From positions 1-45,502 of the IMG/VR virus record IMGVR_UViG_3300010412_000433: a DNA stretch of 45,502 nt. One strand, written 5' to 3'. Numbering within the stretch: the first letter of the stretch is position 1; each line of letters begins with the position of its first letter. The DNA comes from a virus. The position numbers and the translations under genes are program-made. The notes under the pieces were generated by a model. That model did not search any database. It was not told the origin of the DNA and worked only from the letters and a program-made list of their open reading frames with translations. Positions 1 to 45,502 of this stretch are shown one piece after another.

Positions 1-44
1 CCTCCAATATACCCCGCACCACCTATAACCAACACATTATTCAT
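1..44 (-). CDS. NAD-dependent sugar epimerase/dehydratase, N-terminal fragment (cut by window edge)
   Basis: Only the first 14 codons are inside the window. They read MNNVLVIGGAGYIG, the opening beta strand and glycine-rich NAD-binding loop (GxxGxxG, here GGAGYIG) of the extended short-chain dehydrogenase family, to which UDP-glucose 4-epimerase and dTDP-glucose dehydratase belong. The ATG at 44 overlaps the last 8 bases of the preceding glycosyltransferase-like gene, so it is the next gene of the same leftward operon. With the UDP-GlcNAc 2-epimerase two genes upstream it suggests nucleotide-sugar supply. The GYIG ending favours a GalE-like enzyme, but substrate cannot be told from 14 residues. 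Confidence 0.75.
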   Translation of the reverse strand, partial: MNNVLVIGGAGYIG

Positions 45-939
45 AATAGTCTTCTATAACTTTCTCTACCCATTCTACTCTTTTTTCAGGTACAATAGTT
101 TCATTTAATAAGCTATATGCTGCAGTACCAATACTTTTAACTTCTTCTCGATTATTAAATGCATACATAATTCTTTCATTAATATCACTATAGTCGTCTT
201 CTATACGAATGTAGTGTTTTCCAGCTATTAGTTGCTTATTAAAAGGTAACTTAATATCAAACGTATTGCTTATTACACAAACCCCTAATAGCATATTTTC
301 AATGGGGGCAGAATCTTGAGTATATTTAGAGGCTCCAGTAATATTTAAAGAAGCAAAACAAGTTTCTAATCTTTTGTAGTAATCTTGTAAAGCTGTTCTA
401 CTTGTATCCATCAATACAGTTTTAGGTAGGTTTAGTTTTGAAAAAGCTATACCTCTGGTATAGACTGCATTGCCATATACTCTATTTGTGCTTAACAAAA
501 CATTACTAGAGTAGGTTGCTATATGTTTTCTGCGTAAACATTCTAACTTTGGGGCAGTACATATGAAAGGTCCTAAAGGGTACACGTTACTAGAGTATTC
601 AGCAAAAGGAACCATCATCCTTTTAAATACTGGATTCTTTAATTGCTCAGGTACATATCTTGGACTTAAAGGAGGTGGATTTCTATTCCAGACTCCGTTT
701 TTGCAGTTCCAACTATTTTCATCATAATATTCTGATTGATCAAATAGTACTAAACTATTATTAACTATTGCATAAAAACAGCCGGAATTAGCGAAATTAG
801 CTGGATAAGAACCTAGTAGATCTGTTGAAAATCTTATCCTATAGCCACATTGTTCAAATTCTGTGTAAACAGTTTTAACATACTCATACGTGTAGTTTCT
901 CCAAGGATTTTTAAACGTTGGAACAACTATAGTTTTCAT
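37..939 (-). CDS. Putative glycosyltransferase-like protein
   Basis: A 300-residue protein with no signal peptide or membrane segment. It is not confidently assigned to a family. The C-terminal third contains the stretch APIENMLLGVCVIS (roughly residues 212-225), which resembles the donor-binding E-x-x-L/M-x-G-x-x-V-I pattern of GT-B glycosyltransferases, followed by a helical tail. The ATG at 939 overlaps the stop of the UDP-GlcNAc 2-epimerase gene as ATGA, so the two are probably translationally coupled. Its place between a sugar epimerase and another epimerase supports a glycan role. The glycosyltransferase call is inference from one motif and context; the open frame itself is secure. Confidence 0.5.
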   Translation of the reverse strand: MKTIVVPTFKNPWRNYTYEYVKTVYTEFEQCGYRIRFSTDLLGSYPANFANSGCFYAIVNNSLVLFDQSEYYDENSWNCKNGVWNRNPPPLSPRYVPEQLKNPVFKRMMVPFAEYSSNVYPLGPFICTAPKLECLRRKHIATYSSNVLLSTNRVYGNAVYTRGIAFSKLNLPKTVLMDTSRTALQDYYKRLETCFASLNITGASKYTQDSAPIENMLLGVCVISNTFDIKLPFNKQLIAGKHYIRIEDDYSDINERIMYAFNNREEVKSIGTAAYSLLNETIVPEKRVEWVEKVIEDYYE

Positions 940-1973
940 ATGTAGTTCCCTTTACCCAACACTATATTCTTTACTCGCTGAGATACTGGATTAGGGTACC
1001 AATACTCAGTTGACATTATGTAATTGTGTGGTTTTTCCTTCATCAGTTCTAATGCGTCTTCAACTATTTGAGAGTCGTTAGTTACATCAGTTAATATACA
1101 AGAACCAATATCAAACAATTCTGGACGTTCCATAGTTTTTCTTATTATTAAGCAAGGAATATTTAATAAAGCAGCTTCTTCACATACAGTACCAGAATCA
1201 GTTATAATTAGTTTAGATCTTTTTTCAAGACTTATAAATTGTGAAAAAGATACAGAAGGAATTGTTTCAATACCAGGTTGTCCTCTAAAATAATCATTAT
1301 ATCTTGGATGTATACAAGCTATTGTTTTATGGTTTTTACTGAGAAATCGTAGTGCTGCAATAATTTGTTTTATATACTTTTGATTTTCTTGTCTATGACA
1401 CGTAACTAAAATATGTTCATTGTAGTAGAAAGGTACTGAGTGAAATTCTTTGAATTCGGCTATAGGATTTCCAATTACATGAATACGGTTTTGAGGTACA
1501 CCTTCAGCCAATAGATTTTGTTTAGCATGCTGAGTATAACACATATGAACATCTGCTATACTGTCTATCATTTTTCTATTAACTTCTTCCGGAGAGTTAG
1601 GATCATAGCAACGATTACCTGCTTCCATATGGTAAAGAGGAAGACCAAATTTTTTAGCTATTAAAGCTCCGGCTAAAGAAGAGTTTGTATCTCCAAGTAT
1701 TAATACTTTGTCTGGTCTATTTCTTAGTAGTTCATCTGCTAAACTTTCAATCATTATTGCAAATTGACCAGCAAAATTTTCTATCTCAAAAGTAGATAGC
1801 ATTACAACTTCTTTATATGCATCTGCTAATAGAGGATCTTCAAATATATCAGTAGATAGATTTTTAGCAAAATTTTGGCCTGTCCAGTAAATAGTTTTAT
1901 CTGGTAGTGCTTTAATTGTATGATATAGTCTTATTATCTCTGGGCGTGTACCCATTATTACTGCTATTCTCAT
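936..1973 (-). CDS. wecB: UDP-N-acetylglucosamine 2-epimerase (non-hydrolysing)
   Basis: Interconverts UDP-GlcNAc and UDP-ManNAc, giving precursors for surface polysaccharides. The 345-residue product has the family landmarks in order: MGTRPEI at residues 7-13, HMEAGNR near 114, a CHRQEN segment in the middle, and TDSGTVCEEA followed by a RPE-type tail motif. Length is close to bacterial WecB (about 375). I chose the ATG at 1973 rather than the in-frame ATG at 1994, because the later start gives the ATGA overlap with the methyltransferase stop that is seen at most junctions of this operon and begins exactly at the conserved first strand (MRIAVIMGTRPE). It acts in the cytoplasm, probably for glycosylation of virion or host surface. 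Confidence 0.9.
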   Translation of the reverse strand: MRIAVIMGTRPEIIRLYHTIKALPDKTIYWTGQNFAKNLSTDIFEDPLLADAYKEVVMLSTFEIENFAGQFAIMIESLADELLRNRPDKVLILGDTNSSLAGALIAKKFGLPLYHMEAGNRCYDPNSPEEVNRKMIDSIADVHMCYTQHAKQNLLAEGVPQNRIHVIGNPIAEFKEFHSVPFYYNEHILVTCHRQENQKYIKQIIAALRFLSKNHKTIACIHPRYNDYFRGQPGIETIPSVSFSQFISLEKRSKLIITDSGTVCEEAALLNIPCLIIRKTMERPELFDIGSCILTDVTNDSQIVEDALELMKEKPHNYIMSTEYWYPNPVSQRVKNIVLGKGNYI

Positions 1974-2440
1974 TTTTGCCAGTACCCGAGCCATTGTTGT
2001 AAATGTTTAGGCCCATAAATGTTAATTGTAATCCAATCTTTAAAATCATTTTCTAAATCCCATAGTGACTTATGGTAGTCATATTTATTTCCATATGCCC
2101 AACAACTGCGATCATTGACACATTTAGAGTTATCGTCCCAAAAAAGAGGCGTAAATATTATTATCTTCTTTCTTACAATTTTTTTACATTTATCCAGTAA
2201 TACTTTTCCTGCTTCTTTATCTAAATGCTCAATAAAATCTATCATAGTAATATAGTCAAAACTATTGTCTTTGAAAGGCAGCTCTTCTTTTTCCAAGTCC
2301 ATAAGAATATCTGGATTTAGTTTCTCCCAAGCATCTACAGTAGTAGTATGATCAGAATAAATAGAATGATTCTTAATACCACAACCTAAGTCTAAAACAA
2401 TTGAGTTTCTTTCAATATGTTTTTGTATATCTTTTCTCAT
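1970..2440 (-). CDS. Class I SAM-dependent methyltransferase
   Basis: A small 156-residue Rossmann methyltransferase. SAM-binding motif I is VLDLGCG at residues 15-21, an acidic residue (VDAWEK) follows at the end of the next strand, and a DYITMIDFIEHL segment matches the motif with the post-strand-4 E-H pair. The protein is short, so it is close to a minimal catalytic core. The start used is the ATG at 2440, which overlaps the upstream stop as ATGA; an in-frame ATG at 2446 and a GTG at 2461 are also possible. Neighbouring glycosyltransferases suggest a sugar or glycolipid substrate, which is inference. Confidence 0.8.
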   Translation of the reverse strand: MRKDIQKHIERNSIVLDLGCGIKNHSIYSDHTTTVDAWEKLNPDILMDLEKEELPFKDNSFDYITMIDFIEHLDKEAGKVLLDKCKKIVRKKIIIFTPLFWDDNSKCVNDRSCWAYGNKYDYHKSLWDLENDFKDWITINIYGPKHLQQWLGYWQK

Positions 2441-3135
2441 TTGCATGGAAAAAACCCCCACTCTTTATTTACATTTCTTACAAGTATACCTTTTCGCTCT
2501 TTCCAAAGCTTTAAATTATAATCCCTTCTTTCGTCCCAAACTACATTTTCATGTGAATGATGAATTATCTCAACAGGAGCTACAACTAGTTTCTTTAAAC
2601 TCATAAGTCTATCCATTAAGTCATTATCTTCTGCGGCAACTCCAATAAAGTCTTCGTCATATCCGCCTATATACATAAAAGTTTCTTTTGGGATGGTCAT
2701 AAAAAAAGGCATTCGTATAGCGGTTCTCATTCTAGGATCTTCATTAAGAACATGAATCTTCTTAACAGTTATAAGATCTCTAGACTTTTCAATAGTATTA
2801 ATTACAGCCTGATATACTTCAGGTCCGATTAACTCTATATCGCATCCTGTTATTGTTAGTATATCAGCTTTTGCTAGTTTTGCTCCTATATTTAAAGCAT
2901 AACCAGGAACTCTCCAGCAGTCCTTTTCTTTCTTTGTTTTTCCTGTATGAATATATCGAGTATATTTAAAACTATTAACAATATCAATAGTTTCTGGTTC
3001 AGATTTGTAATAGTCGTCTAATACTAGAATTTCATAATTGAAACTCACATTTTGAGAGTTAATAGACCCTAAGTGTTTTTTTAATAGATCGTTTCGATTA
3101 TGCGTTGTGGTTAGAATACTTGCTTTTATATCCAA
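2437..3135 (-). CDS. Family 2-like (GT-A) glycosyltransferase
   Basis: The product (about 232 residues) opens with SILTTTHNRNDLLKKHL, the classic first strand and helix of GT2 enzymes, followed by EILVLDDYY (nucleotide-sugar acidic pair), an N-x-G-x-x-x-A segment, the metal-site region TGCDIEL, and GGYDEDF...EDNDLMDRL, the galactosyltransferase-like C-terminal motif with the catalytic E-D. No membrane segment. No ATG is available near the start. The TTG at 3135 overlaps the upstream stop slightly and begins just before the first strand; a TTG at 3192 would give a 251-residue form overlapping the upstream gene by 67 bases. The 3135 choice is a judgement. Confidence 0.8.
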   Translation of the reverse strand: MDIKASILTTTHNRNDLLKKHLGSINSQNVSFNYEILVLDDYYKSEPETIDIVNSFKYTRYIHTGKTKKEKDCWRVPGYALNIGAKLAKADILTITGCDIELIGPEVYQAVINTIEKSRDLITVKKIHVLNEDPRMRTAIRMPFFMTIPKETFMYIGGYDEDFIGVAAEDNDLMDRLMSLKKLVVAPVEIIHHSHENVVWDERRDYNLKLWKERKGILVRNVNKEWGFFPCK

Positions 3136-3770
3136 TGTATTTTCATCCAAGACTCCGCAACTTCGTGCGGATTTGGTTTGCCATGAAAGCAAACAATACT
3201 CGCTGTATTTAAATCGCCTGTTTGTCCTGGTACAGATCGCATAGATCTTTTTATATGTACTTTATAACTAATAATCTTTTTTGGGTATAGCTTTTGCCAA
3301 AAGTCTGCTCCAGGATACTGTTGCTCACACCAAGCTTGATCTCCAAATTTATGAGACCATCCAGGTTTAAATCTTTCCCAAAGATGATGAACTGCTGCTG
3401 GAGTCCAACTCATAAATCCAGAGCCATATTTATTTTGATGTGTAAAATCTTCAAGCACAGCAAAATCGCCAGTATAAGAAAAAATATCATTTAAATCATC
3501 AATTATAACAGTATCTAAATCAAAATAAAAAATCTGATCCTCGGGCCTATATAATTCTCGGTTATATAAACTAATTTTTGAATACCAATTTCCTGTAAAA
3601 TAAGGAATTAACTTTTTCTCAACATGAGGAGTAAATTCTCTATCTAATGTATCAACAAAACAAGTAAATTTAAAAGGTATTGAAGTATGTCGTCTAATTC
3701 CCCAGTATAATTTATCGACATAATCATTTGTATAAGTATTACCCCATATTATTGTAACTATATGGAGCAT
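3126..3770 (-). CDS. Putative GT-A glycosyltransferase with DxD motif
   Basis: A 214-residue protein starting MLHIVTIIWG, with the segment IFYFDLDTVIIDDL near residue 80: a hydrophobic strand ending in D-x-D, as in GT8-type and related retaining glycosyltransferases that bind a metal and a nucleotide sugar. Later it carries GDQAWCEQQ and VCFHGKPNPHE, which resemble the F-G-D-Q and H-F-x-G-K-P/K-P elements of these families. The ATG at 3770 overlaps the upstream stop by 13 bases and the gene in turn overlaps the GT2-like gene, so it lies in the same operon. The sugar and acceptor are unknown. Confidence 0.7.
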   Translation of the reverse strand: MLHIVTIIWGNTYTNDYVDKLYWGIRRHTSIPFKFTCFVDTLDREFTPHVEKKLIPYFTGNWYSKISLYNRELYRPEDQIFYFDLDTVIIDDLNDIFSYTGDFAVLEDFTHQNKYGSGFMSWTPAAVHHLWERFKPGWSHKFGDQAWCEQQYPGADFWQKLYPKKIISYKVHIKRSMRSVPGQTGDLNTASIVCFHGKPNPHEVAESWMKIHWI

Positions 3771-4366
3771 AATGTTTCTCTTAAATCTGCTTTTTCAAAG
3801 ATGTTTAATGCTGAATTAGGTGTACAGTTTACTATCATTCTGCCAATCTCTAGTTGTATAGTACTAAAATTTTTAACAAAATCATTATAAGGACTATTTT
3901 TATTAAGTGATGCAGGATGATCTCCAAAAAAATGAGATTTATCCCCTACCTTTTGCATATTATAACCAGTTAGTATAAATTTACTGCCACCCATTAAGTA
4001 AGCTATATTTAATGCTTGAAAGCCAGAGTTTTTGCCAAAATGAATTATTCCAGGAGATTCACTAAAAGCTTTTGAATGCCTTCCTTTTATATGTTGTAAA
4101 TTAAATTCTTTTGCTGAACTTTGACATTGTGTCCAAGCTGAAAGATTAGGATATTTTTCTTTAAACTCTTTTCCATGCATTTTCCACCAACGGGTATCAC
4201 ACGCATAAAACTCATCTAAAAAGTCAATAATTTTATAGGAGTCATTAATGCCAAAAACAACAACTTTGTCTTTGAACTCTTCGATAGTTTTTATTACTTC
4301 TTCTGTTAGAGAAGGCCCAGTTGCACATAATACAATGGGCCTTCCTTCGTACTTACGAGGAATCAT
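3758..4366 (-). CDS. MptE/DUF115-like phage protein (often labelled norphogenetic protein)
   Basis: A 202-residue protein whose N-terminus, RPIVLCATGPSLTEEV (residues 9-24), has the G-P-S loop typical of Rossmann-like DUF115/MptE-type proteins, followed by VVVFGINDSYKI and EFYACDTRWW. That G-P-S ... N-D ... C-D-x-x-W-W pattern recurs in phage proteins that are annotated as norphogenetic protein, whose biochemical role I do not know. A later segment, KFILTGYNMQ, matches the conserved L-x-G-x-D/N element. The ATG overlaps the i-spanin stop as ATGA, linking lysis and glycan genes on one transcript. A sugar- or nucleotide-related activity is plausible but unproven. Confidence 0.6.
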   Translation of the reverse strand: MIPRKYEGRPIVLCATGPSLTEEVIKTIEEFKDKVVVFGINDSYKIIDFLDEFYACDTRWWKMHGKEFKEKYPNLSAWTQCQSSAKEFNLQHIKGRHSKAFSESPGIIHFGKNSGFQALNIAYLMGGSKFILTGYNMQKVGDKSHFFGDHPASLNKNSPYNDFVKNFSTIQLEIGRMIVNCTPNSALNIFEKADLRETLCSI

Positions 4367-4908
4367 CTCTTCTTTTTTGCTTCTTCGTTTTGTCTTTGAA
4401 CTTCCTTTTCAGCTTCCACTACCCACTTCTGCAAGGCTTTTAGCTGTTCAGCGTTTTGTTGCGCGATAGAGTAGTTTCCAACGACGGTTTCGAGGGCTTC
4501 AGTGTCTCTAACTCCTGAGGGGGTTTCATCAGCGACTCTGGCGGAGTCGGCATTTCCACCTCGGGCACTACTGTCGTGCAAGTACACCCAACCATTAGAA
4601 AGCTCGCACCTAGAAGGGACGTTAACAATTTTGTCTTTATAGACATATTCTTTCTCCTTAATAGTCTGTACACGATCTACGTATTCAGTTACGATTCTAA
4701 CCTTAACGTCCGCTAAGGCTGCGTCCAATTTAGTTTGTAATAATTCCGCTTCTTGTTTGTAAGTAGCAATTATAGCTATATATTTATTTTCTGCTTTATT
4801 ATAGCCGTAGGCCATAGCTGCTCCAAATAGAGCAATAATAAGTAAAATCAAACCTAAGCCTGCAATAAGCTGTGCTTGAAGTGGAAGTGCTTTTAAAAAA
4901 TTAATCAT
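4363..4908 (-). CDS. Rz: i-spanin (Rz-like inner-membrane lysis subunit)
   Basis: The product (181 residues from ATG 4908) has a short N-terminus, one hydrophobic segment at about residues 14-36, then a long charged, Ala/Glu/Lys/Gln-rich region ending EVQRQNEEAKKKR. This is the i-spanin plan: N-in/C-out inner-membrane anchor plus periplasmic coiled coil. The o-spanin is nested inside it in another frame, which is the strongest support. I reject the TTG at 4929, which lies inside the terminator hairpin. i-Spanin and o-spanin together bridge the periplasm and fuse inner and outer membranes in the last step of lysis. No holin or endolysin is seen nearby. Confidence 0.85.
   Translation of the reverse strand: MINFLKALPLQAQLIAGLGLILLIIALFGAAMAYGYNKAENKYIAIIATYKQEAELLQTKLDAALADVKVRIVTEYVDRVQTIKEKEYVYKDKIVNVPSRCELSNGWVYLHDSSARGGNADSARVADETPSGVRDTEALETVVGNYSIAQQNAEQLKALQKWVVEAEKEVQRQNEEAKKKR
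4440..4646 (-). CDS. Rz1: o-spanin (Rz1-like outer-membrane lipoprotein), nested in Rz
   Basis: A 68-residue lipoprotein wholly embedded in a different frame of the i-spanin gene, as in lambda Rz/Rz1. It begins with a charged SIKTK segment and a hydrophobic core, and a lipobox-like LMVGC with the acylated Cys at residue 21. The mature part is proline-rich (PEVEMPTPPESLMKPP), typical of o-spanins. The ATG at 4646 is preceded at good spacing by AAGGAGAAAG, a strong ribosome-binding site, so it is preferred to the upstream GTG at 4673. Partner of the i-spanin; its mature domain meets the Rz coiled coil in the periplasm. Confidence 0.88.
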   Translation of the reverse strand: MSIKTKLLTSLLGASFLMVGCTCTTVVPEVEMPTPPESLMKPPQELETLKPSKPSLETTLSRNKTLNS

Positions 4909-4921
4909 ATAAATTAAGGAA

Positions 4922-4946
4922 GAAGCCAAGCTTTACGCTTGGCTTC
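4922..4946 (-). terminator. Probable terminator after hsp20
   Basis: A perfect 10-bp inverted repeat (GAAGCCAAGC / GCTTGGCTTC) with a 5-base loop lies 14 bases past the hsp20 stop. Read leftward it is followed by a pyrimidine-rich CTTCCTTAATTT rather than a clean U-run, so termination may be partial. That would leave read-through into the spanin and glycan genes, which have no other visible promoter. Confidence 0.6.
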
Positions 4947-4959
4947 CCCGAGGCGATTA

Positions 4960-5337
4960 TTAATGGGCCTCAATTGGAATTTTAACAGCTTCTGTTACAG
5001 GCGTGTATTCCATACTCACCTTTAACATGCCATTATCGAACTCAGCCTTTTTTACCTCTAAGTTTGAGTTTACCTTAAAAGCCCTAGCAAAGCTCTTGCT
5101 AGAGATCCCTTTGTGCATCCAAGCAGGCTCTTCCGCAACCTCTTGTTTTTCTCCATTTACTTTCAGTACGCCGTCTTGGAAAGTGATTGAGACTTGTTTA
5201 GGATCCCAACCCGGTAGTGCCATTTCTAGCGAGTAACCGTTCGGTACTTTTCCAATATTGTATCTTGGATAATTCTCCATGCCAAATGGGAGATTGAACA
5301 GGTCATCAATTCCTACAAACACTTTTTCTAAGTTCAT
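4960..5337 (-). CDS. Small heat-shock protein (Hsp20/alpha-crystallin family)
   Basis: A 125-residue ATP-independent holdase chaperone. A short N-terminal arm (VFVGIDDLFNLPFG) resembles the IbpA-like start. The alpha-crystallin domain follows at about residues 24-113, with the A-x-P-G-W/F element (MALPGWDPK), the KVNGEKQE strand and the FxLxxxL-like core; the C-terminal VKIPIEAH gives the I-x-I oligomerisation motif. Phage Hsp20 genes are known in T4-like and cyanophages, where they are thought to help capsid or tail assembly. It is the first gene of the leftward block, has its own promoter at 5428-5457 and a structured 5' UTR (see regulatory entry). Confidence 0.92.
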   Translation of the reverse strand: MNLEKVFVGIDDLFNLPFGMENYPRYNIGKVPNGYSLEMALPGWDPKQVSITFQDGVLKVNGEKQEVAEEPAWMHKGISSKSFARAFKVNSNLEVKKAEFDNGMLKVSMEYTPVTEAVKIPIEAH

Positions 5338-5343
5338 GATTTA

Positions 5344-5362
5344 CTCCTTTTTCAGTAAGTAG
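5344..5362 (-). promoter_or_regulatory. Hairpin occluding the hsp20 ribosome-binding site (possible RNA thermometer)
   Basis: On the leftward mRNA the Shine-Dalgarno AAGGAG (5349-5344) can pair with CUACUU (5362-5357) with a single A-G mismatch and a short loop. A competing 5-bp stem (UUACU/AGUAA) would also hold the AGG in its loop. Further up the roughly 84-base leader are CGGTGGG/CCCACCG arms (5391-5397 and 5416-5422). Mismatched SD-masking hairpins are the principle of ROSE-type RNA thermometers, which are common in front of bacterial hsp20 genes. Function here is inference. Confidence 0.4.
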
Positions 5363-5427
5363 CTTGCCCCTTTCGGTGGCTATTTTAACCCGGTGGGTGC
5401 GGTTTCCCTACATTTCCCACCGAGTAT

Positions 5428-5457
5428 ATTATAACACTTAACAGCATTTTTAGTCAA
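5428..5457 (-). promoter_or_regulatory. Leftward sigma70-type promoter for hsp20 block
   Basis: Read leftward: TTGACT (5457-5452), 18-bp spacer, TATAAT (5433-5428) continuing as TATAATATA. An A/T-rich run lies upstream of the -35. Predicted start is near 5421, at the beginning of the structured hsp20 leader. It is back to back with the rightward MazG promoter. Confidence 0.75.
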
Positions 5458-5488
5458 GAAATTTTTTTCAGTAGGTCAAAAATAATTC

Positions 5489-5518
5489 TTGACACTGTAC
5501 GTATTTATTATTTATAAT
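5489..5518 (+). promoter_or_regulatory. Rightward sigma70-type promoter for the replication block
   Basis: TTGACA (5489-5494), 18-bp spacer, TATAAT (5513-5518), preceded by AAAAATAATTC and followed by ATATACA. The same flanks recur at 11298 and 20571. Predicted start is near 5525, giving a leader of about 43 bases to the mazG ATG. Confidence 0.8.
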
Positions 5519-5567
5519 ATATACATTATTGGTATACTTCAATATTGTTAGCAAAACCGGAGGAAAA

Positions 5568-5972
5568 ATGACCAGTCTTAATGCCTATCAGGATTTTGTA
5601 CTCTCAACAACCAGCAATGATAGTAGGTCTCCTGCTGATTTTATTGAGCGTATAGATACTCTTGGTAATAATCCAGTTGCTATTAATCCTTCTCTTCTTC
5701 TTACTGCTGCTATTGGTATGGCAAGTGAGTCTGGAGAGTTTTCTGAAGTTGTAAAAAAGATTATGTTTCAGGGAAAATATTATGATGGAGAAGTTCGAGA
5801 GCATCTAATTCGTGAACTTGGAGACGTAATGTGGTATGTTGCTAATGCAGCTACATCCTTAGGTATAGATTTAGAAGATGTTCTTCTTGTTAATATAGAT
5901 AAGTTGAGAGTTCGTTATCCTGACGGATTTGAAGTATTTCGTAGTGAGCAGAGAGATGAAAATGACATCTAG
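5568..5972 (+). CDS. mazG: MazG-like nucleotide pyrophosphohydrolase
   Basis: A 134-residue all-alpha NTP pyrophosphohydrolase-like protein. The metal-binding pattern is visible as ASESGEFSEVVKK (E-x2-E type) and, about 30 residues later, LIRELGDVMWYV (the E-x2-D half). Family members hydrolyse (d)NTPs to monophosphates; phage versions have been proposed to act on (p)ppGpp or to recycle host nucleotides, which is not settled. The ATG at 5568 is preceded by CCGGAGGAAAA, a perfect Shine-Dalgarno at 7-base spacing, so the upstream in-frame ATG at 5529 is not used. First gene of the rightward operon, followed at an overlap by the DUF3310-like gene. Confidence 0.88.
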   Translation: MTSLNAYQDFVLSTTSNDSRSPADFIERIDTLGNNPVAINPSLLLTAAIGMASESGEFSEVVKKIMFQGKYYDGEVREHLIRELGDVMWYVANAATSLGIDLEDVLLVNIDKLRVRYPDGFEVFRSEQRDENDI

Positions 5973-6291
5973 TTTAAAAAAGCAAGAAGGTGGCGACCAC
6001 TATAAAAATTTAAAAATTCAACCTATTGAGTATATATACGCTAATGATATTCCTTTTATCGAGGGATGTATTATTAAGTATGCAACTCGTTGGCGAAGTA
6101 AAAACGGCATTGAAGATTTAAAAAAGATTATTCATTTTGCTGAAATACTTATTGACTTAGAACAAAAAAAGATAGATGAAACAGGATGGAATACGCTTTC
6201 ATGTGAATCATGTCATAAAGTTACTTTAATTAAAGGGTATAAAAATAAGTGTCCCCATTGTCAAAGTGAAAAGATAAGGATTATATTTTAA
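5962..6291 (+). CDS. DUF3310-like phage protein with C-terminal zinc ribbon
   Basis: The N-terminal half (GGDHYKNLKIQPIEYIYAN, then IIKYATRWRSKNGIEDLKKI) is the DUF3310 pattern: H-Y-x-x-x-x-I-Q-P-x-E-x-I, Y-x-x-R-x-x-x-K-x-G-x-x-D-L-x-K. Such proteins, sometimes called SaV-like or nucleotide-kinase-like, are common in phages near nucleotide genes; their activity is unproven. The C-terminal third adds a four-cysteine ribbon, CESC ... CPHC, not part of the core domain. Two ATGs (5956, 5962) are possible; 5962 has GAGAG 6 bases upstream. The gene overlaps mazG by 11 bases and the next small gene by one. Confidence 0.75.
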   Translation: MTSSLKKQEGGDHYKNLKIQPIEYIYANDIPFIEGCIIKYATRWRSKNGIEDLKKIIHFAEILIDLEQKKIDETGWNTLSCESCHKVTLIKGYKNKCPHCQSEKIRIIF

Positions 6292-6443
6292 TGGCAAAGA
6301 CAGTTAAAACAACTAAGGTTGAAATTAAACATATTAAGAAGAAGACTTCCATTAGTCGTAATAGGCGAATGGTTAAGTACTCTTCTATGAATAAGCATAA
6401 GAAGCGTTCTTACAAGGAATATCGTGGGCAGGGAACTCGATGA
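6291..6443 (+). CDS. Small highly basic protein, 50 residues
   Basis: Not recognised. The ATG at 6291 shares one base with the preceding TAA (TAATG), and the TGA stop overlaps the next ATG as ATGA, so it sits in a perfectly phased operon, which is the main evidence that it is real. By my count 18 of 50 residues are Lys or Arg, including KHIKKK, RNRR and NKHKKRS, and there are few hydrophobic residues. It could bind nucleic acid or the ribosome, but no fold is evident. Confidence 0.7.
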   Translation: MAKTVKTTKVEIKHIKKKTSISRNRRMVKYSSMNKHKKRSYKEYRGQGTR

Positions 6444-6592
6444 CAAAGCAAGAAACAGTGGTTATTGATTTAGACGTCCATGTACGTGATTATTTAGATA
6501 AAATTGCTAAGATGTCTGGCTGTACGCTAGATCAAGTAGTTTCCGTAATACTTGCTATGGAATTAATAAAAGATGAAAGTAACACTATTTAG
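6440..6592 (+). CDS. Small protein, possible ribbon-helix-helix regulator
   Basis: A 50-residue product. The pattern TVVIDLDVHVRDYLDKIAKMSG, then LDQVVSVILAMEL, fits the ribbon-helix-helix (CopG/Arc-like) plan: one amphipathic strand with alternating residues, a first helix, a Gly turn, and a second helix. The family usually forms dimers that bind DNA through the paired strands. It overlaps the previous gene as ATGA and runs 20 bases into thyX. The fold call rests on pattern only. Confidence 0.65.
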   Translation: MTKQETVVIDLDVHVRDYLDKIAKMSGCTLDQVVSVILAMELIKDESNTI

Positions 6593-7223
6593 TTATAGTC
6601 AGCTTCCTAAGTATGCGCAAGCAGATACAACTGAGATCTCCGATCTTATTGCATACTGCGCGCGTGTAAGTAATTTAGAAGCTAGCTTAGAAGATGACAA
6701 TGAAAAGCTATTAAAGTATCTTATTTGTCATAAGCATTGGAGTCCTTTTGAAATGGTTTCAGTCTGTCTAGAGATTGAGACTACGCGTGATATTGCACGT
6801 CAAATACTAAGACATCGTAGTTTTAGTTTTCAAGAGTTTTCTCAACGCTATGCTCAGCCGACTGCTATGGATTTTGTAATTCGTGAAGCACGGCTACAAG
6901 ATAAAAAGAATCGCCAAAACTCTATTGAAACGGAGGATTTGGCTCTTCACAAAGAATGGGCTAATCGACAGCAACTAGTACTCGATCAAGCAATTGATGC
7001 TTATAACTGGGCTACTGAAATGGGTATTGCTAAAGAAGTAGCTCGTGCTGTATTGCCAGAAGGCATGACGCCTTCGCGTCTATTTATGAACGGTACAATA
7101 CGTTCCTGGATTCATTATATTGATCTTCGTAGTGCTCATGGCACGCAAAAAGAGCATATTCAAATTGCAAAAGAATGTGCTAAAGTTATTGGAGAAGTAT
7201 TTCTACATGATATATCTAATTGA
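6573..7223 (+). CDS. thyX: Flavin-dependent thymidylate synthase
   Basis: Makes dTMP from dUMP using FAD, NADPH and methylene-tetrahydrofolate. The 216-residue product contains the diagnostic RHR-x7-S signature (R80-H81-R82 ... S90, in RHRSFSFQEFSQR) and a conserved C-terminal RSWIHYIDLRSAHGTQKEH segment that carries substrate-binding Arg and catalytic-region residues. Length is typical for the family (200-250). The ATG at 6573 lies within the end of the previous small gene. A ThyX together with the class II RNR at 26463 gives the phage its own route from NTPs to dTTP that works independently of host ThyA. Confidence 0.95.
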   Translation: MKVTLFSYSQLPKYAQADTTEISDLIAYCARVSNLEASLEDDNEKLLKYLICHKHWSPFEMVSVCLEIETTRDIARQILRHRSFSFQEFSQRYAQPTAMDFVIREARLQDKKNRQNSIETEDLALHKEWANRQQLVLDQAIDAYNWATEMGIAKEVARAVLPEGMTPSRLFMNGTIRSWIHYIDLRSAHGTQKEHIQIAKECAKVIGEVFLHDISN

Positions 7224-7241
7224 GTTTGTTAAAAATAGTAC

Positions 7242-7270
7242 TTGACAATTTTAGAGGTATAGGGTATAAT
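7242..7270 (+). promoter_or_regulatory. Sigma70-type promoter
   Basis: TTGACA (7242-7247), 17-bp spacer, TATAAT (7265-7270), with AAAAATAGTAC upstream. Predicted start is about 7277, only about 11 bases before the ATG at 7288, so the mRNA leader is very short. Confidence 0.78.
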
Positions 7271-7287
7271 AATAGAGAATATAAAAT

Positions 7288-7929
7288 ATGGCTAAACGTG
7301 GTGTCAAAGTAAAAGAGCATGAAAAGCTTTCTGACAGTAATATTAAAAGAGTAATTGACTTACTCAATTCTTCGCCTCCTATCTCTAAGAAGGAGGCTTG
7401 TACTATTTTAAACATCTCATATAATACAACTCGATTAAATAAAATCATTGAAAACTATAAGGAGCAGCAAGACCTTATCAAAAGAATGAAGGCTAAAAAG
7501 CGAGGAACACCTGCTGATAAAGATGAGATTAAATGGATAATTCAATCATTTATTCGAGGAGAATCAATAGCAGATATAGCTAAGAAGAATTATAGATCTA
7601 CTGCGTTTATAAATCATTTAATTGAAAATTTAGGAGTACCTGAACGGGCAAAAGGTGATGATGCACATAAAGTATCATTACTTCCAGATAATTGCATAGG
7701 AGATTCTTTTGCAGAAGGTGAAATAGCCTGGTCTGCGAAATACCATGCTCCTTGTAAAGTAGTAAAAGAATTAAAGACTAATTATGAGTGGCCCTGTTAC
7801 AGAATTTGGGTCATTGAACGAAGCGAAGAAACATTCAACCAGGGAGGATTCTATGCAGCTCAACTTGCATACGATCTAGGAAAATTAACACATTTGGACG
7901 AGTATGGAATCGACGCAAGTAATTTATAA
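7288..7929 (+). CDS. Phage protein with helix-turn-helix segments
   Basis: A 213-residue protein, function not assigned. The N-terminal half is basic and helical, with two HTH-like stretches: PISKKEACTILNISYNTTRL (about residues 31-50) and GESIADIAKKNYRSTAFINHL (about 91-111). The C-terminal half (FAEGEIAWSAKYHAPCKV, YRIWVI, GGFYAAQLAYDLGKLTHL) looks like a small beta domain of a kind I recall from other aquatic phage hypothetical proteins, but I cannot name it. It is driven by its own near-consensus promoter with a very short leader, which suits an early regulator. DNA binding is inferred. Confidence 0.7.
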   Translation: MAKRGVKVKEHEKLSDSNIKRVIDLLNSSPPISKKEACTILNISYNTTRLNKIIENYKEQQDLIKRMKAKKRGTPADKDEIKWIIQSFIRGESIADIAKKNYRSTAFINHLIENLGVPERAKGDDAHKVSLLPDNCIGDSFAEGEIAWSAKYHAPCKVVKELKTNYEWPCYRIWVIERSEETFNQGGFYAAQLAYDLGKLTHLDEYGIDASNL

Positions 7930-8185
7930 TATCCTTCAATATTATCTTATATTTTGTTTAGCAACATCGCTATCTACATTACTAATGTGTAGGAAGATAT
8001 TGAAGCTATCAAATGTTTCGTTGGATTTTTTCGGACGTTCAACGTATTATGGCATGATGGCTATAGTATCTTTTTTATTAGCACCTATATTTTTTATCGT
8101 ATTTATTTTCTATTCAGAAACATACATAGAAGCTGCGACAAAAAGTATGATAAAACAATTCAAACAAGACGAAGAAAGTAGTTGA
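7904..8185 (+). CDS. Small membrane protein, two transmembrane segments
   Basis: A 93-residue protein with two hydrophobic segments, about residues 8-28 and 48-70, separated by a basic loop (CRKILKLS) and ending in a charged tail (KSMIKQFKQDEESS). The layout suggests an inner-membrane protein with both ends on the same side. The ATG at 7904 overlaps the upstream gene by 26 bases. Its TGA stop lies within the -35 box of the next promoter. Two-segment proteins of this size can be holins, but there is no lysis gene beside it and the gene is in an early operon, so I do not call it one. Confidence 0.65.
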   Translation: MESTQVIYNILQYYLIFCLATSLSTLLMCRKILKLSNVSLDFFGRSTYYGMMAIVSFLLAPIFFIVFIFYSETYIEAATKSMIKQFKQDEESS

Positions 8186-8210
8186 CTTAATTTCTTATAG
8201 CCTATATAAT
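8182..8210 (+). promoter_or_regulatory. Sigma70-type promoter for Myb-like gene
   Basis: TTGACT (8182-8187), 17-bp spacer, TATAAT (8205-8210). The -35 overlaps the stop codon of the membrane-protein gene. Predicted start is near 8217, giving a leader of about 93 bases to the ATG at 8310. Confidence 0.72.
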
Positions 8211-8309
8211 AATAAAAAGGATGATTATATGGGCGAAAGATTTTACTTGCAACAACTGGCACGCCTAGGCACATGCGTAGGCTATAAATCAACAAAGAGG
8301 AAAAGAAAG

Positions 8310-8666
8310 ATGGCATGGACAGATGAACGAAAGGCACAAGCGGTCGAAATGTATGAAAAGGCCGAGCCTACTCCAGAGACGAGTATGGAAATCGTAAAGG
8401 AGATTGCTGAAGAGCTTGGTGAAAGTCCAAACGGTGTTCGCATGGTGCTTACGAAGGCTGGCGTATACATTAAGAAGGCTGCAGCTGCTTCCAGCGGTGG
8501 TGCAAAAGCTTCTGGTGGAACGCGCGTGTCAAAGGAAGTTGCCATCAATGGACTTACAGCAGCATTGACGGATGCTGGTCAGGAAGTTGACAATGATATT
8601 GTCAGCAAGCTGACGGGTAAGGCGGCTGTCTACTTCACTGGCGTTATTAACGCGCTTAATAAGTAG
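8310..8666 (+). CDS. Single-repeat Myb/SANT-like HTH protein
   Basis: A 118-residue protein beginning MAWTDERKAQAVEMY, then EIAEELGESPNGVRMVLTKAG: a W-T-x-E-x start, an acidic helix and an I-A-E-x-L-G-x-S-x-x-x-V-R HTH, like a Myb/SANT unit. It matches the first unit of the protein at 12103 (WTEERTSAL ... ERLETSPKSVAAKLRK). An Ala/Gly linker and a helical C-terminal domain (about residues 70-118) follow. GC and codon use are clearly higher than in neighbours. The gene has its own promoter and a strong terminator, suggesting an abundant product. The ATG at 8310 has AGAGG upstream; an in-frame ATG at 8229 with its own weak SD would add a 27-residue basic extension. A DNA-coating or regulatory role is inference. 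Confidence 0.7.
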   Translation: MAWTDERKAQAVEMYEKAEPTPETSMEIVKEIAEELGESPNGVRMVLTKAGVYIKKAAAASSGGAKASGGTRVSKEVAINGLTAALTDAGQEVDNDIVSKLTGKAAVYFTGVINALNK

Positions 8667-8680
8667 AAAAAGCTGAGAAG

Positions 8681-8709
8681 CTCCCCGCCTGTTGGCGGGG
8701 AGACTTTTT
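8681..8709 (+). terminator. Intrinsic terminator
   Basis: A perfect 9-bp GC-rich stem (CTCCCCGCC / GGCGGGGAG) with a TGTT loop, followed after AC by five Ts. It sits 15 bases past the Myb-like gene stop and closes a single-gene transcription unit. Confidence 0.92.
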
Positions 8710-8771
8710 CACGTCTGCAATATTGGGCTGCGCAGAAAGAGGTTTCTTGCAAAGCCAATAGGAGCAGCATA

Positions 8772-9038
8772 GTGAAAAAAGAAGAGCTTAGAAAGTTAAT
8801 GGATTCTGCGGGTGACGCAGTAATCTCTTACAAAAGTGAAAAATCTAAAAAGACAAAGTACAATATTTGCACTTTGGATTTTTCTACGCCCTACATTCAG
8901 AAAAAGAATAACAGGGTAAAAGAAGATGATAATACACTCCTAATGTTTTGTTGGGATACAGATTCTTATCGTCTTATGAAACCAGAAAATGTGGTTTCAG
9001 TAGTTCCATTAGCTAGCATTTTAAAGAATGAAAGATAA
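8772..9038 (+). CDS. Conserved-looking phage protein, unknown function
   Basis: An 88-residue protein starting at a GTG; AGGAG lies 7 bases upstream, which decides the start. The N-terminal part is Lys-rich and helical; the C-terminal part (LLMFCWDTDSYRLMKPENVVSVVPL) reads like a small beta domain with a W-D-T-D-S-Y-R-L-M core. I recall similar strings in other phage hypothetical proteins but no function. It follows the terminator at 8681-8709 with no clear promoter in the roughly 60-base gap, so it may depend on read-through. Its TAA overlaps the next ATG as TAATG. Confidence 0.65.
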   Translation: MKKEELRKLMDSAGDAVISYKSEKSKKTKYNICTLDFSTPYIQKKNNRVKEDDNTLLMFCWDTDSYRLMKPENVVSVVPLASILKNER

Positions 9039-9316
9039 TGGAAATCTATTCTAAGATACTATTAAATGATGGTTTTCGCCAGGTAAGAATGACTATATCA
9101 GAATTCCATGGAGAAGAGTATTTACATTTTAGAGAATATTACCTGGATTTTGATGAGGAATGGAAGCCTACCGACAAAGGAGTTCACATTCCTTTAGAGA
9201 TAGAAACGACGATGGAACTGTTTAGAGGAGTATCTGAAATACTATCTTTAGCTGAAAACAGAAAAGTACTTGAAGAATATTTTTCTGAAATCATCAAAGA
9301 TATCTATCAAAAATAA
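9038..9316 (+). CDS. PC4/YdbC-like single-stranded DNA-binding transcription cofactor
   Basis: A 92-residue protein. Residues about 12-50 follow the PC4 (transcriptional coactivator p15) core closely: FRQVRMTISEFHGEEYL, then FREYYLDFDEEWKPTDKG and VHIPLE, matching the V-x-V-x-x-F-x-G, R-E-Y-x-x-D, G/E-x-K-P-x-x-K-G and I-x-L-x-x-E landmarks. PC4 domains bind ssDNA as dimers; bacterial and phage versions are known but little studied. A helical C-terminal extension (about residues 58-92) follows. It is coupled to the previous gene by TAATG and sits just before the ligase promoter. A role in phage transcription or replication-fork DNA is inferred. Confidence 0.8.
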   Translation: MEIYSKILLNDGFRQVRMTISEFHGEEYLHFREYYLDFDEEWKPTDKGVHIPLEIETTMELFRGVSEILSLAENRKVLEEYFSEIIKDIYQK

Positions 9317-9318
9317 AG

Positions 9319-9348
9319 TTGACAGAAGAGGTAAAAACCAGTTATAAT
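9319..9348 (+). promoter_or_regulatory. Sigma70-type promoter for ligase gene (leaderless)
   Basis: TTGACA (9319-9324), 18-bp spacer, TATAAT (9343-9348), with AAAAATAAAG upstream. The start expected 7 bases after the -10 is 9355, which is the A of the ligase ATG. Confidence 0.75.
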
Positions 9349-9354
9349 ACTACT

Positions 9355-10260
9355 ATGAACGAATTTGTCAAAAAAGCAGCGCAAGCATACTACGAAGGCA
9401 AGCCTATCATTTCCGATGAGGAATATGATGCTCTTGTAGCTGGCAATGAACCATTAGGTTATCAAGCTAACTTTAAGAAAAGACATGCCTTTCCTATGTT
9501 TAGCTTGCAGAAATTTTATGAAGGAGATACTCTACCTTTTGAAGATGGAGTAGTTACTCCTAAGCTCGATGGTGCTGCAATATCTATATACTATTCTAAC
9601 AATAGATTGTCAGTTGCTCTTACTAGAGGCAATGGCAAAGAGGGTATAGAGATAACTGAAAAGATTAAACTTCTAGTACCTAATAAAATTATTATCGGAG
9701 ATGCTCAAATCTCCGGTGAAGTGGTTTGTCCAAAATCAGTACCTAATGCGCGAAATGTCGCAGCAGGAGCTTTAGCGTTAAAAGATATAGAAGAATTTAA
9801 GAAAAGAGACCTTACTTTTATCGCATATGACATTCATCCCAAAGCTAAAACTTTGTGGACCGAAGAAATGGAACATCTATGGCAAGTGGGTTTTAAGACT
9901 GTCATTGATAGTCCTTGGGATCAGTTTCCACATGATGGGCAAGTACATCGTATAGATTCAAATGAAGTGTTTGAGTCTATGGGTTATACAGCTCACCATC
10001 CTCGTGGTGCTTTTGCATATAAAAAGCGTCAACCTGGAGTAGTAACTAAACTACTGGATGTAGAGTGGAAAGTTGGCAAGTCTGGCGTGGTTTCACCAGT
10101 AGCTATTCTCGAGCCCGTAAAGATTGGAGAAGCTACTGTGTCTCGTGCGACACTTCACAATATTGCATATATTGAAGGTCTTGGACTAGAGATTGGTTGT
10201 GATGTTGAGGTAATACGAAGTGGAGAGATCATTCCAAGAATTGTTAGGAGAGTGAATTGA
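9355..10260 (+). CDS. ligA: NAD+-dependent DNA ligase, adenylation and OB half
   Basis: This 301-residue protein carries the catalytic N-terminal half of LigA. A shortened Ia domain has the SDEEYDAL motif that holds NMN (D-x-x-Y-D). The HAFPMFSLQK segment and the KLDG adenylation motif follow, with Lys70 as the likely nucleophile. Further motifs are LTRGNGKEG, SGEVV and NARNVAAGAL, then VEWKVGKSGVVSPVA leading into the OB fold (ATLHNIAYIE ... RSGEIIPRIV). The zinc, HhH and BRCT parts are absent and are encoded separately at 11356. The in-frame TTG at 9319 is the -35 of the promoter, so the ATG at 9355 is used. No Shine-Dalgarno precedes it, consistent with a leaderless mRNA. Split two-gene ligases are known in T5-like phages. 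Confidence 0.93.
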   Translation: MNEFVKKAAQAYYEGKPIISDEEYDALVAGNEPLGYQANFKKRHAFPMFSLQKFYEGDTLPFEDGVVTPKLDGAAISIYYSNNRLSVALTRGNGKEGIEITEKIKLLVPNKIIIGDAQISGEVVCPKSVPNARNVAAGALALKDIEEFKKRDLTFIAYDIHPKAKTLWTEEMEHLWQVGFKTVIDSPWDQFPHDGQVHRIDSNEVFESMGYTAHHPRGAFAYKKRQPGVVTKLLDVEWKVGKSGVVSPVAILEPVKIGEATVSRATLHNIAYIEGLGLEIGCDVEVIRSGEIIPRIVRRVN

Positions 10261-10589
10261 AGATAGAAGAAGGTAATGTGTTTTCGTTTGCTGGTATTGT
10301 AGAAACTCCTAATTCTTATAATGGAGCTATAGCTCTATATGATTATTTGTGGGTTCTTAAACCAGAGCTTCGAGAGAAACTTATTAAATCTTGGATTCTT
10401 TTACTAGAAAGTGTACTTAAAGATGGTTTTCTAGAGCAAGAAGCTCCGGATTATGCTGATGGAACAGCAATTGTTTTCGTCAATGAAGAGCCCATTGAAA
10501 CGCGGGAACTTCCTGACAACGTAATACAATTTAGGAGTAGAGATGGCCGGCAAAGGTTCGAGGCGAAGAAGATTGAAAGTGAGTCGTGA
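10257..10589 (+). CDS. Hypothetical protein between the ligase halves
   Basis: A 110-residue acidic protein starting at a TTG that overlaps the ligase TGA (TTGA); AGGAG sits 6 bases upstream, so the rare start is well supported. The sequence is mainly helical in the middle (VLKPELREKLIKSWILLLESVL) with several acidic residues and a charged C-terminus. I recognise no domain. It continues the ligase transcript and overlaps the next gene by 47 bases. Confidence 0.65.
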   Translation: MKIEEGNVFSFAGIVETPNSYNGAIALYDYLWVLKPELREKLIKSWILLLESVLKDGFLEQEAPDYADGTAIVFVNEEPIETRELPDNVIQFRSRDGRQRFEAKKIESES

Positions 10590-10746
10590 TGAGTTTGATC
10601 GAAACTGGGATGCTATTTTTCCTAGAAAGAATTGGACTCATCAATGCGACAATATGCTTGTTACAATAAGTAGAAAAGATGTTTGTCCTTACTGTGGAAA
10701 ACAATATGTATCAGATGACGTACAAAGGCAAGACAACAACATTTAA
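10543..10746 (+). CDS. Small basic zinc-finger-like protein
   Basis: A 67-residue protein starting at an ATG with AGGAG 5 bases upstream. The N-terminus is strongly basic (GKGSRRRRLKVSR). The rest has HQCDN and CPYCGKQ, a spacing that would allow a small zinc-binding site, although only three cysteines and one histidine are available. Small proteins of this type are frequent in phage early regions. Nucleic-acid binding is plausible, not shown. Confidence 0.65.
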   Translation: MAGKGSRRRRLKVSRDEFDRNWDAIFPRKNWTHQCDNMLVTISRKDVCPYCGKQYVSDDVQRQDNNI

Positions 10747-10948
10747 TAATATTGAAGCACTTTCTAATGAGTTGCTTTGGATTTGGGCTGAAGATTTAGG
10801 TCTTAACTATATCTTTCATTCTGGAGGTACTGTAACCTTTGAAGAAAGGCCCTGGCGAGAAGAAGAACCTTGTAAGTGGTGTGGTCTACCTGTAACTGAG
10901 CAAACCGATCCTCCAGCAGATTATTGCGATCATGACGGGGATTTATAA
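10706..10948 (+). CDS. Small protein with C-terminal Cys-rich zinc-like motif
   Basis: About 80 residues. The start is uncertain: ATG at 10679, 10706 or 10715 are all in frame, and none has a strong ribosome-binding site. The middle is MTYKGKTTTF plus a helix (IEALSNELLWIW), and the C-terminus has CKWCGLPV ... YCDHDGD, a C-x2-C ... C-x-H pattern likely to bind zinc. Nothing more specific is recognisable. It overlaps the genes on both sides. Confidence 0.6.
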   Translation: MYQMTYKGKTTTFNNIEALSNELLWIWAEDLGLNYIFHSGGTVTFEERPWREEEPCKWCGLPVTEQTDPPADYCDHDGDL

Positions 10949-11294
10949 CGAAACATATTTTAAAAACCATCCAGAAGAAAAAGATCGTGATGGTGTTTTA
11001 TACTGCGTAGTTCTAGTAAATAAAAAGACTTACGTCCGTGAGTGTATAAAAATAGGTATTGCAGCTGGTAAGAATTGGAAAGACGTTTTAAAACGAAGTA
11101 GAGGCTTTACAGGCTACGACATTCGTATTCAAAAGATTTATCGCGATACTTTGTATAATGTGTGGAAGCTAGAACAGTTTCTTCATGTAGAATTTGCTAA
11201 GTACCGTTTGAAGCCAACGGAAAAATTCGGTGGGCACACTGAGTGCTTTTCAATCCAGCCGGAGATCATCACTAGCATACCTTCGAAAAAATAA
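10932..11294 (+). CDS. T5orf172-like protein (GIY-YIG superfamily)
   Basis: A 120-residue protein. The pattern GVLYCVVLVN ... ECIKIGIAAGKNWKDVLKRSRGFTGYDIRI, then NVWKLEQFLHVEFAKYRLKP and GGHTECF, matches the T5orf172 family, a GIY-YIG-related fold: V-Y-x-V-x-V strand, K-I-G-I loop, R at the helix, and a conserved E in the L-E-x-x-L-H helix. T5orf172-type domains occur in phage and nuclease-related proteins. Nuclease activity is expected from the fold but unproven. It overlaps the previous gene by 17 bases and is the last gene before the second ligase promoter. Confidence 0.65.
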   Translation: MTGIYNETYFKNHPEEKDRDGVLYCVVLVNKKTYVRECIKIGIAAGKNWKDVLKRSRGFTGYDIRIQKIYRDTLYNVWKLEQFLHVEFAKYRLKPTEKFGGHTECFSIQPEIITSIPSKK

Positions 11295-11297
11295 TTC

Positions 11298-11326
11298 TTG
11301 ACATTTAAGCTTAAACAACGTATAAT
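11298..11326 (+). promoter_or_regulatory. Sigma70-type promoter for second ligase gene
   Basis: TTGACA (11298-11303), 17-bp spacer, TATAAT (11321-11326) in TATAATATATACA, with AAAAAATAATTC upstream. These flanks are nearly identical to the promoter at 5489. Confidence 0.82.
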
Positions 11327-11355
11327 ATATACACAATAGAGGAAGAGTTAGTTTT

Positions 11356-12099
11356 TTGAAAATCGAAATGCCGACAATTTGCCCGAGCTGCTCCTCTACG
11401 CTGGTGCGTAGAAATGAACAGCTCTTTTGTGAGAATCAAGGCTGTGCCGGCAAAGAGGCTCAAAAGATTGAGCATTTTGCTAAGACTGTGAAGATTAAGG
11501 GTCTGGGGCCATCCACTATCAGCAAACTCAAGATAGCTTCTATTAGTGATATTTATAGCTTGAGTTTAGAAGAAATGGTGGAGCGGCTAGACTCTGTGAA
11601 AATAGCAGGTAAGGTTTTTGAGGAGATTCAGAGGTCAAAGAACTGTTCACTTCAAGAACTTCTGCCTGCTTTTTCTATTCCTTTGATTGGAAAGACGGCT
11701 TCAGAAAAACTGTGTATGGTGCTTGATGACCTTAACAATCTATCTGAAGACGTTTGTAAACAAGCCGGGTTGGGACCAAAAGCAACTCGCAATCTAATGT
11801 CTTGGTTTGAAGTAGATTACAACACAATATACAAGGAACTTCCATTTAGTTTTAAGTCAGAAAAGACTGTTAAGCCGAGTAAAGGCATAGTGTGTATTAC
11901 TGGTAAATTGAAGTCTTTTAAGACAAAAAGCGAAGCAGAAAAACTGCTAATAAACTCCGGGTATAGTGTAAAATCAACTTTAACCAAAGATGTTACGATT
12001 CTTGTGAATGAAAGCGGTATTGAATCCGCAAAGACGAAGAAGGCTAGAGATAGTGGTATCTCTATTGTGTGTAACATTAACCAATTGATTGAGGTGTAA
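11356..12099 (+). CDS. ligB: NAD+-dependent DNA ligase, zinc-finger/HhH/BRCT half
   Basis: A 247-residue protein with the C-terminal domains of LigA. A four-cysteine zinc finger comes first (C9, C12, C25, C30). It is followed by helix-hairpin-helix repeats (VKIKGLGPSTISKL at about residues 45-58, FSIPLIGKTASEKL and QAGLGPKATRNL) and a BRCT domain from about residue 173 (GIVCITGKLKSF ... GYSVKSTLTKDVTILV). It would hold DNA for the catalytic subunit at 9355. The best start is the TTG at 11356, with GGAAGAG about 8 bases upstream; an ATG at 11368 lies downstream without an SD and would leave only 4 residues before C9. It has its own promoter and shares the transcript with the Myb-like repeat gene. 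T5-like phages also encode a LigB subunit. Confidence 0.92.
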   Translation: MKIEMPTICPSCSSTLVRRNEQLFCENQGCAGKEAQKIEHFAKTVKIKGLGPSTISKLKIASISDIYSLSLEEMVERLDSVKIAGKVFEEIQRSKNCSLQELLPAFSIPLIGKTASEKLCMVLDDLNNLSEDVCKQAGLGPKATRNLMSWFEVDYNTIYKELPFSFKSEKTVKPSKGIVCITGKLKSFKTKSEAEKLLINSGYSVKSTLTKDVTILVNESGIESAKTKKARDSGISIVCNINQLIEV

Positions 12100-12102
12100 T
12101 TT

Positions 12103-12831
12103 ATGGGACTTCCAAAGTGGACTGAAGAGCGCACTAGTGCGCTTGTGGATTTTGTAGGAGACGAGTCGCCTGTTTCGTATGCGACCGTTGTTGAAGCTGC
12201 TGAGCGTCTAGAGACTTCTCCGAAGTCTGTGGCTGCAAAGCTGCGTAAGATGGAATATGAGGTTGAATCCTCAGCTGCTGCTGTACATAAGGTTTTCTCG
12301 GACGAGCAGGAAGAAACTCTTCGCGCGTTTGTTGAAGACAACAGTGGTCAGTATACATATGCCGATATTGCTGATGCGTTTGAAGATGGAGCTTTCAGCT
12401 CCAAGCAGATCCAGGGCAAGTTGCTTTCTATGCAGCTCACGGATCATGTGAAGCCAACGCCGAAGCATGAGAATGTTCGTACGTTCTCTGAAAAGGAAGA
12501 GGCTGATTTTGTGGCGATGGCTAATAAGGGTGCTTTCCTTGAAGAAATCGCAGACAAGCTTGGACGCACGATTAATCAGGTGCGTGGAAAGGCGCTGTCG
12601 CTTCTCCGTTCCAAGGAGATCGAGGCCATTCCGAAGCAGCGTGACAGCAAGGGCTCAACTCGCGTTGATCCGCTGGAAGGCGTTGACGTTGGTTCGATGA
12701 CTGTCGCAGAGATTGCGGAGCGAATCGGCAAGACGGAGCGTGGCGTAAAGACGATGCTTACTCGTCGTGGTCTGTCAGCTACAGATTATGACGGTGCGGC
12801 AAAGGCAGAAAAGGCAAAGGCAAACGCCTAA
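12103..12831 (+). CDS. Protein with tandem Myb/SANT-like HTH repeats
   Basis: A 242-residue protein, apparently made of repeated HTH units. The units are at about 6-55 (WTEERTSAL...KSVAAKLRKM), 65-114 (FSDEQEETL...KQIQGKLLSM) and 128-174 (FSEKEEADF...NQVRGKALSL). A shorter unit at 199-224 (MTVAEIAERIGKTERGVKTML) follows, then an Ala/Lys tail. Each has an aromatic plus acidic start, a helix, an I-A-x-x-x-G helix and a V-x-x-K-L recognition-like helix, as in Myb/SANT domains. GC is higher than in flanking genes (one 60-base line counted at 58% versus 33% in the helicase gene). The ATG has GAGG 8 bases upstream; a GAAA-loop terminator follows. Related to the protein at 8310. Function unknown; multivalent DNA binding is inferred. 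Confidence 0.75.
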   Translation: MGLPKWTEERTSALVDFVGDESPVSYATVVEAAERLETSPKSVAAKLRKMEYEVESSAAAVHKVFSDEQEETLRAFVEDNSGQYTYADIADAFEDGAFSSKQIQGKLLSMQLTDHVKPTPKHENVRTFSEKEEADFVAMANKGAFLEEIADKLGRTINQVRGKALSLLRSKEIEAIPKQRDSKGSTRVDPLEGVDVGSMTVAEIAERIGKTERGVKTMLTRRGLSATDYDGAAKAEKAKANA

Positions 12832-12850
12832 ACTTTAATTTTTGCAAATT

Positions 12851-12887
12851 GCTGGGAGTGCGGGGAAACCCGTACTTCCCAGCTTTT
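12851..12887 (+). terminator. Intrinsic terminator with GAAA loop
   Basis: A long stem (GCTGGGA...GCGGG against CCCGTAC...TCCCAGC, one bulged T) closed by a GAAA tetraloop, followed by TTTT. It lies 19 bases past the Myb-repeat gene and ends the ligB transcript before the helicase gene. Confidence 0.88.
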
Positions 12888-12920
12888 GCATGCGTATTCT
12901 ATGCAAGCAGGTACTTATAA

Positions 12921-14255
12921 GTGAACCTATCTAGTATTCTTCTCAAGGCGATTATCGTGAATAACGATATCGACACTTGGGCTGAATGCGAGAAACACTA
13001 TTTTCCTTTAGAGTATGGACAACTCTGGAACGTATTGCATAGATACGTCGAAGAACACAGCACCCTTCCGTCTTTCGAGGCAATTAATCTTTTTGTCCGT
13101 GACGGAATGTTAAGAGAGAAATTCAACTCTCTAGAAAAAGCTGATACCCTTGATATTGATCCTCCTACGTTACTTGAGTATTTAAAGAATGAATACACTC
13201 AAGTAGAGATCATGTCGCAATTAGAAACCTACCTGGAAAATACAATTGCGATGGAGTCAGCTGCAGAAAATATAGAAGCATTGCAAGATATTGTTCTAGA
13301 CGTAGAGACTAAAGTTCAGACGAAACCGCTTAGCGAGAATATGCAACGTATTGAACTTATCAGTACTCCAGAAGAACTGGCTAAGAATATTCCGCTAACA
13401 CTTAATCGCGATTATGATATGACGCAGCAATTTGCTCCGTCTGATTTTATCTTAATCGGTGGTAGGCGAGGTGCAGGTAAGTCGGTGTCGTGTGCTAATA
13501 TTGCCACTAATATGTTTGAACAGCGTCAGTCTGTGATATACTTCACAATCGAAATGACGGCGCAAAGTATCCTGCAACGGTGTTGTGCTATAGCTACGGG
13601 AGTACCTGCCGCAGCTATTCGCCATGGGAATCTCTCATTAGCAGAGTACCAAACTGTGGCAGAATGGTGGGCAAGTAGGTTTGAAGATGGCGAAAGAGAA
13701 TTTCAATCCTACTTGTCCCACCGTGATTTTAGTAAGTTTCACAAACAATTAACATTAAATCCTCTTCGTGAAGCTCAAATCGATGTAGTTTATAATCCAA
13801 CCTTAAGTCTATCTAATATCAGAATGGAGTTAGATAAAAAAATCAAGAAATTAAAACCTAAAGTAGTAATTGTAGACTATATTAACCAGGTAAAAAGAGG
13901 TCATGTACACAGTAGAATGGGCCAATACGATTGGACTGAACAGATCGAAGTAAGTAAAGCTCTAAAAACTTATGCTCAAGAATACAATGTAATAATGATT
14001 TCACCTTATCAAATTGATGCGAGTGGTGAAGCTCGATTTGCTAAAGGTATTCTTGATTCTGCTGATGCTGCATATACACTAGACACTCATACTAAAGAAG
14101 ATAATATTATCACATTTAACTGCGTTAAAATGAGAAATGATGAAGAAGTTAGCTTTACCTCAGTAATGGATTGGGTCTCATTAAAGATAGGACCTGATAC
14201 AGGAATACTTCAAAAAGATAAACCAGACGAAGAAGGATATGAAGAAATAGCATGA
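12921..14255 (+). CDS. DnaB-like replicative DNA helicase
   Basis: A 444-residue RecA-fold helicase. A helical N-terminal region (about 1-150) is followed by Walker A GGRRGAGKS at 180-188, the TIEMTAQSI segment typical of DnaB/gp41 helicases, and Walker B VVIVDYI with the aspartate near 319. A later SPYQIDASGEARFAKGILDSAD resembles the arginine-finger/sensor region. It unwinds duplex DNA 5'-3' at the fork. The start is a GTG at 12921 preceded by AGG; no promoter is visible after the terminator, so it may need read-through. The stop overlaps the primase ATG as ATGA, coupling helicase and primase. Confidence 0.92.
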   Translation: MNLSSILLKAIIVNNDIDTWAECEKHYFPLEYGQLWNVLHRYVEEHSTLPSFEAINLFVRDGMLREKFNSLEKADTLDIDPPTLLEYLKNEYTQVEIMSQLETYLENTIAMESAAENIEALQDIVLDVETKVQTKPLSENMQRIELISTPEELAKNIPLTLNRDYDMTQQFAPSDFILIGGRRGAGKSVSCANIATNMFEQRQSVIYFTIEMTAQSILQRCCAIATGVPAAAIRHGNLSLAEYQTVAEWWASRFEDGEREFQSYLSHRDFSKFHKQLTLNPLREAQIDVVYNPTLSLSNIRMELDKKIKKLKPKVVIVDYINQVKRGHVHSRMGQYDWTEQIEVSKALKTYAQEYNVIMISPYQIDASGEARFAKGILDSADAAYTLDTHTKEDNIITFNCVKMRNDEEVSFTSVMDWVSLKIGPDTGILQKDKPDEEGYEEIA

Positions 14256-15082
14256 GTGCAGTTGAAGATCTATTAACTGAACGGAACATTCCTTATCAGC
14301 TTTCTGGTAGGGATGTTCTTGTTCGTTGTTTTAATCCTGACCATGATGATAAACATCCATCAATGAGAATTGATAGAGTGTTAGGAGTATTTCATTGCTT
14401 TTCTTGTGGATACAAAGGTAGTCTTTTTAAACACTACAATGTTGAAGTCAGTAAAGTAGGAATTAAACGAGAAAAACTTTTAAGATTGATAACCGAATTA
14501 AAGAGTTCTGGAGTTGGGTTATCAATGCCAGAAGGATTTATTCCTTTTTATAAAGATTGGAGAGGCATTTCTAAAGAAACTTTTAAAAAGTTTGAAGCTT
14601 TCTATCATTACGATAAACAATATAATGGTAGAGTAAACTTTCCAATAAAAGATGGTAGTGGTAGAATTGTAGCTTTTCAAGGCAGAGATGAAAGTGGTAC
14701 TCTACCTGAAAAATATAAATTTACTCCACCTGGAGTTAAATTACCTTTATATCCTATTGCTGAGCCAATTCAGGGCAAAGTAATTATAGTTGAAGGTATA
14801 CTTGATATGTTAAATCTTTATGACAAAGGTTTAACAAATGCAGTTTGTTGTTTCGGAGCTAGTAATTTTGACACCCATAAACTGCATGTATTACAAATAT
14901 CAGGAGTAACGGGTTTAGATGTTTTATTTGATGCTGATGAAGCTGGTCAAAAGGGAGCTGAAAAAATTAAAAAAGTAGCTAAAGAATTCCCTACCAGAAT
15001 AATTAGTTTAAAATCTGGTGATCCAGGAGATATGACATTAAGACAAGTTATCAATTTAAGAACTAATTTATATGGTAAATAA
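14252..15082 (+). CDS. DnaG-like DNA primase (CHC2 zinc finger and Toprim)
   Basis: A 276-residue primase. The zinc ligands fit the CHC2 pattern: C26, H31, C49, C52 in VRCFNPDHDD and FHCFSCGYKG. The Toprim core is visible as VIIVEGILDML with E181, and VLFDADEAGQ with D227 and D229. It lacks the C-terminal helicase-binding domain of bacterial DnaG and is therefore a compact phage type. It makes RNA primers for lagging-strand synthesis with the helicase encoded immediately upstream in an overlapping frame. Confidence 0.92.
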   Translation: MSAVEDLLTERNIPYQLSGRDVLVRCFNPDHDDKHPSMRIDRVLGVFHCFSCGYKGSLFKHYNVEVSKVGIKREKLLRLITELKSSGVGLSMPEGFIPFYKDWRGISKETFKKFEAFYHYDKQYNGRVNFPIKDGSGRIVAFQGRDESGTLPEKYKFTPPGVKLPLYPIAEPIQGKVIIVEGILDMLNLYDKGLTNAVCCFGASNFDTHKLHVLQISGVTGLDVLFDADEAGQKGAEKIKKVAKEFPTRIISLKSGDPGDMTLRQVINLRTNLYGK

Positions 15083-15084
15083 TT

Positions 15085-15858
15085 ATGACATATGTATTTG
15101 AAGCTATGCAAGGTTGGTGCAGTAGAGATGTGTTTCTACAAATGGAACATGTAAATTTAGCCCAAAAAAATAATAATGTTATAGGTAATGTAGCCGAAAT
15201 TGGAGTACATCATGGACGTTTCTTTCTATTTTTAGCTTATTTACAAAAAGAAAAAGAATATGCTATAGGTGTTGATATATTTGAAAATCAAAAAGAAAAT
15301 GTAAGTCAATCTGGTGAAGGTAGTTTAGTTAGTTTAGTAGGAAACCTTGTAAATAGCCAACCAACTAAAATGAGGATTTGTATTGTAAAAGAAAATTCTC
15401 TCAACTTAAGAAAATTTCCAGGTTTATTTACTTTTAATTTACTTCCTGTACGATTATTTTCTGTAGACGGTGGGCATAATGCACCAGAAGTACTAAATGA
15501 TTTAAAAATTGCTGATACCGTACTTCATGATGCAGGAGTTATTATTGTAGATGATTATCAACATTGTGGTTGGAATGATGTGTTCAATACTACAAATACT
15601 TGGTTAGCTGAACATTCAGAGTATATACCTTTTATGATAGGAGGTAATAAACTATTTATTTGTAAGAAAGATAAGCAGCATTTGTTTGAAAATGTACCTA
15701 CATTATGGGTTGAAGAGTATCTAACTACAGTTAATTATGCTGGGATAGACCAAAAGAATATTGATCTTGCTAGAAAAAAATGTTTACATGCAATTCACAC
15801 TTGGCCTAATATTAAAATGTTTTCCGAAAAAATACTAGATAAAGCAGGTAATGCATGA
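15085..15858 (+). CDS. Class I SAM methyltransferase (Methyltransf_24-like)
   Basis: A 257-residue protein. VAEIGVHHGRFFLFLA is SAM-binding motif I; AIGVDIFENQ is motif II; RLFSVDGGHNAPEVLNDL and GVIIVDDYQHCGW give the acidic D-G-x-H and V-D-D-Y elements of the Methyltransf_24/TylF-CmcI type, whose members usually methylate small molecules or sugars with a metal. It lies between primase and DNA polymerase, 2 bases after the first and overlapping the second as ATGA, so its expression is locked to the replisome. Substrate unknown; a modified nucleotide or a glycan are both possible. Confidence 0.78.
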   Translation: MTYVFEAMQGWCSRDVFLQMEHVNLAQKNNNVIGNVAEIGVHHGRFFLFLAYLQKEKEYAIGVDIFENQKENVSQSGEGSLVSLVGNLVNSQPTKMRICIVKENSLNLRKFPGLFTFNLLPVRLFSVDGGHNAPEVLNDLKIADTVLHDAGVIIVDDYQHCGWNDVFNTTNTWLAEHSEYIPFMIGGNKLFICKKDKQHLFENVPTLWVEEYLTTVNYAGIDQKNIDLARKKCLHAIHTWPNIKMFSEKILDKAGNA

Positions 15859-18116
15859 ACAGCGTAGCTTTAATTGAATCAAAACCCTCTAACAATAGAT
15901 ATACGGACTTTTCTTTTGAGTTCGATAGATTTGCTTTGTGCTCAAATCCTGACGTTAAAAAGGTTTTAAAAAAAGATGTAGATTTGGAATTTGATCCAGA
16001 TGCATATGAATGGGTTGTGCTTGTAGGTTCAGAGCCTCTTAAATATTTTACTAAAGTAACTCAGGTAATGCAATATGCTGGAACAGTAGTAGATGATAAA
16101 TATCTTCCTACGATTAATCCTGCTATGATTGCTTTTAAACCTGAAGTCAAACAACTTTGGGAGGATTCTGTAAAAAATATTCATGCCTATATCAGTGGTG
16201 CGCGAAAGAAAGTTAATTTTTCTGACGACCAAATAACTGCGATAGAAGATAGCAAGACAGCTTGTGAATATATACAAAAGTGTTTAGACTCACCTTTTGA
16301 CTTTTTTGCAATCGACTCTGAAACAACAGCCTTGTACCCTAGAAATGGTTGGCTGTTGGGAATAAGCTTAAGCTGGGAAGAAGGTTATGGTTGCTATATA
16401 AATGCTGATTGCATTGATGAAAATGTAGAGACTAAACTGCAAGAGCTTTTAAATAAAAAGAAAGCTATTTTTCACAATGCTAAGTTTGATATTGCATTTT
16501 TTGAGTACCATTTAAATCTAAAAATTCCACTTTTTGAAGACACAATGCTTATGCATTATGTCATAAATGAGCAACCTGGTACGCACGGTTTGAAATTGCT
16601 GGCAATGCAGTTTACAGACTATGGTGATTATGAAAAACCTCTTTATGATTGGATAGAGAAGTATCGTAAAGAGCACCATATTTTAAAGGATGACTTTCAA
16701 TGGGGTTCAATTCCTTTTGAAGTCATGGTTCCTTATGCTGCTACCGATGCCATAGTAACCTTTATTTTATTTGAAAAAATGAATCGTGCTCTAGAGACAG
16801 GTAATCCAAATCTATTACGAGCTTATAAACATATTCTACTGCCTGCTTGTAGATTTTTAATTGACGTACAAGATAATGGAGTTCCATTTAATCGTGAACG
16901 TCTATTAAAAAGTCAAGAGGTTATGACAAACGAGATTCACAAAGCTGTAGAGGAACTTTCTAAGCATGAAATGGTTGTTAAATTACAAAACGACCAAGAA
17001 AAAGAATTTAATCCAAATAGTGTAGTTCAACTTAGAAAACTATTATTTGATTACATTGGATTGGAGCCTACTGGTGTAAAGACAGATAAAGGTGAAGATT
17101 CCACAAATGCGGAAGTCTTAGAACAACTTTCTAAACAACATGAACTTCCTAAACTTATTTTGGATATTCGACAGAAAAGTAAAATTAAAAATACTTATCT
17201 AGATAAGATTATTCCGCAGTTAGATAAAGATAGTAGGCTACGTACTAACTTTAATTTGCATTTTACTACTTCTGGACGTTTATCCTCTAGTGGTAAGTTG
17301 AACGTGCAACAATTACCTCGGGATAATCCAATAGTTAAAGGCTGTATTATGGCCGCTCTAGGATATAAAATTGTATCTATGGACTTAATGACTGCTGAAG
17401 TATATGTAGCAGCAGTATTATCTGAGGATTTGGAACTTCAAGATGTATTTAAATCGGGAGGCAACTTTCACTCGACAATTGCACATAAAGTATTTAATCT
17501 TGATTGTGCTATTGAAGAAGTAGCAACTAAATATCCTCAATGGAGACAAGCTGCTAAAGCCGTTACATTTGGAATTATGTACGGAGCAGGGCCAAATAAA
17601 ATTAGTTGGCAAGTTAATAAGGATGGAGGCAATCTTTCTGTGCTTCAAGCTAAAAGAGTTATTAAAGACTACTTTAATGCTTTCTGGAAACTAGAAGAAT
17701 GGATTGAAGCACGAAAAAAAGAGATTGAAAGAAATGGGCGTATTTATTCATATTTTGGTCGCCGTCGTCGTTTAGACGAAGTGAAATCAGACAACAAGGC
17801 GATTAAAGGTCATGCTATTCGTTCTGGTCTAAATTTCCTTGTTCAGTCTGTTGCATCGGATATTAATCTACTTGGAGCTATTGAAGCCCATAACATTATT
17901 AAGCAACAGCAAATGGATGCACGTATTTTCGCATTGGTACATGACTCTGTACTAGCTGAAGTACGAGAAGATCTTGTTGATAGTTATTGTAAAACTTTGA
18001 AAAGTTGTGTTCAAAAAGATCGTGGAATTAGTATTCCTGATTGTCCTATTGGATGCGATTTTCAAATTGGTCAAGACTATTCAATGGGTAAATATGAAGA
18101 ATGCTACCTGAGCTAA
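15855..18116 (+). CDS. polA: Family A DNA polymerase with 3'-5' exonuclease
   Basis: A 753-residue replicative polymerase. Exonuclease motifs: Exo I AIDSETTAL (about residue 150), Exo II HNAKFDIAFF, Exo III YAATDAIVTF. Polymerase motifs: motif A SMDLMTAEVY (about 507), motif B RQAAKAVTFGIMYG (about 563) with Phe at the position matching E. coli F762, motif C ALVHDSVLAEV (about 693). Motif C has H-D-S where E. coli Pol I has H-D-E. No 5' nuclease domain; that activity is encoded separately at 25606. It overlaps the methyltransferase gene by ATGA and the next gene by 16 bases. In marine phage surveys Phe762 has been associated with virulent phages, which fits here. Confidence 0.95.
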   Translation: MNSVALIESKPSNNRYTDFSFEFDRFALCSNPDVKKVLKKDVDLEFDPDAYEWVVLVGSEPLKYFTKVTQVMQYAGTVVDDKYLPTINPAMIAFKPEVKQLWEDSVKNIHAYISGARKKVNFSDDQITAIEDSKTACEYIQKCLDSPFDFFAIDSETTALYPRNGWLLGISLSWEEGYGCYINADCIDENVETKLQELLNKKKAIFHNAKFDIAFFEYHLNLKIPLFEDTMLMHYVINEQPGTHGLKLLAMQFTDYGDYEKPLYDWIEKYRKEHHILKDDFQWGSIPFEVMVPYAATDAIVTFILFEKMNRALETGNPNLLRAYKHILLPACRFLIDVQDNGVPFNRERLLKSQEVMTNEIHKAVEELSKHEMVVKLQNDQEKEFNPNSVVQLRKLLFDYIGLEPTGVKTDKGEDSTNAEVLEQLSKQHELPKLILDIRQKSKIKNTYLDKIIPQLDKDSRLRTNFNLHFTTSGRLSSSGKLNVQQLPRDNPIVKGCIMAALGYKIVSMDLMTAEVYVAAVLSEDLELQDVFKSGGNFHSTIAHKVFNLDCAIEEVATKYPQWRQAAKAVTFGIMYGAGPNKISWQVNKDGGNLSVLQAKRVIKDYFNAFWKLEEWIEARKKEIERNGRIYSYFGRRRRLDEVKSDNKAIKGHAIRSGLNFLVQSVASDINLLGAIEAHNIIKQQQMDARIFALVHDSVLAEVREDLVDSYCKTLKSCVQKDRGISIPDCPIGCDFQIGQDYSMGKYEECYLS

Positions 18117-18598
18117 ACTTTCTACAAGTACTTAGAAGAACTAAATTTCCGTTCTTTATACTTGACTCAGACGAAATTCGTTTTGAGGATGGTTTAGTTT
18201 TATTAAATGAAAAGGTAGTGGATGACCGTAACCAGAAGGGGTCAACCCTAGGGCAACGAAGACTACAAACACCACATACACTTTATCCACTTAAAAAATG
18301 TGTGCCTGGATTTGTAGAGTTAATAGACTGTAAGAAAAGACACTTTATTGATGATAGAGGAGCTTATTTTACATACAGTAAGACTAAAATAGTTCACGTC
18401 AAATCTTATAGAATTACTAAGAAAATTTCAAAAGGAACTTTTACAGTTATTTTTTGCCAAGATATAAACTTTTTCTTCGCCGTCCCTAGATATCCTCATA
18501 GTTCTGAGTGGGCACAAATCATTGAGCTAGATGGTCTGCCCTGGAAACTATATAGTACCAGTGATAACTATATGGAGAAGTATAGAAGGAAAATATAG
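18101..18598 (+). CDS. Hypothetical protein after DNA polymerase
   Basis: A 165-residue protein of unknown function. It is rich in aromatic and basic residues with alternating beta-like segments (FVELIDCKKRHFIDDRGAYF, FTVIFCQDINFFFAV). No motif I recognise. Position between polymerase and phoH, overlapping the polymerase by 16 bases and abutting phoH, makes it part of the replication operon. A Shine-Dalgarno-like GAAG precedes the ATG. Confidence 0.6.
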   Translation: MLPELNFLQVLRRTKFPFFILDSDEIRFEDGLVLLNEKVVDDRNQKGSTLGQRRLQTPHTLYPLKKCVPGFVELIDCKKRHFIDDRGAYFTYSKTKIVHVKSYRITKKISKGTFTVIFCQDINFFFAVPRYPHSSEWAQIIELDGLPWKLYSTSDNYMEKYRRKI

Positions 18599-19264
18599 AT
18601 GGCTCGAAGGAAGACGGACGTGCTTAGTAAGATCAATTTTACATTAAAACAAATAGAACCGCTAACTAGAGGACAATTAGAAGTATTTGAATCTGAAAAA
18701 CATTTAATGCTTCATGGTTGTGCAGGAACAGGAAAGACATTTATTTCTCTTTATTTAGCCTTGGATGATATTGAAAAAACACTTTATAATAAAGTTATTA
18801 TAATACGAAGTGCAGTATCAACAAGAGAGATTGGATTCTTACCAGGTACAGAATCAGAAAAAGCAAGAATATATGAGCAACCTTACATAGGAATTTTTCA
18901 AGAGTTATTTGAACGAGGAGATGATCCATACGGTCAGTTAAAAGCTAAAGGAGTAGTAGAATTTATGACTACTTCTTATCTTCGAGGAATTACTTTAGAA
19001 AATGCTATAATTATAGTAGATGAGTGTCAAAACATGACTTTTCATGAGCTTGATAGTATTATTACTCGTGTAGGTCATAATTGTAGAATTATTTTCTGTG
19101 GAGATTTTTTCCAGTCAGATTTAAAAGTAAATGGTATTCGTAAATTTATGGATATTCTACAAAAGATGCATGAGTTTGATTTTATAGAGTTTGGAATTCA
19201 AGACATTGTTAGAAGCGATCTAGTAAAAAATTACTTAGTAACTAAATACAAAGAAGGTGTATGA
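18599..19264 (+). CDS. phoH: PhoH-like P-loop ATPase
   Basis: A 221-residue PhoH-family protein. Walker A is GCAGTGKT at 40-47, preceded by the family start PLTRGQLEVFE (Q-motif like). RSAVSTREIGFLPG is the signature that follows in PhoH, and IIIVDECQNMT is Walker B; RIIFCGDFFQSDL completes the ATPase core. PhoH genes are very common in phages of aquatic bacteria; a role in RNA or phosphate metabolism has been suggested but not proved. The ATG has AAGGA 9 bases upstream. The stop overlaps the helicase start by ATGA. Confidence 0.9.
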   Translation: MARRKTDVLSKINFTLKQIEPLTRGQLEVFESEKHLMLHGCAGTGKTFISLYLALDDIEKTLYNKVIIIRSAVSTREIGFLPGTESEKARIYEQPYIGIFQELFERGDDPYGQLKAKGVVEFMTTSYLRGITLENAIIIVDECQNMTFHELDSIITRVGHNCRIIFCGDFFQSDLKVNGIRKFMDILQKMHEFDFIEFGIQDIVRSDLVKNYLVTKYKEGV

Positions 19265-20559
19265 AAAAAGCAGTTCTATCTAACCGAATTTACCTTGATG
19301 TAGAGGATCCAGATTATGCAGATTTTCTGGATAAAACTCTCACATATAAAATTCCAGGTTATATAGAAGAAGCGCCTCCAACTATTATTAAAAATCTGAG
19401 AAAGATAAGAAGTACGGTATACTCTATTCCAGCTGGACGAACTGATTTAATTCCATCAGATTATACAGTTGTTGATAATAGGCAACTACTGCCAGTAGAA
19501 TTTCCTAAGTTTAAATCTACGTTGAGGGAAAGTCAACAGGCTATTTATGATGAATTAAATGATAATGCAGTAATCAACGCACCACCTTCGTGGGGTAAAA
19601 CTTTTACTGCATCAGCTATTGCTGGAAAACTAGGGCAGAAAACACTAGTAGTTACCCATACTGTTGCACTTCGGCAACAATGGGAAGACGAAGTGTATAA
19701 AATGTATGGACGTAGACCGGGTATTATTGGAAGTGGTAAGTTTGATCCTACACAGTTTTTTGTAGTAGGAAATATACAAACACTTGTGAAACATAAAACT
19801 GCTTTATGTAAATCATTTGGAACGCTAATAGTAGATGAGTGTCATCACATTCCGGCTACAACGTTCAACCAATTAGTAGACTCTAGTTATGCTAGATACA
19901 AGATTGGACTGTCTGGAACTGTTGAAAGAAAAGATGGAAGGCACGTACTACTTCCAGATTACTTTGGGTTCAAGCGTTTCACGCCTCCGCGCGAGAACTA
20001 TATGAAACCACGAGTAGACATTATAAAATCTAATGTAAGATTTATGGATGGTGCAAACACTCCATGGGCTTTAAGAGTAAATGACTTAGTATCACAGAAT
20101 GAATATGGAGAGCTAATAGCACTTCTCGCAGCAGCTTATAGAAAGCAAGGACATATAGTTCTGCTTTTATCTGACAGAGTAATGTTTCTACAAAGACTTT
20201 ATGCTACGCTTGGAGAAGAAGTAGTAGAAATCATTACTGGAGAAACACCTTTAGAAGAGCGCAAGCGAAAAATTGCGAATATAATGGAGGGCAGAAAACA
20301 AATTTTGTTGGGAACACAAAGTATCTTTTCAGAAGGCATTAGCGTAAATGCGCTGAGTTGTCTAATTCTTGCTACGCCTGTAAGCAATTCTCCTTTGCTA
20401 ACGCAGTTAGTTGGTCGAGTTGTTCGAGAGCATCCAGGTAAACTTACGCCTGTAGTTGTTGATATTAACCTTAAAGGAAGAACGGCTGAAAGGCAGGCAA
20501 GGACTAGATACGGGCATTATATGATGGAAGGCTATCCGATTAATGTGGTTAATGTCTGA
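19261..20559 (+). CDS. SF2 DNA helicase (UvsW/RadD-like DEAD/DECH box)
   Basis: A 432-residue superfamily 2 helicase. Q-like region STLRESQQAIYD, motif I APPSWGKTFT (106-115, an S-W-G-K-T variant of the P-loop), VVTHTVALRQQWEDE (motif Ia), DECH box VDECHHIPA (192-195), motif III GLSGTVERKDG and motif VI QLVGRVVRE. The overall plan resembles phage T4 UvsW and bacterial RadD-type branch-remodelling helicases, which act in recombination and restart of replication forks. No extra N-terminal domain beyond about 85 residues. Followed by a new promoter at 20571. Confidence 0.88.
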   Translation: MKKAVLSNRIYLDVEDPDYADFLDKTLTYKIPGYIEEAPPTIIKNLRKIRSTVYSIPAGRTDLIPSDYTVVDNRQLLPVEFPKFKSTLRESQQAIYDELNDNAVINAPPSWGKTFTASAIAGKLGQKTLVVTHTVALRQQWEDEVYKMYGRRPGIIGSGKFDPTQFFVVGNIQTLVKHKTALCKSFGTLIVDECHHIPATTFNQLVDSSYARYKIGLSGTVERKDGRHVLLPDYFGFKRFTPPRENYMKPRVDIIKSNVRFMDGANTPWALRVNDLVSQNEYGELIALLAAAYRKQGHIVLLLSDRVMFLQRLYATLGEEVVEIITGETPLEERKRKIANIMEGRKQILLGTQSIFSEGISVNALSCLILATPVSNSPLLTQLVGRVVREHPGKLTPVVVDINLKGRTAERQARTRYGHYMMEGYPINVVNV

Positions 20560-20570
20560 AAAAATAATAC

Positions 20571-20600
20571 TTGACTTTTGAAGCTGTTTTGTTGTATAAT
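20571..20600 (+). promoter_or_regulatory. Sigma70-type promoter before SSB operon
   Basis: TTGACT (20571-20576), 18-bp spacer, TATAAT (20595-20600) in TATAATATATAGG, with AAAAAATAATAC upstream. Predicted start near 20607, about 8 bases before the ATG at 20615. Confidence 0.78.
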
Positions 20601-20614
20601 ATATAGGAATAAGA

Positions 20615-21004
20615 ATGATAACTTATAGTTGGAAAACGGTCTGGCAGAAATCTGAAGGTAATCCAGGCAAAATCCTTGATATTATACAATACATTACATA
20701 TCAACAAATTCCGGAAAATATCTATGATCCAGTTATGCGATTCATTGATACTGACTGGAGCGGAATTTCTTTCATAGTAAATCCTAAACCTATACTTGAA
20801 AATAGGGTAAGCATCTATGAAAGAGACCTTGCTGAGTATGTAGCCTTAGCAAGTTATCGCAGCTTAGCTGAATATAAAGCTACAAAACGCACTTTCCTGT
20901 ACGATTTCGAATCACCGATAGAACTGGAAAGACTTCACGAAAACAGATTTCTAATCGCAACTAATGATGAAATTCATTTTATGTGGGAAGAGAAATCACA
21001 TTAA
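20615..21004 (+). CDS. Hypothetical protein upstream of SSB
   Basis: A 129-residue acidic protein. No family recognised. It contains tryptophans near the start (YSWKTVWQ), a helical middle (AEYVALASYRSLAEYKATK) and ends LIATNDEIHFMWEEKSH. It has its own near-consensus promoter with a very short leader and is co-transcribed with the SSB gene 12 bases later. A role with the SSB is suggested only by context. Confidence 0.62.
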   Translation: MITYSWKTVWQKSEGNPGKILDIIQYITYQQIPENIYDPVMRFIDTDWSGISFIVNPKPILENRVSIYERDLAEYVALASYRSLAEYKATKRTFLYDFESPIELERLHENRFLIATNDEIHFMWEEKSH

Positions 21005-21016
21005 AGAGGTAATACA

Positions 21017-21667
21017 ATGGGTATTAAACTTACTAAGGCTGTTGGATCAGCCAAACGAAAAGAAATTGATCAGTATACTTATAAGAATGGTGACAATGCC
21101 GTACGCTTGTTTGGAGATTTGTTACCAAGATATATCTATTGGGTAAAAGGTGAAAATGATAAGAACCTTCCAATAGAATGCCTTGCATTTGATCGCGAAT
21201 CTGAATCTTTCACTAGTAATGAAAAGGATTGGGTGAAGGAATTTTATCCCGATATTAAGGCTACTTGGTCTTATTCAATTCAGTGTATTGATCTTGGTGA
21301 CGGAAAAGCTAAGGTCTTTAATCTAAAGAAGAAACTATTGAATCAGATTCTTCAAGCGGCAGAAGAATTGGGCGATCCTTGTGATCTTAAGAATGGTTGG
21401 GATGTATGCTTTAAGCGTACAAAGACCGGACCCAATATTTATAATGTCGAATATACACTTGATCAGATTAAGTGTATGAAGAAGAAAGGGCCAGTAACAA
21501 AGGAACAACTTGCAGAAATTGAAGCTGCAACTCCTATTGACGAGTTACTGCCAAGACCGACACCAGAAATTCAAAAAGAGTTACTGGATCGGATTCATCG
21601 CGGAGAAACTACAGAAGACGAGAATATGGACGAAGAGGGAGTTAGCAAGGAATTTGACGTTTCCTAA
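21017..21667 (+). CDS. gp32-like single-stranded DNA-binding protein
   Basis: A 216-residue protein. The pattern VRLFGDLLPRYIYWV, then ECLAFDRESE, VFNLKKKLLNQI, GDPCDLKNGWDVCF and GPNIYNVEYTLDQ is that of phage gp32-like SSBs (R-L-x-G-D-x-x-P-R-Y-x-Y-W, F-D-R, L-K-K, N-x-E-Y-T-x-D). It has no zinc cysteines, unlike T4 gp32. The C-terminus (TTEDENMDEEGVSKEFDVS) is an acidic tail as in many SSBs, where it recruits partners. AGAGG is 7 bases before the ATG. An intrinsic terminator follows. It coats ssDNA at the fork and in recombination. Confidence 0.85.
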   Translation: MGIKLTKAVGSAKRKEIDQYTYKNGDNAVRLFGDLLPRYIYWVKGENDKNLPIECLAFDRESESFTSNEKDWVKEFYPDIKATWSYSIQCIDLGDGKAKVFNLKKKLLNQILQAAEELGDPCDLKNGWDVCFKRTKTGPNIYNVEYTLDQIKCMKKKGPVTKEQLAEIEAATPIDELLPRPTPEIQKELLDRIHRGETTEDENMDEEGVSKEFDVS

Positions 21668-21687
21668 TACTCTTTAGATTTAGTTTT

Positions 21688-21727
21688 GAGACATGCCCTG
21701 TTGAAAAATGGGGCTGTCTCTCTTTTT
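21688..21727 (+). terminator. Intrinsic terminator after SSB gene
   Basis: Inverted repeat GAGACA-T-GCCC / GGGCTGTCTC with one bulged T and a 12-base loop, followed by TCTTTTT. It ends the 20571 transcript before the gp47-like gene, which has no obvious promoter of its own. Confidence 0.85.
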
Positions 21728-21738
21728 ACGGAAAATAT

Positions 21739-22686
21739 ATGATCCTATTCACTGCAGACTACCATCTTAAGCTAGGGGCTAAAAATGTACCTAGAGATTG
21801 GGCACGTAATCGTTATTATCAGTTTTTTGAACAAGTACATACTTTAGAAGAACAAGTAGATTTGCATGTTATAGGTGGCGATATATTTGATCGAGTTCCT
21901 ACTATGGAGGAGCTTGAACTTTTCTTTGATTTTATTCGTGGAATAAAAGTTCAGACTTATATTTACGATGGAAACCATGAAGCAACAAAGAAAAATTCAA
22001 CTTTTCTTACCGCACTTAAAAAAGTATGTAAGGATATTAATAAGTTAGTAGACATTATAGATGAGCCGTTTTGTAATAATAGTTTTTCAATACTTCCATA
22101 TTGTGACCTACATAAACCTGGAAGTATTGAAAAGCTAAATAAGAAATTACCACTCTTTACTCATGTACGAGGTGAAATACCTCCCCATGTAATTCCTGAA
22201 GTTGATTTAAGTCGGTTTAATGATTTTCCAGTTGTATTTGCTGGAGACTTACACGCTCATTCAAATACGCAGAGAAATATAGTTTATCCAGGTAGTCCTA
22301 TGACTACAACTTTTCATCGTAATAAAGTAGATACTGGTTATATACTTATAGACGATGATTGGTCTTGGAAGTGGTGTAAATTTGATTTACCTCAATTACT
22401 TCGTAAGACTGTAAGCGATCCGGCTGAAATGATAAAAGGTGAAGTAGATCATATTATTTATGAGTTAGAAGGAGACCTGGGAGATCTTTCTTCAATTAAA
22501 AATAGCGAATTACTTGACAAGAAAGTAGTAAAAAGAAGTAGTGAAACGGCACTTATGCTAGATAAAAGCATGAGTATAGGTGAAGAATTAATAGAATATT
22601 TAAGATATATACTTGAAATTTCTGATGAAAAAATACCAGAAATTGTAAGTTTATTCAATGATTATACTAAACAGATGGAGGCATAA
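21739..22686 (+). CDS. Mre11/SbcD/gp47-like recombination nuclease subunit
   Basis: A 315-residue metallophosphoesterase. Metal-binding motifs in order: ADYHLKLG (D7, H9), GGDIFDRVPT (D48), YDGNHEATKKN (D77-G-N-H-E81) and GDLHAHS (D170, H172, H174). Length and plan match T4 gp47 and SbcD; the C-terminal part is helical. It works with the SMC-like partner encoded next to process DNA ends for recombination-dependent replication. Its ATG has no good SD after the terminator, and the last bases of the gene contain the GGAGG used by the next one. Confidence 0.9.
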   Translation: MILFTADYHLKLGAKNVPRDWARNRYYQFFEQVHTLEEQVDLHVIGGDIFDRVPTMEELELFFDFIRGIKVQTYIYDGNHEATKKNSTFLTALKKVCKDINKLVDIIDEPFCNNSFSILPYCDLHKPGSIEKLNKKLPLFTHVRGEIPPHVIPEVDLSRFNDFPVVFAGDLHAHSNTQRNIVYPGSPMTTTFHRNKVDTGYILIDDDWSWKWCKFDLPQLLRKTVSDPAEMIKGEVDHIIYELEGDLGDLSSIKNSELLDKKVVKRSSETALMLDKSMSIGEELIEYLRYILEISDEKIPEIVSLFNDYTKQMEA

Positions 22687-22690
22687 ATGC

Positions 22691-24487
22691 GTGATTGTAT
22701 TAAAAGATTTAACTTGGAGCAATTGTTTTTCTTATGGCGCAAATAATACACTTAATCTGTCTGAGGAAAGAATTACTCAGATTCTAGGTACAAACGGTGT
22801 TGGGAAGTCATCAATACCTTTAATACTAGAAGAAGTTTTATTTAATAAGAATTCAAAAGGTATTAAGAAGGCGGATATTGCAAACCGCCTTCTCGATGGC
22901 GGCTATTCTATAAATCTTAAGTTTCAAAAAGATGCGGATGAGTACGAAATTGATTTAATTCGTAAAACTACTATTAAAGTACGTTTTTATAAAAATGGCG
23001 AAGATATTAGTAGCCATACTGCAACAAATACCTATAAGACCATTGAAGATGTATTGGGAATAGACTTCAAAACATTTTCACAAGTAGTATATCAAAATGC
23101 AAGCTCTAGCTTGAATTTTTTGACAGCTACAGATAGTAACAGAAAGAAATTCCTTATAGATCTTCTTGGTCTTGAGCAATATGTTAATATTTTTGAAATC
23201 TTTAAAGCAGCTTCTAAAGAAGTTGAAATTGAGTATTCAAAGATAGAGGGTAAGATTTCGTCCATCGAAAAATGGCTCGAAACAAATAAATTGATTGATA
23301 CTACCCCACGGCCCTTAGAAAATTTACCCGAAATATCGGAAAATGACCAGGACCAATTAAGTCATCTTATGGCTGAACTTAAAAATATCTCGGTCACGAA
23401 TCGAAAAATTTCGCAGAATAATAAATATATCGAACTGATAAAAAGTATTGATATTAATAAGATTCGTGAACTACCAGATACAGAGTTTCAATCTTATGAT
23501 GAGCACTTAGCTAAAGTAGGTGAAATAACTTCTACAATTAAGTCCTCTCAGACTATGATTGACAAGCTAGAAAGGTTATCAAATGAATGTCCGACATGTC
23601 AACAGAAAATTACAGAAGATTGGAAAGTTCAACATATTTTCTCAGAACGAAAGAAAGTACAAGAACAAGAAGCGCGAAAAGCAAAAATTGAGGCGCAAAT
23701 CGCGGAGATTCAAAGAAACAATAAAGCATACCAATTAAAGCAACAAAAAACTAAAGAGTGGGAAAGTTTATTCACTCAAATAGATAGATTTCTACCTACC
23801 GCATTAATTGATGAGGAAGAGCTATCACAAAGTATAGCAGAACTAAAACACGCTATAGCTGAACAACAGAAAAAACTTCAAAAGATTGAAAAGTATAATC
23901 AAGAAGCATCAGCTTATAACGCTAGAATTCAAGTAATTTCAGAGCAAACTACAGAGTTTGAAACTGAACTTGCAAATTTACAAAGTACGTATTCTGCGCT
24001 GCAAAATAGACGCGCAAATATGGAGATATTAAAGAAAGCTTTTAGTACAAATGGACTAATAGCATATAAAATAGAGAATCTAGTAAAAGAACTAGAAACT
24101 GTAACAGGAATTTATTTATCTGAATTATCAGATGGACGGTTTACTTTAAACTTCTCTGTTAACAACGATAAGTTAAATGTTGAAATTACAGATAATGGAA
24201 ATGTGGTTGATATTTCAGCCCTCTCTTCTGGAGAGTTGGCACGAGTAAACACAGCCACACTTCTTGGTATTCGTAAACTAATGAATAGTTTATCATCAAA
24301 TCAAATTAATGTTCTATTTCTAGATGAAGTTATGAATGTGTTAGATGAGCAGGGTAGAGAAAAGCTGGTAGAAGTCTTAATTAATGAAGATCTAAATACT
24401 TATATAGTCTCTCATCAGTGGAGTCACCCGCTTCTGGCCAAGATTGAAGTTTGTAAAACAGACGGAATTAGTGAGATTAGTAAGTAA
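22691..24487 (+). CDS. Rad50/SbcC/gp46-like recombination ATPase subunit
   Basis: A 598-residue ABC/SMC-type ATPase. Walker A is GTNGVGKSS (33-41), then a Q-loop (VVYQNASSSLNFL), a coiled-coil arm with a Cys hook NECPTCQQK (C300 and C303), ABC signature LSSGELARVN and Walker B VLFLDEVMNVLD (D545). Long Glu/Lys/Gln-rich stretches around the hook fit a coiled coil. Partner of gp47-like nuclease. I prefer the GTG at 22691, which follows GGAGG at 22678-22682 at 8-base spacing and starts just before the conserved first strand (IVLKDLTWSNCFSYG). An in-frame ATG at 22658 would overlap the upstream gene by 29 bases. Confidence 0.9.
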   Translation: MIVLKDLTWSNCFSYGANNTLNLSEERITQILGTNGVGKSSIPLILEEVLFNKNSKGIKKADIANRLLDGGYSINLKFQKDADEYEIDLIRKTTIKVRFYKNGEDISSHTATNTYKTIEDVLGIDFKTFSQVVYQNASSSLNFLTATDSNRKKFLIDLLGLEQYVNIFEIFKAASKEVEIEYSKIEGKISSIEKWLETNKLIDTTPRPLENLPEISENDQDQLSHLMAELKNISVTNRKISQNNKYIELIKSIDINKIRELPDTEFQSYDEHLAKVGEITSTIKSSQTMIDKLERLSNECPTCQQKITEDWKVQHIFSERKKVQEQEARKAKIEAQIAEIQRNNKAYQLKQQKTKEWESLFTQIDRFLPTALIDEEELSQSIAELKHAIAEQQKKLQKIEKYNQEASAYNARIQVISEQTTEFETELANLQSTYSALQNRRANMEILKKAFSTNGLIAYKIENLVKELETVTGIYLSELSDGRFTLNFSVNNDKLNVEITDNGNVVDISALSSGELARVNTATLLGIRKLMNSLSSNQINVLFLDEVMNVLDEQGREKLVEVLINEDLNTYIVSHQWSHPLLAKIEVCKTDGISEISK

Positions 24488-25164
24488 TGGTAGATTCAAT
24501 ACACTATTTGTACAAAATAACAAACTTAGATAATGGAAAAAGTTATATTGGAGTATCTTTAAATCCAGAAGAACGTTGGAAAGCTCATTTAAATGCTAGA
24601 AAAGATGGTAGTATTGAAATGGCTAAGGATGTCCCATTTAAGTCTAAGTGTGAAATATTAGATAAAGGTTCTGAAGCTTATATTTATAAAAGAGAGATTG
24701 AAGAAATCAAAAACCAAAATACTTTAATACCTAAAGGATATAATATTAGTTTAGGCGGTACAGGATGTTCTGGTAGGCTAGGTAGTAAGCATCCACTATC
24801 AACATTAACAGAAGCAGAAGTTTTAAATATTAGGAATTTATACGCTACCGAAAAATTCACTCAAAAAGAATTAGGTGCTATTTTTAATACTACTTGTTTT
24901 ACTATAAGTAAGATCATACGAGGCGATCGATGGAAACACGTAGCGGGTCCAACTATCAAACAAAATGTAGTTGGAGAATTAAATCCTGCAGCTAAACTTT
25001 CTGAAGAAAAGGTACTTGATATAAGAAAAAAATATGCTACAGGTAAGTTTACTCAAGCACAACTTGGAGCTCTCTACGGGGTGGGTTTCAAAGCTATTAG
25101 TAAAATTATAACTGGGCAAAGGTGGGCTAGTGTAGGGGGCCCAATAAAAGGAAAGGATTACTAA
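24487..25164 (+). CDS. Free-standing GIY-YIG homing endonuclease
   Basis: A 225-residue protein. The N-terminus has YLYKITNLDNGKSYIGVS with the GIY-YIG equivalents YLY and YIG, followed by a conserved Arg helix (PEERWKAHL), the glutamate in the later helix (EAYIYKREIEEIK) and the N-x-x-x-G-G-x-G loop (NISLGGTGCSG). Two copies of a DNA-binding unit follow: LTEAEVLNIRNLYATEKFTQ... KIIRGDRW and LSEEKVLDIRKKYATGKFTQ... KIITGQRW, each a small HTH ending in W. It starts with TAATG overlap with gp46. Such enzymes cleave a related phage at the same place and spread by gene conversion. It breaks up an otherwise normal recombination cluster. Confidence 0.88.
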   Translation: MVDSIHYLYKITNLDNGKSYIGVSLNPEERWKAHLNARKDGSIEMAKDVPFKSKCEILDKGSEAYIYKREIEEIKNQNTLIPKGYNISLGGTGCSGRLGSKHPLSTLTEAEVLNIRNLYATEKFTQKELGAIFNTTCFTISKIIRGDRWKHVAGPTIKQNVVGELNPAAKLSEEKVLDIRKKYATGKFTQAQLGALYGVGFKAISKIITGQRWASVGGPIKGKDY

Positions 25165-25165
25165 T

Positions 25166-25603
25166 ATGGTTGACAGTCGACAGAAAGGGGCTAGAGGCGA
25201 ATATTTAGTTAGGGATTTGCTTCGAACCTATACAACGCTTCCTTTTGAGAGAGTGCCAACCTCTGGAGCACTTGCTTATTTAAAAGGAGATTTATATGTC
25301 CCTAACAAAGAAAATATATTTTGTATAGAAGTAAAGAATTATGAAAAGAGTCCTTTATCTGATAAGGTTTTTACAAACAAAGTAAATTATCTAACCTCCT
25401 GGTGGACAAAATTATGTGATCAAGCTGAAGGACGACAACAAAAGCCTTTACTTTTCTTTAAATATTCAAGGTCAAAAGTATTTGTAGTAACAGATATAAT
25501 GCCTGATAAAACAAAATATATGCATATCTCTTGGTTAAATTGTTTTATTATGTTAGCAGAAGAATGGTTAACTCAAGAAGAGATATACTTTTTAAAGGAT
25601 TAA
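25166..25603 (+). CDS. PD-(D/E)XK endonuclease, Holliday-junction resolvase-like
   Basis: A 145-residue protein with the nuclease core: KGARGEYLVRDLL (the early Glu), TSGALAYLKGDLYVP (the Asp of the G-D), CIEVKNYEK (E-x-K). This order matches Hjc/RecU-like resolvases and phage Holliday-junction resolvase annotations. It sits between the homing endonuclease and the FEN-type exonuclease, all recombination or repair genes. AAGGA precedes the ATG. Whether it cuts four-way junctions or ssDNA flaps is not decidable here. Confidence 0.8.
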   Translation: MVDSRQKGARGEYLVRDLLRTYTTLPFERVPTSGALAYLKGDLYVPNKENIFCIEVKNYEKSPLSDKVFTNKVNYLTSWWTKLCDQAEGRQQKPLLFFKYSRSKVFVVTDIMPDKTKYMHISWLNCFIMLAEEWLTQEEIYFLKD

Positions 25604-25605
25604 AT

Positions 25606-26460
25606 ATGAAGTTAAGCGATAAGATAGCAAAAAAGTTAGATAATAATAATCTTTTGATTGTTGATTCCATGAACCTTGCATTTCGTTGGAAGCATCAAAA
25701 GAAATCAACTTTTAGTCTCGAATATATGCGTACTGTAGAAAGTTTAGCGCAGTCATATGATTGCGCGCATATTATTGTACTTGCTGATCAGGGAGTCAGT
25801 GCTTATCGTCAAAACATATGTGAAGACTACAAAGCGAATCGAAAAGAAAAGTACAAAGATCAGACAGAAGAAGAAAAAGCAGAGATGCTTCGTTTCTTCA
25901 ATGAGTATGATAAGACTTTAACTGAGCTATCTAAAAAGTATCTAGTACTGCGTAAAAAGAATGTTGAAGCAGATGATTTAGCTGCATTTATTGTAAAACA
26001 TAGAAAGTCATTTGGTGTTGATAATATTTGGTTAATCTCAAGCGATAAGGATTGGGATCTACTAGTAAATGATTACGTATCACGATTCTCTACAGTAACA
26101 AGAAAGGAAACAACTGTACTTAATTGGGATGAGCATTTTAATTTTCCAATTGAGGAATATATTAGTTATAAAGTTTTATCAGGAGATAAAGGTGACAATA
26201 TCTCAGGTATTCCAACTGTTGGGCCAGTACGCGCTACACAGTTAATTAATACTTATGGATCAGCATTTGATATTTATGATAATATTCCATTAGATGGAAC
26301 GTATAAGTACATTCAAAATATTAATGAAAACGCTGAAGTAATTCTTAGAAATTATGAGCTTATGGATTTATTAAGCTATTGTGAACAGGCAATACAATTT
26401 CCAGGACATTCTGTTGAGGAAGTTCAAGGAGAAATTGCTAAGGCATTGAATGGAGATTAA
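25606..26460 (+). CDS. FEN-type 5'-3' exonuclease
   Basis: A 284-residue protein of the T4 RNase H/T5 D15/Pol I N-domain family. IVDSMNLAFRW (D20) is the first metal ligand; NICEDYKANRKEKYKD is the R/K arch-like region; VEADDLAAF, LISSDKDWDLLV and SGDKGDNISGIPTVGP are the following Asp clusters leading into the H3TH DNA-binding motif. It removes primers and flaps in the lagging strand, making up for the 5' nuclease that this polymerase lacks. ATG at 25606 follows AAAGGA; the in-frame extension to 25531 lies in the resolvase gene and is rejected. Confidence 0.9.
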   Translation: MKLSDKIAKKLDNNNLLIVDSMNLAFRWKHQKKSTFSLEYMRTVESLAQSYDCAHIIVLADQGVSAYRQNICEDYKANRKEKYKDQTEEEKAEMLRFFNEYDKTLTELSKKYLVLRKKNVEADDLAAFIVKHRKSFGVDNIWLISSDKDWDLLVNDYVSRFSTVTRKETTVLNWDEHFNFPIEEYISYKVLSGDKGDNISGIPTVGPVRATQLINTYGSAFDIYDNIPLDGTYKYIQNINENAEVILRNYELMDLLSYCEQAIQFPGHSVEEVQGEIAKALNGD

Positions 26461-26462
26461 AA

Positions 26463-28394
26463 ATGCTTCCGACAGAATATCAAAAGTTTATTCATTTAAG
26501 TAGATATGCTCGATATAATACTGAGCTAGGACGTAGAGAGACATGGGAAGAAACCGTAGCTCGATATTTTGACTTTTTTGAAGGTCATTTAAGAAGTGAA
26601 TATCCTGGAAGTGAGGATTTTTTCAAAGCAGCTAGGCCCGAGTTAGAAAATGCAGTACTAGATTTAGAGATAATGCCCTCTATGCGCTGTCTTATGACTG
26701 CGGGTAAGGCTTTACGACGTGATAATGTAGCAGGATATAACTGTTCATTTCTTTGTGTAGACTCGCCTAGAGCATTTGATGAAACAATGTACATTCTTAT
26801 GTGTGGTACTGGAGTAGGATTTTCTGTTGAAAGACAGGAAATTAATAAACTTCCAGTAGTTGCCGAGGAGTTTTTTGATAGTGAAACTACTATTCTTGTA
26901 CAAGATTCCAAGTTGGGTTGGGCATCAGCATTTAGAGAGCTCATTTCAATGTTGTATGCTGGTCGTATACCTAAGTATGATCTATCTCAACTAAGACCTG
27001 CTGGCTCAAGGCTAAAAACTTTTGGTGGACGTTCCTCTGGTCCTGGGCCACTTGATGAGTTGTTTAACTTTGCTATAAATACTTTTAAGAATGCTGCTGG
27101 TCGTAAACTTACATCTCTTGAATGTCATGATATTATGTGTAAAATCGGAGATATTGTTGTAGTTGGTGGTGTACGTCGTTCAGCATTAATTTCACTATCA
27201 AATCTTTCAGATGAACGTATGCGACATGCTAAGAGTGGTAAATGGTGGGAAGAAAATGGTCAGCGTGCTTTAGCAAATAATAGCGTAGCATACTCAGAAA
27301 AACCTGATATGGATATTTTTATTCGTGAATGGATGGCTCTTATTGAGTCAAAATCTGGCGAAAGAGGTATCTTCAATGTTGAAGCAGCTCAAAAACATGC
27401 TAACAGGAATGGTCGCAGAGATGGCTCATTAGTTCGTGGTACAAATCCATGCTCGGAGATTCTACTGCGCAATAAGCAGTTTTGTAATCTATCTGAAGTA
27501 GTAGTTCGATCAGAAGACGGTTTTGGAGATTTAGAAAGAAAAGTTAAACTGGCAACTATTCTTGGAACTCTTCAAGCATCATTAGTAGATTTTAGATATC
27601 TTTCCAAAGATTGGGCTAAAAATACTAAAGAAGAAGCTCTTCTTGGTGTTTCATTAACTGGAATTATGGATAATGAGCTTTTAAATGGAAGTATTGATAA
27701 GGAAGACTTAGAAAACATTTTAGAAAGGCTAAAAATAGTGGCGGTTGAAACAAACCAAACATGGGCTGATGCGATTGGAATTAATCGATCTGCAGCAATA
27801 ACTTGTATAAAGCCCTCTGGCACAGTATCTCAACTAGTGGATTCTGCATCTGGTATTCATCCACGCTATAGTGATTATTATATTCGCACAGTTCGTGCAG
27901 ATAAAAAGGATCCACTCGCTCGTTTTATGAAGGATGCAGGTTTTCCAGTAGAAGATGATGTTACTAAGCCTGATCATAATTATGTATTTAGTTTTCCTAT
28001 GATATCACCGGAAACAAGTATTATGCGTGATGAGATGACGGCTATTGAGCAGCTTGAAATGTGGAAAACCTATGCAACACATTGGTGTGAGCATAAACCT
28101 TCAATTACTGTATATGTTCATGAAAATGAATGGTTGGAAGTTGGGGCTTGGGTCTATAAGAATTTTGCTCACATGAGTGGCGTTTCTTTTCTACCCCATA
28201 CAAAACATGCATATAAGCAAGCTCCTTATCAAGAAATTTCTGAAGAAAAATTCTATGAGGCAATGAAGGCTATGCCAGATAATGTTAACTGGATGGATCT
28301 TATAAATTATGAAAGTGAAGACAACACTTCAGGATCTCAAACACTAGCTTGTGTTGGAGGTGTTTGTGAGGTTGTAGACTTAACGGACGAATAA
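26463..28394 (+). CDS. nrdJ: Adenosylcobalamin-dependent (class II) ribonucleotide reductase, monomeric type
   Basis: A 643-residue enzyme that reduces ribonucleotides to deoxyribonucleotides, using B12 to form a thiyl radical. Key residues can be read off with the spacing of the Lactobacillus enzyme: C94 and C341 (redox pair), N328-P-C330-S-E332 (radical Cys and Glu in NPCSEILL), and a C-terminal pair C-V-G-G-V-C. The segment LMCGTGVGFSVER is also typical. Monomeric class II RNR needs neither NrdB nor oxygen, only cobalamin. It ends the nucleotide/replication part of the operon and abuts a gene whose first codons encode a terminator-like hairpin. Confidence 0.95.
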   Translation: MLPTEYQKFIHLSRYARYNTELGRRETWEETVARYFDFFEGHLRSEYPGSEDFFKAARPELENAVLDLEIMPSMRCLMTAGKALRRDNVAGYNCSFLCVDSPRAFDETMYILMCGTGVGFSVERQEINKLPVVAEEFFDSETTILVQDSKLGWASAFRELISMLYAGRIPKYDLSQLRPAGSRLKTFGGRSSGPGPLDELFNFAINTFKNAAGRKLTSLECHDIMCKIGDIVVVGGVRRSALISLSNLSDERMRHAKSGKWWEENGQRALANNSVAYSEKPDMDIFIREWMALIESKSGERGIFNVEAAQKHANRNGRRDGSLVRGTNPCSEILLRNKQFCNLSEVVVRSEDGFGDLERKVKLATILGTLQASLVDFRYLSKDWAKNTKEEALLGVSLTGIMDNELLNGSIDKEDLENILERLKIVAVETNQTWADAIGINRSAAITCIKPSGTVSQLVDSASGIHPRYSDYYIRTVRADKKDPLARFMKDAGFPVEDDVTKPDHNYVFSFPMISPETSIMRDEMTAIEQLEMWKTYATHWCEHKPSITVYVHENEWLEVGAWVYKNFAHMSGVSFLPHTKHAYKQAPYQEISEEKFYEAMKAMPDNVNWMDLINYESEDNTSGSQTLACVGGVCEVVDLTDE

Positions 28395-28395
28395 T

Positions 28396-29406
28396 ATGAA
28401 TATTTCACCAAGAATTGGTATTGTTGATTCTATCTTAAAAGCGGGCGGAGCAATTCGCCCGCTTTTAGTACCTGCAAATCTTACAAATGGAACAGGATTA
28501 TTAAATCCATCTGTATATAATGATAATGGAAAGATATTAGTAAATATTCGACATGTAGGATATACGCTTTATCATAGTGAAGTTGGTCTTTATGAGCATC
28601 AATATGGACCACTTCAATATCTACATCCAGAAAATGATAGACATCTTCGTACATTTAATTTTATAGCTGAATTAGATGATGATTTAAATATTGTAGGACT
28701 TACTAAGGTTAATACGGATAGATTTGATGTAGAACCTAAATGGGAATTTGTTGGTTTAGAAGACTGTCGAGTAGTTCGATGGGATGGCAGACTTTATATT
28801 TGTGGAGTTAGAAGAGATACAACTCCAAATGGTCAGGGACGAATGGAACTTTCTGAACTAAATGAAAAGTATGAAGAAATTTCTCGTTTTCGTATTCCTG
28901 CTCCAGGTCCTGATAGTTCTTATTGTGAAAAGAATTGGATGCCTGTTATAGATATGCCTTATCATTATGTGAAATGGTCTAATCCTACAGAAGTAGTTAA
29001 AGTTGACGTAAATAAAGGAACATGTGAAACCGTCGTTTTAGATGAAAGTAAGTATATATCTAGATCTGCTGATCTTCGTGGAGGTTCTCAAGTAATTCCA
29101 TTTAAAGGTTATCATATAGCTCTCATTCACGAAGTAAATTTATATAATAGTGAGTTAGGTAGAAAGAATGGGCGTTATCGACATAGATTTTTAGTTTGGG
29201 ATAACGATTGGAATTTAATACAAATATCTCCGTTGTTTTCATTTTTAACTGGAGAAATTGAATTTGCTGCTGGTATGGCTGAATATGAGGATGACTTTTT
29301 AATAACTTTTGGTTTTCAAGATAATGCAGCATTTATAGTAAAAGTAAATAAAGATTATCTTTGGGATTTTATTTGGGAGAAAGAAGATGCTTCAGCAAGC
29401 ACTTGA
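28396..29406 (+). CDS. Five-bladed beta-propeller protein, GH43/GH130-like
   Basis: A 336-residue protein. It has alternating strands with conserved blocks LLNPSVYNDNGKILVNIRHV, KWEFVGLEDCRVVRWDGRLYICG and RHRFLVWDN, an arrangement like GH130 mannoside phosphorylases and related GH43-type propellers (N-P-S ... R ... E-D-x-R ... G-x-Y). Catalytic assignment is not possible: homologues in phages and algae-associated bacteria are often only called glycosidase-related. It is the first of two carbohydrate-type genes placed after RNR. The ATG at 28396 follows the RNR stop after one base, preceded by a weak GGA. A strong hairpin spans codons 14-24 (see terminator). Confidence 0.55.
   Translation: MNISPRIGIVDSILKAGGAIRPLLVPANLTNGTGLLNPSVYNDNGKILVNIRHVGYTLYHSEVGLYEHQYGPLQYLHPENDRHLRTFNFIAELDDDLNIVGLTKVNTDRFDVEPKWEFVGLEDCRVVRWDGRLYICGVRRDTTPNGQGRMELSELNEKYEEISRFRIPAPGPDSSYCEKNWMPVIDMPYHYVKWSNPTEVVKVDVNKGTCETVVLDESKYISRSADLRGGSQVIPFKGYHIALIHEVNLYNSELGRKNGRYRHRFLVWDNDWNLIQISPLFSFLTGEIEFAAGMAEYEDDFLITFGFQDNAAFIVKVNKDYLWDFIWEKEDASAST
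28437..28466 (+). terminator. Terminator-like hairpin inside the 5' coding region of the propeller gene
   Basis: AAAAGCGGGCG / CGCCCGCTTTT, an 11-bp perfect stem with an 8-base loop (GAGCAATT), ending in a short U-run (TTTTAG). It begins about 43 bases past the RNR stop. The codons AAA GCG GGC GGA ... CGC CCG CTT are GC-rich in an AT-rich gene. Whether it terminates RNR mRNA or attenuates the next gene depends on ribosome coverage. Confidence 0.7.
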
Positions 29407-30613
29407 AGAATATGCATCATGTCCGTTTGATCCGGAATTAAACTATAATCTTGCTAGAATATATGATAGTATAGAACAATCTGCAGCTGCAGTATCATTT
29501 TATCTTCGTGCTGCGGAAAAAACTAGAAATAAGGTTCTTGCTTATGAGTGTTTATTGCATTTAGCTAGGTGTTTTCTTGTTCAAGGAGACCGTCGAGGAA
29601 CTGCTAAAGGTTTAATGAAACATGCTATTAGTATTCTTCCTTATCGTCCTGAAGCATATCACCGTATAAGTGTGTATTATGAAAATGAAAAAGATTGGCA
29701 AAATTCATATATGTATGCTTGTATGGGACTTGCACATATAAATAATAACTATCCTCCACTTAAAAATTCTGTACAATATGATGGTGAACAAGGGTTATTA
29801 TTTCAAAAAGGTGTCGCTTGTTGGTGGATTGGCTTAACTCATCAAGCTCGTTTAATAATGCGAGATTTAAAAGATAAATATACTTTGACTCCAGTCTACG
29901 AAAGAGCAGTTGATAGAAATATACAAAATATTGGCTATCCTAATGAGATAGTTCCAGTATATTATGCTGATCAAGCTAAACGATTTAAATATCCTTTTCC
30001 TGGAATAGAAAAAATTTCTCGTAACTATGCTCAATCATATCAAGATATGTTTGTTTTAGCTGTATTAGAGGGTAAAGAATATGGCACTTATTTAGAATTG
30101 GGAAGTGCTCATGGTATTAAAAATAGTAATACCGCATTATTGGAATTGAATTTTAATTGGACAGGCTTATCTATTGACGAAAGCGAAGAATTTGTGGCAG
30201 ATTTTGTAAATAATCGAAAAAATACTGTTGTTTGTGCAGATGCTTTAAAGGTAGATTATACTGAGTTACTGCATGGTTTATCCTTGGGTCCAGTAATTGA
30301 CTACTTACAAATAGATTTAGATCCACCAGAAATAACATTAGATGCGCTTTACAAAATACCTTTTGATGAGTTTAGTTTTAAAGTAATTACTTTTGAACAT
30401 GATTTTTATAGAAATGGTATAGTACGAAATGAATCTAGAAAATATTTGAAAGAAAAAGGCTACATACTATTAATTAGCGATGTAGCCTTTGAAGATACAA
30501 ATAGCTTTGAAGATTGGTGGATTCATCCAAAACTTATTGATTCTAAAATAATTAGTAAGTTTAAAAATGTATCGGATGATCCTAAAGATCCACGAGATTT
30601 TTTATTTAATTAA
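29387..30613 (+). CDS. TPR domain-FkbM methyltransferase fusion
   Basis: A 408-residue protein. The N-terminal half is a TPR-like helical region (LQQALEEYASCPFDPELNYNL ... SFYLRAAEKTRNK ... LMKHAISILPYRPEAYHRIS), and the C-terminal half, from about residue 208, is an FkbM-type methyltransferase: QSYQDMFVLAVLEGKEYGTY, LELGSAHGI (SAM motif) and GLSIDESEEF, later DYLQIDLDPPE. FkbM enzymes O-methylate sugars or polyketides. The TPR part could bind a protein partner or glycan carrier. It overlaps the propeller gene by 20 bases and its last 4 bases overlap the convergent structural gene. An intrinsic terminator for the opposite strand lies in its 3' part. Confidence 0.72.
   Translation: MLQQALEEYASCPFDPELNYNLARIYDSIEQSAAAVSFYLRAAEKTRNKVLAYECLLHLARCFLVQGDRRGTAKGLMKHAISILPYRPEAYHRISVYYENEKDWQNSYMYACMGLAHINNNYPPLKNSVQYDGEQGLLFQKGVACWWIGLTHQARLIMRDLKDKYTLTPVYERAVDRNIQNIGYPNEIVPVYYADQAKRFKYPFPGIEKISRNYAQSYQDMFVLAVLEGKEYGTYLELGSAHGIKNSNTALLELNFNWTGLSIDESEEFVADFVNNRKNTVVCADALKVDYTELLHGLSLGPVIDYLQIDLDPPEITLDALYKIPFDEFSFKVITFEHDFYRNGIVRNESRKYLKEKGYILLISDVAFEDTNSFEDWWIHPKLIDSKIISKFKNVSDDPKDPRDFLFN
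30455..30490 (-). terminator. Leftward intrinsic terminator inside the convergent TPR-FkbM gene
   Basis: An 11-bp perfect stem (ATGTAGCCTTT / AAAGGCTACAT) with a 14-base loop. Read leftward, three U pairs continue into TTTTTCTTTC, a U-rich tail. It is about 120 bases past the stop of the last leftward structural gene (30610). In the rightward direction the tail is GAAGAT, so it is a good terminator only for the leftward transcript. Confidence 0.72.
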
Positions 30614-31215
30614 GTACAGAAATAATATAGTGAACCTTCAAATGTACTAATTGCCGCAGGTGGTTGTAGATAAAAGCTTGCTGTATCTTTTGCACAAGTT
30701 ATATCATATCCAGAAGTTTTTGATTGACTTGCTGTATACCAGACTTCGCAGCAAACAATATCTCCTGCTTGTGTAGATTGCGACGCACCAGTCCAAGTAT
30801 AGCTTGTTGGAGATTCTGTACCAGTAAACTCGTTTCCAATTGTTGTTGCAGCGTCATAAATATAGCCAACTAAGCCACTTCCAGGTCTCCATACATATAA
30901 AGATATTGCAAGATAAGCATTACAACCGTTATTGCCTTCAGTAAAACCACCACTCAGAGTCCATGTTCCAGAACTAATAGTTTGAGCAGCAAGCGCAGGT
31001 GTTGAAAATGTTGCAAAACGTGCAGATTGTGGCGAAGTCTGCCCTAAGCTAGTTATGGTAATAGGCGTATTACCAGTATTGTTAGTAGTACCTAATGAAT
31101 ATGAGTCATTAGAAGCACTGTTATCTGATCCATCTGGTAACGCAGTAGATTGTGATCCTGTTGGATAATTAGCTGCTGTATCACTATTTAAGTAAAATGT
31201 TGTAATTGAGGCCAT
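30610..31215 (-). CDS. Putative virion/tail-fibre protein
   Basis: A 201-residue Ser/Thr/Gly-rich protein with beta-like segments (SGTWTLSGGFTEG, AYLAISLYVWRPGSG, AGDIVCCEVWYTASQ), the composition of phage fibre or baseplate accessory domains. No catalytic motif. The ATG at 31215 follows a strong GGAGGG and overlaps the upstream stop by TAATG. Last gene of the leftward late operon; its stop overlaps the convergent rightward gene by two bases and the terminator lies beyond, in that gene. Confidence 0.7.
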   Translation of the reverse strand: MASITTFYLNSDTAANYPTGSQSTALPDGSDNSASNDSYSLGTTNNTGNTPITITSLGQTSPQSARFATFSTPALAAQTISSGTWTLSGGFTEGNNGCNAYLAISLYVWRPGSGLVGYIYDAATTIGNEFTGTESPTSYTWTGASQSTQAGDIVCCEVWYTASQSKTSGYDITCAKDTASFYLQPPAAISTFEGSLYYFCT

Positions 31216-31568
31216 TATAACCACCCTCCAGTATAGGTACATTTCTCTATACTGTTTACTAGATCTGGCGTTACTACAATATCGCCTCTATCGGCGTAAT
31301 TAACTTCTACACAGGCACCGGGGATGCCTGGCTCAGCTACCCACTTTAGAATTCGAGTCCAGTAATCTATTTCTTTAGTCACAGGATGCATTCGTTTTGT
31401 AGTGTGCTCATAAGTTTCATTTAATACAAAAGGCTTTGGAATCGTTTCACAAAGTCCACATTGATTACAGTATCCTTTTATCCACCACTTTTTGCCAACA
31501 GTATTCTCATAGTAGACAGTATCACCGTCTACTTTAGTAACCCAAGTAGTATAATCAACTGTTTCCAT
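31215..31568 (-). CDS. Hypothetical protein with Cys-rich CNQCGLC motif
   Basis: A 117-residue protein. YCNQCGLCETIPKPFV (about residues 33-48) has three closely spaced cysteines and a fourth later, resembling a small metal- or disulfide-binding knuckle, and is otherwise beta-rich (VDGDTVYYENTVGKKWWIKG). Located between two structural genes, coupled by TAATG with its downstream neighbour. Could be a fibre assembly or capping factor; no family recognised. Confidence 0.6.
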   Translation of the reverse strand: METVDYTTWVTKVDGDTVYYENTVGKKWWIKGYCNQCGLCETIPKPFVLNETYEHTTKRMHPVTKEIDYWTRILKWVAEPGIPGACVEVNYADRGDIVVTPDLVNSIEKCTYTGGWL

Positions 31569-31569
31569 A

Positions 31570-32298
31570 TTAGAACTCTAAGCTAACTGTGAACATATTT
31601 ACAGTACCACTAGTTGCTGAAGTAGTTACCCATACCCACGTATTAGCGGATATTGTTGTACTATTAATAGTTGGTGCTGTGCCGCTAGTTGTACTAGTTA
31701 CAGTTTGACCATTAATATTTGTAGTAGTTGCGCTACTTCTATCGGAACCACTAAGTACCGAATATGTTACACTAGGTGTCGATCCTACACAAACTGCCCT
31801 CGCAGATGAAATAGTAAGAGCTGACGTCGTATAAAACATTGTAACATTTTCAGATGTAGTTGGATTAGCAATACTGATTGAACGTGGTGAAGAATCTCCC
31901 TGTGTACCAGTTGTACCTTGCAGTCCTTGAACACTTTGTAGTCCTTGAATTCCTTGAGTACCTTGTGTGCCTGTACTACCTTGAGTACCAGTTGCGCCTT
32001 GCGTACCTGCTCCAGTTGTACCTTGAATACCATCAGTACCTTGCGTACCTTGCGTACCTGTTCCAGTTGTACCTTGAATACCATCAGTACCTTGAGTACC
32101 TGTAGCACCTTGAGTACCTTGAGTACCTTGAGCTCCACTTCCATCAGGTCCTTGTATACCATAGGTACCTTGAATACCTTGAACACCTTGAACGCCTAGG
32201 CCTGATGTTCTCCAGGCTGTTCCATCCCATGTATATGTTACAGCACCCACCACATGGGTATCATCTGGTGATGGTGAGTCTGGAAAATTAATAGCCAT
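31570..32298 (-). CDS. Collagen-like fibre protein (short)
   Basis: A 242-residue protein. The first 33 residues (INFPDSPSPDDTHVVGAV, TYTWDGTAWRTSG) are a conserved fibre-start motif seen in other phage collagen-like proteins, with T-W-D-G-x-A-W. Collagen-like G-x-Q/G-x-T triplets follow at about 34-137 (GVQGIQG, GATGTQGTDGIQG). A beta-rich C-terminal knob (about 138-242) completes it. Such proteins trimerise. The ATG at 32298 has a weak SD. Immediately downstream of the GC-rich gene. Confidence 0.75.
   Translation of the reverse strand: MAINFPDSPSPDDTHVVGAVTYTWDGTAWRTSGLGVQGVQGIQGTYGIQGPDGSGAQGTQGTQGATGTQGTDGIQGTTGTGTQGTQGTDGIQGTTGAGTQGATGTQGSTGTQGTQGIQGLQSVQGLQGTTGTQGDSSPRSISIANPTTSENVTMFYTTSALTISSARAVCVGSTPSVTYSVLSGSDRSSATTTNINGQTVTSTTSGTAPTINSTTISANTWVWVTTSATSGTVNMFTVSLEF
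31900..32200 (-). repeat. Collagen-coding triplet repeat (short fibre)
   Basis: G-x-y codons, dominated by G-T-Q, G-T-T, G-I-Q and G-A-T, give a 9- and 18-base periodicity (for example GGTACTCAAGGT-like units on the coding strand). All frames stay open here because of the periodic composition, giving false ORFs. Confidence 0.85.
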
Positions 32299-32319
32299 TT
32301 TATATTCCTCTAAACTTGG

Positions 32320-33024
32320 TTAATACGTATAACCGAAACTTTTTGGGCCTGGGCCCGTACCAGCAGGTGCGAAGGCGAGGATCAGGATGGTAGACCAGTC
32401 GTTCGACCCGGAGCCGTTCGACTGCGTGGTCCCCTCGGCGAACTTGTACGACAGGCGCGCGTCCTGATTCTCGAATAAGGTGTTTGTCTCGTCGTAATAG
32501 ACGATGTTGATGTAATTCTCAGGATCTTCCAACAACGTCGGCTCGGTGGTGCCCGTATCGAACCCGCAGTCGTGAAACAGCAGGAACGTCTCGCCGTTGG
32601 TCAGCCCGGAAATCGAGATGGTCGGCTCGGACCCGTCGTAGCCGTCGCCCTGCCACGTCACCACGTCGCTCGTCGTGTCCACGCCCTTCAGGTAGCACAC
32701 CACGCTGCTGATGCCCTCGGACTGCGCGCTGTCCATCGTGATCTGGATGTTCTGCGACCCGGTAGTCGGACTCATCCAGATGGCGGCGCAGTTGCAAGGC
32801 GAGTTGCCGGTGAAGTTGGGTTTCTCGTGGTAGTAGTCGCGCGAACCGTCCGTCGATAGCGTCGCGGTGTTGACCCCATCATCGTTGCTGCTGTTGTAGC
32901 CCGCTACGAACAGGACCACGCAGTCGCAGTCGCTCGGAATCGTGATGCCAATGGCCGAAGGATTCTGCGCGGCATCCCAATTCAGTACCTCATACGAGGT
33001 CGGACTGCATAGCGAGACTGCCAT
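32320..33024 (-). CDS. GC-rich putative structural protein (foreign composition)
   Basis: A 234-residue Thr/Ser/Asp/Gly-rich protein with regular beta segments (CDCVVLFVAGYNSSNDDG, ISSVVCYLKGVD, ETFLLFHDCGFD, STILILAFAPAGTGPG). This looks like a receptor-binding or fibre-tip domain; no catalytic motif. Base composition is abruptly different: the line at 32641 is 41/60 G+C, that at 33061 in the next gene 23/60. Starts and ends coincide with gene borders (TGATG overlap at 33024). Likely a recently acquired module; protein-level resemblance to known adhesins was not recognisable. Confidence 0.75.
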   Translation of the reverse strand: MAVSLCSPTSYEVLNWDAAQNPSAIGITIPSDCDCVVLFVAGYNSSNDDGVNTATLSTDGSRDYYHEKPNFTGNSPCNCAAIWMSPTTGSQNIQITMDSAQSEGISSVVCYLKGVDTTSDVVTWQGDGYDGSEPTISISGLTNGETFLLFHDCGFDTGTTEPTLLEDPENYINIVYYDETNTLFENQDARLSYKFAEGTTQSNGSGSNDWSTILILAFAPAGTGPGPKSFGYTY

Positions 33025-33470
33025 CAGACCACCGCGTCGGCTATAGCTTGTAAATTAGTGATATGTGTTGCTAAAATACCTGCACTAAATTGTCGAGGAG
33101 TTAAAGAAGCATCTGACTCCAGCGTATAAATTAATGCGTAAGTACCATCATCAGGCACAGCTGCAATTAATGCATTAAATGCTGTTTGACAAAGAGTACG
33201 TAATGCATTAAACTCTGCAACAACGTCATAACTACCGTCATTTTCATACTCTTGTGCATAAGCAACAATACCAGGCGTTGCAGCAACACTTGCAAAACTA
33301 TCGTCTGCTCTTTTTATTTCGAGTAATACACGTAAAATTTCATCAACATTTGCACCACTAACAGCCCAATTAGTGGCTGCATTTTGTGCAATTGTTTGAA
33401 GCTTAAGTGCTGTGTTCTTTCCTACAGTTAATGCATTAGGAGCGAGAACATTTGATGCCTTTAAAGCCAT
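33024..33470 (-). CDS. Hypothetical structural-operon protein
   Basis: A 148-residue mostly helical protein (MALKASNVLAPNALTVGKN, ALRTLCQTAFNALIAAVPDDG, LATHITNLQAIADAVV). It lies between the collagen giant and the GC-rich gene, coupled to the latter by a TGATG overlap. Not recognised; no membrane segment. It resembles small helical proteins often found between tail-fibre genes, perhaps an assembly or connector protein. Confidence 0.6.
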   Translation of the reverse strand: MALKASNVLAPNALTVGKNTALKLQTIAQNAATNWAVSGANVDEILRVLLEIKRADDSFASVAATPGIVAYAQEYENDGSYDVVAEFNALRTLCQTAFNALIAAVPDDGTYALIYTLESDASLTPRQFSAGILATHITNLQAIADAVV

Positions 33471-33481
33471 TATTTATCTCC

Positions 33482-36400
33482 TTATAATGTTACTTTCATA
33501 GTTACCGTAACTCGTGTTACTGTAGTTGCGGAATCTACGTTAAATTCTAATATGTCTCCAGCACTTAATGAAGTTGTCCAAGTCGTTAAACTCGTATCTT
33601 GATTTTTTCTAGCCGAAGAAAGTGTTGGTTTTTCAGATCCAGCTATTGTAGAAGTTGTTGGAAAACCTGAATAAGTTGATCTCTTAACATCTACTACAAT
33701 ACTTCCTGTCTGATCTGCAACAATTGTCCAGTCTGCAACTGTGCAAGCAAATGGAACTGCTAAATATCCCTTAGAACCAGTTGTAATTGCAGAACCACCG
33801 CCATCAATTACATAAGTAAGTGCTTTTGTTGATGCACCTGTAGTACCTTGAGTACCTGTAGTACCTTGAGTACCTTGTGTACCAGAACCTGTAGTACCTT
33901 GTGTGCCTTGTGTACCATTTGTTCCTTGCGAACCAGTTGTTCCTTGCGATCCTGTAGTACCTTGCGATCCTGTAGTACCTTGAGTACCAGTTGTTCCCTG
34001 TGATCCTGTAGTACCTTGTGTACCATCAGTACCTTGCGATCCTGTAGTACCTTGCGATCCTGTAGTACCTTGAGTACCAGTTGCACCTTGTGAACCAGTT
34101 GTTCCCTGTGATCCTGTAGTACCTTGTGATCCTGTAGTACCTTGCGATCCTGTAGTACCTTGCGATCCTGTAGTACCTTGAGTACCAGTTGCACCTTGAG
34201 TTCCTGCTCCAGTTGTACCTTGAATACCATCAGTACCTTGCGAACCAGTTGTACCTTGAGTACCAGTAGCGCCTTGAGTACCTGCTCCAGTTGTACCTTG
34301 TAGTCCTGTTGGTCCTTGTAATCCTGTAGGGGCCGCTTCAACCCACTGTGAGCTACTACCATCGGCGTAGTAGATCATTAACCGACCATTTACACTATCC
34401 CACCATAAGTCTCCAGGATCTGGAGAACCTGGAGGTGAATCCCCTACAGATACTGAAGCTCCACCGGCACCGCCATCCGTACCTTGTACTCCTTGTGTAC
34501 CGTCTGTACCTTGAGTACCTGACCCAGTAGTACCTTGCGTGCCTTGAGTGCCTGACCCAGTAGTACCTTGCGTGCCTTGTGTACCATCTGTACCTTGAGT
34601 ACCTGTTGTACCTTGCGATCCTGTAGTACCTTGTGTACCATCAGTACCTTGTGATCCTGTTGTTCCCTGCGAACCTGTAGTACCTTGTGTACCAGTTGTT
34701 CCTTGCGATCCTGTAGTACCTTGCGATCCTGTAGTACCTTGCGATCCTGTAGTACCTTGTGAACCAGTTGTTCCTTGTGTACCAGTTGTTCCTTGTGATC
34801 CTGTAGTACCTTGTACTCCTTGAATTCCTTGAATACCTTGTGCGCCATCAGCACCAACTCCACCAGAAACAATAGCAAAGTTATTAAATTGTACTCTAAT
34901 ATTTGTTAATTGTGCGTAATGAGTTGATGTAGATAAGTTACTCTTTGCATTATAAGTAAATCGAGCAACTGTAATAAGTTCTTGAGGAGACATATCGCCC
35001 CAATTAATAGAACTAATTTCTTCAGCGGTAGCTGCTGCTTCAGAATCATGGGCTGCTTGTCCGGGAACTAAGAAATATCTCTTAGTTGGATCAATTTCAG
35101 TTGTGGCACATAACCACATATTCACCCATTGACCAGAACCAGCAGTATTTACAGCAGTTTTTTGCCAAGCTGATCCTGTATATTGATTGTAACAAAGAGT
35201 AGTACCATTTGTTAAGAAAGGCACACCTTTTGCATCACCAAAAGTAGAAGTTTGAACTGCCCATTCACCAACTGTATTATTACGGTAAACAACTCGATAT
35301 GTGCCGCCATCTGTAATAGTATTAGTATCTAATTCAATATCTTCGTCTAAAACTCTTACATATGATGCTCCCCAAGTTACAGAATCTGTTGTATCTGAAT
35401 TGAGAGAATATCCAGTTATAGAAGGTAATCCTGGAACGGATGAAATTCTTGTTCCATCTCCAAAGTGTAAACGACTATGTAGTTCCGGATCACGATCTGC
35501 TGTATGAAGCTCCATTAATGCGAATGTAGCATCATTATCTGTAGCATTATATACTATAGAGGCTACAGGTGCATGTTTTAGCAAATTCCAAGCAGTAGTA
35601 GATGTGGTTAAAGCACCAGTTTCATCATAATAAATAAAGTACCCATCACTTGTATCTGCGTGTGCAGTAGATACTTGAGCGCCTGATTTTGTACGTTTTA
35701 CGCCTCCGGTATATACAACAAACTCAGCAGGTGAATTAAGCGGTGTAATAGTTAATTGACGATTTGCACCACTATAAGAAAGTGAAACCTCATAGCCAGT
35801 ATCTGGATCATACGGAAAACCTATACGAGTTTTCTTTGTATCTAGAACATCTTGATCTGCTGCTCCGGTAGTACCTTGTGAACCAGTTGTTCCTTGTACA
35901 CCTTGAGTACCATCAGTACCTTGTGAACCAGTTGTTCCCTGCGACCCTGTTGTACCTTGAGTACCTGTTGTACCTTGCGATCCTGTAGTACCTTGTGAAC
36001 CAGTTGTTCCTTGTGTACCATCAGTACCTTGTGATCCTGTTGTTCCCTGCGATCCTGTAGTACCTTGTGATCCTGTAGTACCTTGTGATCCTGTAGTACC
36101 TTGTGAACCAGTTGTGCCCTGTGAACCAGTGGTTCCTTGAGTTCCAGTAGCGCCTTGAGTACCTGCTCCAGTTGTACCTTGAATACCATCAGTACCTTGC
36201 GAACCAGTTGTACCTTGAGTACCAGTAGCGCCTTGAGTACCTGCTCCAGTAGTACCTTGAATACCAGTATCACCTTGAATACCGTCAGTGCCTTGAGTTC
36301 CCTGAGTACCTGCTCCAGTAGTACCTTGAATACCAGTATCACCTTGAATACCATCAGTACCTTGAGTTCCCTGTGTACCTGCTCCAGTAGTACCTTGAAT

Positions 36401-39007
36401 ACCAGTATCACCTTGAATACCGTCAGTGCCTTGTGAACCAGTTGTTCCCTGTGAACCAGTTGTTCCCTGTGAACCAGTTGTTCCCTGTGACCCTGTTGTT
36501 CCCTGTGACCCTGTTGTGCCTTGAGTACCTGTTGCACCTTGTGAACCAGTTGTTCCTTGTGTACCATCAGTACCTTGCGATCCTGTAGTACCTTGTGAAC
36601 CAGTTGTTCCTTGTGTACCATCAGTACCTTGTGATCCTGTTGTTCCCTGCGAACCTGTAGTACCTTGCGATCCTGTAGTACCTTGCGATCCTGTAGTACC
36701 TTGTGAACCAGTTGTGCCCTGTGAACCAGTGGTTCCTTGTATACCATCAGTACCTTGTGAACCAGTTGTTCCTTGTGATCCTGTAGTACCTTGTGATCCT
36801 GTAGTACCTTGAGTACCAGTTGCGCCTTGAGTACCTTGAGTTCCTGATCCAGTTGTACCTTGTGATCCTGTAGTACCTTGAGTACCTGTAGCACCTTGTG
36901 TACCTGCTCCAGTAGTACCTTGTGAACCTGTTGGTCCTTGTAATCCTGTAGGGGCCGCTTCAACCCATTGTGAGCTAGTACCATCATCGTAGTAAACCAT
37001 TAAACGGCCATTTACGCTATCCCACCATAAATCTCCTGGATCAGTTGGAGATCCTGGAACACTATCAGATACTGTTACAGAGGCTCCACCTCCGGAACCA
37101 TCTGCACCTTGTGTTCCAGTAGTACCCTGAGTTCCCTGTGTACCTGCTCCAGTAGTACCTTGAATACCAGTATCACCTTGAATACCGTCAGTACCTTGAG
37201 TTCCCTGAGTACCTGCTCCAGTAGTACCTTGAATACCAGTATCACCTTGAATACCATCAGTACCTTGTGAACCTGTAGTACCTTGTGAACCAGTTGTGCC
37301 CTGTGAACCAGTTGTGCCCTGTGAACCAGTTGTGCCCTGTGAACCAGTTGTGCCCTGTGAACCAGTTGTGCCTTGAATACCTTGAGCACCTGTAGTACCT
37401 TGAGTACCGTCGGCACCTTGAGTACCTGTTGCACCTTGTGAACCAGTAGTACCCTGTGCGCCAGTAGTACCTTGAGCACCTGTTGCTCCAGGAGTACCTC
37501 CTAAATTTACATCCCACGCAGCATAAGTTCCAGATCCAGTAGTAGTACTAACATTAATAGATATTGCACCTGAGCCTGAGTTATAAGATATAACCAAACC
37601 TTCCATAGAGTTGTCAATATCATAAGCGACAATTACAGTTTGACCTGGAGAATATGCTAAACCTGTATCTACAGTAAGATTTAACGTTCCTGTTTGTATT
37701 GTGCGAGAATCTGTAGATGTAGTAGAATAAATATCTCCTTCAGTACCTTGAGTACCAGTTGTACCTTGAGCGCCAGTAGTACCTTGAGCGCCTGTTGTAC
37801 CTTGTGTACCATCAGCACCTTGAGTACCAGTTGTGCCTTGTGAACCAGTTGTGCCTTGTGAACCAGTTGTTCCCTGCGACCCTGTTGTACCTTGAGTACC
37901 ATCAGCGCCTTGAGTACCAGTTGTGCCTTGTGAACCAGTTGTGCCTTGGGAACCAGTTGTGCCTTGAGTACCGTCAGCACCTTGAGTACCTGTTGTGCCT
38001 TGAGAACCAGTTGTACCCTGTGCGCCAGTAGTACCTTGAGTACCAGTAGTACCTTGAGTACCTGTTGCACCCTGTGAACCAGTTGTACCTTGTGATCCTG
38101 TAGTACCCTGTGCGCCAGTAGTACCTTGGGTACCATCAGCACCTTGAGTACCTGTTGCACCCTGTGAACCAGTTGTTCCTTGTGATCCTGTAGTACCCTG
38201 TGCGCCAGTAGTACCTTGAGTACCTGTTGCACCTTGAGTACCTGTTGCACCTTGTGAACCAGTTGTGCCTTGTGAACCAGTTGTGCCCTGTGAACCAGTT
38301 GTGCCTTGAGTACCGTCAGCACCTTGAGTACCTGTTGTGCCTTGAGAACCAGTTGTGCCCTGTGAACCAATTGTACCCTGTGATCCTGTAGTACCTTGAA
38401 TACCATCAGCACCTTGAGTACCTGTTGCACCCTGTGAACCAGTTATACCCTGTGCGCCAGTAGTACCTTGAGTACCATCAGCGCCTTGAATACCATCAAC
38501 ACCTTGAGTACCAGTAGTACCTTGAGCACCAGTAGTACCTTGAGCACCAGTAGTACCTTGAGTACCATCAGCGCCTTGAATACCAGTTATGCCTTGAACA
38601 CCTTGAGCACCATCCGCGCCAATAGCACCGCCTAAATTTACATCCCAATCAGCATAAACACCACTACCAGTAATAGAAGCAATATCAGCAATCATAGCTC
38701 CAGTAGCTGGATTATAAGAGCTAACATCGCCTTCCATATAATTAAGTTCATCATAGGCGATAACAACTGACTGGCCTGCTGTATAAGCTAGGCCAGTTTC
38801 AACTGTAAGGTTTTGAATACCGGTAGCAATCGTTAAAGAAGTAGTTGATGTTGTTGCATAACGATCGCCAATTGTGCCTTGAAGTCCTTGAATACCTTGA
38901 ACTCCAACAGTAGGCAAAGCTAAGTTATTAACTTCAATAGTATTTGTAACGGCTTGTAAAGTTACTGTTGTACCGTTAGTTTCAGTAACGTCAATAATAT
39001 AAGTCAT
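33482..39007 (-). CDS. Giant collagen-like tail-fibre protein, 1841 residues
   Basis: A very long fibre. About 1,100 residues are collagen-like G-x-y repeats in blocks at roughly residues 126-424, 503-640, 686-1049, 1383-1510 and 1560-1725 (GTTGSQGTTGTQ hexads and variants). Between them are globular inserts: two copies of a beta domain (about 45-125 and 424-502, sharing NLTV-x-TGLAY and AWDVNLGG-like endings), two copies of a GDLWWDSVNGRLM module (640-686, 1510-1559), a large central domain (about 1049-1382) and a C-terminal knob (1725-1841, ending VTRVTVTMKVTL). The repeats lack proline. The ATG at 39007 overlaps the upstream stop by ATGA. Probably a trimeric long fibre carrying host-recognition domains; direct repeats make it prone to length change. 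Confidence 0.85.
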   Translation of the reverse strand: MTYIIDVTETNGTTVTLQAVTNTIEVNNLALPTVGVQGIQGLQGTIGDRYATTSTTSLTIATGIQNLTVETGLAYTAGQSVVIAYDELNYMEGDVSSYNPATGAMIADIASITGSGVYADWDVNLGGAIGADGAQGVQGITGIQGADGTQGTTGAQGTTGAQGTTGTQGVDGIQGADGTQGTTGAQGITGSQGATGTQGADGIQGTTGSQGTIGSQGTTGSQGTTGTQGADGTQGTTGSQGTTGSQGTTGSQGATGTQGATGTQGTTGAQGTTGSQGTTGSQGATGTQGADGTQGTTGAQGTTGSQGTTGSQGATGTQGTTGTQGTTGAQGTTGSQGTTGTQGADGTQGTTGSQGTTGSQGTTGTQGADGTQGTTGSQGTTGSQGTTGSQGTTGTQGADGTQGTTGAQGTTGAQGTTGTQGTEGDIYSTTSTDSRTIQTGTLNLTVDTGLAYSPGQTVIVAYDIDNSMEGLVISYNSGSGAISINVSTTTGSGTYAAWDVNLGGTPGATGAQGTTGAQGTTGSQGATGTQGADGTQGTTGAQGIQGTTGSQGTTGSQGTTGSQGTTGSQGTTGSQGTTGSQGTDGIQGDTGIQGTTGAGTQGTQGTDGIQGDTGIQGTTGAGTQGTQGTTGTQGADGSGGGASVTVSDSVPGSPTDPGDLWWDSVNGRLMVYYDDGTSSQWVEAAPTGLQGPTGSQGTTGAGTQGATGTQGTTGSQGTTGSGTQGTQGATGTQGTTGSQGTTGSQGTTGSQGTDGIQGTTGSQGTTGSQGTTGSQGTTGSQGTTGSQGTTGSQGTDGTQGTTGSQGTTGSQGTDGTQGTTGSQGATGTQGTTGSQGTTGSQGTTGSQGTTGSQGTTGSQGTDGIQGDTGIQGTTGAGTQGTQGTDGIQGDTGIQGTTGAGTQGTQGTDGIQGDTGIQGTTGAGTQGATGTQGTTGSQGTDGIQGTTGAGTQGATGTQGTTGSQGTTGSQGTTGSQGTTGSQGTTGSQGTTGSQGTDGTQGTTGSQGTTGSQGTTGTQGTTGSQGTTGSQGTDGTQGVQGTTGSQGTTGAADQDVLDTKKTRIGFPYDPDTGYEVSLSYSGANRQLTITPLNSPAEFVVYTGGVKRTKSGAQVSTAHADTSDGYFIYYDETGALTTSTTAWNLLKHAPVASIVYNATDNDATFALMELHTADRDPELHSRLHFGDGTRISSVPGLPSITGYSLNSDTTDSVTWGASYVRVLDEDIELDTNTITDGGTYRVVYRNNTVGEWAVQTSTFGDAKGVPFLTNGTTLCYNQYTGSAWQKTAVNTAGSGQWVNMWLCATTEIDPTKRYFLVPGQAAHDSEAAATAEEISSINWGDMSPQELITVARFTYNAKSNLSTSTHYAQLTNIRVQFNNFAIVSGGVGADGAQGIQGIQGVQGTTGSQGTTGTQGTTGSQGTTGSQGTTGSQGTTGSQGTTGTQGTTGSQGTTGSQGTDGTQGTTGSQGTTGTQGTDGTQGTQGTTGSGTQGTQGTTGSGTQGTDGTQGVQGTDGGAGGASVSVGDSPPGSPDPGDLWWDSVNGRLMIYYADGSSSQWVEAAPTGLQGPTGLQGTTGAGTQGATGTQGTTGSQGTDGIQGTTGAGTQGATGTQGTTGSQGTTGSQGTTGSQGTTGSQGTTGSQGATGTQGTTGSQGTTGSQGTDGTQGTTGSQGTTGTQGTTGSQGTTGSQGTTGSQGTNGTQGTQGTTGSGTQGTQGTTGTQGTTGASTKALTYVIDGGGSAITTGSKGYLAVPFACTVADWTIVADQTGSIVVDVKRSTYSGFPTTSTIAGSEKPTLSSARKNQDTSLTTWTTSLSAGDILEFNVDSATTVTRVTVTMKVTL
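33835..34325 (-). repeat. Collagen-coding repeat block 5 of giant fibre
   Basis: Imperfect 18-base units coding alternating G-T-T and G-S-Q/G-T-Q. Some units are identical at DNA level, offering recombination targets. Confidence 0.9.
34480..34855 (-). repeat. Collagen-coding repeat block 4 of giant fibre
   Basis: Same hexad type, between the central globular domain and the second GDLWWDSVNGRLM module, with one GTGT-like irregular stretch (GSGTQ) near 34540. Confidence 0.9.
35860..36945 (-). repeat. Collagen-coding repeat block 3 of giant fibre (longest)
   Basis: The longest repeat block, about 1.1 kb, mixing GTTGSQ, GADGTQ/GTDGIQ and GDTGIQ units. Three copies of a longer GTDGIQGDTGIQGTTG-like unit occur in tandem near 36230-36430. 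Confidence 0.9.
37090..37495 (-). repeat. Collagen-coding repeat block 2 of giant fibre
   Basis: Between the second beta-domain copy and the first GDLWWDSVNGRLM module. A run of five near-identical 18-base units (GTTGSQ) sits at about 37270-37370. Confidence 0.9.
37740..38630 (-). repeat. Collagen-coding repeat block 1 of giant fibre
   Basis: About 890 bases of G-x-y triplets with more GAD/GAT units than the later blocks; lies between the two copies of the beta domain. Confidence 0.9.
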
Positions 39008-39348
39008 CTAGTAACTTCTTGTTTCACTCGTGCTTTGCCTTCAATTAATCTCTTTACATATCCATCTCCTGCGGTATAAACTTCAAGATCATAGTAATAC
39101 GTTCCAGCCGTCATTGCGGTAGAAATTGCATTTGCCAATGTCATTGTAATCTGTCCGTCTGTAGGCGGACTACCTATTTCGCAGGTAAAAGATGCAGAAA
39201 GAATAGTAGAGTCTTTTTTCGGACGAAGCTGAGCCCTGGCGCTATAGCCTGTTAAATCGAGTGGATCACCAACGGAGTCCTTAACAGTTATTCCTAAGGA
39301 ATAATCCGAGCCTTGATCTATTGTAATATCGTAAGTTCCTGCAGTCAT
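39004..39348 (-). CDS. Beta-sandwich tail/baseplate protein (BppU-like N-domain)
   Basis: A 114-residue protein. TYDITIDQGSDYSLGITVKDS, DPLDLTGYSARAQLRPKKDS and TYYYDLEVYTAGDGYVKRLIEGKARV form the repeated pattern of a phage Ig-like beta sandwich, common as a baseplate or fibre-attachment domain (BppU N-terminal family). It is first in the operon from the promoter at 39423-39451, with about 70 bases of leader containing a TGAGC/GCTCA hairpin, and is coupled to the giant fibre by ATGA. It probably connects the fibre to the tail. Confidence 0.78.
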   Translation of the reverse strand: MTAGTYDITIDQGSDYSLGITVKDSVGDPLDLTGYSARAQLRPKKDSTILSASFTCEIGSPPTDGQITMTLANAISTAMTAGTYYYDLEVYTAGDGYVKRLIEGKARVKQEVTR

Positions 39349-39422
39349 GTGTCTATTTTCAATGCTTGAGCGAAGGCTCAGGGGTTGGACTGCTTAAAGC
39401 AGAGTTATTCAAATTTACCAAA

Positions 39423-39451
39423 ATTATATCAATCGCTAACAAATTTGTCAA
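39423..39451 (-). promoter_or_regulatory. Leftward sigma70-type promoter for collagen-fibre operon
   Basis: Read leftward: TTGACA (39451-39446), 17-bp spacer, TATAAT (39428-39423), preceded by AAAAAATAACAC, so it carries both consensus boxes and the A-rich upstream stretch of the early promoters. Predicted start is near 39416. Confidence 0.75.
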
Positions 39452-39472
39452 GTGTTATTTTTTGATAACTGG

Positions 39473-39772
39473 TTATTGATAGAAAATTTCAACAGCAGAG
39501 TTTACTGCATTTTGAATATTTACATCACTTGCATTTTGAATTTGTTCAACTGTAAAAGAAGCATTTTGTGCTAATAATATCCACATCATTTTATGAGCCA
39601 TACCACTTACATTATTTAATGCAAGTAAAGCCCATTTTAATCGCAAATCATGATTAATTGTTGCTGGATCTTCTATACGAATAGCTTCTGCGGCAATAGC
39701 TATTGCTGTAGAAACTTTTCCAATTAAAGAATAATCAACGTGTAATTGATAAAGTTCATCATATGTTGCCAT
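39473..39772 (-). CDS. Hypothetical small structural-operon protein
   Basis: A 99-residue helical protein (MATYDELYQLHVDYSLIGK, AIAIAAEAIRIEDP, LLALNNVSGMAHKMMWILLAQN). No family recognised. It ends the 40767-39473 part of the leftward gene run; a new promoter follows in the 124-base gap, which also has a short hairpin. Confidence 0.6.
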   Translation of the reverse strand: MATYDELYQLHVDYSLIGKVSTAIAIAAEAIRIEDPATINHDLRLKWALLALNNVSGMAHKMMWILLAQNASFTVEQIQNASDVNIQNAVNSAVEIFYQ

Positions 39773-39781
39773 TTATATCTC

Positions 39782-40390
39782 CTATAAATTTTCTTCCCAA
39801 GGATGATAACTTCCAGGTTTGATATAGTCAATAGCTGCTGCTACACCTTTATCTGAAAAGTTAAGCCAAGAACGAATTGATTCTACTTGTTCTTCTGGGT
39901 TCTGTATTAGTTTTTCGTATGATAACTGAAAAACAGGAAATTCTTTAGAAACTATGTTTACTGAGTGAATACGAGAGGGAAGTTCTTTTGTAATTAAATG
40001 AGTCATAGTTTTTTCAAAAGTCGGTAATATTATATCAGGTACATTTTCTGCAGCTTTTAAAGTTAATTTAAATCGATGATCCGCAATACTATATGGATCT
40101 CTCCAAATATGCACAAGACCTGGATTTTTTAATCTTTTCATAGCTTGAAGTAATTTACTAGCATCTCTAGAATACCAAGGATGTTTTACGCCCCAAGAAG
40201 TATAATTTTCTCTAATTTGAGATAATATTATTTCAAATTCATACCAATTATTATTTCTTACTGCTCTTATTAATGTTGGCTCTTCGTTATACTCATTAGC
40301 ATTAGGAAATGATAATCCTAAATGACGAATAACTCCAGCTATAGCTGTAGTACCACCTCTTCCACATCCTGTTATAATTAACTCGTTCAT
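39782..40390 (-). CDS. Sulfotransferase-like P-loop protein
   Basis: A 202-residue protein beginning LIITGCGRGGTTAIAGVIR, the 5'-phosphosulfate-binding loop (G-x-x-R-x-G-T-T/S) of PAPS-dependent sulfotransferases, followed by GVKHPW and LVHIWRDPYSI, the 3'-phosphate-binding R-D-P motif. Later QLSYEKLIQNPEEQV is the L-x-Y-E-x-L segment. The core is shorter than in eukaryotic enzymes (usually over 250 residues). The ATG at 40390 overlaps the upstream stop by ATGA. It is inside the fibre operon and may sulfate a glycan or tyrosine on virion proteins. Confidence 0.78.
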   Translation of the reverse strand: MNELIITGCGRGGTTAIAGVIRHLGLSFPNANEYNEEPTLIRAVRNNNWYEFEIILSQIRENYTSWGVKHPWYSRDASKLLQAMKRLKNPGLVHIWRDPYSIADHRFKLTLKAAENVPDIILPTFEKTMTHLITKELPSRIHSVNIVSKEFPVFQLSYEKLIQNPEEQVESIRSWLNFSDKGVAAAIDYIKPGSYHPWEENL

Positions 40391-40767
40391 GAAAATGTTA
40401 TATCTCCAGATGTTACCCAAGAAGCAGGTAATACATTATACCAATTAAACATAGTACGAGTACCATTCCAACTACCACTTGAAAGGCTTTTACTGCCTAC
40501 TCCCGGAATAGTGACTGTAGAAAAGGGAGGTGTTCCACTCCAATTTCCGTATACTGCAAAGTATAAATCTCTTTGAGTTCCAGGATAAATTTCATACATA
40601 TAACACTCAGCAAGTGCTGCACCTGCAACTGTTCCAGTTGCAGTACCAATAGTATAATCGTAATCTGAAAAACCTCTTACTTCTTCGTATGTAGAAGGAA
40701 AATCTATTCCAGCTGTAATAGTATATAAACCACTATCATTAGCAGCGCATAAAAGTACTTGACTCAT
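40387..40767 (-). CDS. Putative fibre accessory protein
   Basis: A 126-residue protein (MSQVLLCAANDSGLYTITAG to DITFS), beta-rich, with Gly/Ser/Thr and aromatic residues (FAVYGNWSGTPPFST), typical of small phage tail proteins. It follows the giant neighbour with a TAATG overlap and precedes the sulfotransferase-like gene by ATGA. The start at 40767 is chosen over the in-frame ATG at 40797 because of the overlap. Function unknown. Confidence 0.65.
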   Translation of the reverse strand: MSQVLLCAANDSGLYTITAGIDFPSTYEEVRGFSDYDYTIGTATGTVAGAALAECYMYEIYPGTQRDLYFAVYGNWSGTPPFSTVTIPGVGSKSLSSGSWNGTRTMFNWYNVLPASWVTSGDITFS

Positions 40768-43700
40768 TATTGTATTCCCATTCCAGAAATTACCCATACA
40801 GTAGAGTCTGTTTTAACTGCATTTGCAATTGCATTTTGATTTAAAGTAACTGGATTAGTTGTAGAGCTATCACCTGCTTTATACAAACTACCAGAACTAA
40901 GCGTAATTGTTTTAGTAGCTCCTGCACGATTTACAAAAGTAAGAATTGTACCGATTGGGTATGGTATACTAGCTGTAATTGAAACATTTCCTGTCATATA
41001 AATAATTCTTTTTTGAGAATCTGCTTCAACAGTACTATATGTAGTACCGCCAGCTGGTTGATAGACTAAATTAGCAGCTGTAGAAACTTCTGCATATAAA
41101 CCAACGATATCAATTGTTCCATAACCAGTCCCAGTACCCCAGCTTACTAATTGCACAGTTGGACGATTATAATCTCCTACAGCGCTTCCATTCCATTTAA
41201 CTGTTCCATGCCACGGAACTGATACTGTCTTAGAATACACTGTTGAACCAGAACCTTCAGTAATTGGAAAATAATATAAAGTATCAGAGTTTCCACTTAC
41301 AGTTCCAGATGCATTTTCTCCACCAATAACACATGCAACAGCCTTTGGATAATTTGTATTAGAACCAGAAGTAAACGCTGATACTACTTTGTAAGATAAA
41401 GTTACATCCAACATCATTTCACCAGGTACAGGAATTGCTGTTGAATCTAATGAAGCTCTTAATCTTTGATAGTAGTTACCAGAAGGACATACCATTCGAA
41501 TATAGCCATTTGGACTACCACCTGAAGTATAGTATGTTGAAGAACCTCCATCACTACCTGAAGTAGTCCAATAGTCTGCATTAGATGAAGTAATAGCTGT
41601 AGCATTTGCAATAGTATCATGTACAAAGTCACCATCAGGAACTATTCTTTGTCTCCACGAAGCTGGAGCGCCATCAGTAGTTATTAATGCAGCTGTAGAC
41701 CACTCAGCTGGATAAATTGTATCAGTATCTAGTGAGCTAATTGCGGTTGCAGTAGTTACCCACAAATAATCACTAGTAGAAGCCGTAGGTACTGTTGCTT
41801 GCCAACCATTATCGGGAAGTGAGCCAGAAACTACTTGAGTACTAAAAGTATAAGTATGATTACTTGCTGGTAAGCTTCCAGGTGCACTTGAAGTTGTAGT
41901 TCTTTGATATAAGTATGCAGTAGCAGTACGTAAACCTGTACCGATCATGCTAATATCTGTTACACCATCTGTTGTCGCATTACCACCAAAAGCTATAAAA
42001 AGTCTATGGTATGCTGGAGTACTTGCTGGTTTGTATGGTCCTGCAAAATATGCTCCATTTTTAAGCATAGTATATGATCTTCCATTCCAAATAAGAGACC
42101 ATACATCATTAGCTGTATGTGGAGTAACAGACTCATCAACAATTCCAGTAGCAGCTCCTGTATCTGACCAATACGATATACCGGGATTTCCACTACCACC
42201 ACCATAATTCTGTTGAAAGTAAAAAGCCGCAGCTACTCTAGCATGATCGTCTCCAGAACTCATATCTGAATAATCTGAAAAACCTACCATGAAAGATTGA
42301 TTAGTTTGAGTTGCACCATAAGTTTTAAAGTCTAATCTAACAGGGCCAGTATAGGCTTCGTCTGAATAAACACATAAATCCCAACCCGCAGCATTCCATA
42401 TCGTAATTTGATCTTCGCCATAAATATTAGCGATTCCTGATCCATCACTATAATCTACTAAAGTTAACTGACCTTGAGGATAATTATCAATTTTTACAGT
42501 TTGAGTTTTATAAAGCGTACGCGTTAATCCTCCACGACTAAAAACAGCTTTATAAGTAACACTATATTCAGTAGTATCTTGAGGAATATTATTTGCTACA
42601 TATACTCCAGTACTTGTTCCCATTGTAATATAGGCAGTTACCATTCCCGGAGAAGGTGTACCAGTAATACTATCGACAGTGTAAGTAACATCTCCAGATG
42701 TTGTTACTTCTTGGCCATCGAGAAAAGTTCGAAATGTTCCACCTGTAATTGGATACTGACTACTACCTACAAGACCATTTGTACTTGCTAAAATATTACA
42801 GGTTTCATTATCAAGATAGCCAGTAAATACTGCTGGAATTTTTCTTAATGAGCATTTATCAAAAAGAAAATCAACTTCACCAGCAACAACCTGATAATTT
42901 ATATAATTCATCCATCTAATGCCTTTATTAGGCCTAAATTTTGAATCTACTGGATGCTCATTCCAAGCATTTTGACCACTTATATAAGTATAATATTTTA
43001 CCCAATTTGAAGTAGTGGCAACCGCACCAGCTGGTAAATACATATAGGTACCACCTTCACCACTTAATGAAATCCAATCGTTAACTTTACCTCCTATAGA
43101 TGGAGAAGAAGAATCATCTGCCAAGTCTTTACCAGTATTAAAGTAATAATAGCCACCACCGCCACCACCTTGCTGAGAATATATTGTCCACCATCCTGTT
43201 GTACTTCCATCTACCGTATCATAATCTCCATAGTTACTGTTATTGGTTACTCGAGCGTAATTTGTCGTACCACTAGAATCTCCAATATAATTATATCTAA
43301 CATTAGGTCTTGATTCTACTGGAAATTCGGTAACTGGGCCAGTTGAGTCTCCATAAAGAATTACCGGATTACTGGTTTTATTGTGATCTGTGCTTGGAGA
43401 AGATGCATCGTAAAAAGCTTGATCTCTAAACCAATTAAATGTTTTTCCAATTATTGGTTTAATTTTTATAGAAGTAGGATTAGTTCCTGTAATAGTCTCA
43501 TATAGTTGTGCATCCGTTCCTTCTATTTTCCAAGCTCTTCCTGTATTTACGTTGGCTCCATATTCGTCTACAGGTGATAATCCAATCAAGTGATATATAG
43601 CAGGACTTGGTGGGCTGTCAGTCTTTATATACATAGACCATTCATAAACAGCATCTTCTACGTCTACCTGCATATCTTCTACAGTACAAAGAATTACGTC

Positions 43701-45502
43701 TTTTCCATCAGGTGAAACATTTGTAGCACTATATTTAAAATATGCTTGTCCATCTGCACCAGTTCCATCTGCTATTACTGTGAGTTCATTTAAATCTGAT
43801 GCACCTCCAATTAAACCCCAATTTCCTATATTTAACCATTCTGCACCACCATTACGAACTAAATTTTCACCATGAACATCATAAAGTTTATTTATTGTTA
43901 CTTCATCATTATAAGCGCCAGAAACACAACGAAGTCTTAAAGCACGTTGTGTAGTATGAGCTGCGTTTGTACCCCATTGATCAGCATTATGAGTTAATAC
44001 AAAAGTTGCACTTGTCTCACCAGTAATATTTTGCCAAGTTCCCCATGTATCAACATATTGCCATTGATATGTGCTTAATGTACCAGTTAAAGCAGCAGTT
44101 AATGTAACTTCTTCTGGAGTTATTCCATTATCAGATATTTTAATTGTATAAGAGCTTGCTGAAACAAAAACTGTATTTGGTTCTGATCCATCTGCAGGTA
44201 CCCAAGAAGGTACTAATGTAGCATCTACTGGCATAGTTACAGTAGTTGTACCATCTAGTCTACGAATCCAAGCTGTAATTCGATAAATAGTAGTTTGGGT
44301 AAGTTGTCCATCCCAATCAGCAATATTTGCTCCTCCAGCAGTTATAGCTGAAGTAGTATGTCCAGTTAAAGTATCACCAATAAGTTTAGTAAAGTCTAAG
44401 TTAAATGAGCCTGCTGCTGCTGGAAAACTTGCTGCTGCTGTATTAAAGTCTAAAAGATTTGCACCTTCATAAACATAGAAATCACCACCACTGCCGTTCC
44501 AATCATAAGTAGTAGGACTTACATTCTCATCTACTTCAACCTGATGACTATCATTTGTATAATTTACTGCGAGACCATCAAGTCCTTCAGTACCTTGCAA
44601 TACTGCTGAAAGACTATCAAAATACCAATATCCAGTACTACCGTTTGCTTCACCACAATCGACAGCTGCTTGTGTAACTTCAGGTGATAGTACTGGCACA
44701 GTTAATGTATTACTTATTTTTTGCCAGCTTGATACTGTATAATCAGCAGTACCAACACTATCTGTATTTACATTATTACCTGCAGAGTCAAACCAACGAA
44801 TTTGTATCGCACAATTAGCTGAAAGACCTGCTCCAGGATAAGCATATCCTGTTACTCTAATTGAATCACCTTCTGATACAGGAAATAGATTAGACCAGTG
44901 ATTGGGTCCGCCACCACCTTCAGGAACTCTTAATGAATAAGTACCATTACGAGCATATGTTGAACTAATACTACCTGAAGTTTGTGGAGAAACTGCTCCA
45001 ACAGCTTCCCAGCCAGTTATATCACCAGTCTCAAAACCACCATTGATAATTAAAGCTGTACCTGATGCTCCAGTTAAACCTTGAGTACCTCCAGTACCTT
45101 GTAAACCTTGTGTACCACCACCACCTTGCAAACCTTGTGTACCACTACCACCTTGCAAACCTTGTGTACCATCATAACCCCAGAAGCTGGGAGTTAATGT
45201 AATGTCTTGTGACATTTGTACAGTGGTTGTGCCGTCTAGTCTACGAATCCAAGCTGTAACTCGATAAACAGTAACTGAATCGTAAGTTCCTGAAGTACCC
45301 CAAGTATCAAAAGTTGCTTCTGTAGTGCCACCACCAGTAATAGTTGGTGTAGTTAATGTATCACCAGAAATTTTTGTAAATTGTAAATTATATCGTCCAG
45401 TTGTTCCAGGATAAGTACCACTTTCTGCATTATAAGTTAGGAAAGTACCGCCCTCTAGAATATAGAATTTACCTCCGCTTCCAGTCCAATCTACAGTATC
45501 AG
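40767..45502 (-). CDS. Large tail-fibre/adhesin protein, C-terminal part (5' end beyond window)
   Basis: The frame stays open to the window edge, so the ATG at 45215 is not the true start. About 1,578 residues are visible. At the top is the C-terminal part of a domain (DWTGSGGKFYI ... VTAWIRRLDGTTTV) that recurs at about 44230-44520 (DWNGSGGDFYV ... ITAWIRRLDGTTTV). A short collagen-like stretch GTQGLQGG is at about 45060-45180. Then CBM-like segments (LIINGGFETGDITGW, NLVRNGGAEWLNIGNW), a LamG/concanavalin-like region (about 42000-42400), and a C-terminal beta domain. The plan is that of a multidomain adhesin with carbohydrate-binding modules. It begins the visible part of the leftward operon. 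Confidence 0.85.
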   Translation of the reverse strand, partial: DTVDWTGSGGKFYILEGGTFLTYNAESGTYPGTTGRYNLQFTKISGDTLTTPTITGGGTTEATFDTWGTSGTYDSVTVYRVTAWIRRLDGTTTVQMSQDITLTPSFWGYDGTQGLQGGSGTQGLQGGGGTQGLQGTGGTQGLTGASGTALIINGGFETGDITGWEAVGAVSPQTSGSISSTYARNGTYSLRVPEGGGGPNHWSNLFPVSEGDSIRVTGYAYPGAGLSANCAIQIRWFDSAGNNVNTDSVGTADYTVSSWQKISNTLTVPVLSPEVTQAAVDCGEANGSTGYWYFDSLSAVLQGTEGLDGLAVNYTNDSHQVEVDENVSPTTYDWNGSGGDFYVYEGANLLDFNTAAASFPAAAGSFNLDFTKLIGDTLTGHTTSAITAGGANIADWDGQLTQTTIYRITAWIRRLDGTTTVTMPVDATLVPSWVPADGSEPNTVFVSASSYTIKISDNGITPEEVTLTAALTGTLSTYQWQYVDTWGTWQNITGETSATFVLTHNADQWGTNAAHTTQRALRLRCVSGAYNDEVTINKLYDVHGENLVRNGGAEWLNIGNWGLIGGASDLNELTVIADGTGADGQAYFKYSATNVSPDGKDVILCTVEDMQVDVEDAVYEWSMYIKTDSPPSPAIYHLIGLSPVDEYGANVNTGRAWKIEGTDAQLYETITGTNPTSIKIKPIIGKTFNWFRDQAFYDASSPSTDHNKTSNPVILYGDSTGPVTEFPVESRPNVRYNYIGDSSGTTNYARVTNNSNYGDYDTVDGSTTGWWTIYSQQGGGGGGYYYFNTGKDLADDSSSPSIGGKVNDWISLSGEGGTYMYLPAGAVATTSNWVKYYTYISGQNAWNEHPVDSKFRPNKGIRWMNYINYQVVAGEVDFLFDKCSLRKIPAVFTGYLDNETCNILASTNGLVGSSQYPITGGTFRTFLDGQEVTTSGDVTYTVDSITGTPSPGMVTAYITMGTSTGVYVANNIPQDTTEYSVTYKAVFSRGGLTRTLYKTQTVKIDNYPQGQLTLVDYSDGSGIANIYGEDQITIWNAAGWDLCVYSDEAYTGPVRLDFKTYGATQTNQSFMVGFSDYSDMSSGDDHARVAAAFYFQQNYGGGSGNPGISYWSDTGAATGIVDESVTPHTANDVWSLIWNGRSYTMLKNGAYFAGPYKPASTPAYHRLFIAFGGNATTDGVTDISMIGTGLRTATAYLYQRTTTSSAPGSLPASNHTYTFSTQVVSGSLPDNGWQATVPTASTSDYLWVTTATAISSLDTDTIYPAEWSTAALITTDGAPASWRQRIVPDGDFVHDTIANATAITSSNADYWTTSGSDGGSSTYYTSGGSPNGYIRMVCPSGNYYQRLRASLDSTAIPVPGEMMLDVTLSYKVVSAFTSGSNTNYPKAVACVIGGENASGTVSGNSDTLYYFPITEGSGSTVYSKTVSVPWHGTVKWNGSAVGDYNRPTVQLVSWGTGTGYGTIDIVGLYAEVSTAANLVYQPAGGTTYSTVEADSQKRIIYMTGNVSITASIPYPIGTILTFVNRAGATKTITLSSGSLYKAGDSSTTNPVTLNQNAIANAVKTDSTVWVISGMGIQ

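Follow-up and report, generated by a model that had tools for sequence, protein, structure and literature searches.

The Gene Cluster and Its Phage

The window, by which we mean the whole 45.5-kb stretch of virus DNA that was analyzed, has a G+C content of 37%. A single GC-rich gene encoding a 234-aa protein lies in its tail gene cluster between collagen-like fiber genes, with an LtfC-like gene nearby (Table 1). The virus is an AT-rich phage whose replication genes are T5-like. Its DNA polymerase shares 44% identity, across the full length of the protein, with those of T5-like phages and is about 70% identical to those of uncultured contigs. The fiber cluster also contains a sulfotransferase-like gene (39782–40420; Pfam Sulfotransfer_3, 6.6e-7), and a gene pair at 28396–30613, encoding a 336-aa protein without a Pfam family and a 408-aa tetratricopeptide repeat (TPR)-containing protein, is found together in nearly 80 contigs of environmental phages, frequently next to fiber or tail genes. 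Elsewhere in the window are a block of six adjacent small genes resembling glycan-making genes (37–4366), including a UDP-N-acetylglucosamine 2-epimerase (936–1994; Pfam, 5e-66) and a possible family-90 glycosyltransferase, a gene for an Hsp20-type small heat-shock protein (4960–5337), and an ORF (24487–25164) whose start (LYKITNLDNGKSYIGVS) resembles a GIY-YIG homing endonuclease.

Table 1. Principal features of the locus, in window coordinates
Feature	Position	Strand	Basis
T5-like DNA polymerase, used for phage placement	15855..18116	+	Homology
Downstream collagen-like tail-fiber gene, 242 aa, GC3 0.16	31570..32298	-	phrog_819 tail protein, 1.1e-22; Pfam Collagen
GC-rich gene, 234 aa, encoding a divergent stand-alone beta-sandwich domain of the minor-tail-protein type	32320..33024	-	GC3, profile score, model fold
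Compositionally foreign segment, about 671 bp, GC 0.599	32371..33041	-	Change points in GC3; segment of highest codon likelihood
Upstream gene, 148 aa, resident composition; last five codons and stop foreign	33024..33470	-	Composition; no confident family
Large collagen-like fiber gene, 1841 aa, GC3 0.14	33482..39007	-	Repeated GTQG-type triplets in the translation
LtfC-like (L-shaped tail-fiber assembly) protein	39004..39348	-	phrog_1084, 8.4e-30; phrog_3304, 1.2e-16

Base Composition and Codon Usage of the GC-Rich Gene

A preliminary description of this DNA had pointed to an abrupt GC-rich gene within the AT-rich fiber cluster, and the counts that it gave are exact: 41 of 60 nucleotides are G or C at 32641–32700 and 23 of 60 at 33061–33120. 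The G+C content of the gene is 0.589, with values of 0.47, 0.48, and 0.81 at the first, second, and third codon positions (GC1, GC2, and GC3), and its GC3 contrasts with the 0.14 to 0.30 found in the other genes of the cluster (30610–39007). Outside the segment no 600-nt stretch of the virus record exceeds a G+C content of 0.52, and the observed/expected ratio of CpG is 1.30 in the segment versus 0.68 in the window as a whole. Among 1,377 nonoverlapping ORFs of at least 150 aa, taken from 127 AT-rich loci originally fetched for other purposes, the gene is the top GC3 outlier, standing 0.60 above the median of its locus (the SD for all ORFs is 0.052).

Scans of GC content and codon usage show the island to be real and sharply bounded. 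With a high-GC codon model trained on other GC-rich loci, the gene itself being left out, its codon log-likelihood ratio is 227 nats, and the runner-up gene in the window reaches 51. That runner-up (12103–12831; GC 0.51, GC3 0.49), which encodes a D5-like transcriptional regulator, and a DNA-binding protein gene at 8229–8666 (GC 0.48, GC3 0.45) rank next in GC content among the genes of the window, and both match phrog_323. The codon usage of the GC-rich gene does not correlate with that of its own genome (r = −0.08); it agrees best with GC-rich loci, including three that carry the domain described below (L183, r = 0.87; L200, r = 0.83; and L185, r = 0.81), and fits phage loci of 60 to 68% GC.

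Borders of the Foreign Segment

The change in composition had been placed at the gene borders, and it does fall near them but not exactly on them. One GC3 change point is at 33039 (interval about 33036–33042), inside the five codons that end the upstream gene, the 3′ end of which reads ...ATA / GCC GAC GCG GTG GTC TGA, with the left border after ATA; the other is at 32371 (about 32368–32374), 16 codons ahead of the GC-rich gene's own stop. The ORF is intact, and, as had been described, its frame overlaps that of its neighbor: the stop of the upstream gene and the start of the GC-rich gene share 1 nt in a TGATG at 33024. Because the change points enclose the overlap, it lies inside the foreign DNA and probably arrived with it. 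On compositional grounds, the simplest reading is that the insert brought the overlap rather than that the overlap was preserved by luck, and its position inside the insert implies that a donor coding sequence in the same frame lay just upstream. A search of the segment borders for flanking repeats that could mark site-specific insertion found none. An imperfect palindrome (32316–32337) spans the last resident codons and the stop of the GC-rich gene, near the right border.

A Divergent Stand-Alone Minor-Tail-Protein Domain

The 234-aa protein has no match in PHROGs (up to an E value of 10), Pfam, NCBIfam, or the PDB, and no close homolog at ordinary sensitivity in phages, plasmids, IMG/VR viral contigs, or GTDB genomes. 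Homology searching yielded no close relative but did yield a remote membership. The sequence resembles a domain present in phage and environmental proteins. A consensus written for that domain served only as a lead, and the 234-aa protein was always scored with real sequences. The consensus matched the minor tail proteins of phrog_553 and phrog_2106 and pointed the way to real viral, bacterial, and archaeal examples. Against an iterated family profile of 18 remote domain matches, from which the query was left out, the 234-aa protein scores 28.2 bits over residues 79–223 (envelope 15–224); the best of 2,000 shuffled sequences scores 16.0 bits and the other window proteins score at most 3.2 bits. 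Eight of the 14 alignment members match phrog_2106 and seven match phrog_553, and the pairwise identity of the protein with individual relatives is 11 to 21%. The 234-aa protein belongs to the phrog_553/2106 beta-sandwich domain as a divergent member that stands alone. Two tblastn matches with E values of 5 to 9 were judged to be chance: one to Cosmo gp43, a short alignment, and one to Aeromonas phage AS2, on the strand opposite to the annotated AS2 gene.

A structure model made from the single sequence was useless (pLDDT 37, pTM 0.34). With 13 relatives supplied as an alignment, the model improved to a pLDDT of 64 and a pTM of 0.69, with 16 strands and no helix, and a Foldseek search of viral models with it gave matches at a probability of 1.00 to similarly sized phage proteins and to minor tail proteins from phages of Mycobacterium and Gordonia; fold and sequence searches of the PDB with the 234-aa protein gave no credible match. 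Since family members formed the alignment behind the model, this support is partly circular, and the predicted all-beta fold, which is like that of the minor-tail family, is partly alignment dependent.

Like the phrog_553/2106 proteins, for example Mycobacterium phage Cosmo gp44 and a 210-aa minor tail protein of Tonenili, the window protein combines the remote profile match and the predicted all-beta fold with a similar length, a GC-rich phage composition, and a place in a structural gene cluster. Unlike those members, which come from actinophages and others, it is too divergent for a direct PHROG match, is found in an AT-rich T5-like phage, and is cysteine-rich: it has seven or so cysteines and two CxC motifs (CDC 33–35 and CNC 76–78), unusual for a tail domain, and the cysteines could form disulfides or a metal site. 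In other families, tail-tip domains are known to bind host glycans, as in the BppU and central fiber of Douge (PMC13033339) and the BppU of Claus (PMC13252515). Identity of the 234-aa domain with the Douge BppU glycan-binding module was rejected, as the score of Douge gp23 against the family profile is −0.2 bits and the protein belongs to phrog_3856. Because the Douge domain is of a different family, glycan binding can be proposed for the window protein only by analogy, and it possibly binds glycans.

Related Phages and Other Copies of the Domain

Among 96 phage records related to the window by their DNA polymerase or by the gene at 28396, no credible member of the domain family was found; many of these records are fragments and none is a near relative spanning the exact site, and four family-bearing records added as positive controls gave a signal. 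A single related record (G014) gave a match to the family, below threshold with an E value of 0.0011; it covers a short stretch containing stop codons and was set aside. In L207, the relative whose LtfC match is best, the genes that follow LtfC are different. Searches with three neighboring genes (148, 117, and 210 aa) found no relatives, and comparison at the exact site therefore failed.

Stand-alone, one-domain proteins of 220 to 250 aa, several starting with MA[IV], are encoded in other viral contigs (L185/L195, L196/L197, L198, and L200), where, like the window gene, they sit in structural clusters behind a fiber gene or a small structural gene. In L200 (62% GC), the domain gene has a GC3 of 0.81 and a 1-nt overlap, both as in the window. 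The composition of each of these genes equals that of its own contig within a few percent, whereas the window gene differs from its genome. The cellular examples found have the domain within long proteins of moderate GC (domain GC 0.43–0.51), whereas the stand-alone GC-rich copies found are in viral contigs.

A Parallel Case in an Unrelated Phage

Ranking second among the outliers of the control set is a 276-aa gene (8919–9749 of L059) with a GC3 of 0.71 versus 0.20, encoded in an AT-rich 122-kb contig, and its product matches the virion structural protein phrog_10356. Like the window gene with its TGATG, it overlaps the stop of a small upstream gene by 1 nt (TAATG); its cluster includes a collagen-like gene that is similar at the N terminus to window gene 31570, and the GC-rich gene is followed by homologs of window genes 28396 and 29387. 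The two GC-rich proteins are unrelated to each other and so are the phages, L059 having no match to the window DNA polymerase. This suggests that the uptake of GC-rich genes in fiber clusters may recur, although two cases make no rule. A more general idea, that fiber clusters of AT-rich environmental phages hold a slot behind a small structural gene with a 1-nt overlap, into which single GC-rich surface-domain genes are repeatedly acquired, we regard as unlikely but worth stating. If it were true, the overlap would travel with the gene, so that a newcomer would be translated at once without a ribosome-binding site of its own, the slot genes would come from phages of GC-rich bacteria, and two such acquisitions, independent and with unrelated domains, would have been caught in the window and L059.

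Origin of the GC-Rich Gene

Foreign origin of the gene from a GC-rich source is strongly supported. The preliminary description had suggested a high-GC phage or host as the source, which the codon usage bears out, and of the two a phage is the likelier donor because the domain family occurs in GC-rich phages and codon usage correlates at 0.81 to 0.87 with GC-rich loci versus −0.08 with the resident genome. The arrival had also been proposed to be recent, in agreement with the lack of any drift toward resident codon usage. A composition typical of GC-rich viruses, together with a domain common in phages of GC-rich bacteria, therefore makes recent acquisition from such a phage very probable, although no close homolog identifying the donor was found in the phages, plasmids, viral contigs, and GTDB genomes searched. 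The full account that we favor, and consider probable, is that of a virion gene recently acquired by recombination from a GC-rich phage, translated by coupling, and encoding a tail-fiber product. A GC-rich phage (roughly 60–68% GC) would have supplied about 670 bp by recombination within the structural genes, comprising the stand-alone beta-sandwich minor-tail-protein domain, the extreme 3′ end of the gene ahead of it in the donor, and the TGATG overlap. The gene would then be translated by coupling to the small structural gene upstream, and its product would join the tail-fiber apparatus of the virion, probably as an accessory domain that is exposed at the surface, in contact with the host, and possibly glycan binding. 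Receptor binding by the protein is plausible, and the host-range change envisaged in the preliminary description is possible.

Transfer from a GC-rich bacterial chromosome or a prophage, rather than from a free phage, is the rival that survives best, and we think it rather improbable. The domain does occur in bacterial and archaeal proteins, but the cellular copies found are embedded in long proteins at moderate GC, and the stand-alone GC-rich copies found are viral; a prophage and a phage source cannot be separated. An assembly chimera, in which part of a GC-rich genome was built into the contig, is very unlikely. The island is indeed known from a single contig, in an arrangement without a second copy, but a chimera needs two independent false joins within 671 bp, and the ORF is open across both borders, with a frame and strand that fit and a structural cluster that suits it. 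The same kind of island in a second assembly, that of L059, further lowers the chance of an artifact. Least credible of all, with no specific point in its favor, is that the gene was not transferred recently but is an old resident whose high GC has been maintained by selection, for example on codons favored for expression. Against it, the changes in GC3 and CpG lie within genes, the other fiber genes of the cluster stay at low GC3, and the codon usage is that of GC-rich genomes.

Significance for Tail-Fiber Evolution

Exchange of tail-fiber genes between unrelated phages is well established, and recent acquisition from a GC-rich phage would resemble it as a mosaic acquisition in the host-recognition region. 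The window case differs from the known exchanges in that a single gene is involved, its borders can be set to a few codons, and the overlap seems to have been transferred with it. The kind of event is thus already known, and what is new is this member of the domain family and the cleanness of its borders. The border within the upstream gene suggests that a coupled start arrives with the insert. With a GC3 some 0.6 away from that of its genome, the gene is an unusually clean case that would give a direct view of a domain crossing between phages whose hosts differ greatly in GC content, and it adds a T5-like environmental phage to the range of a minor-tail-protein domain that has been known chiefly from actinophages.
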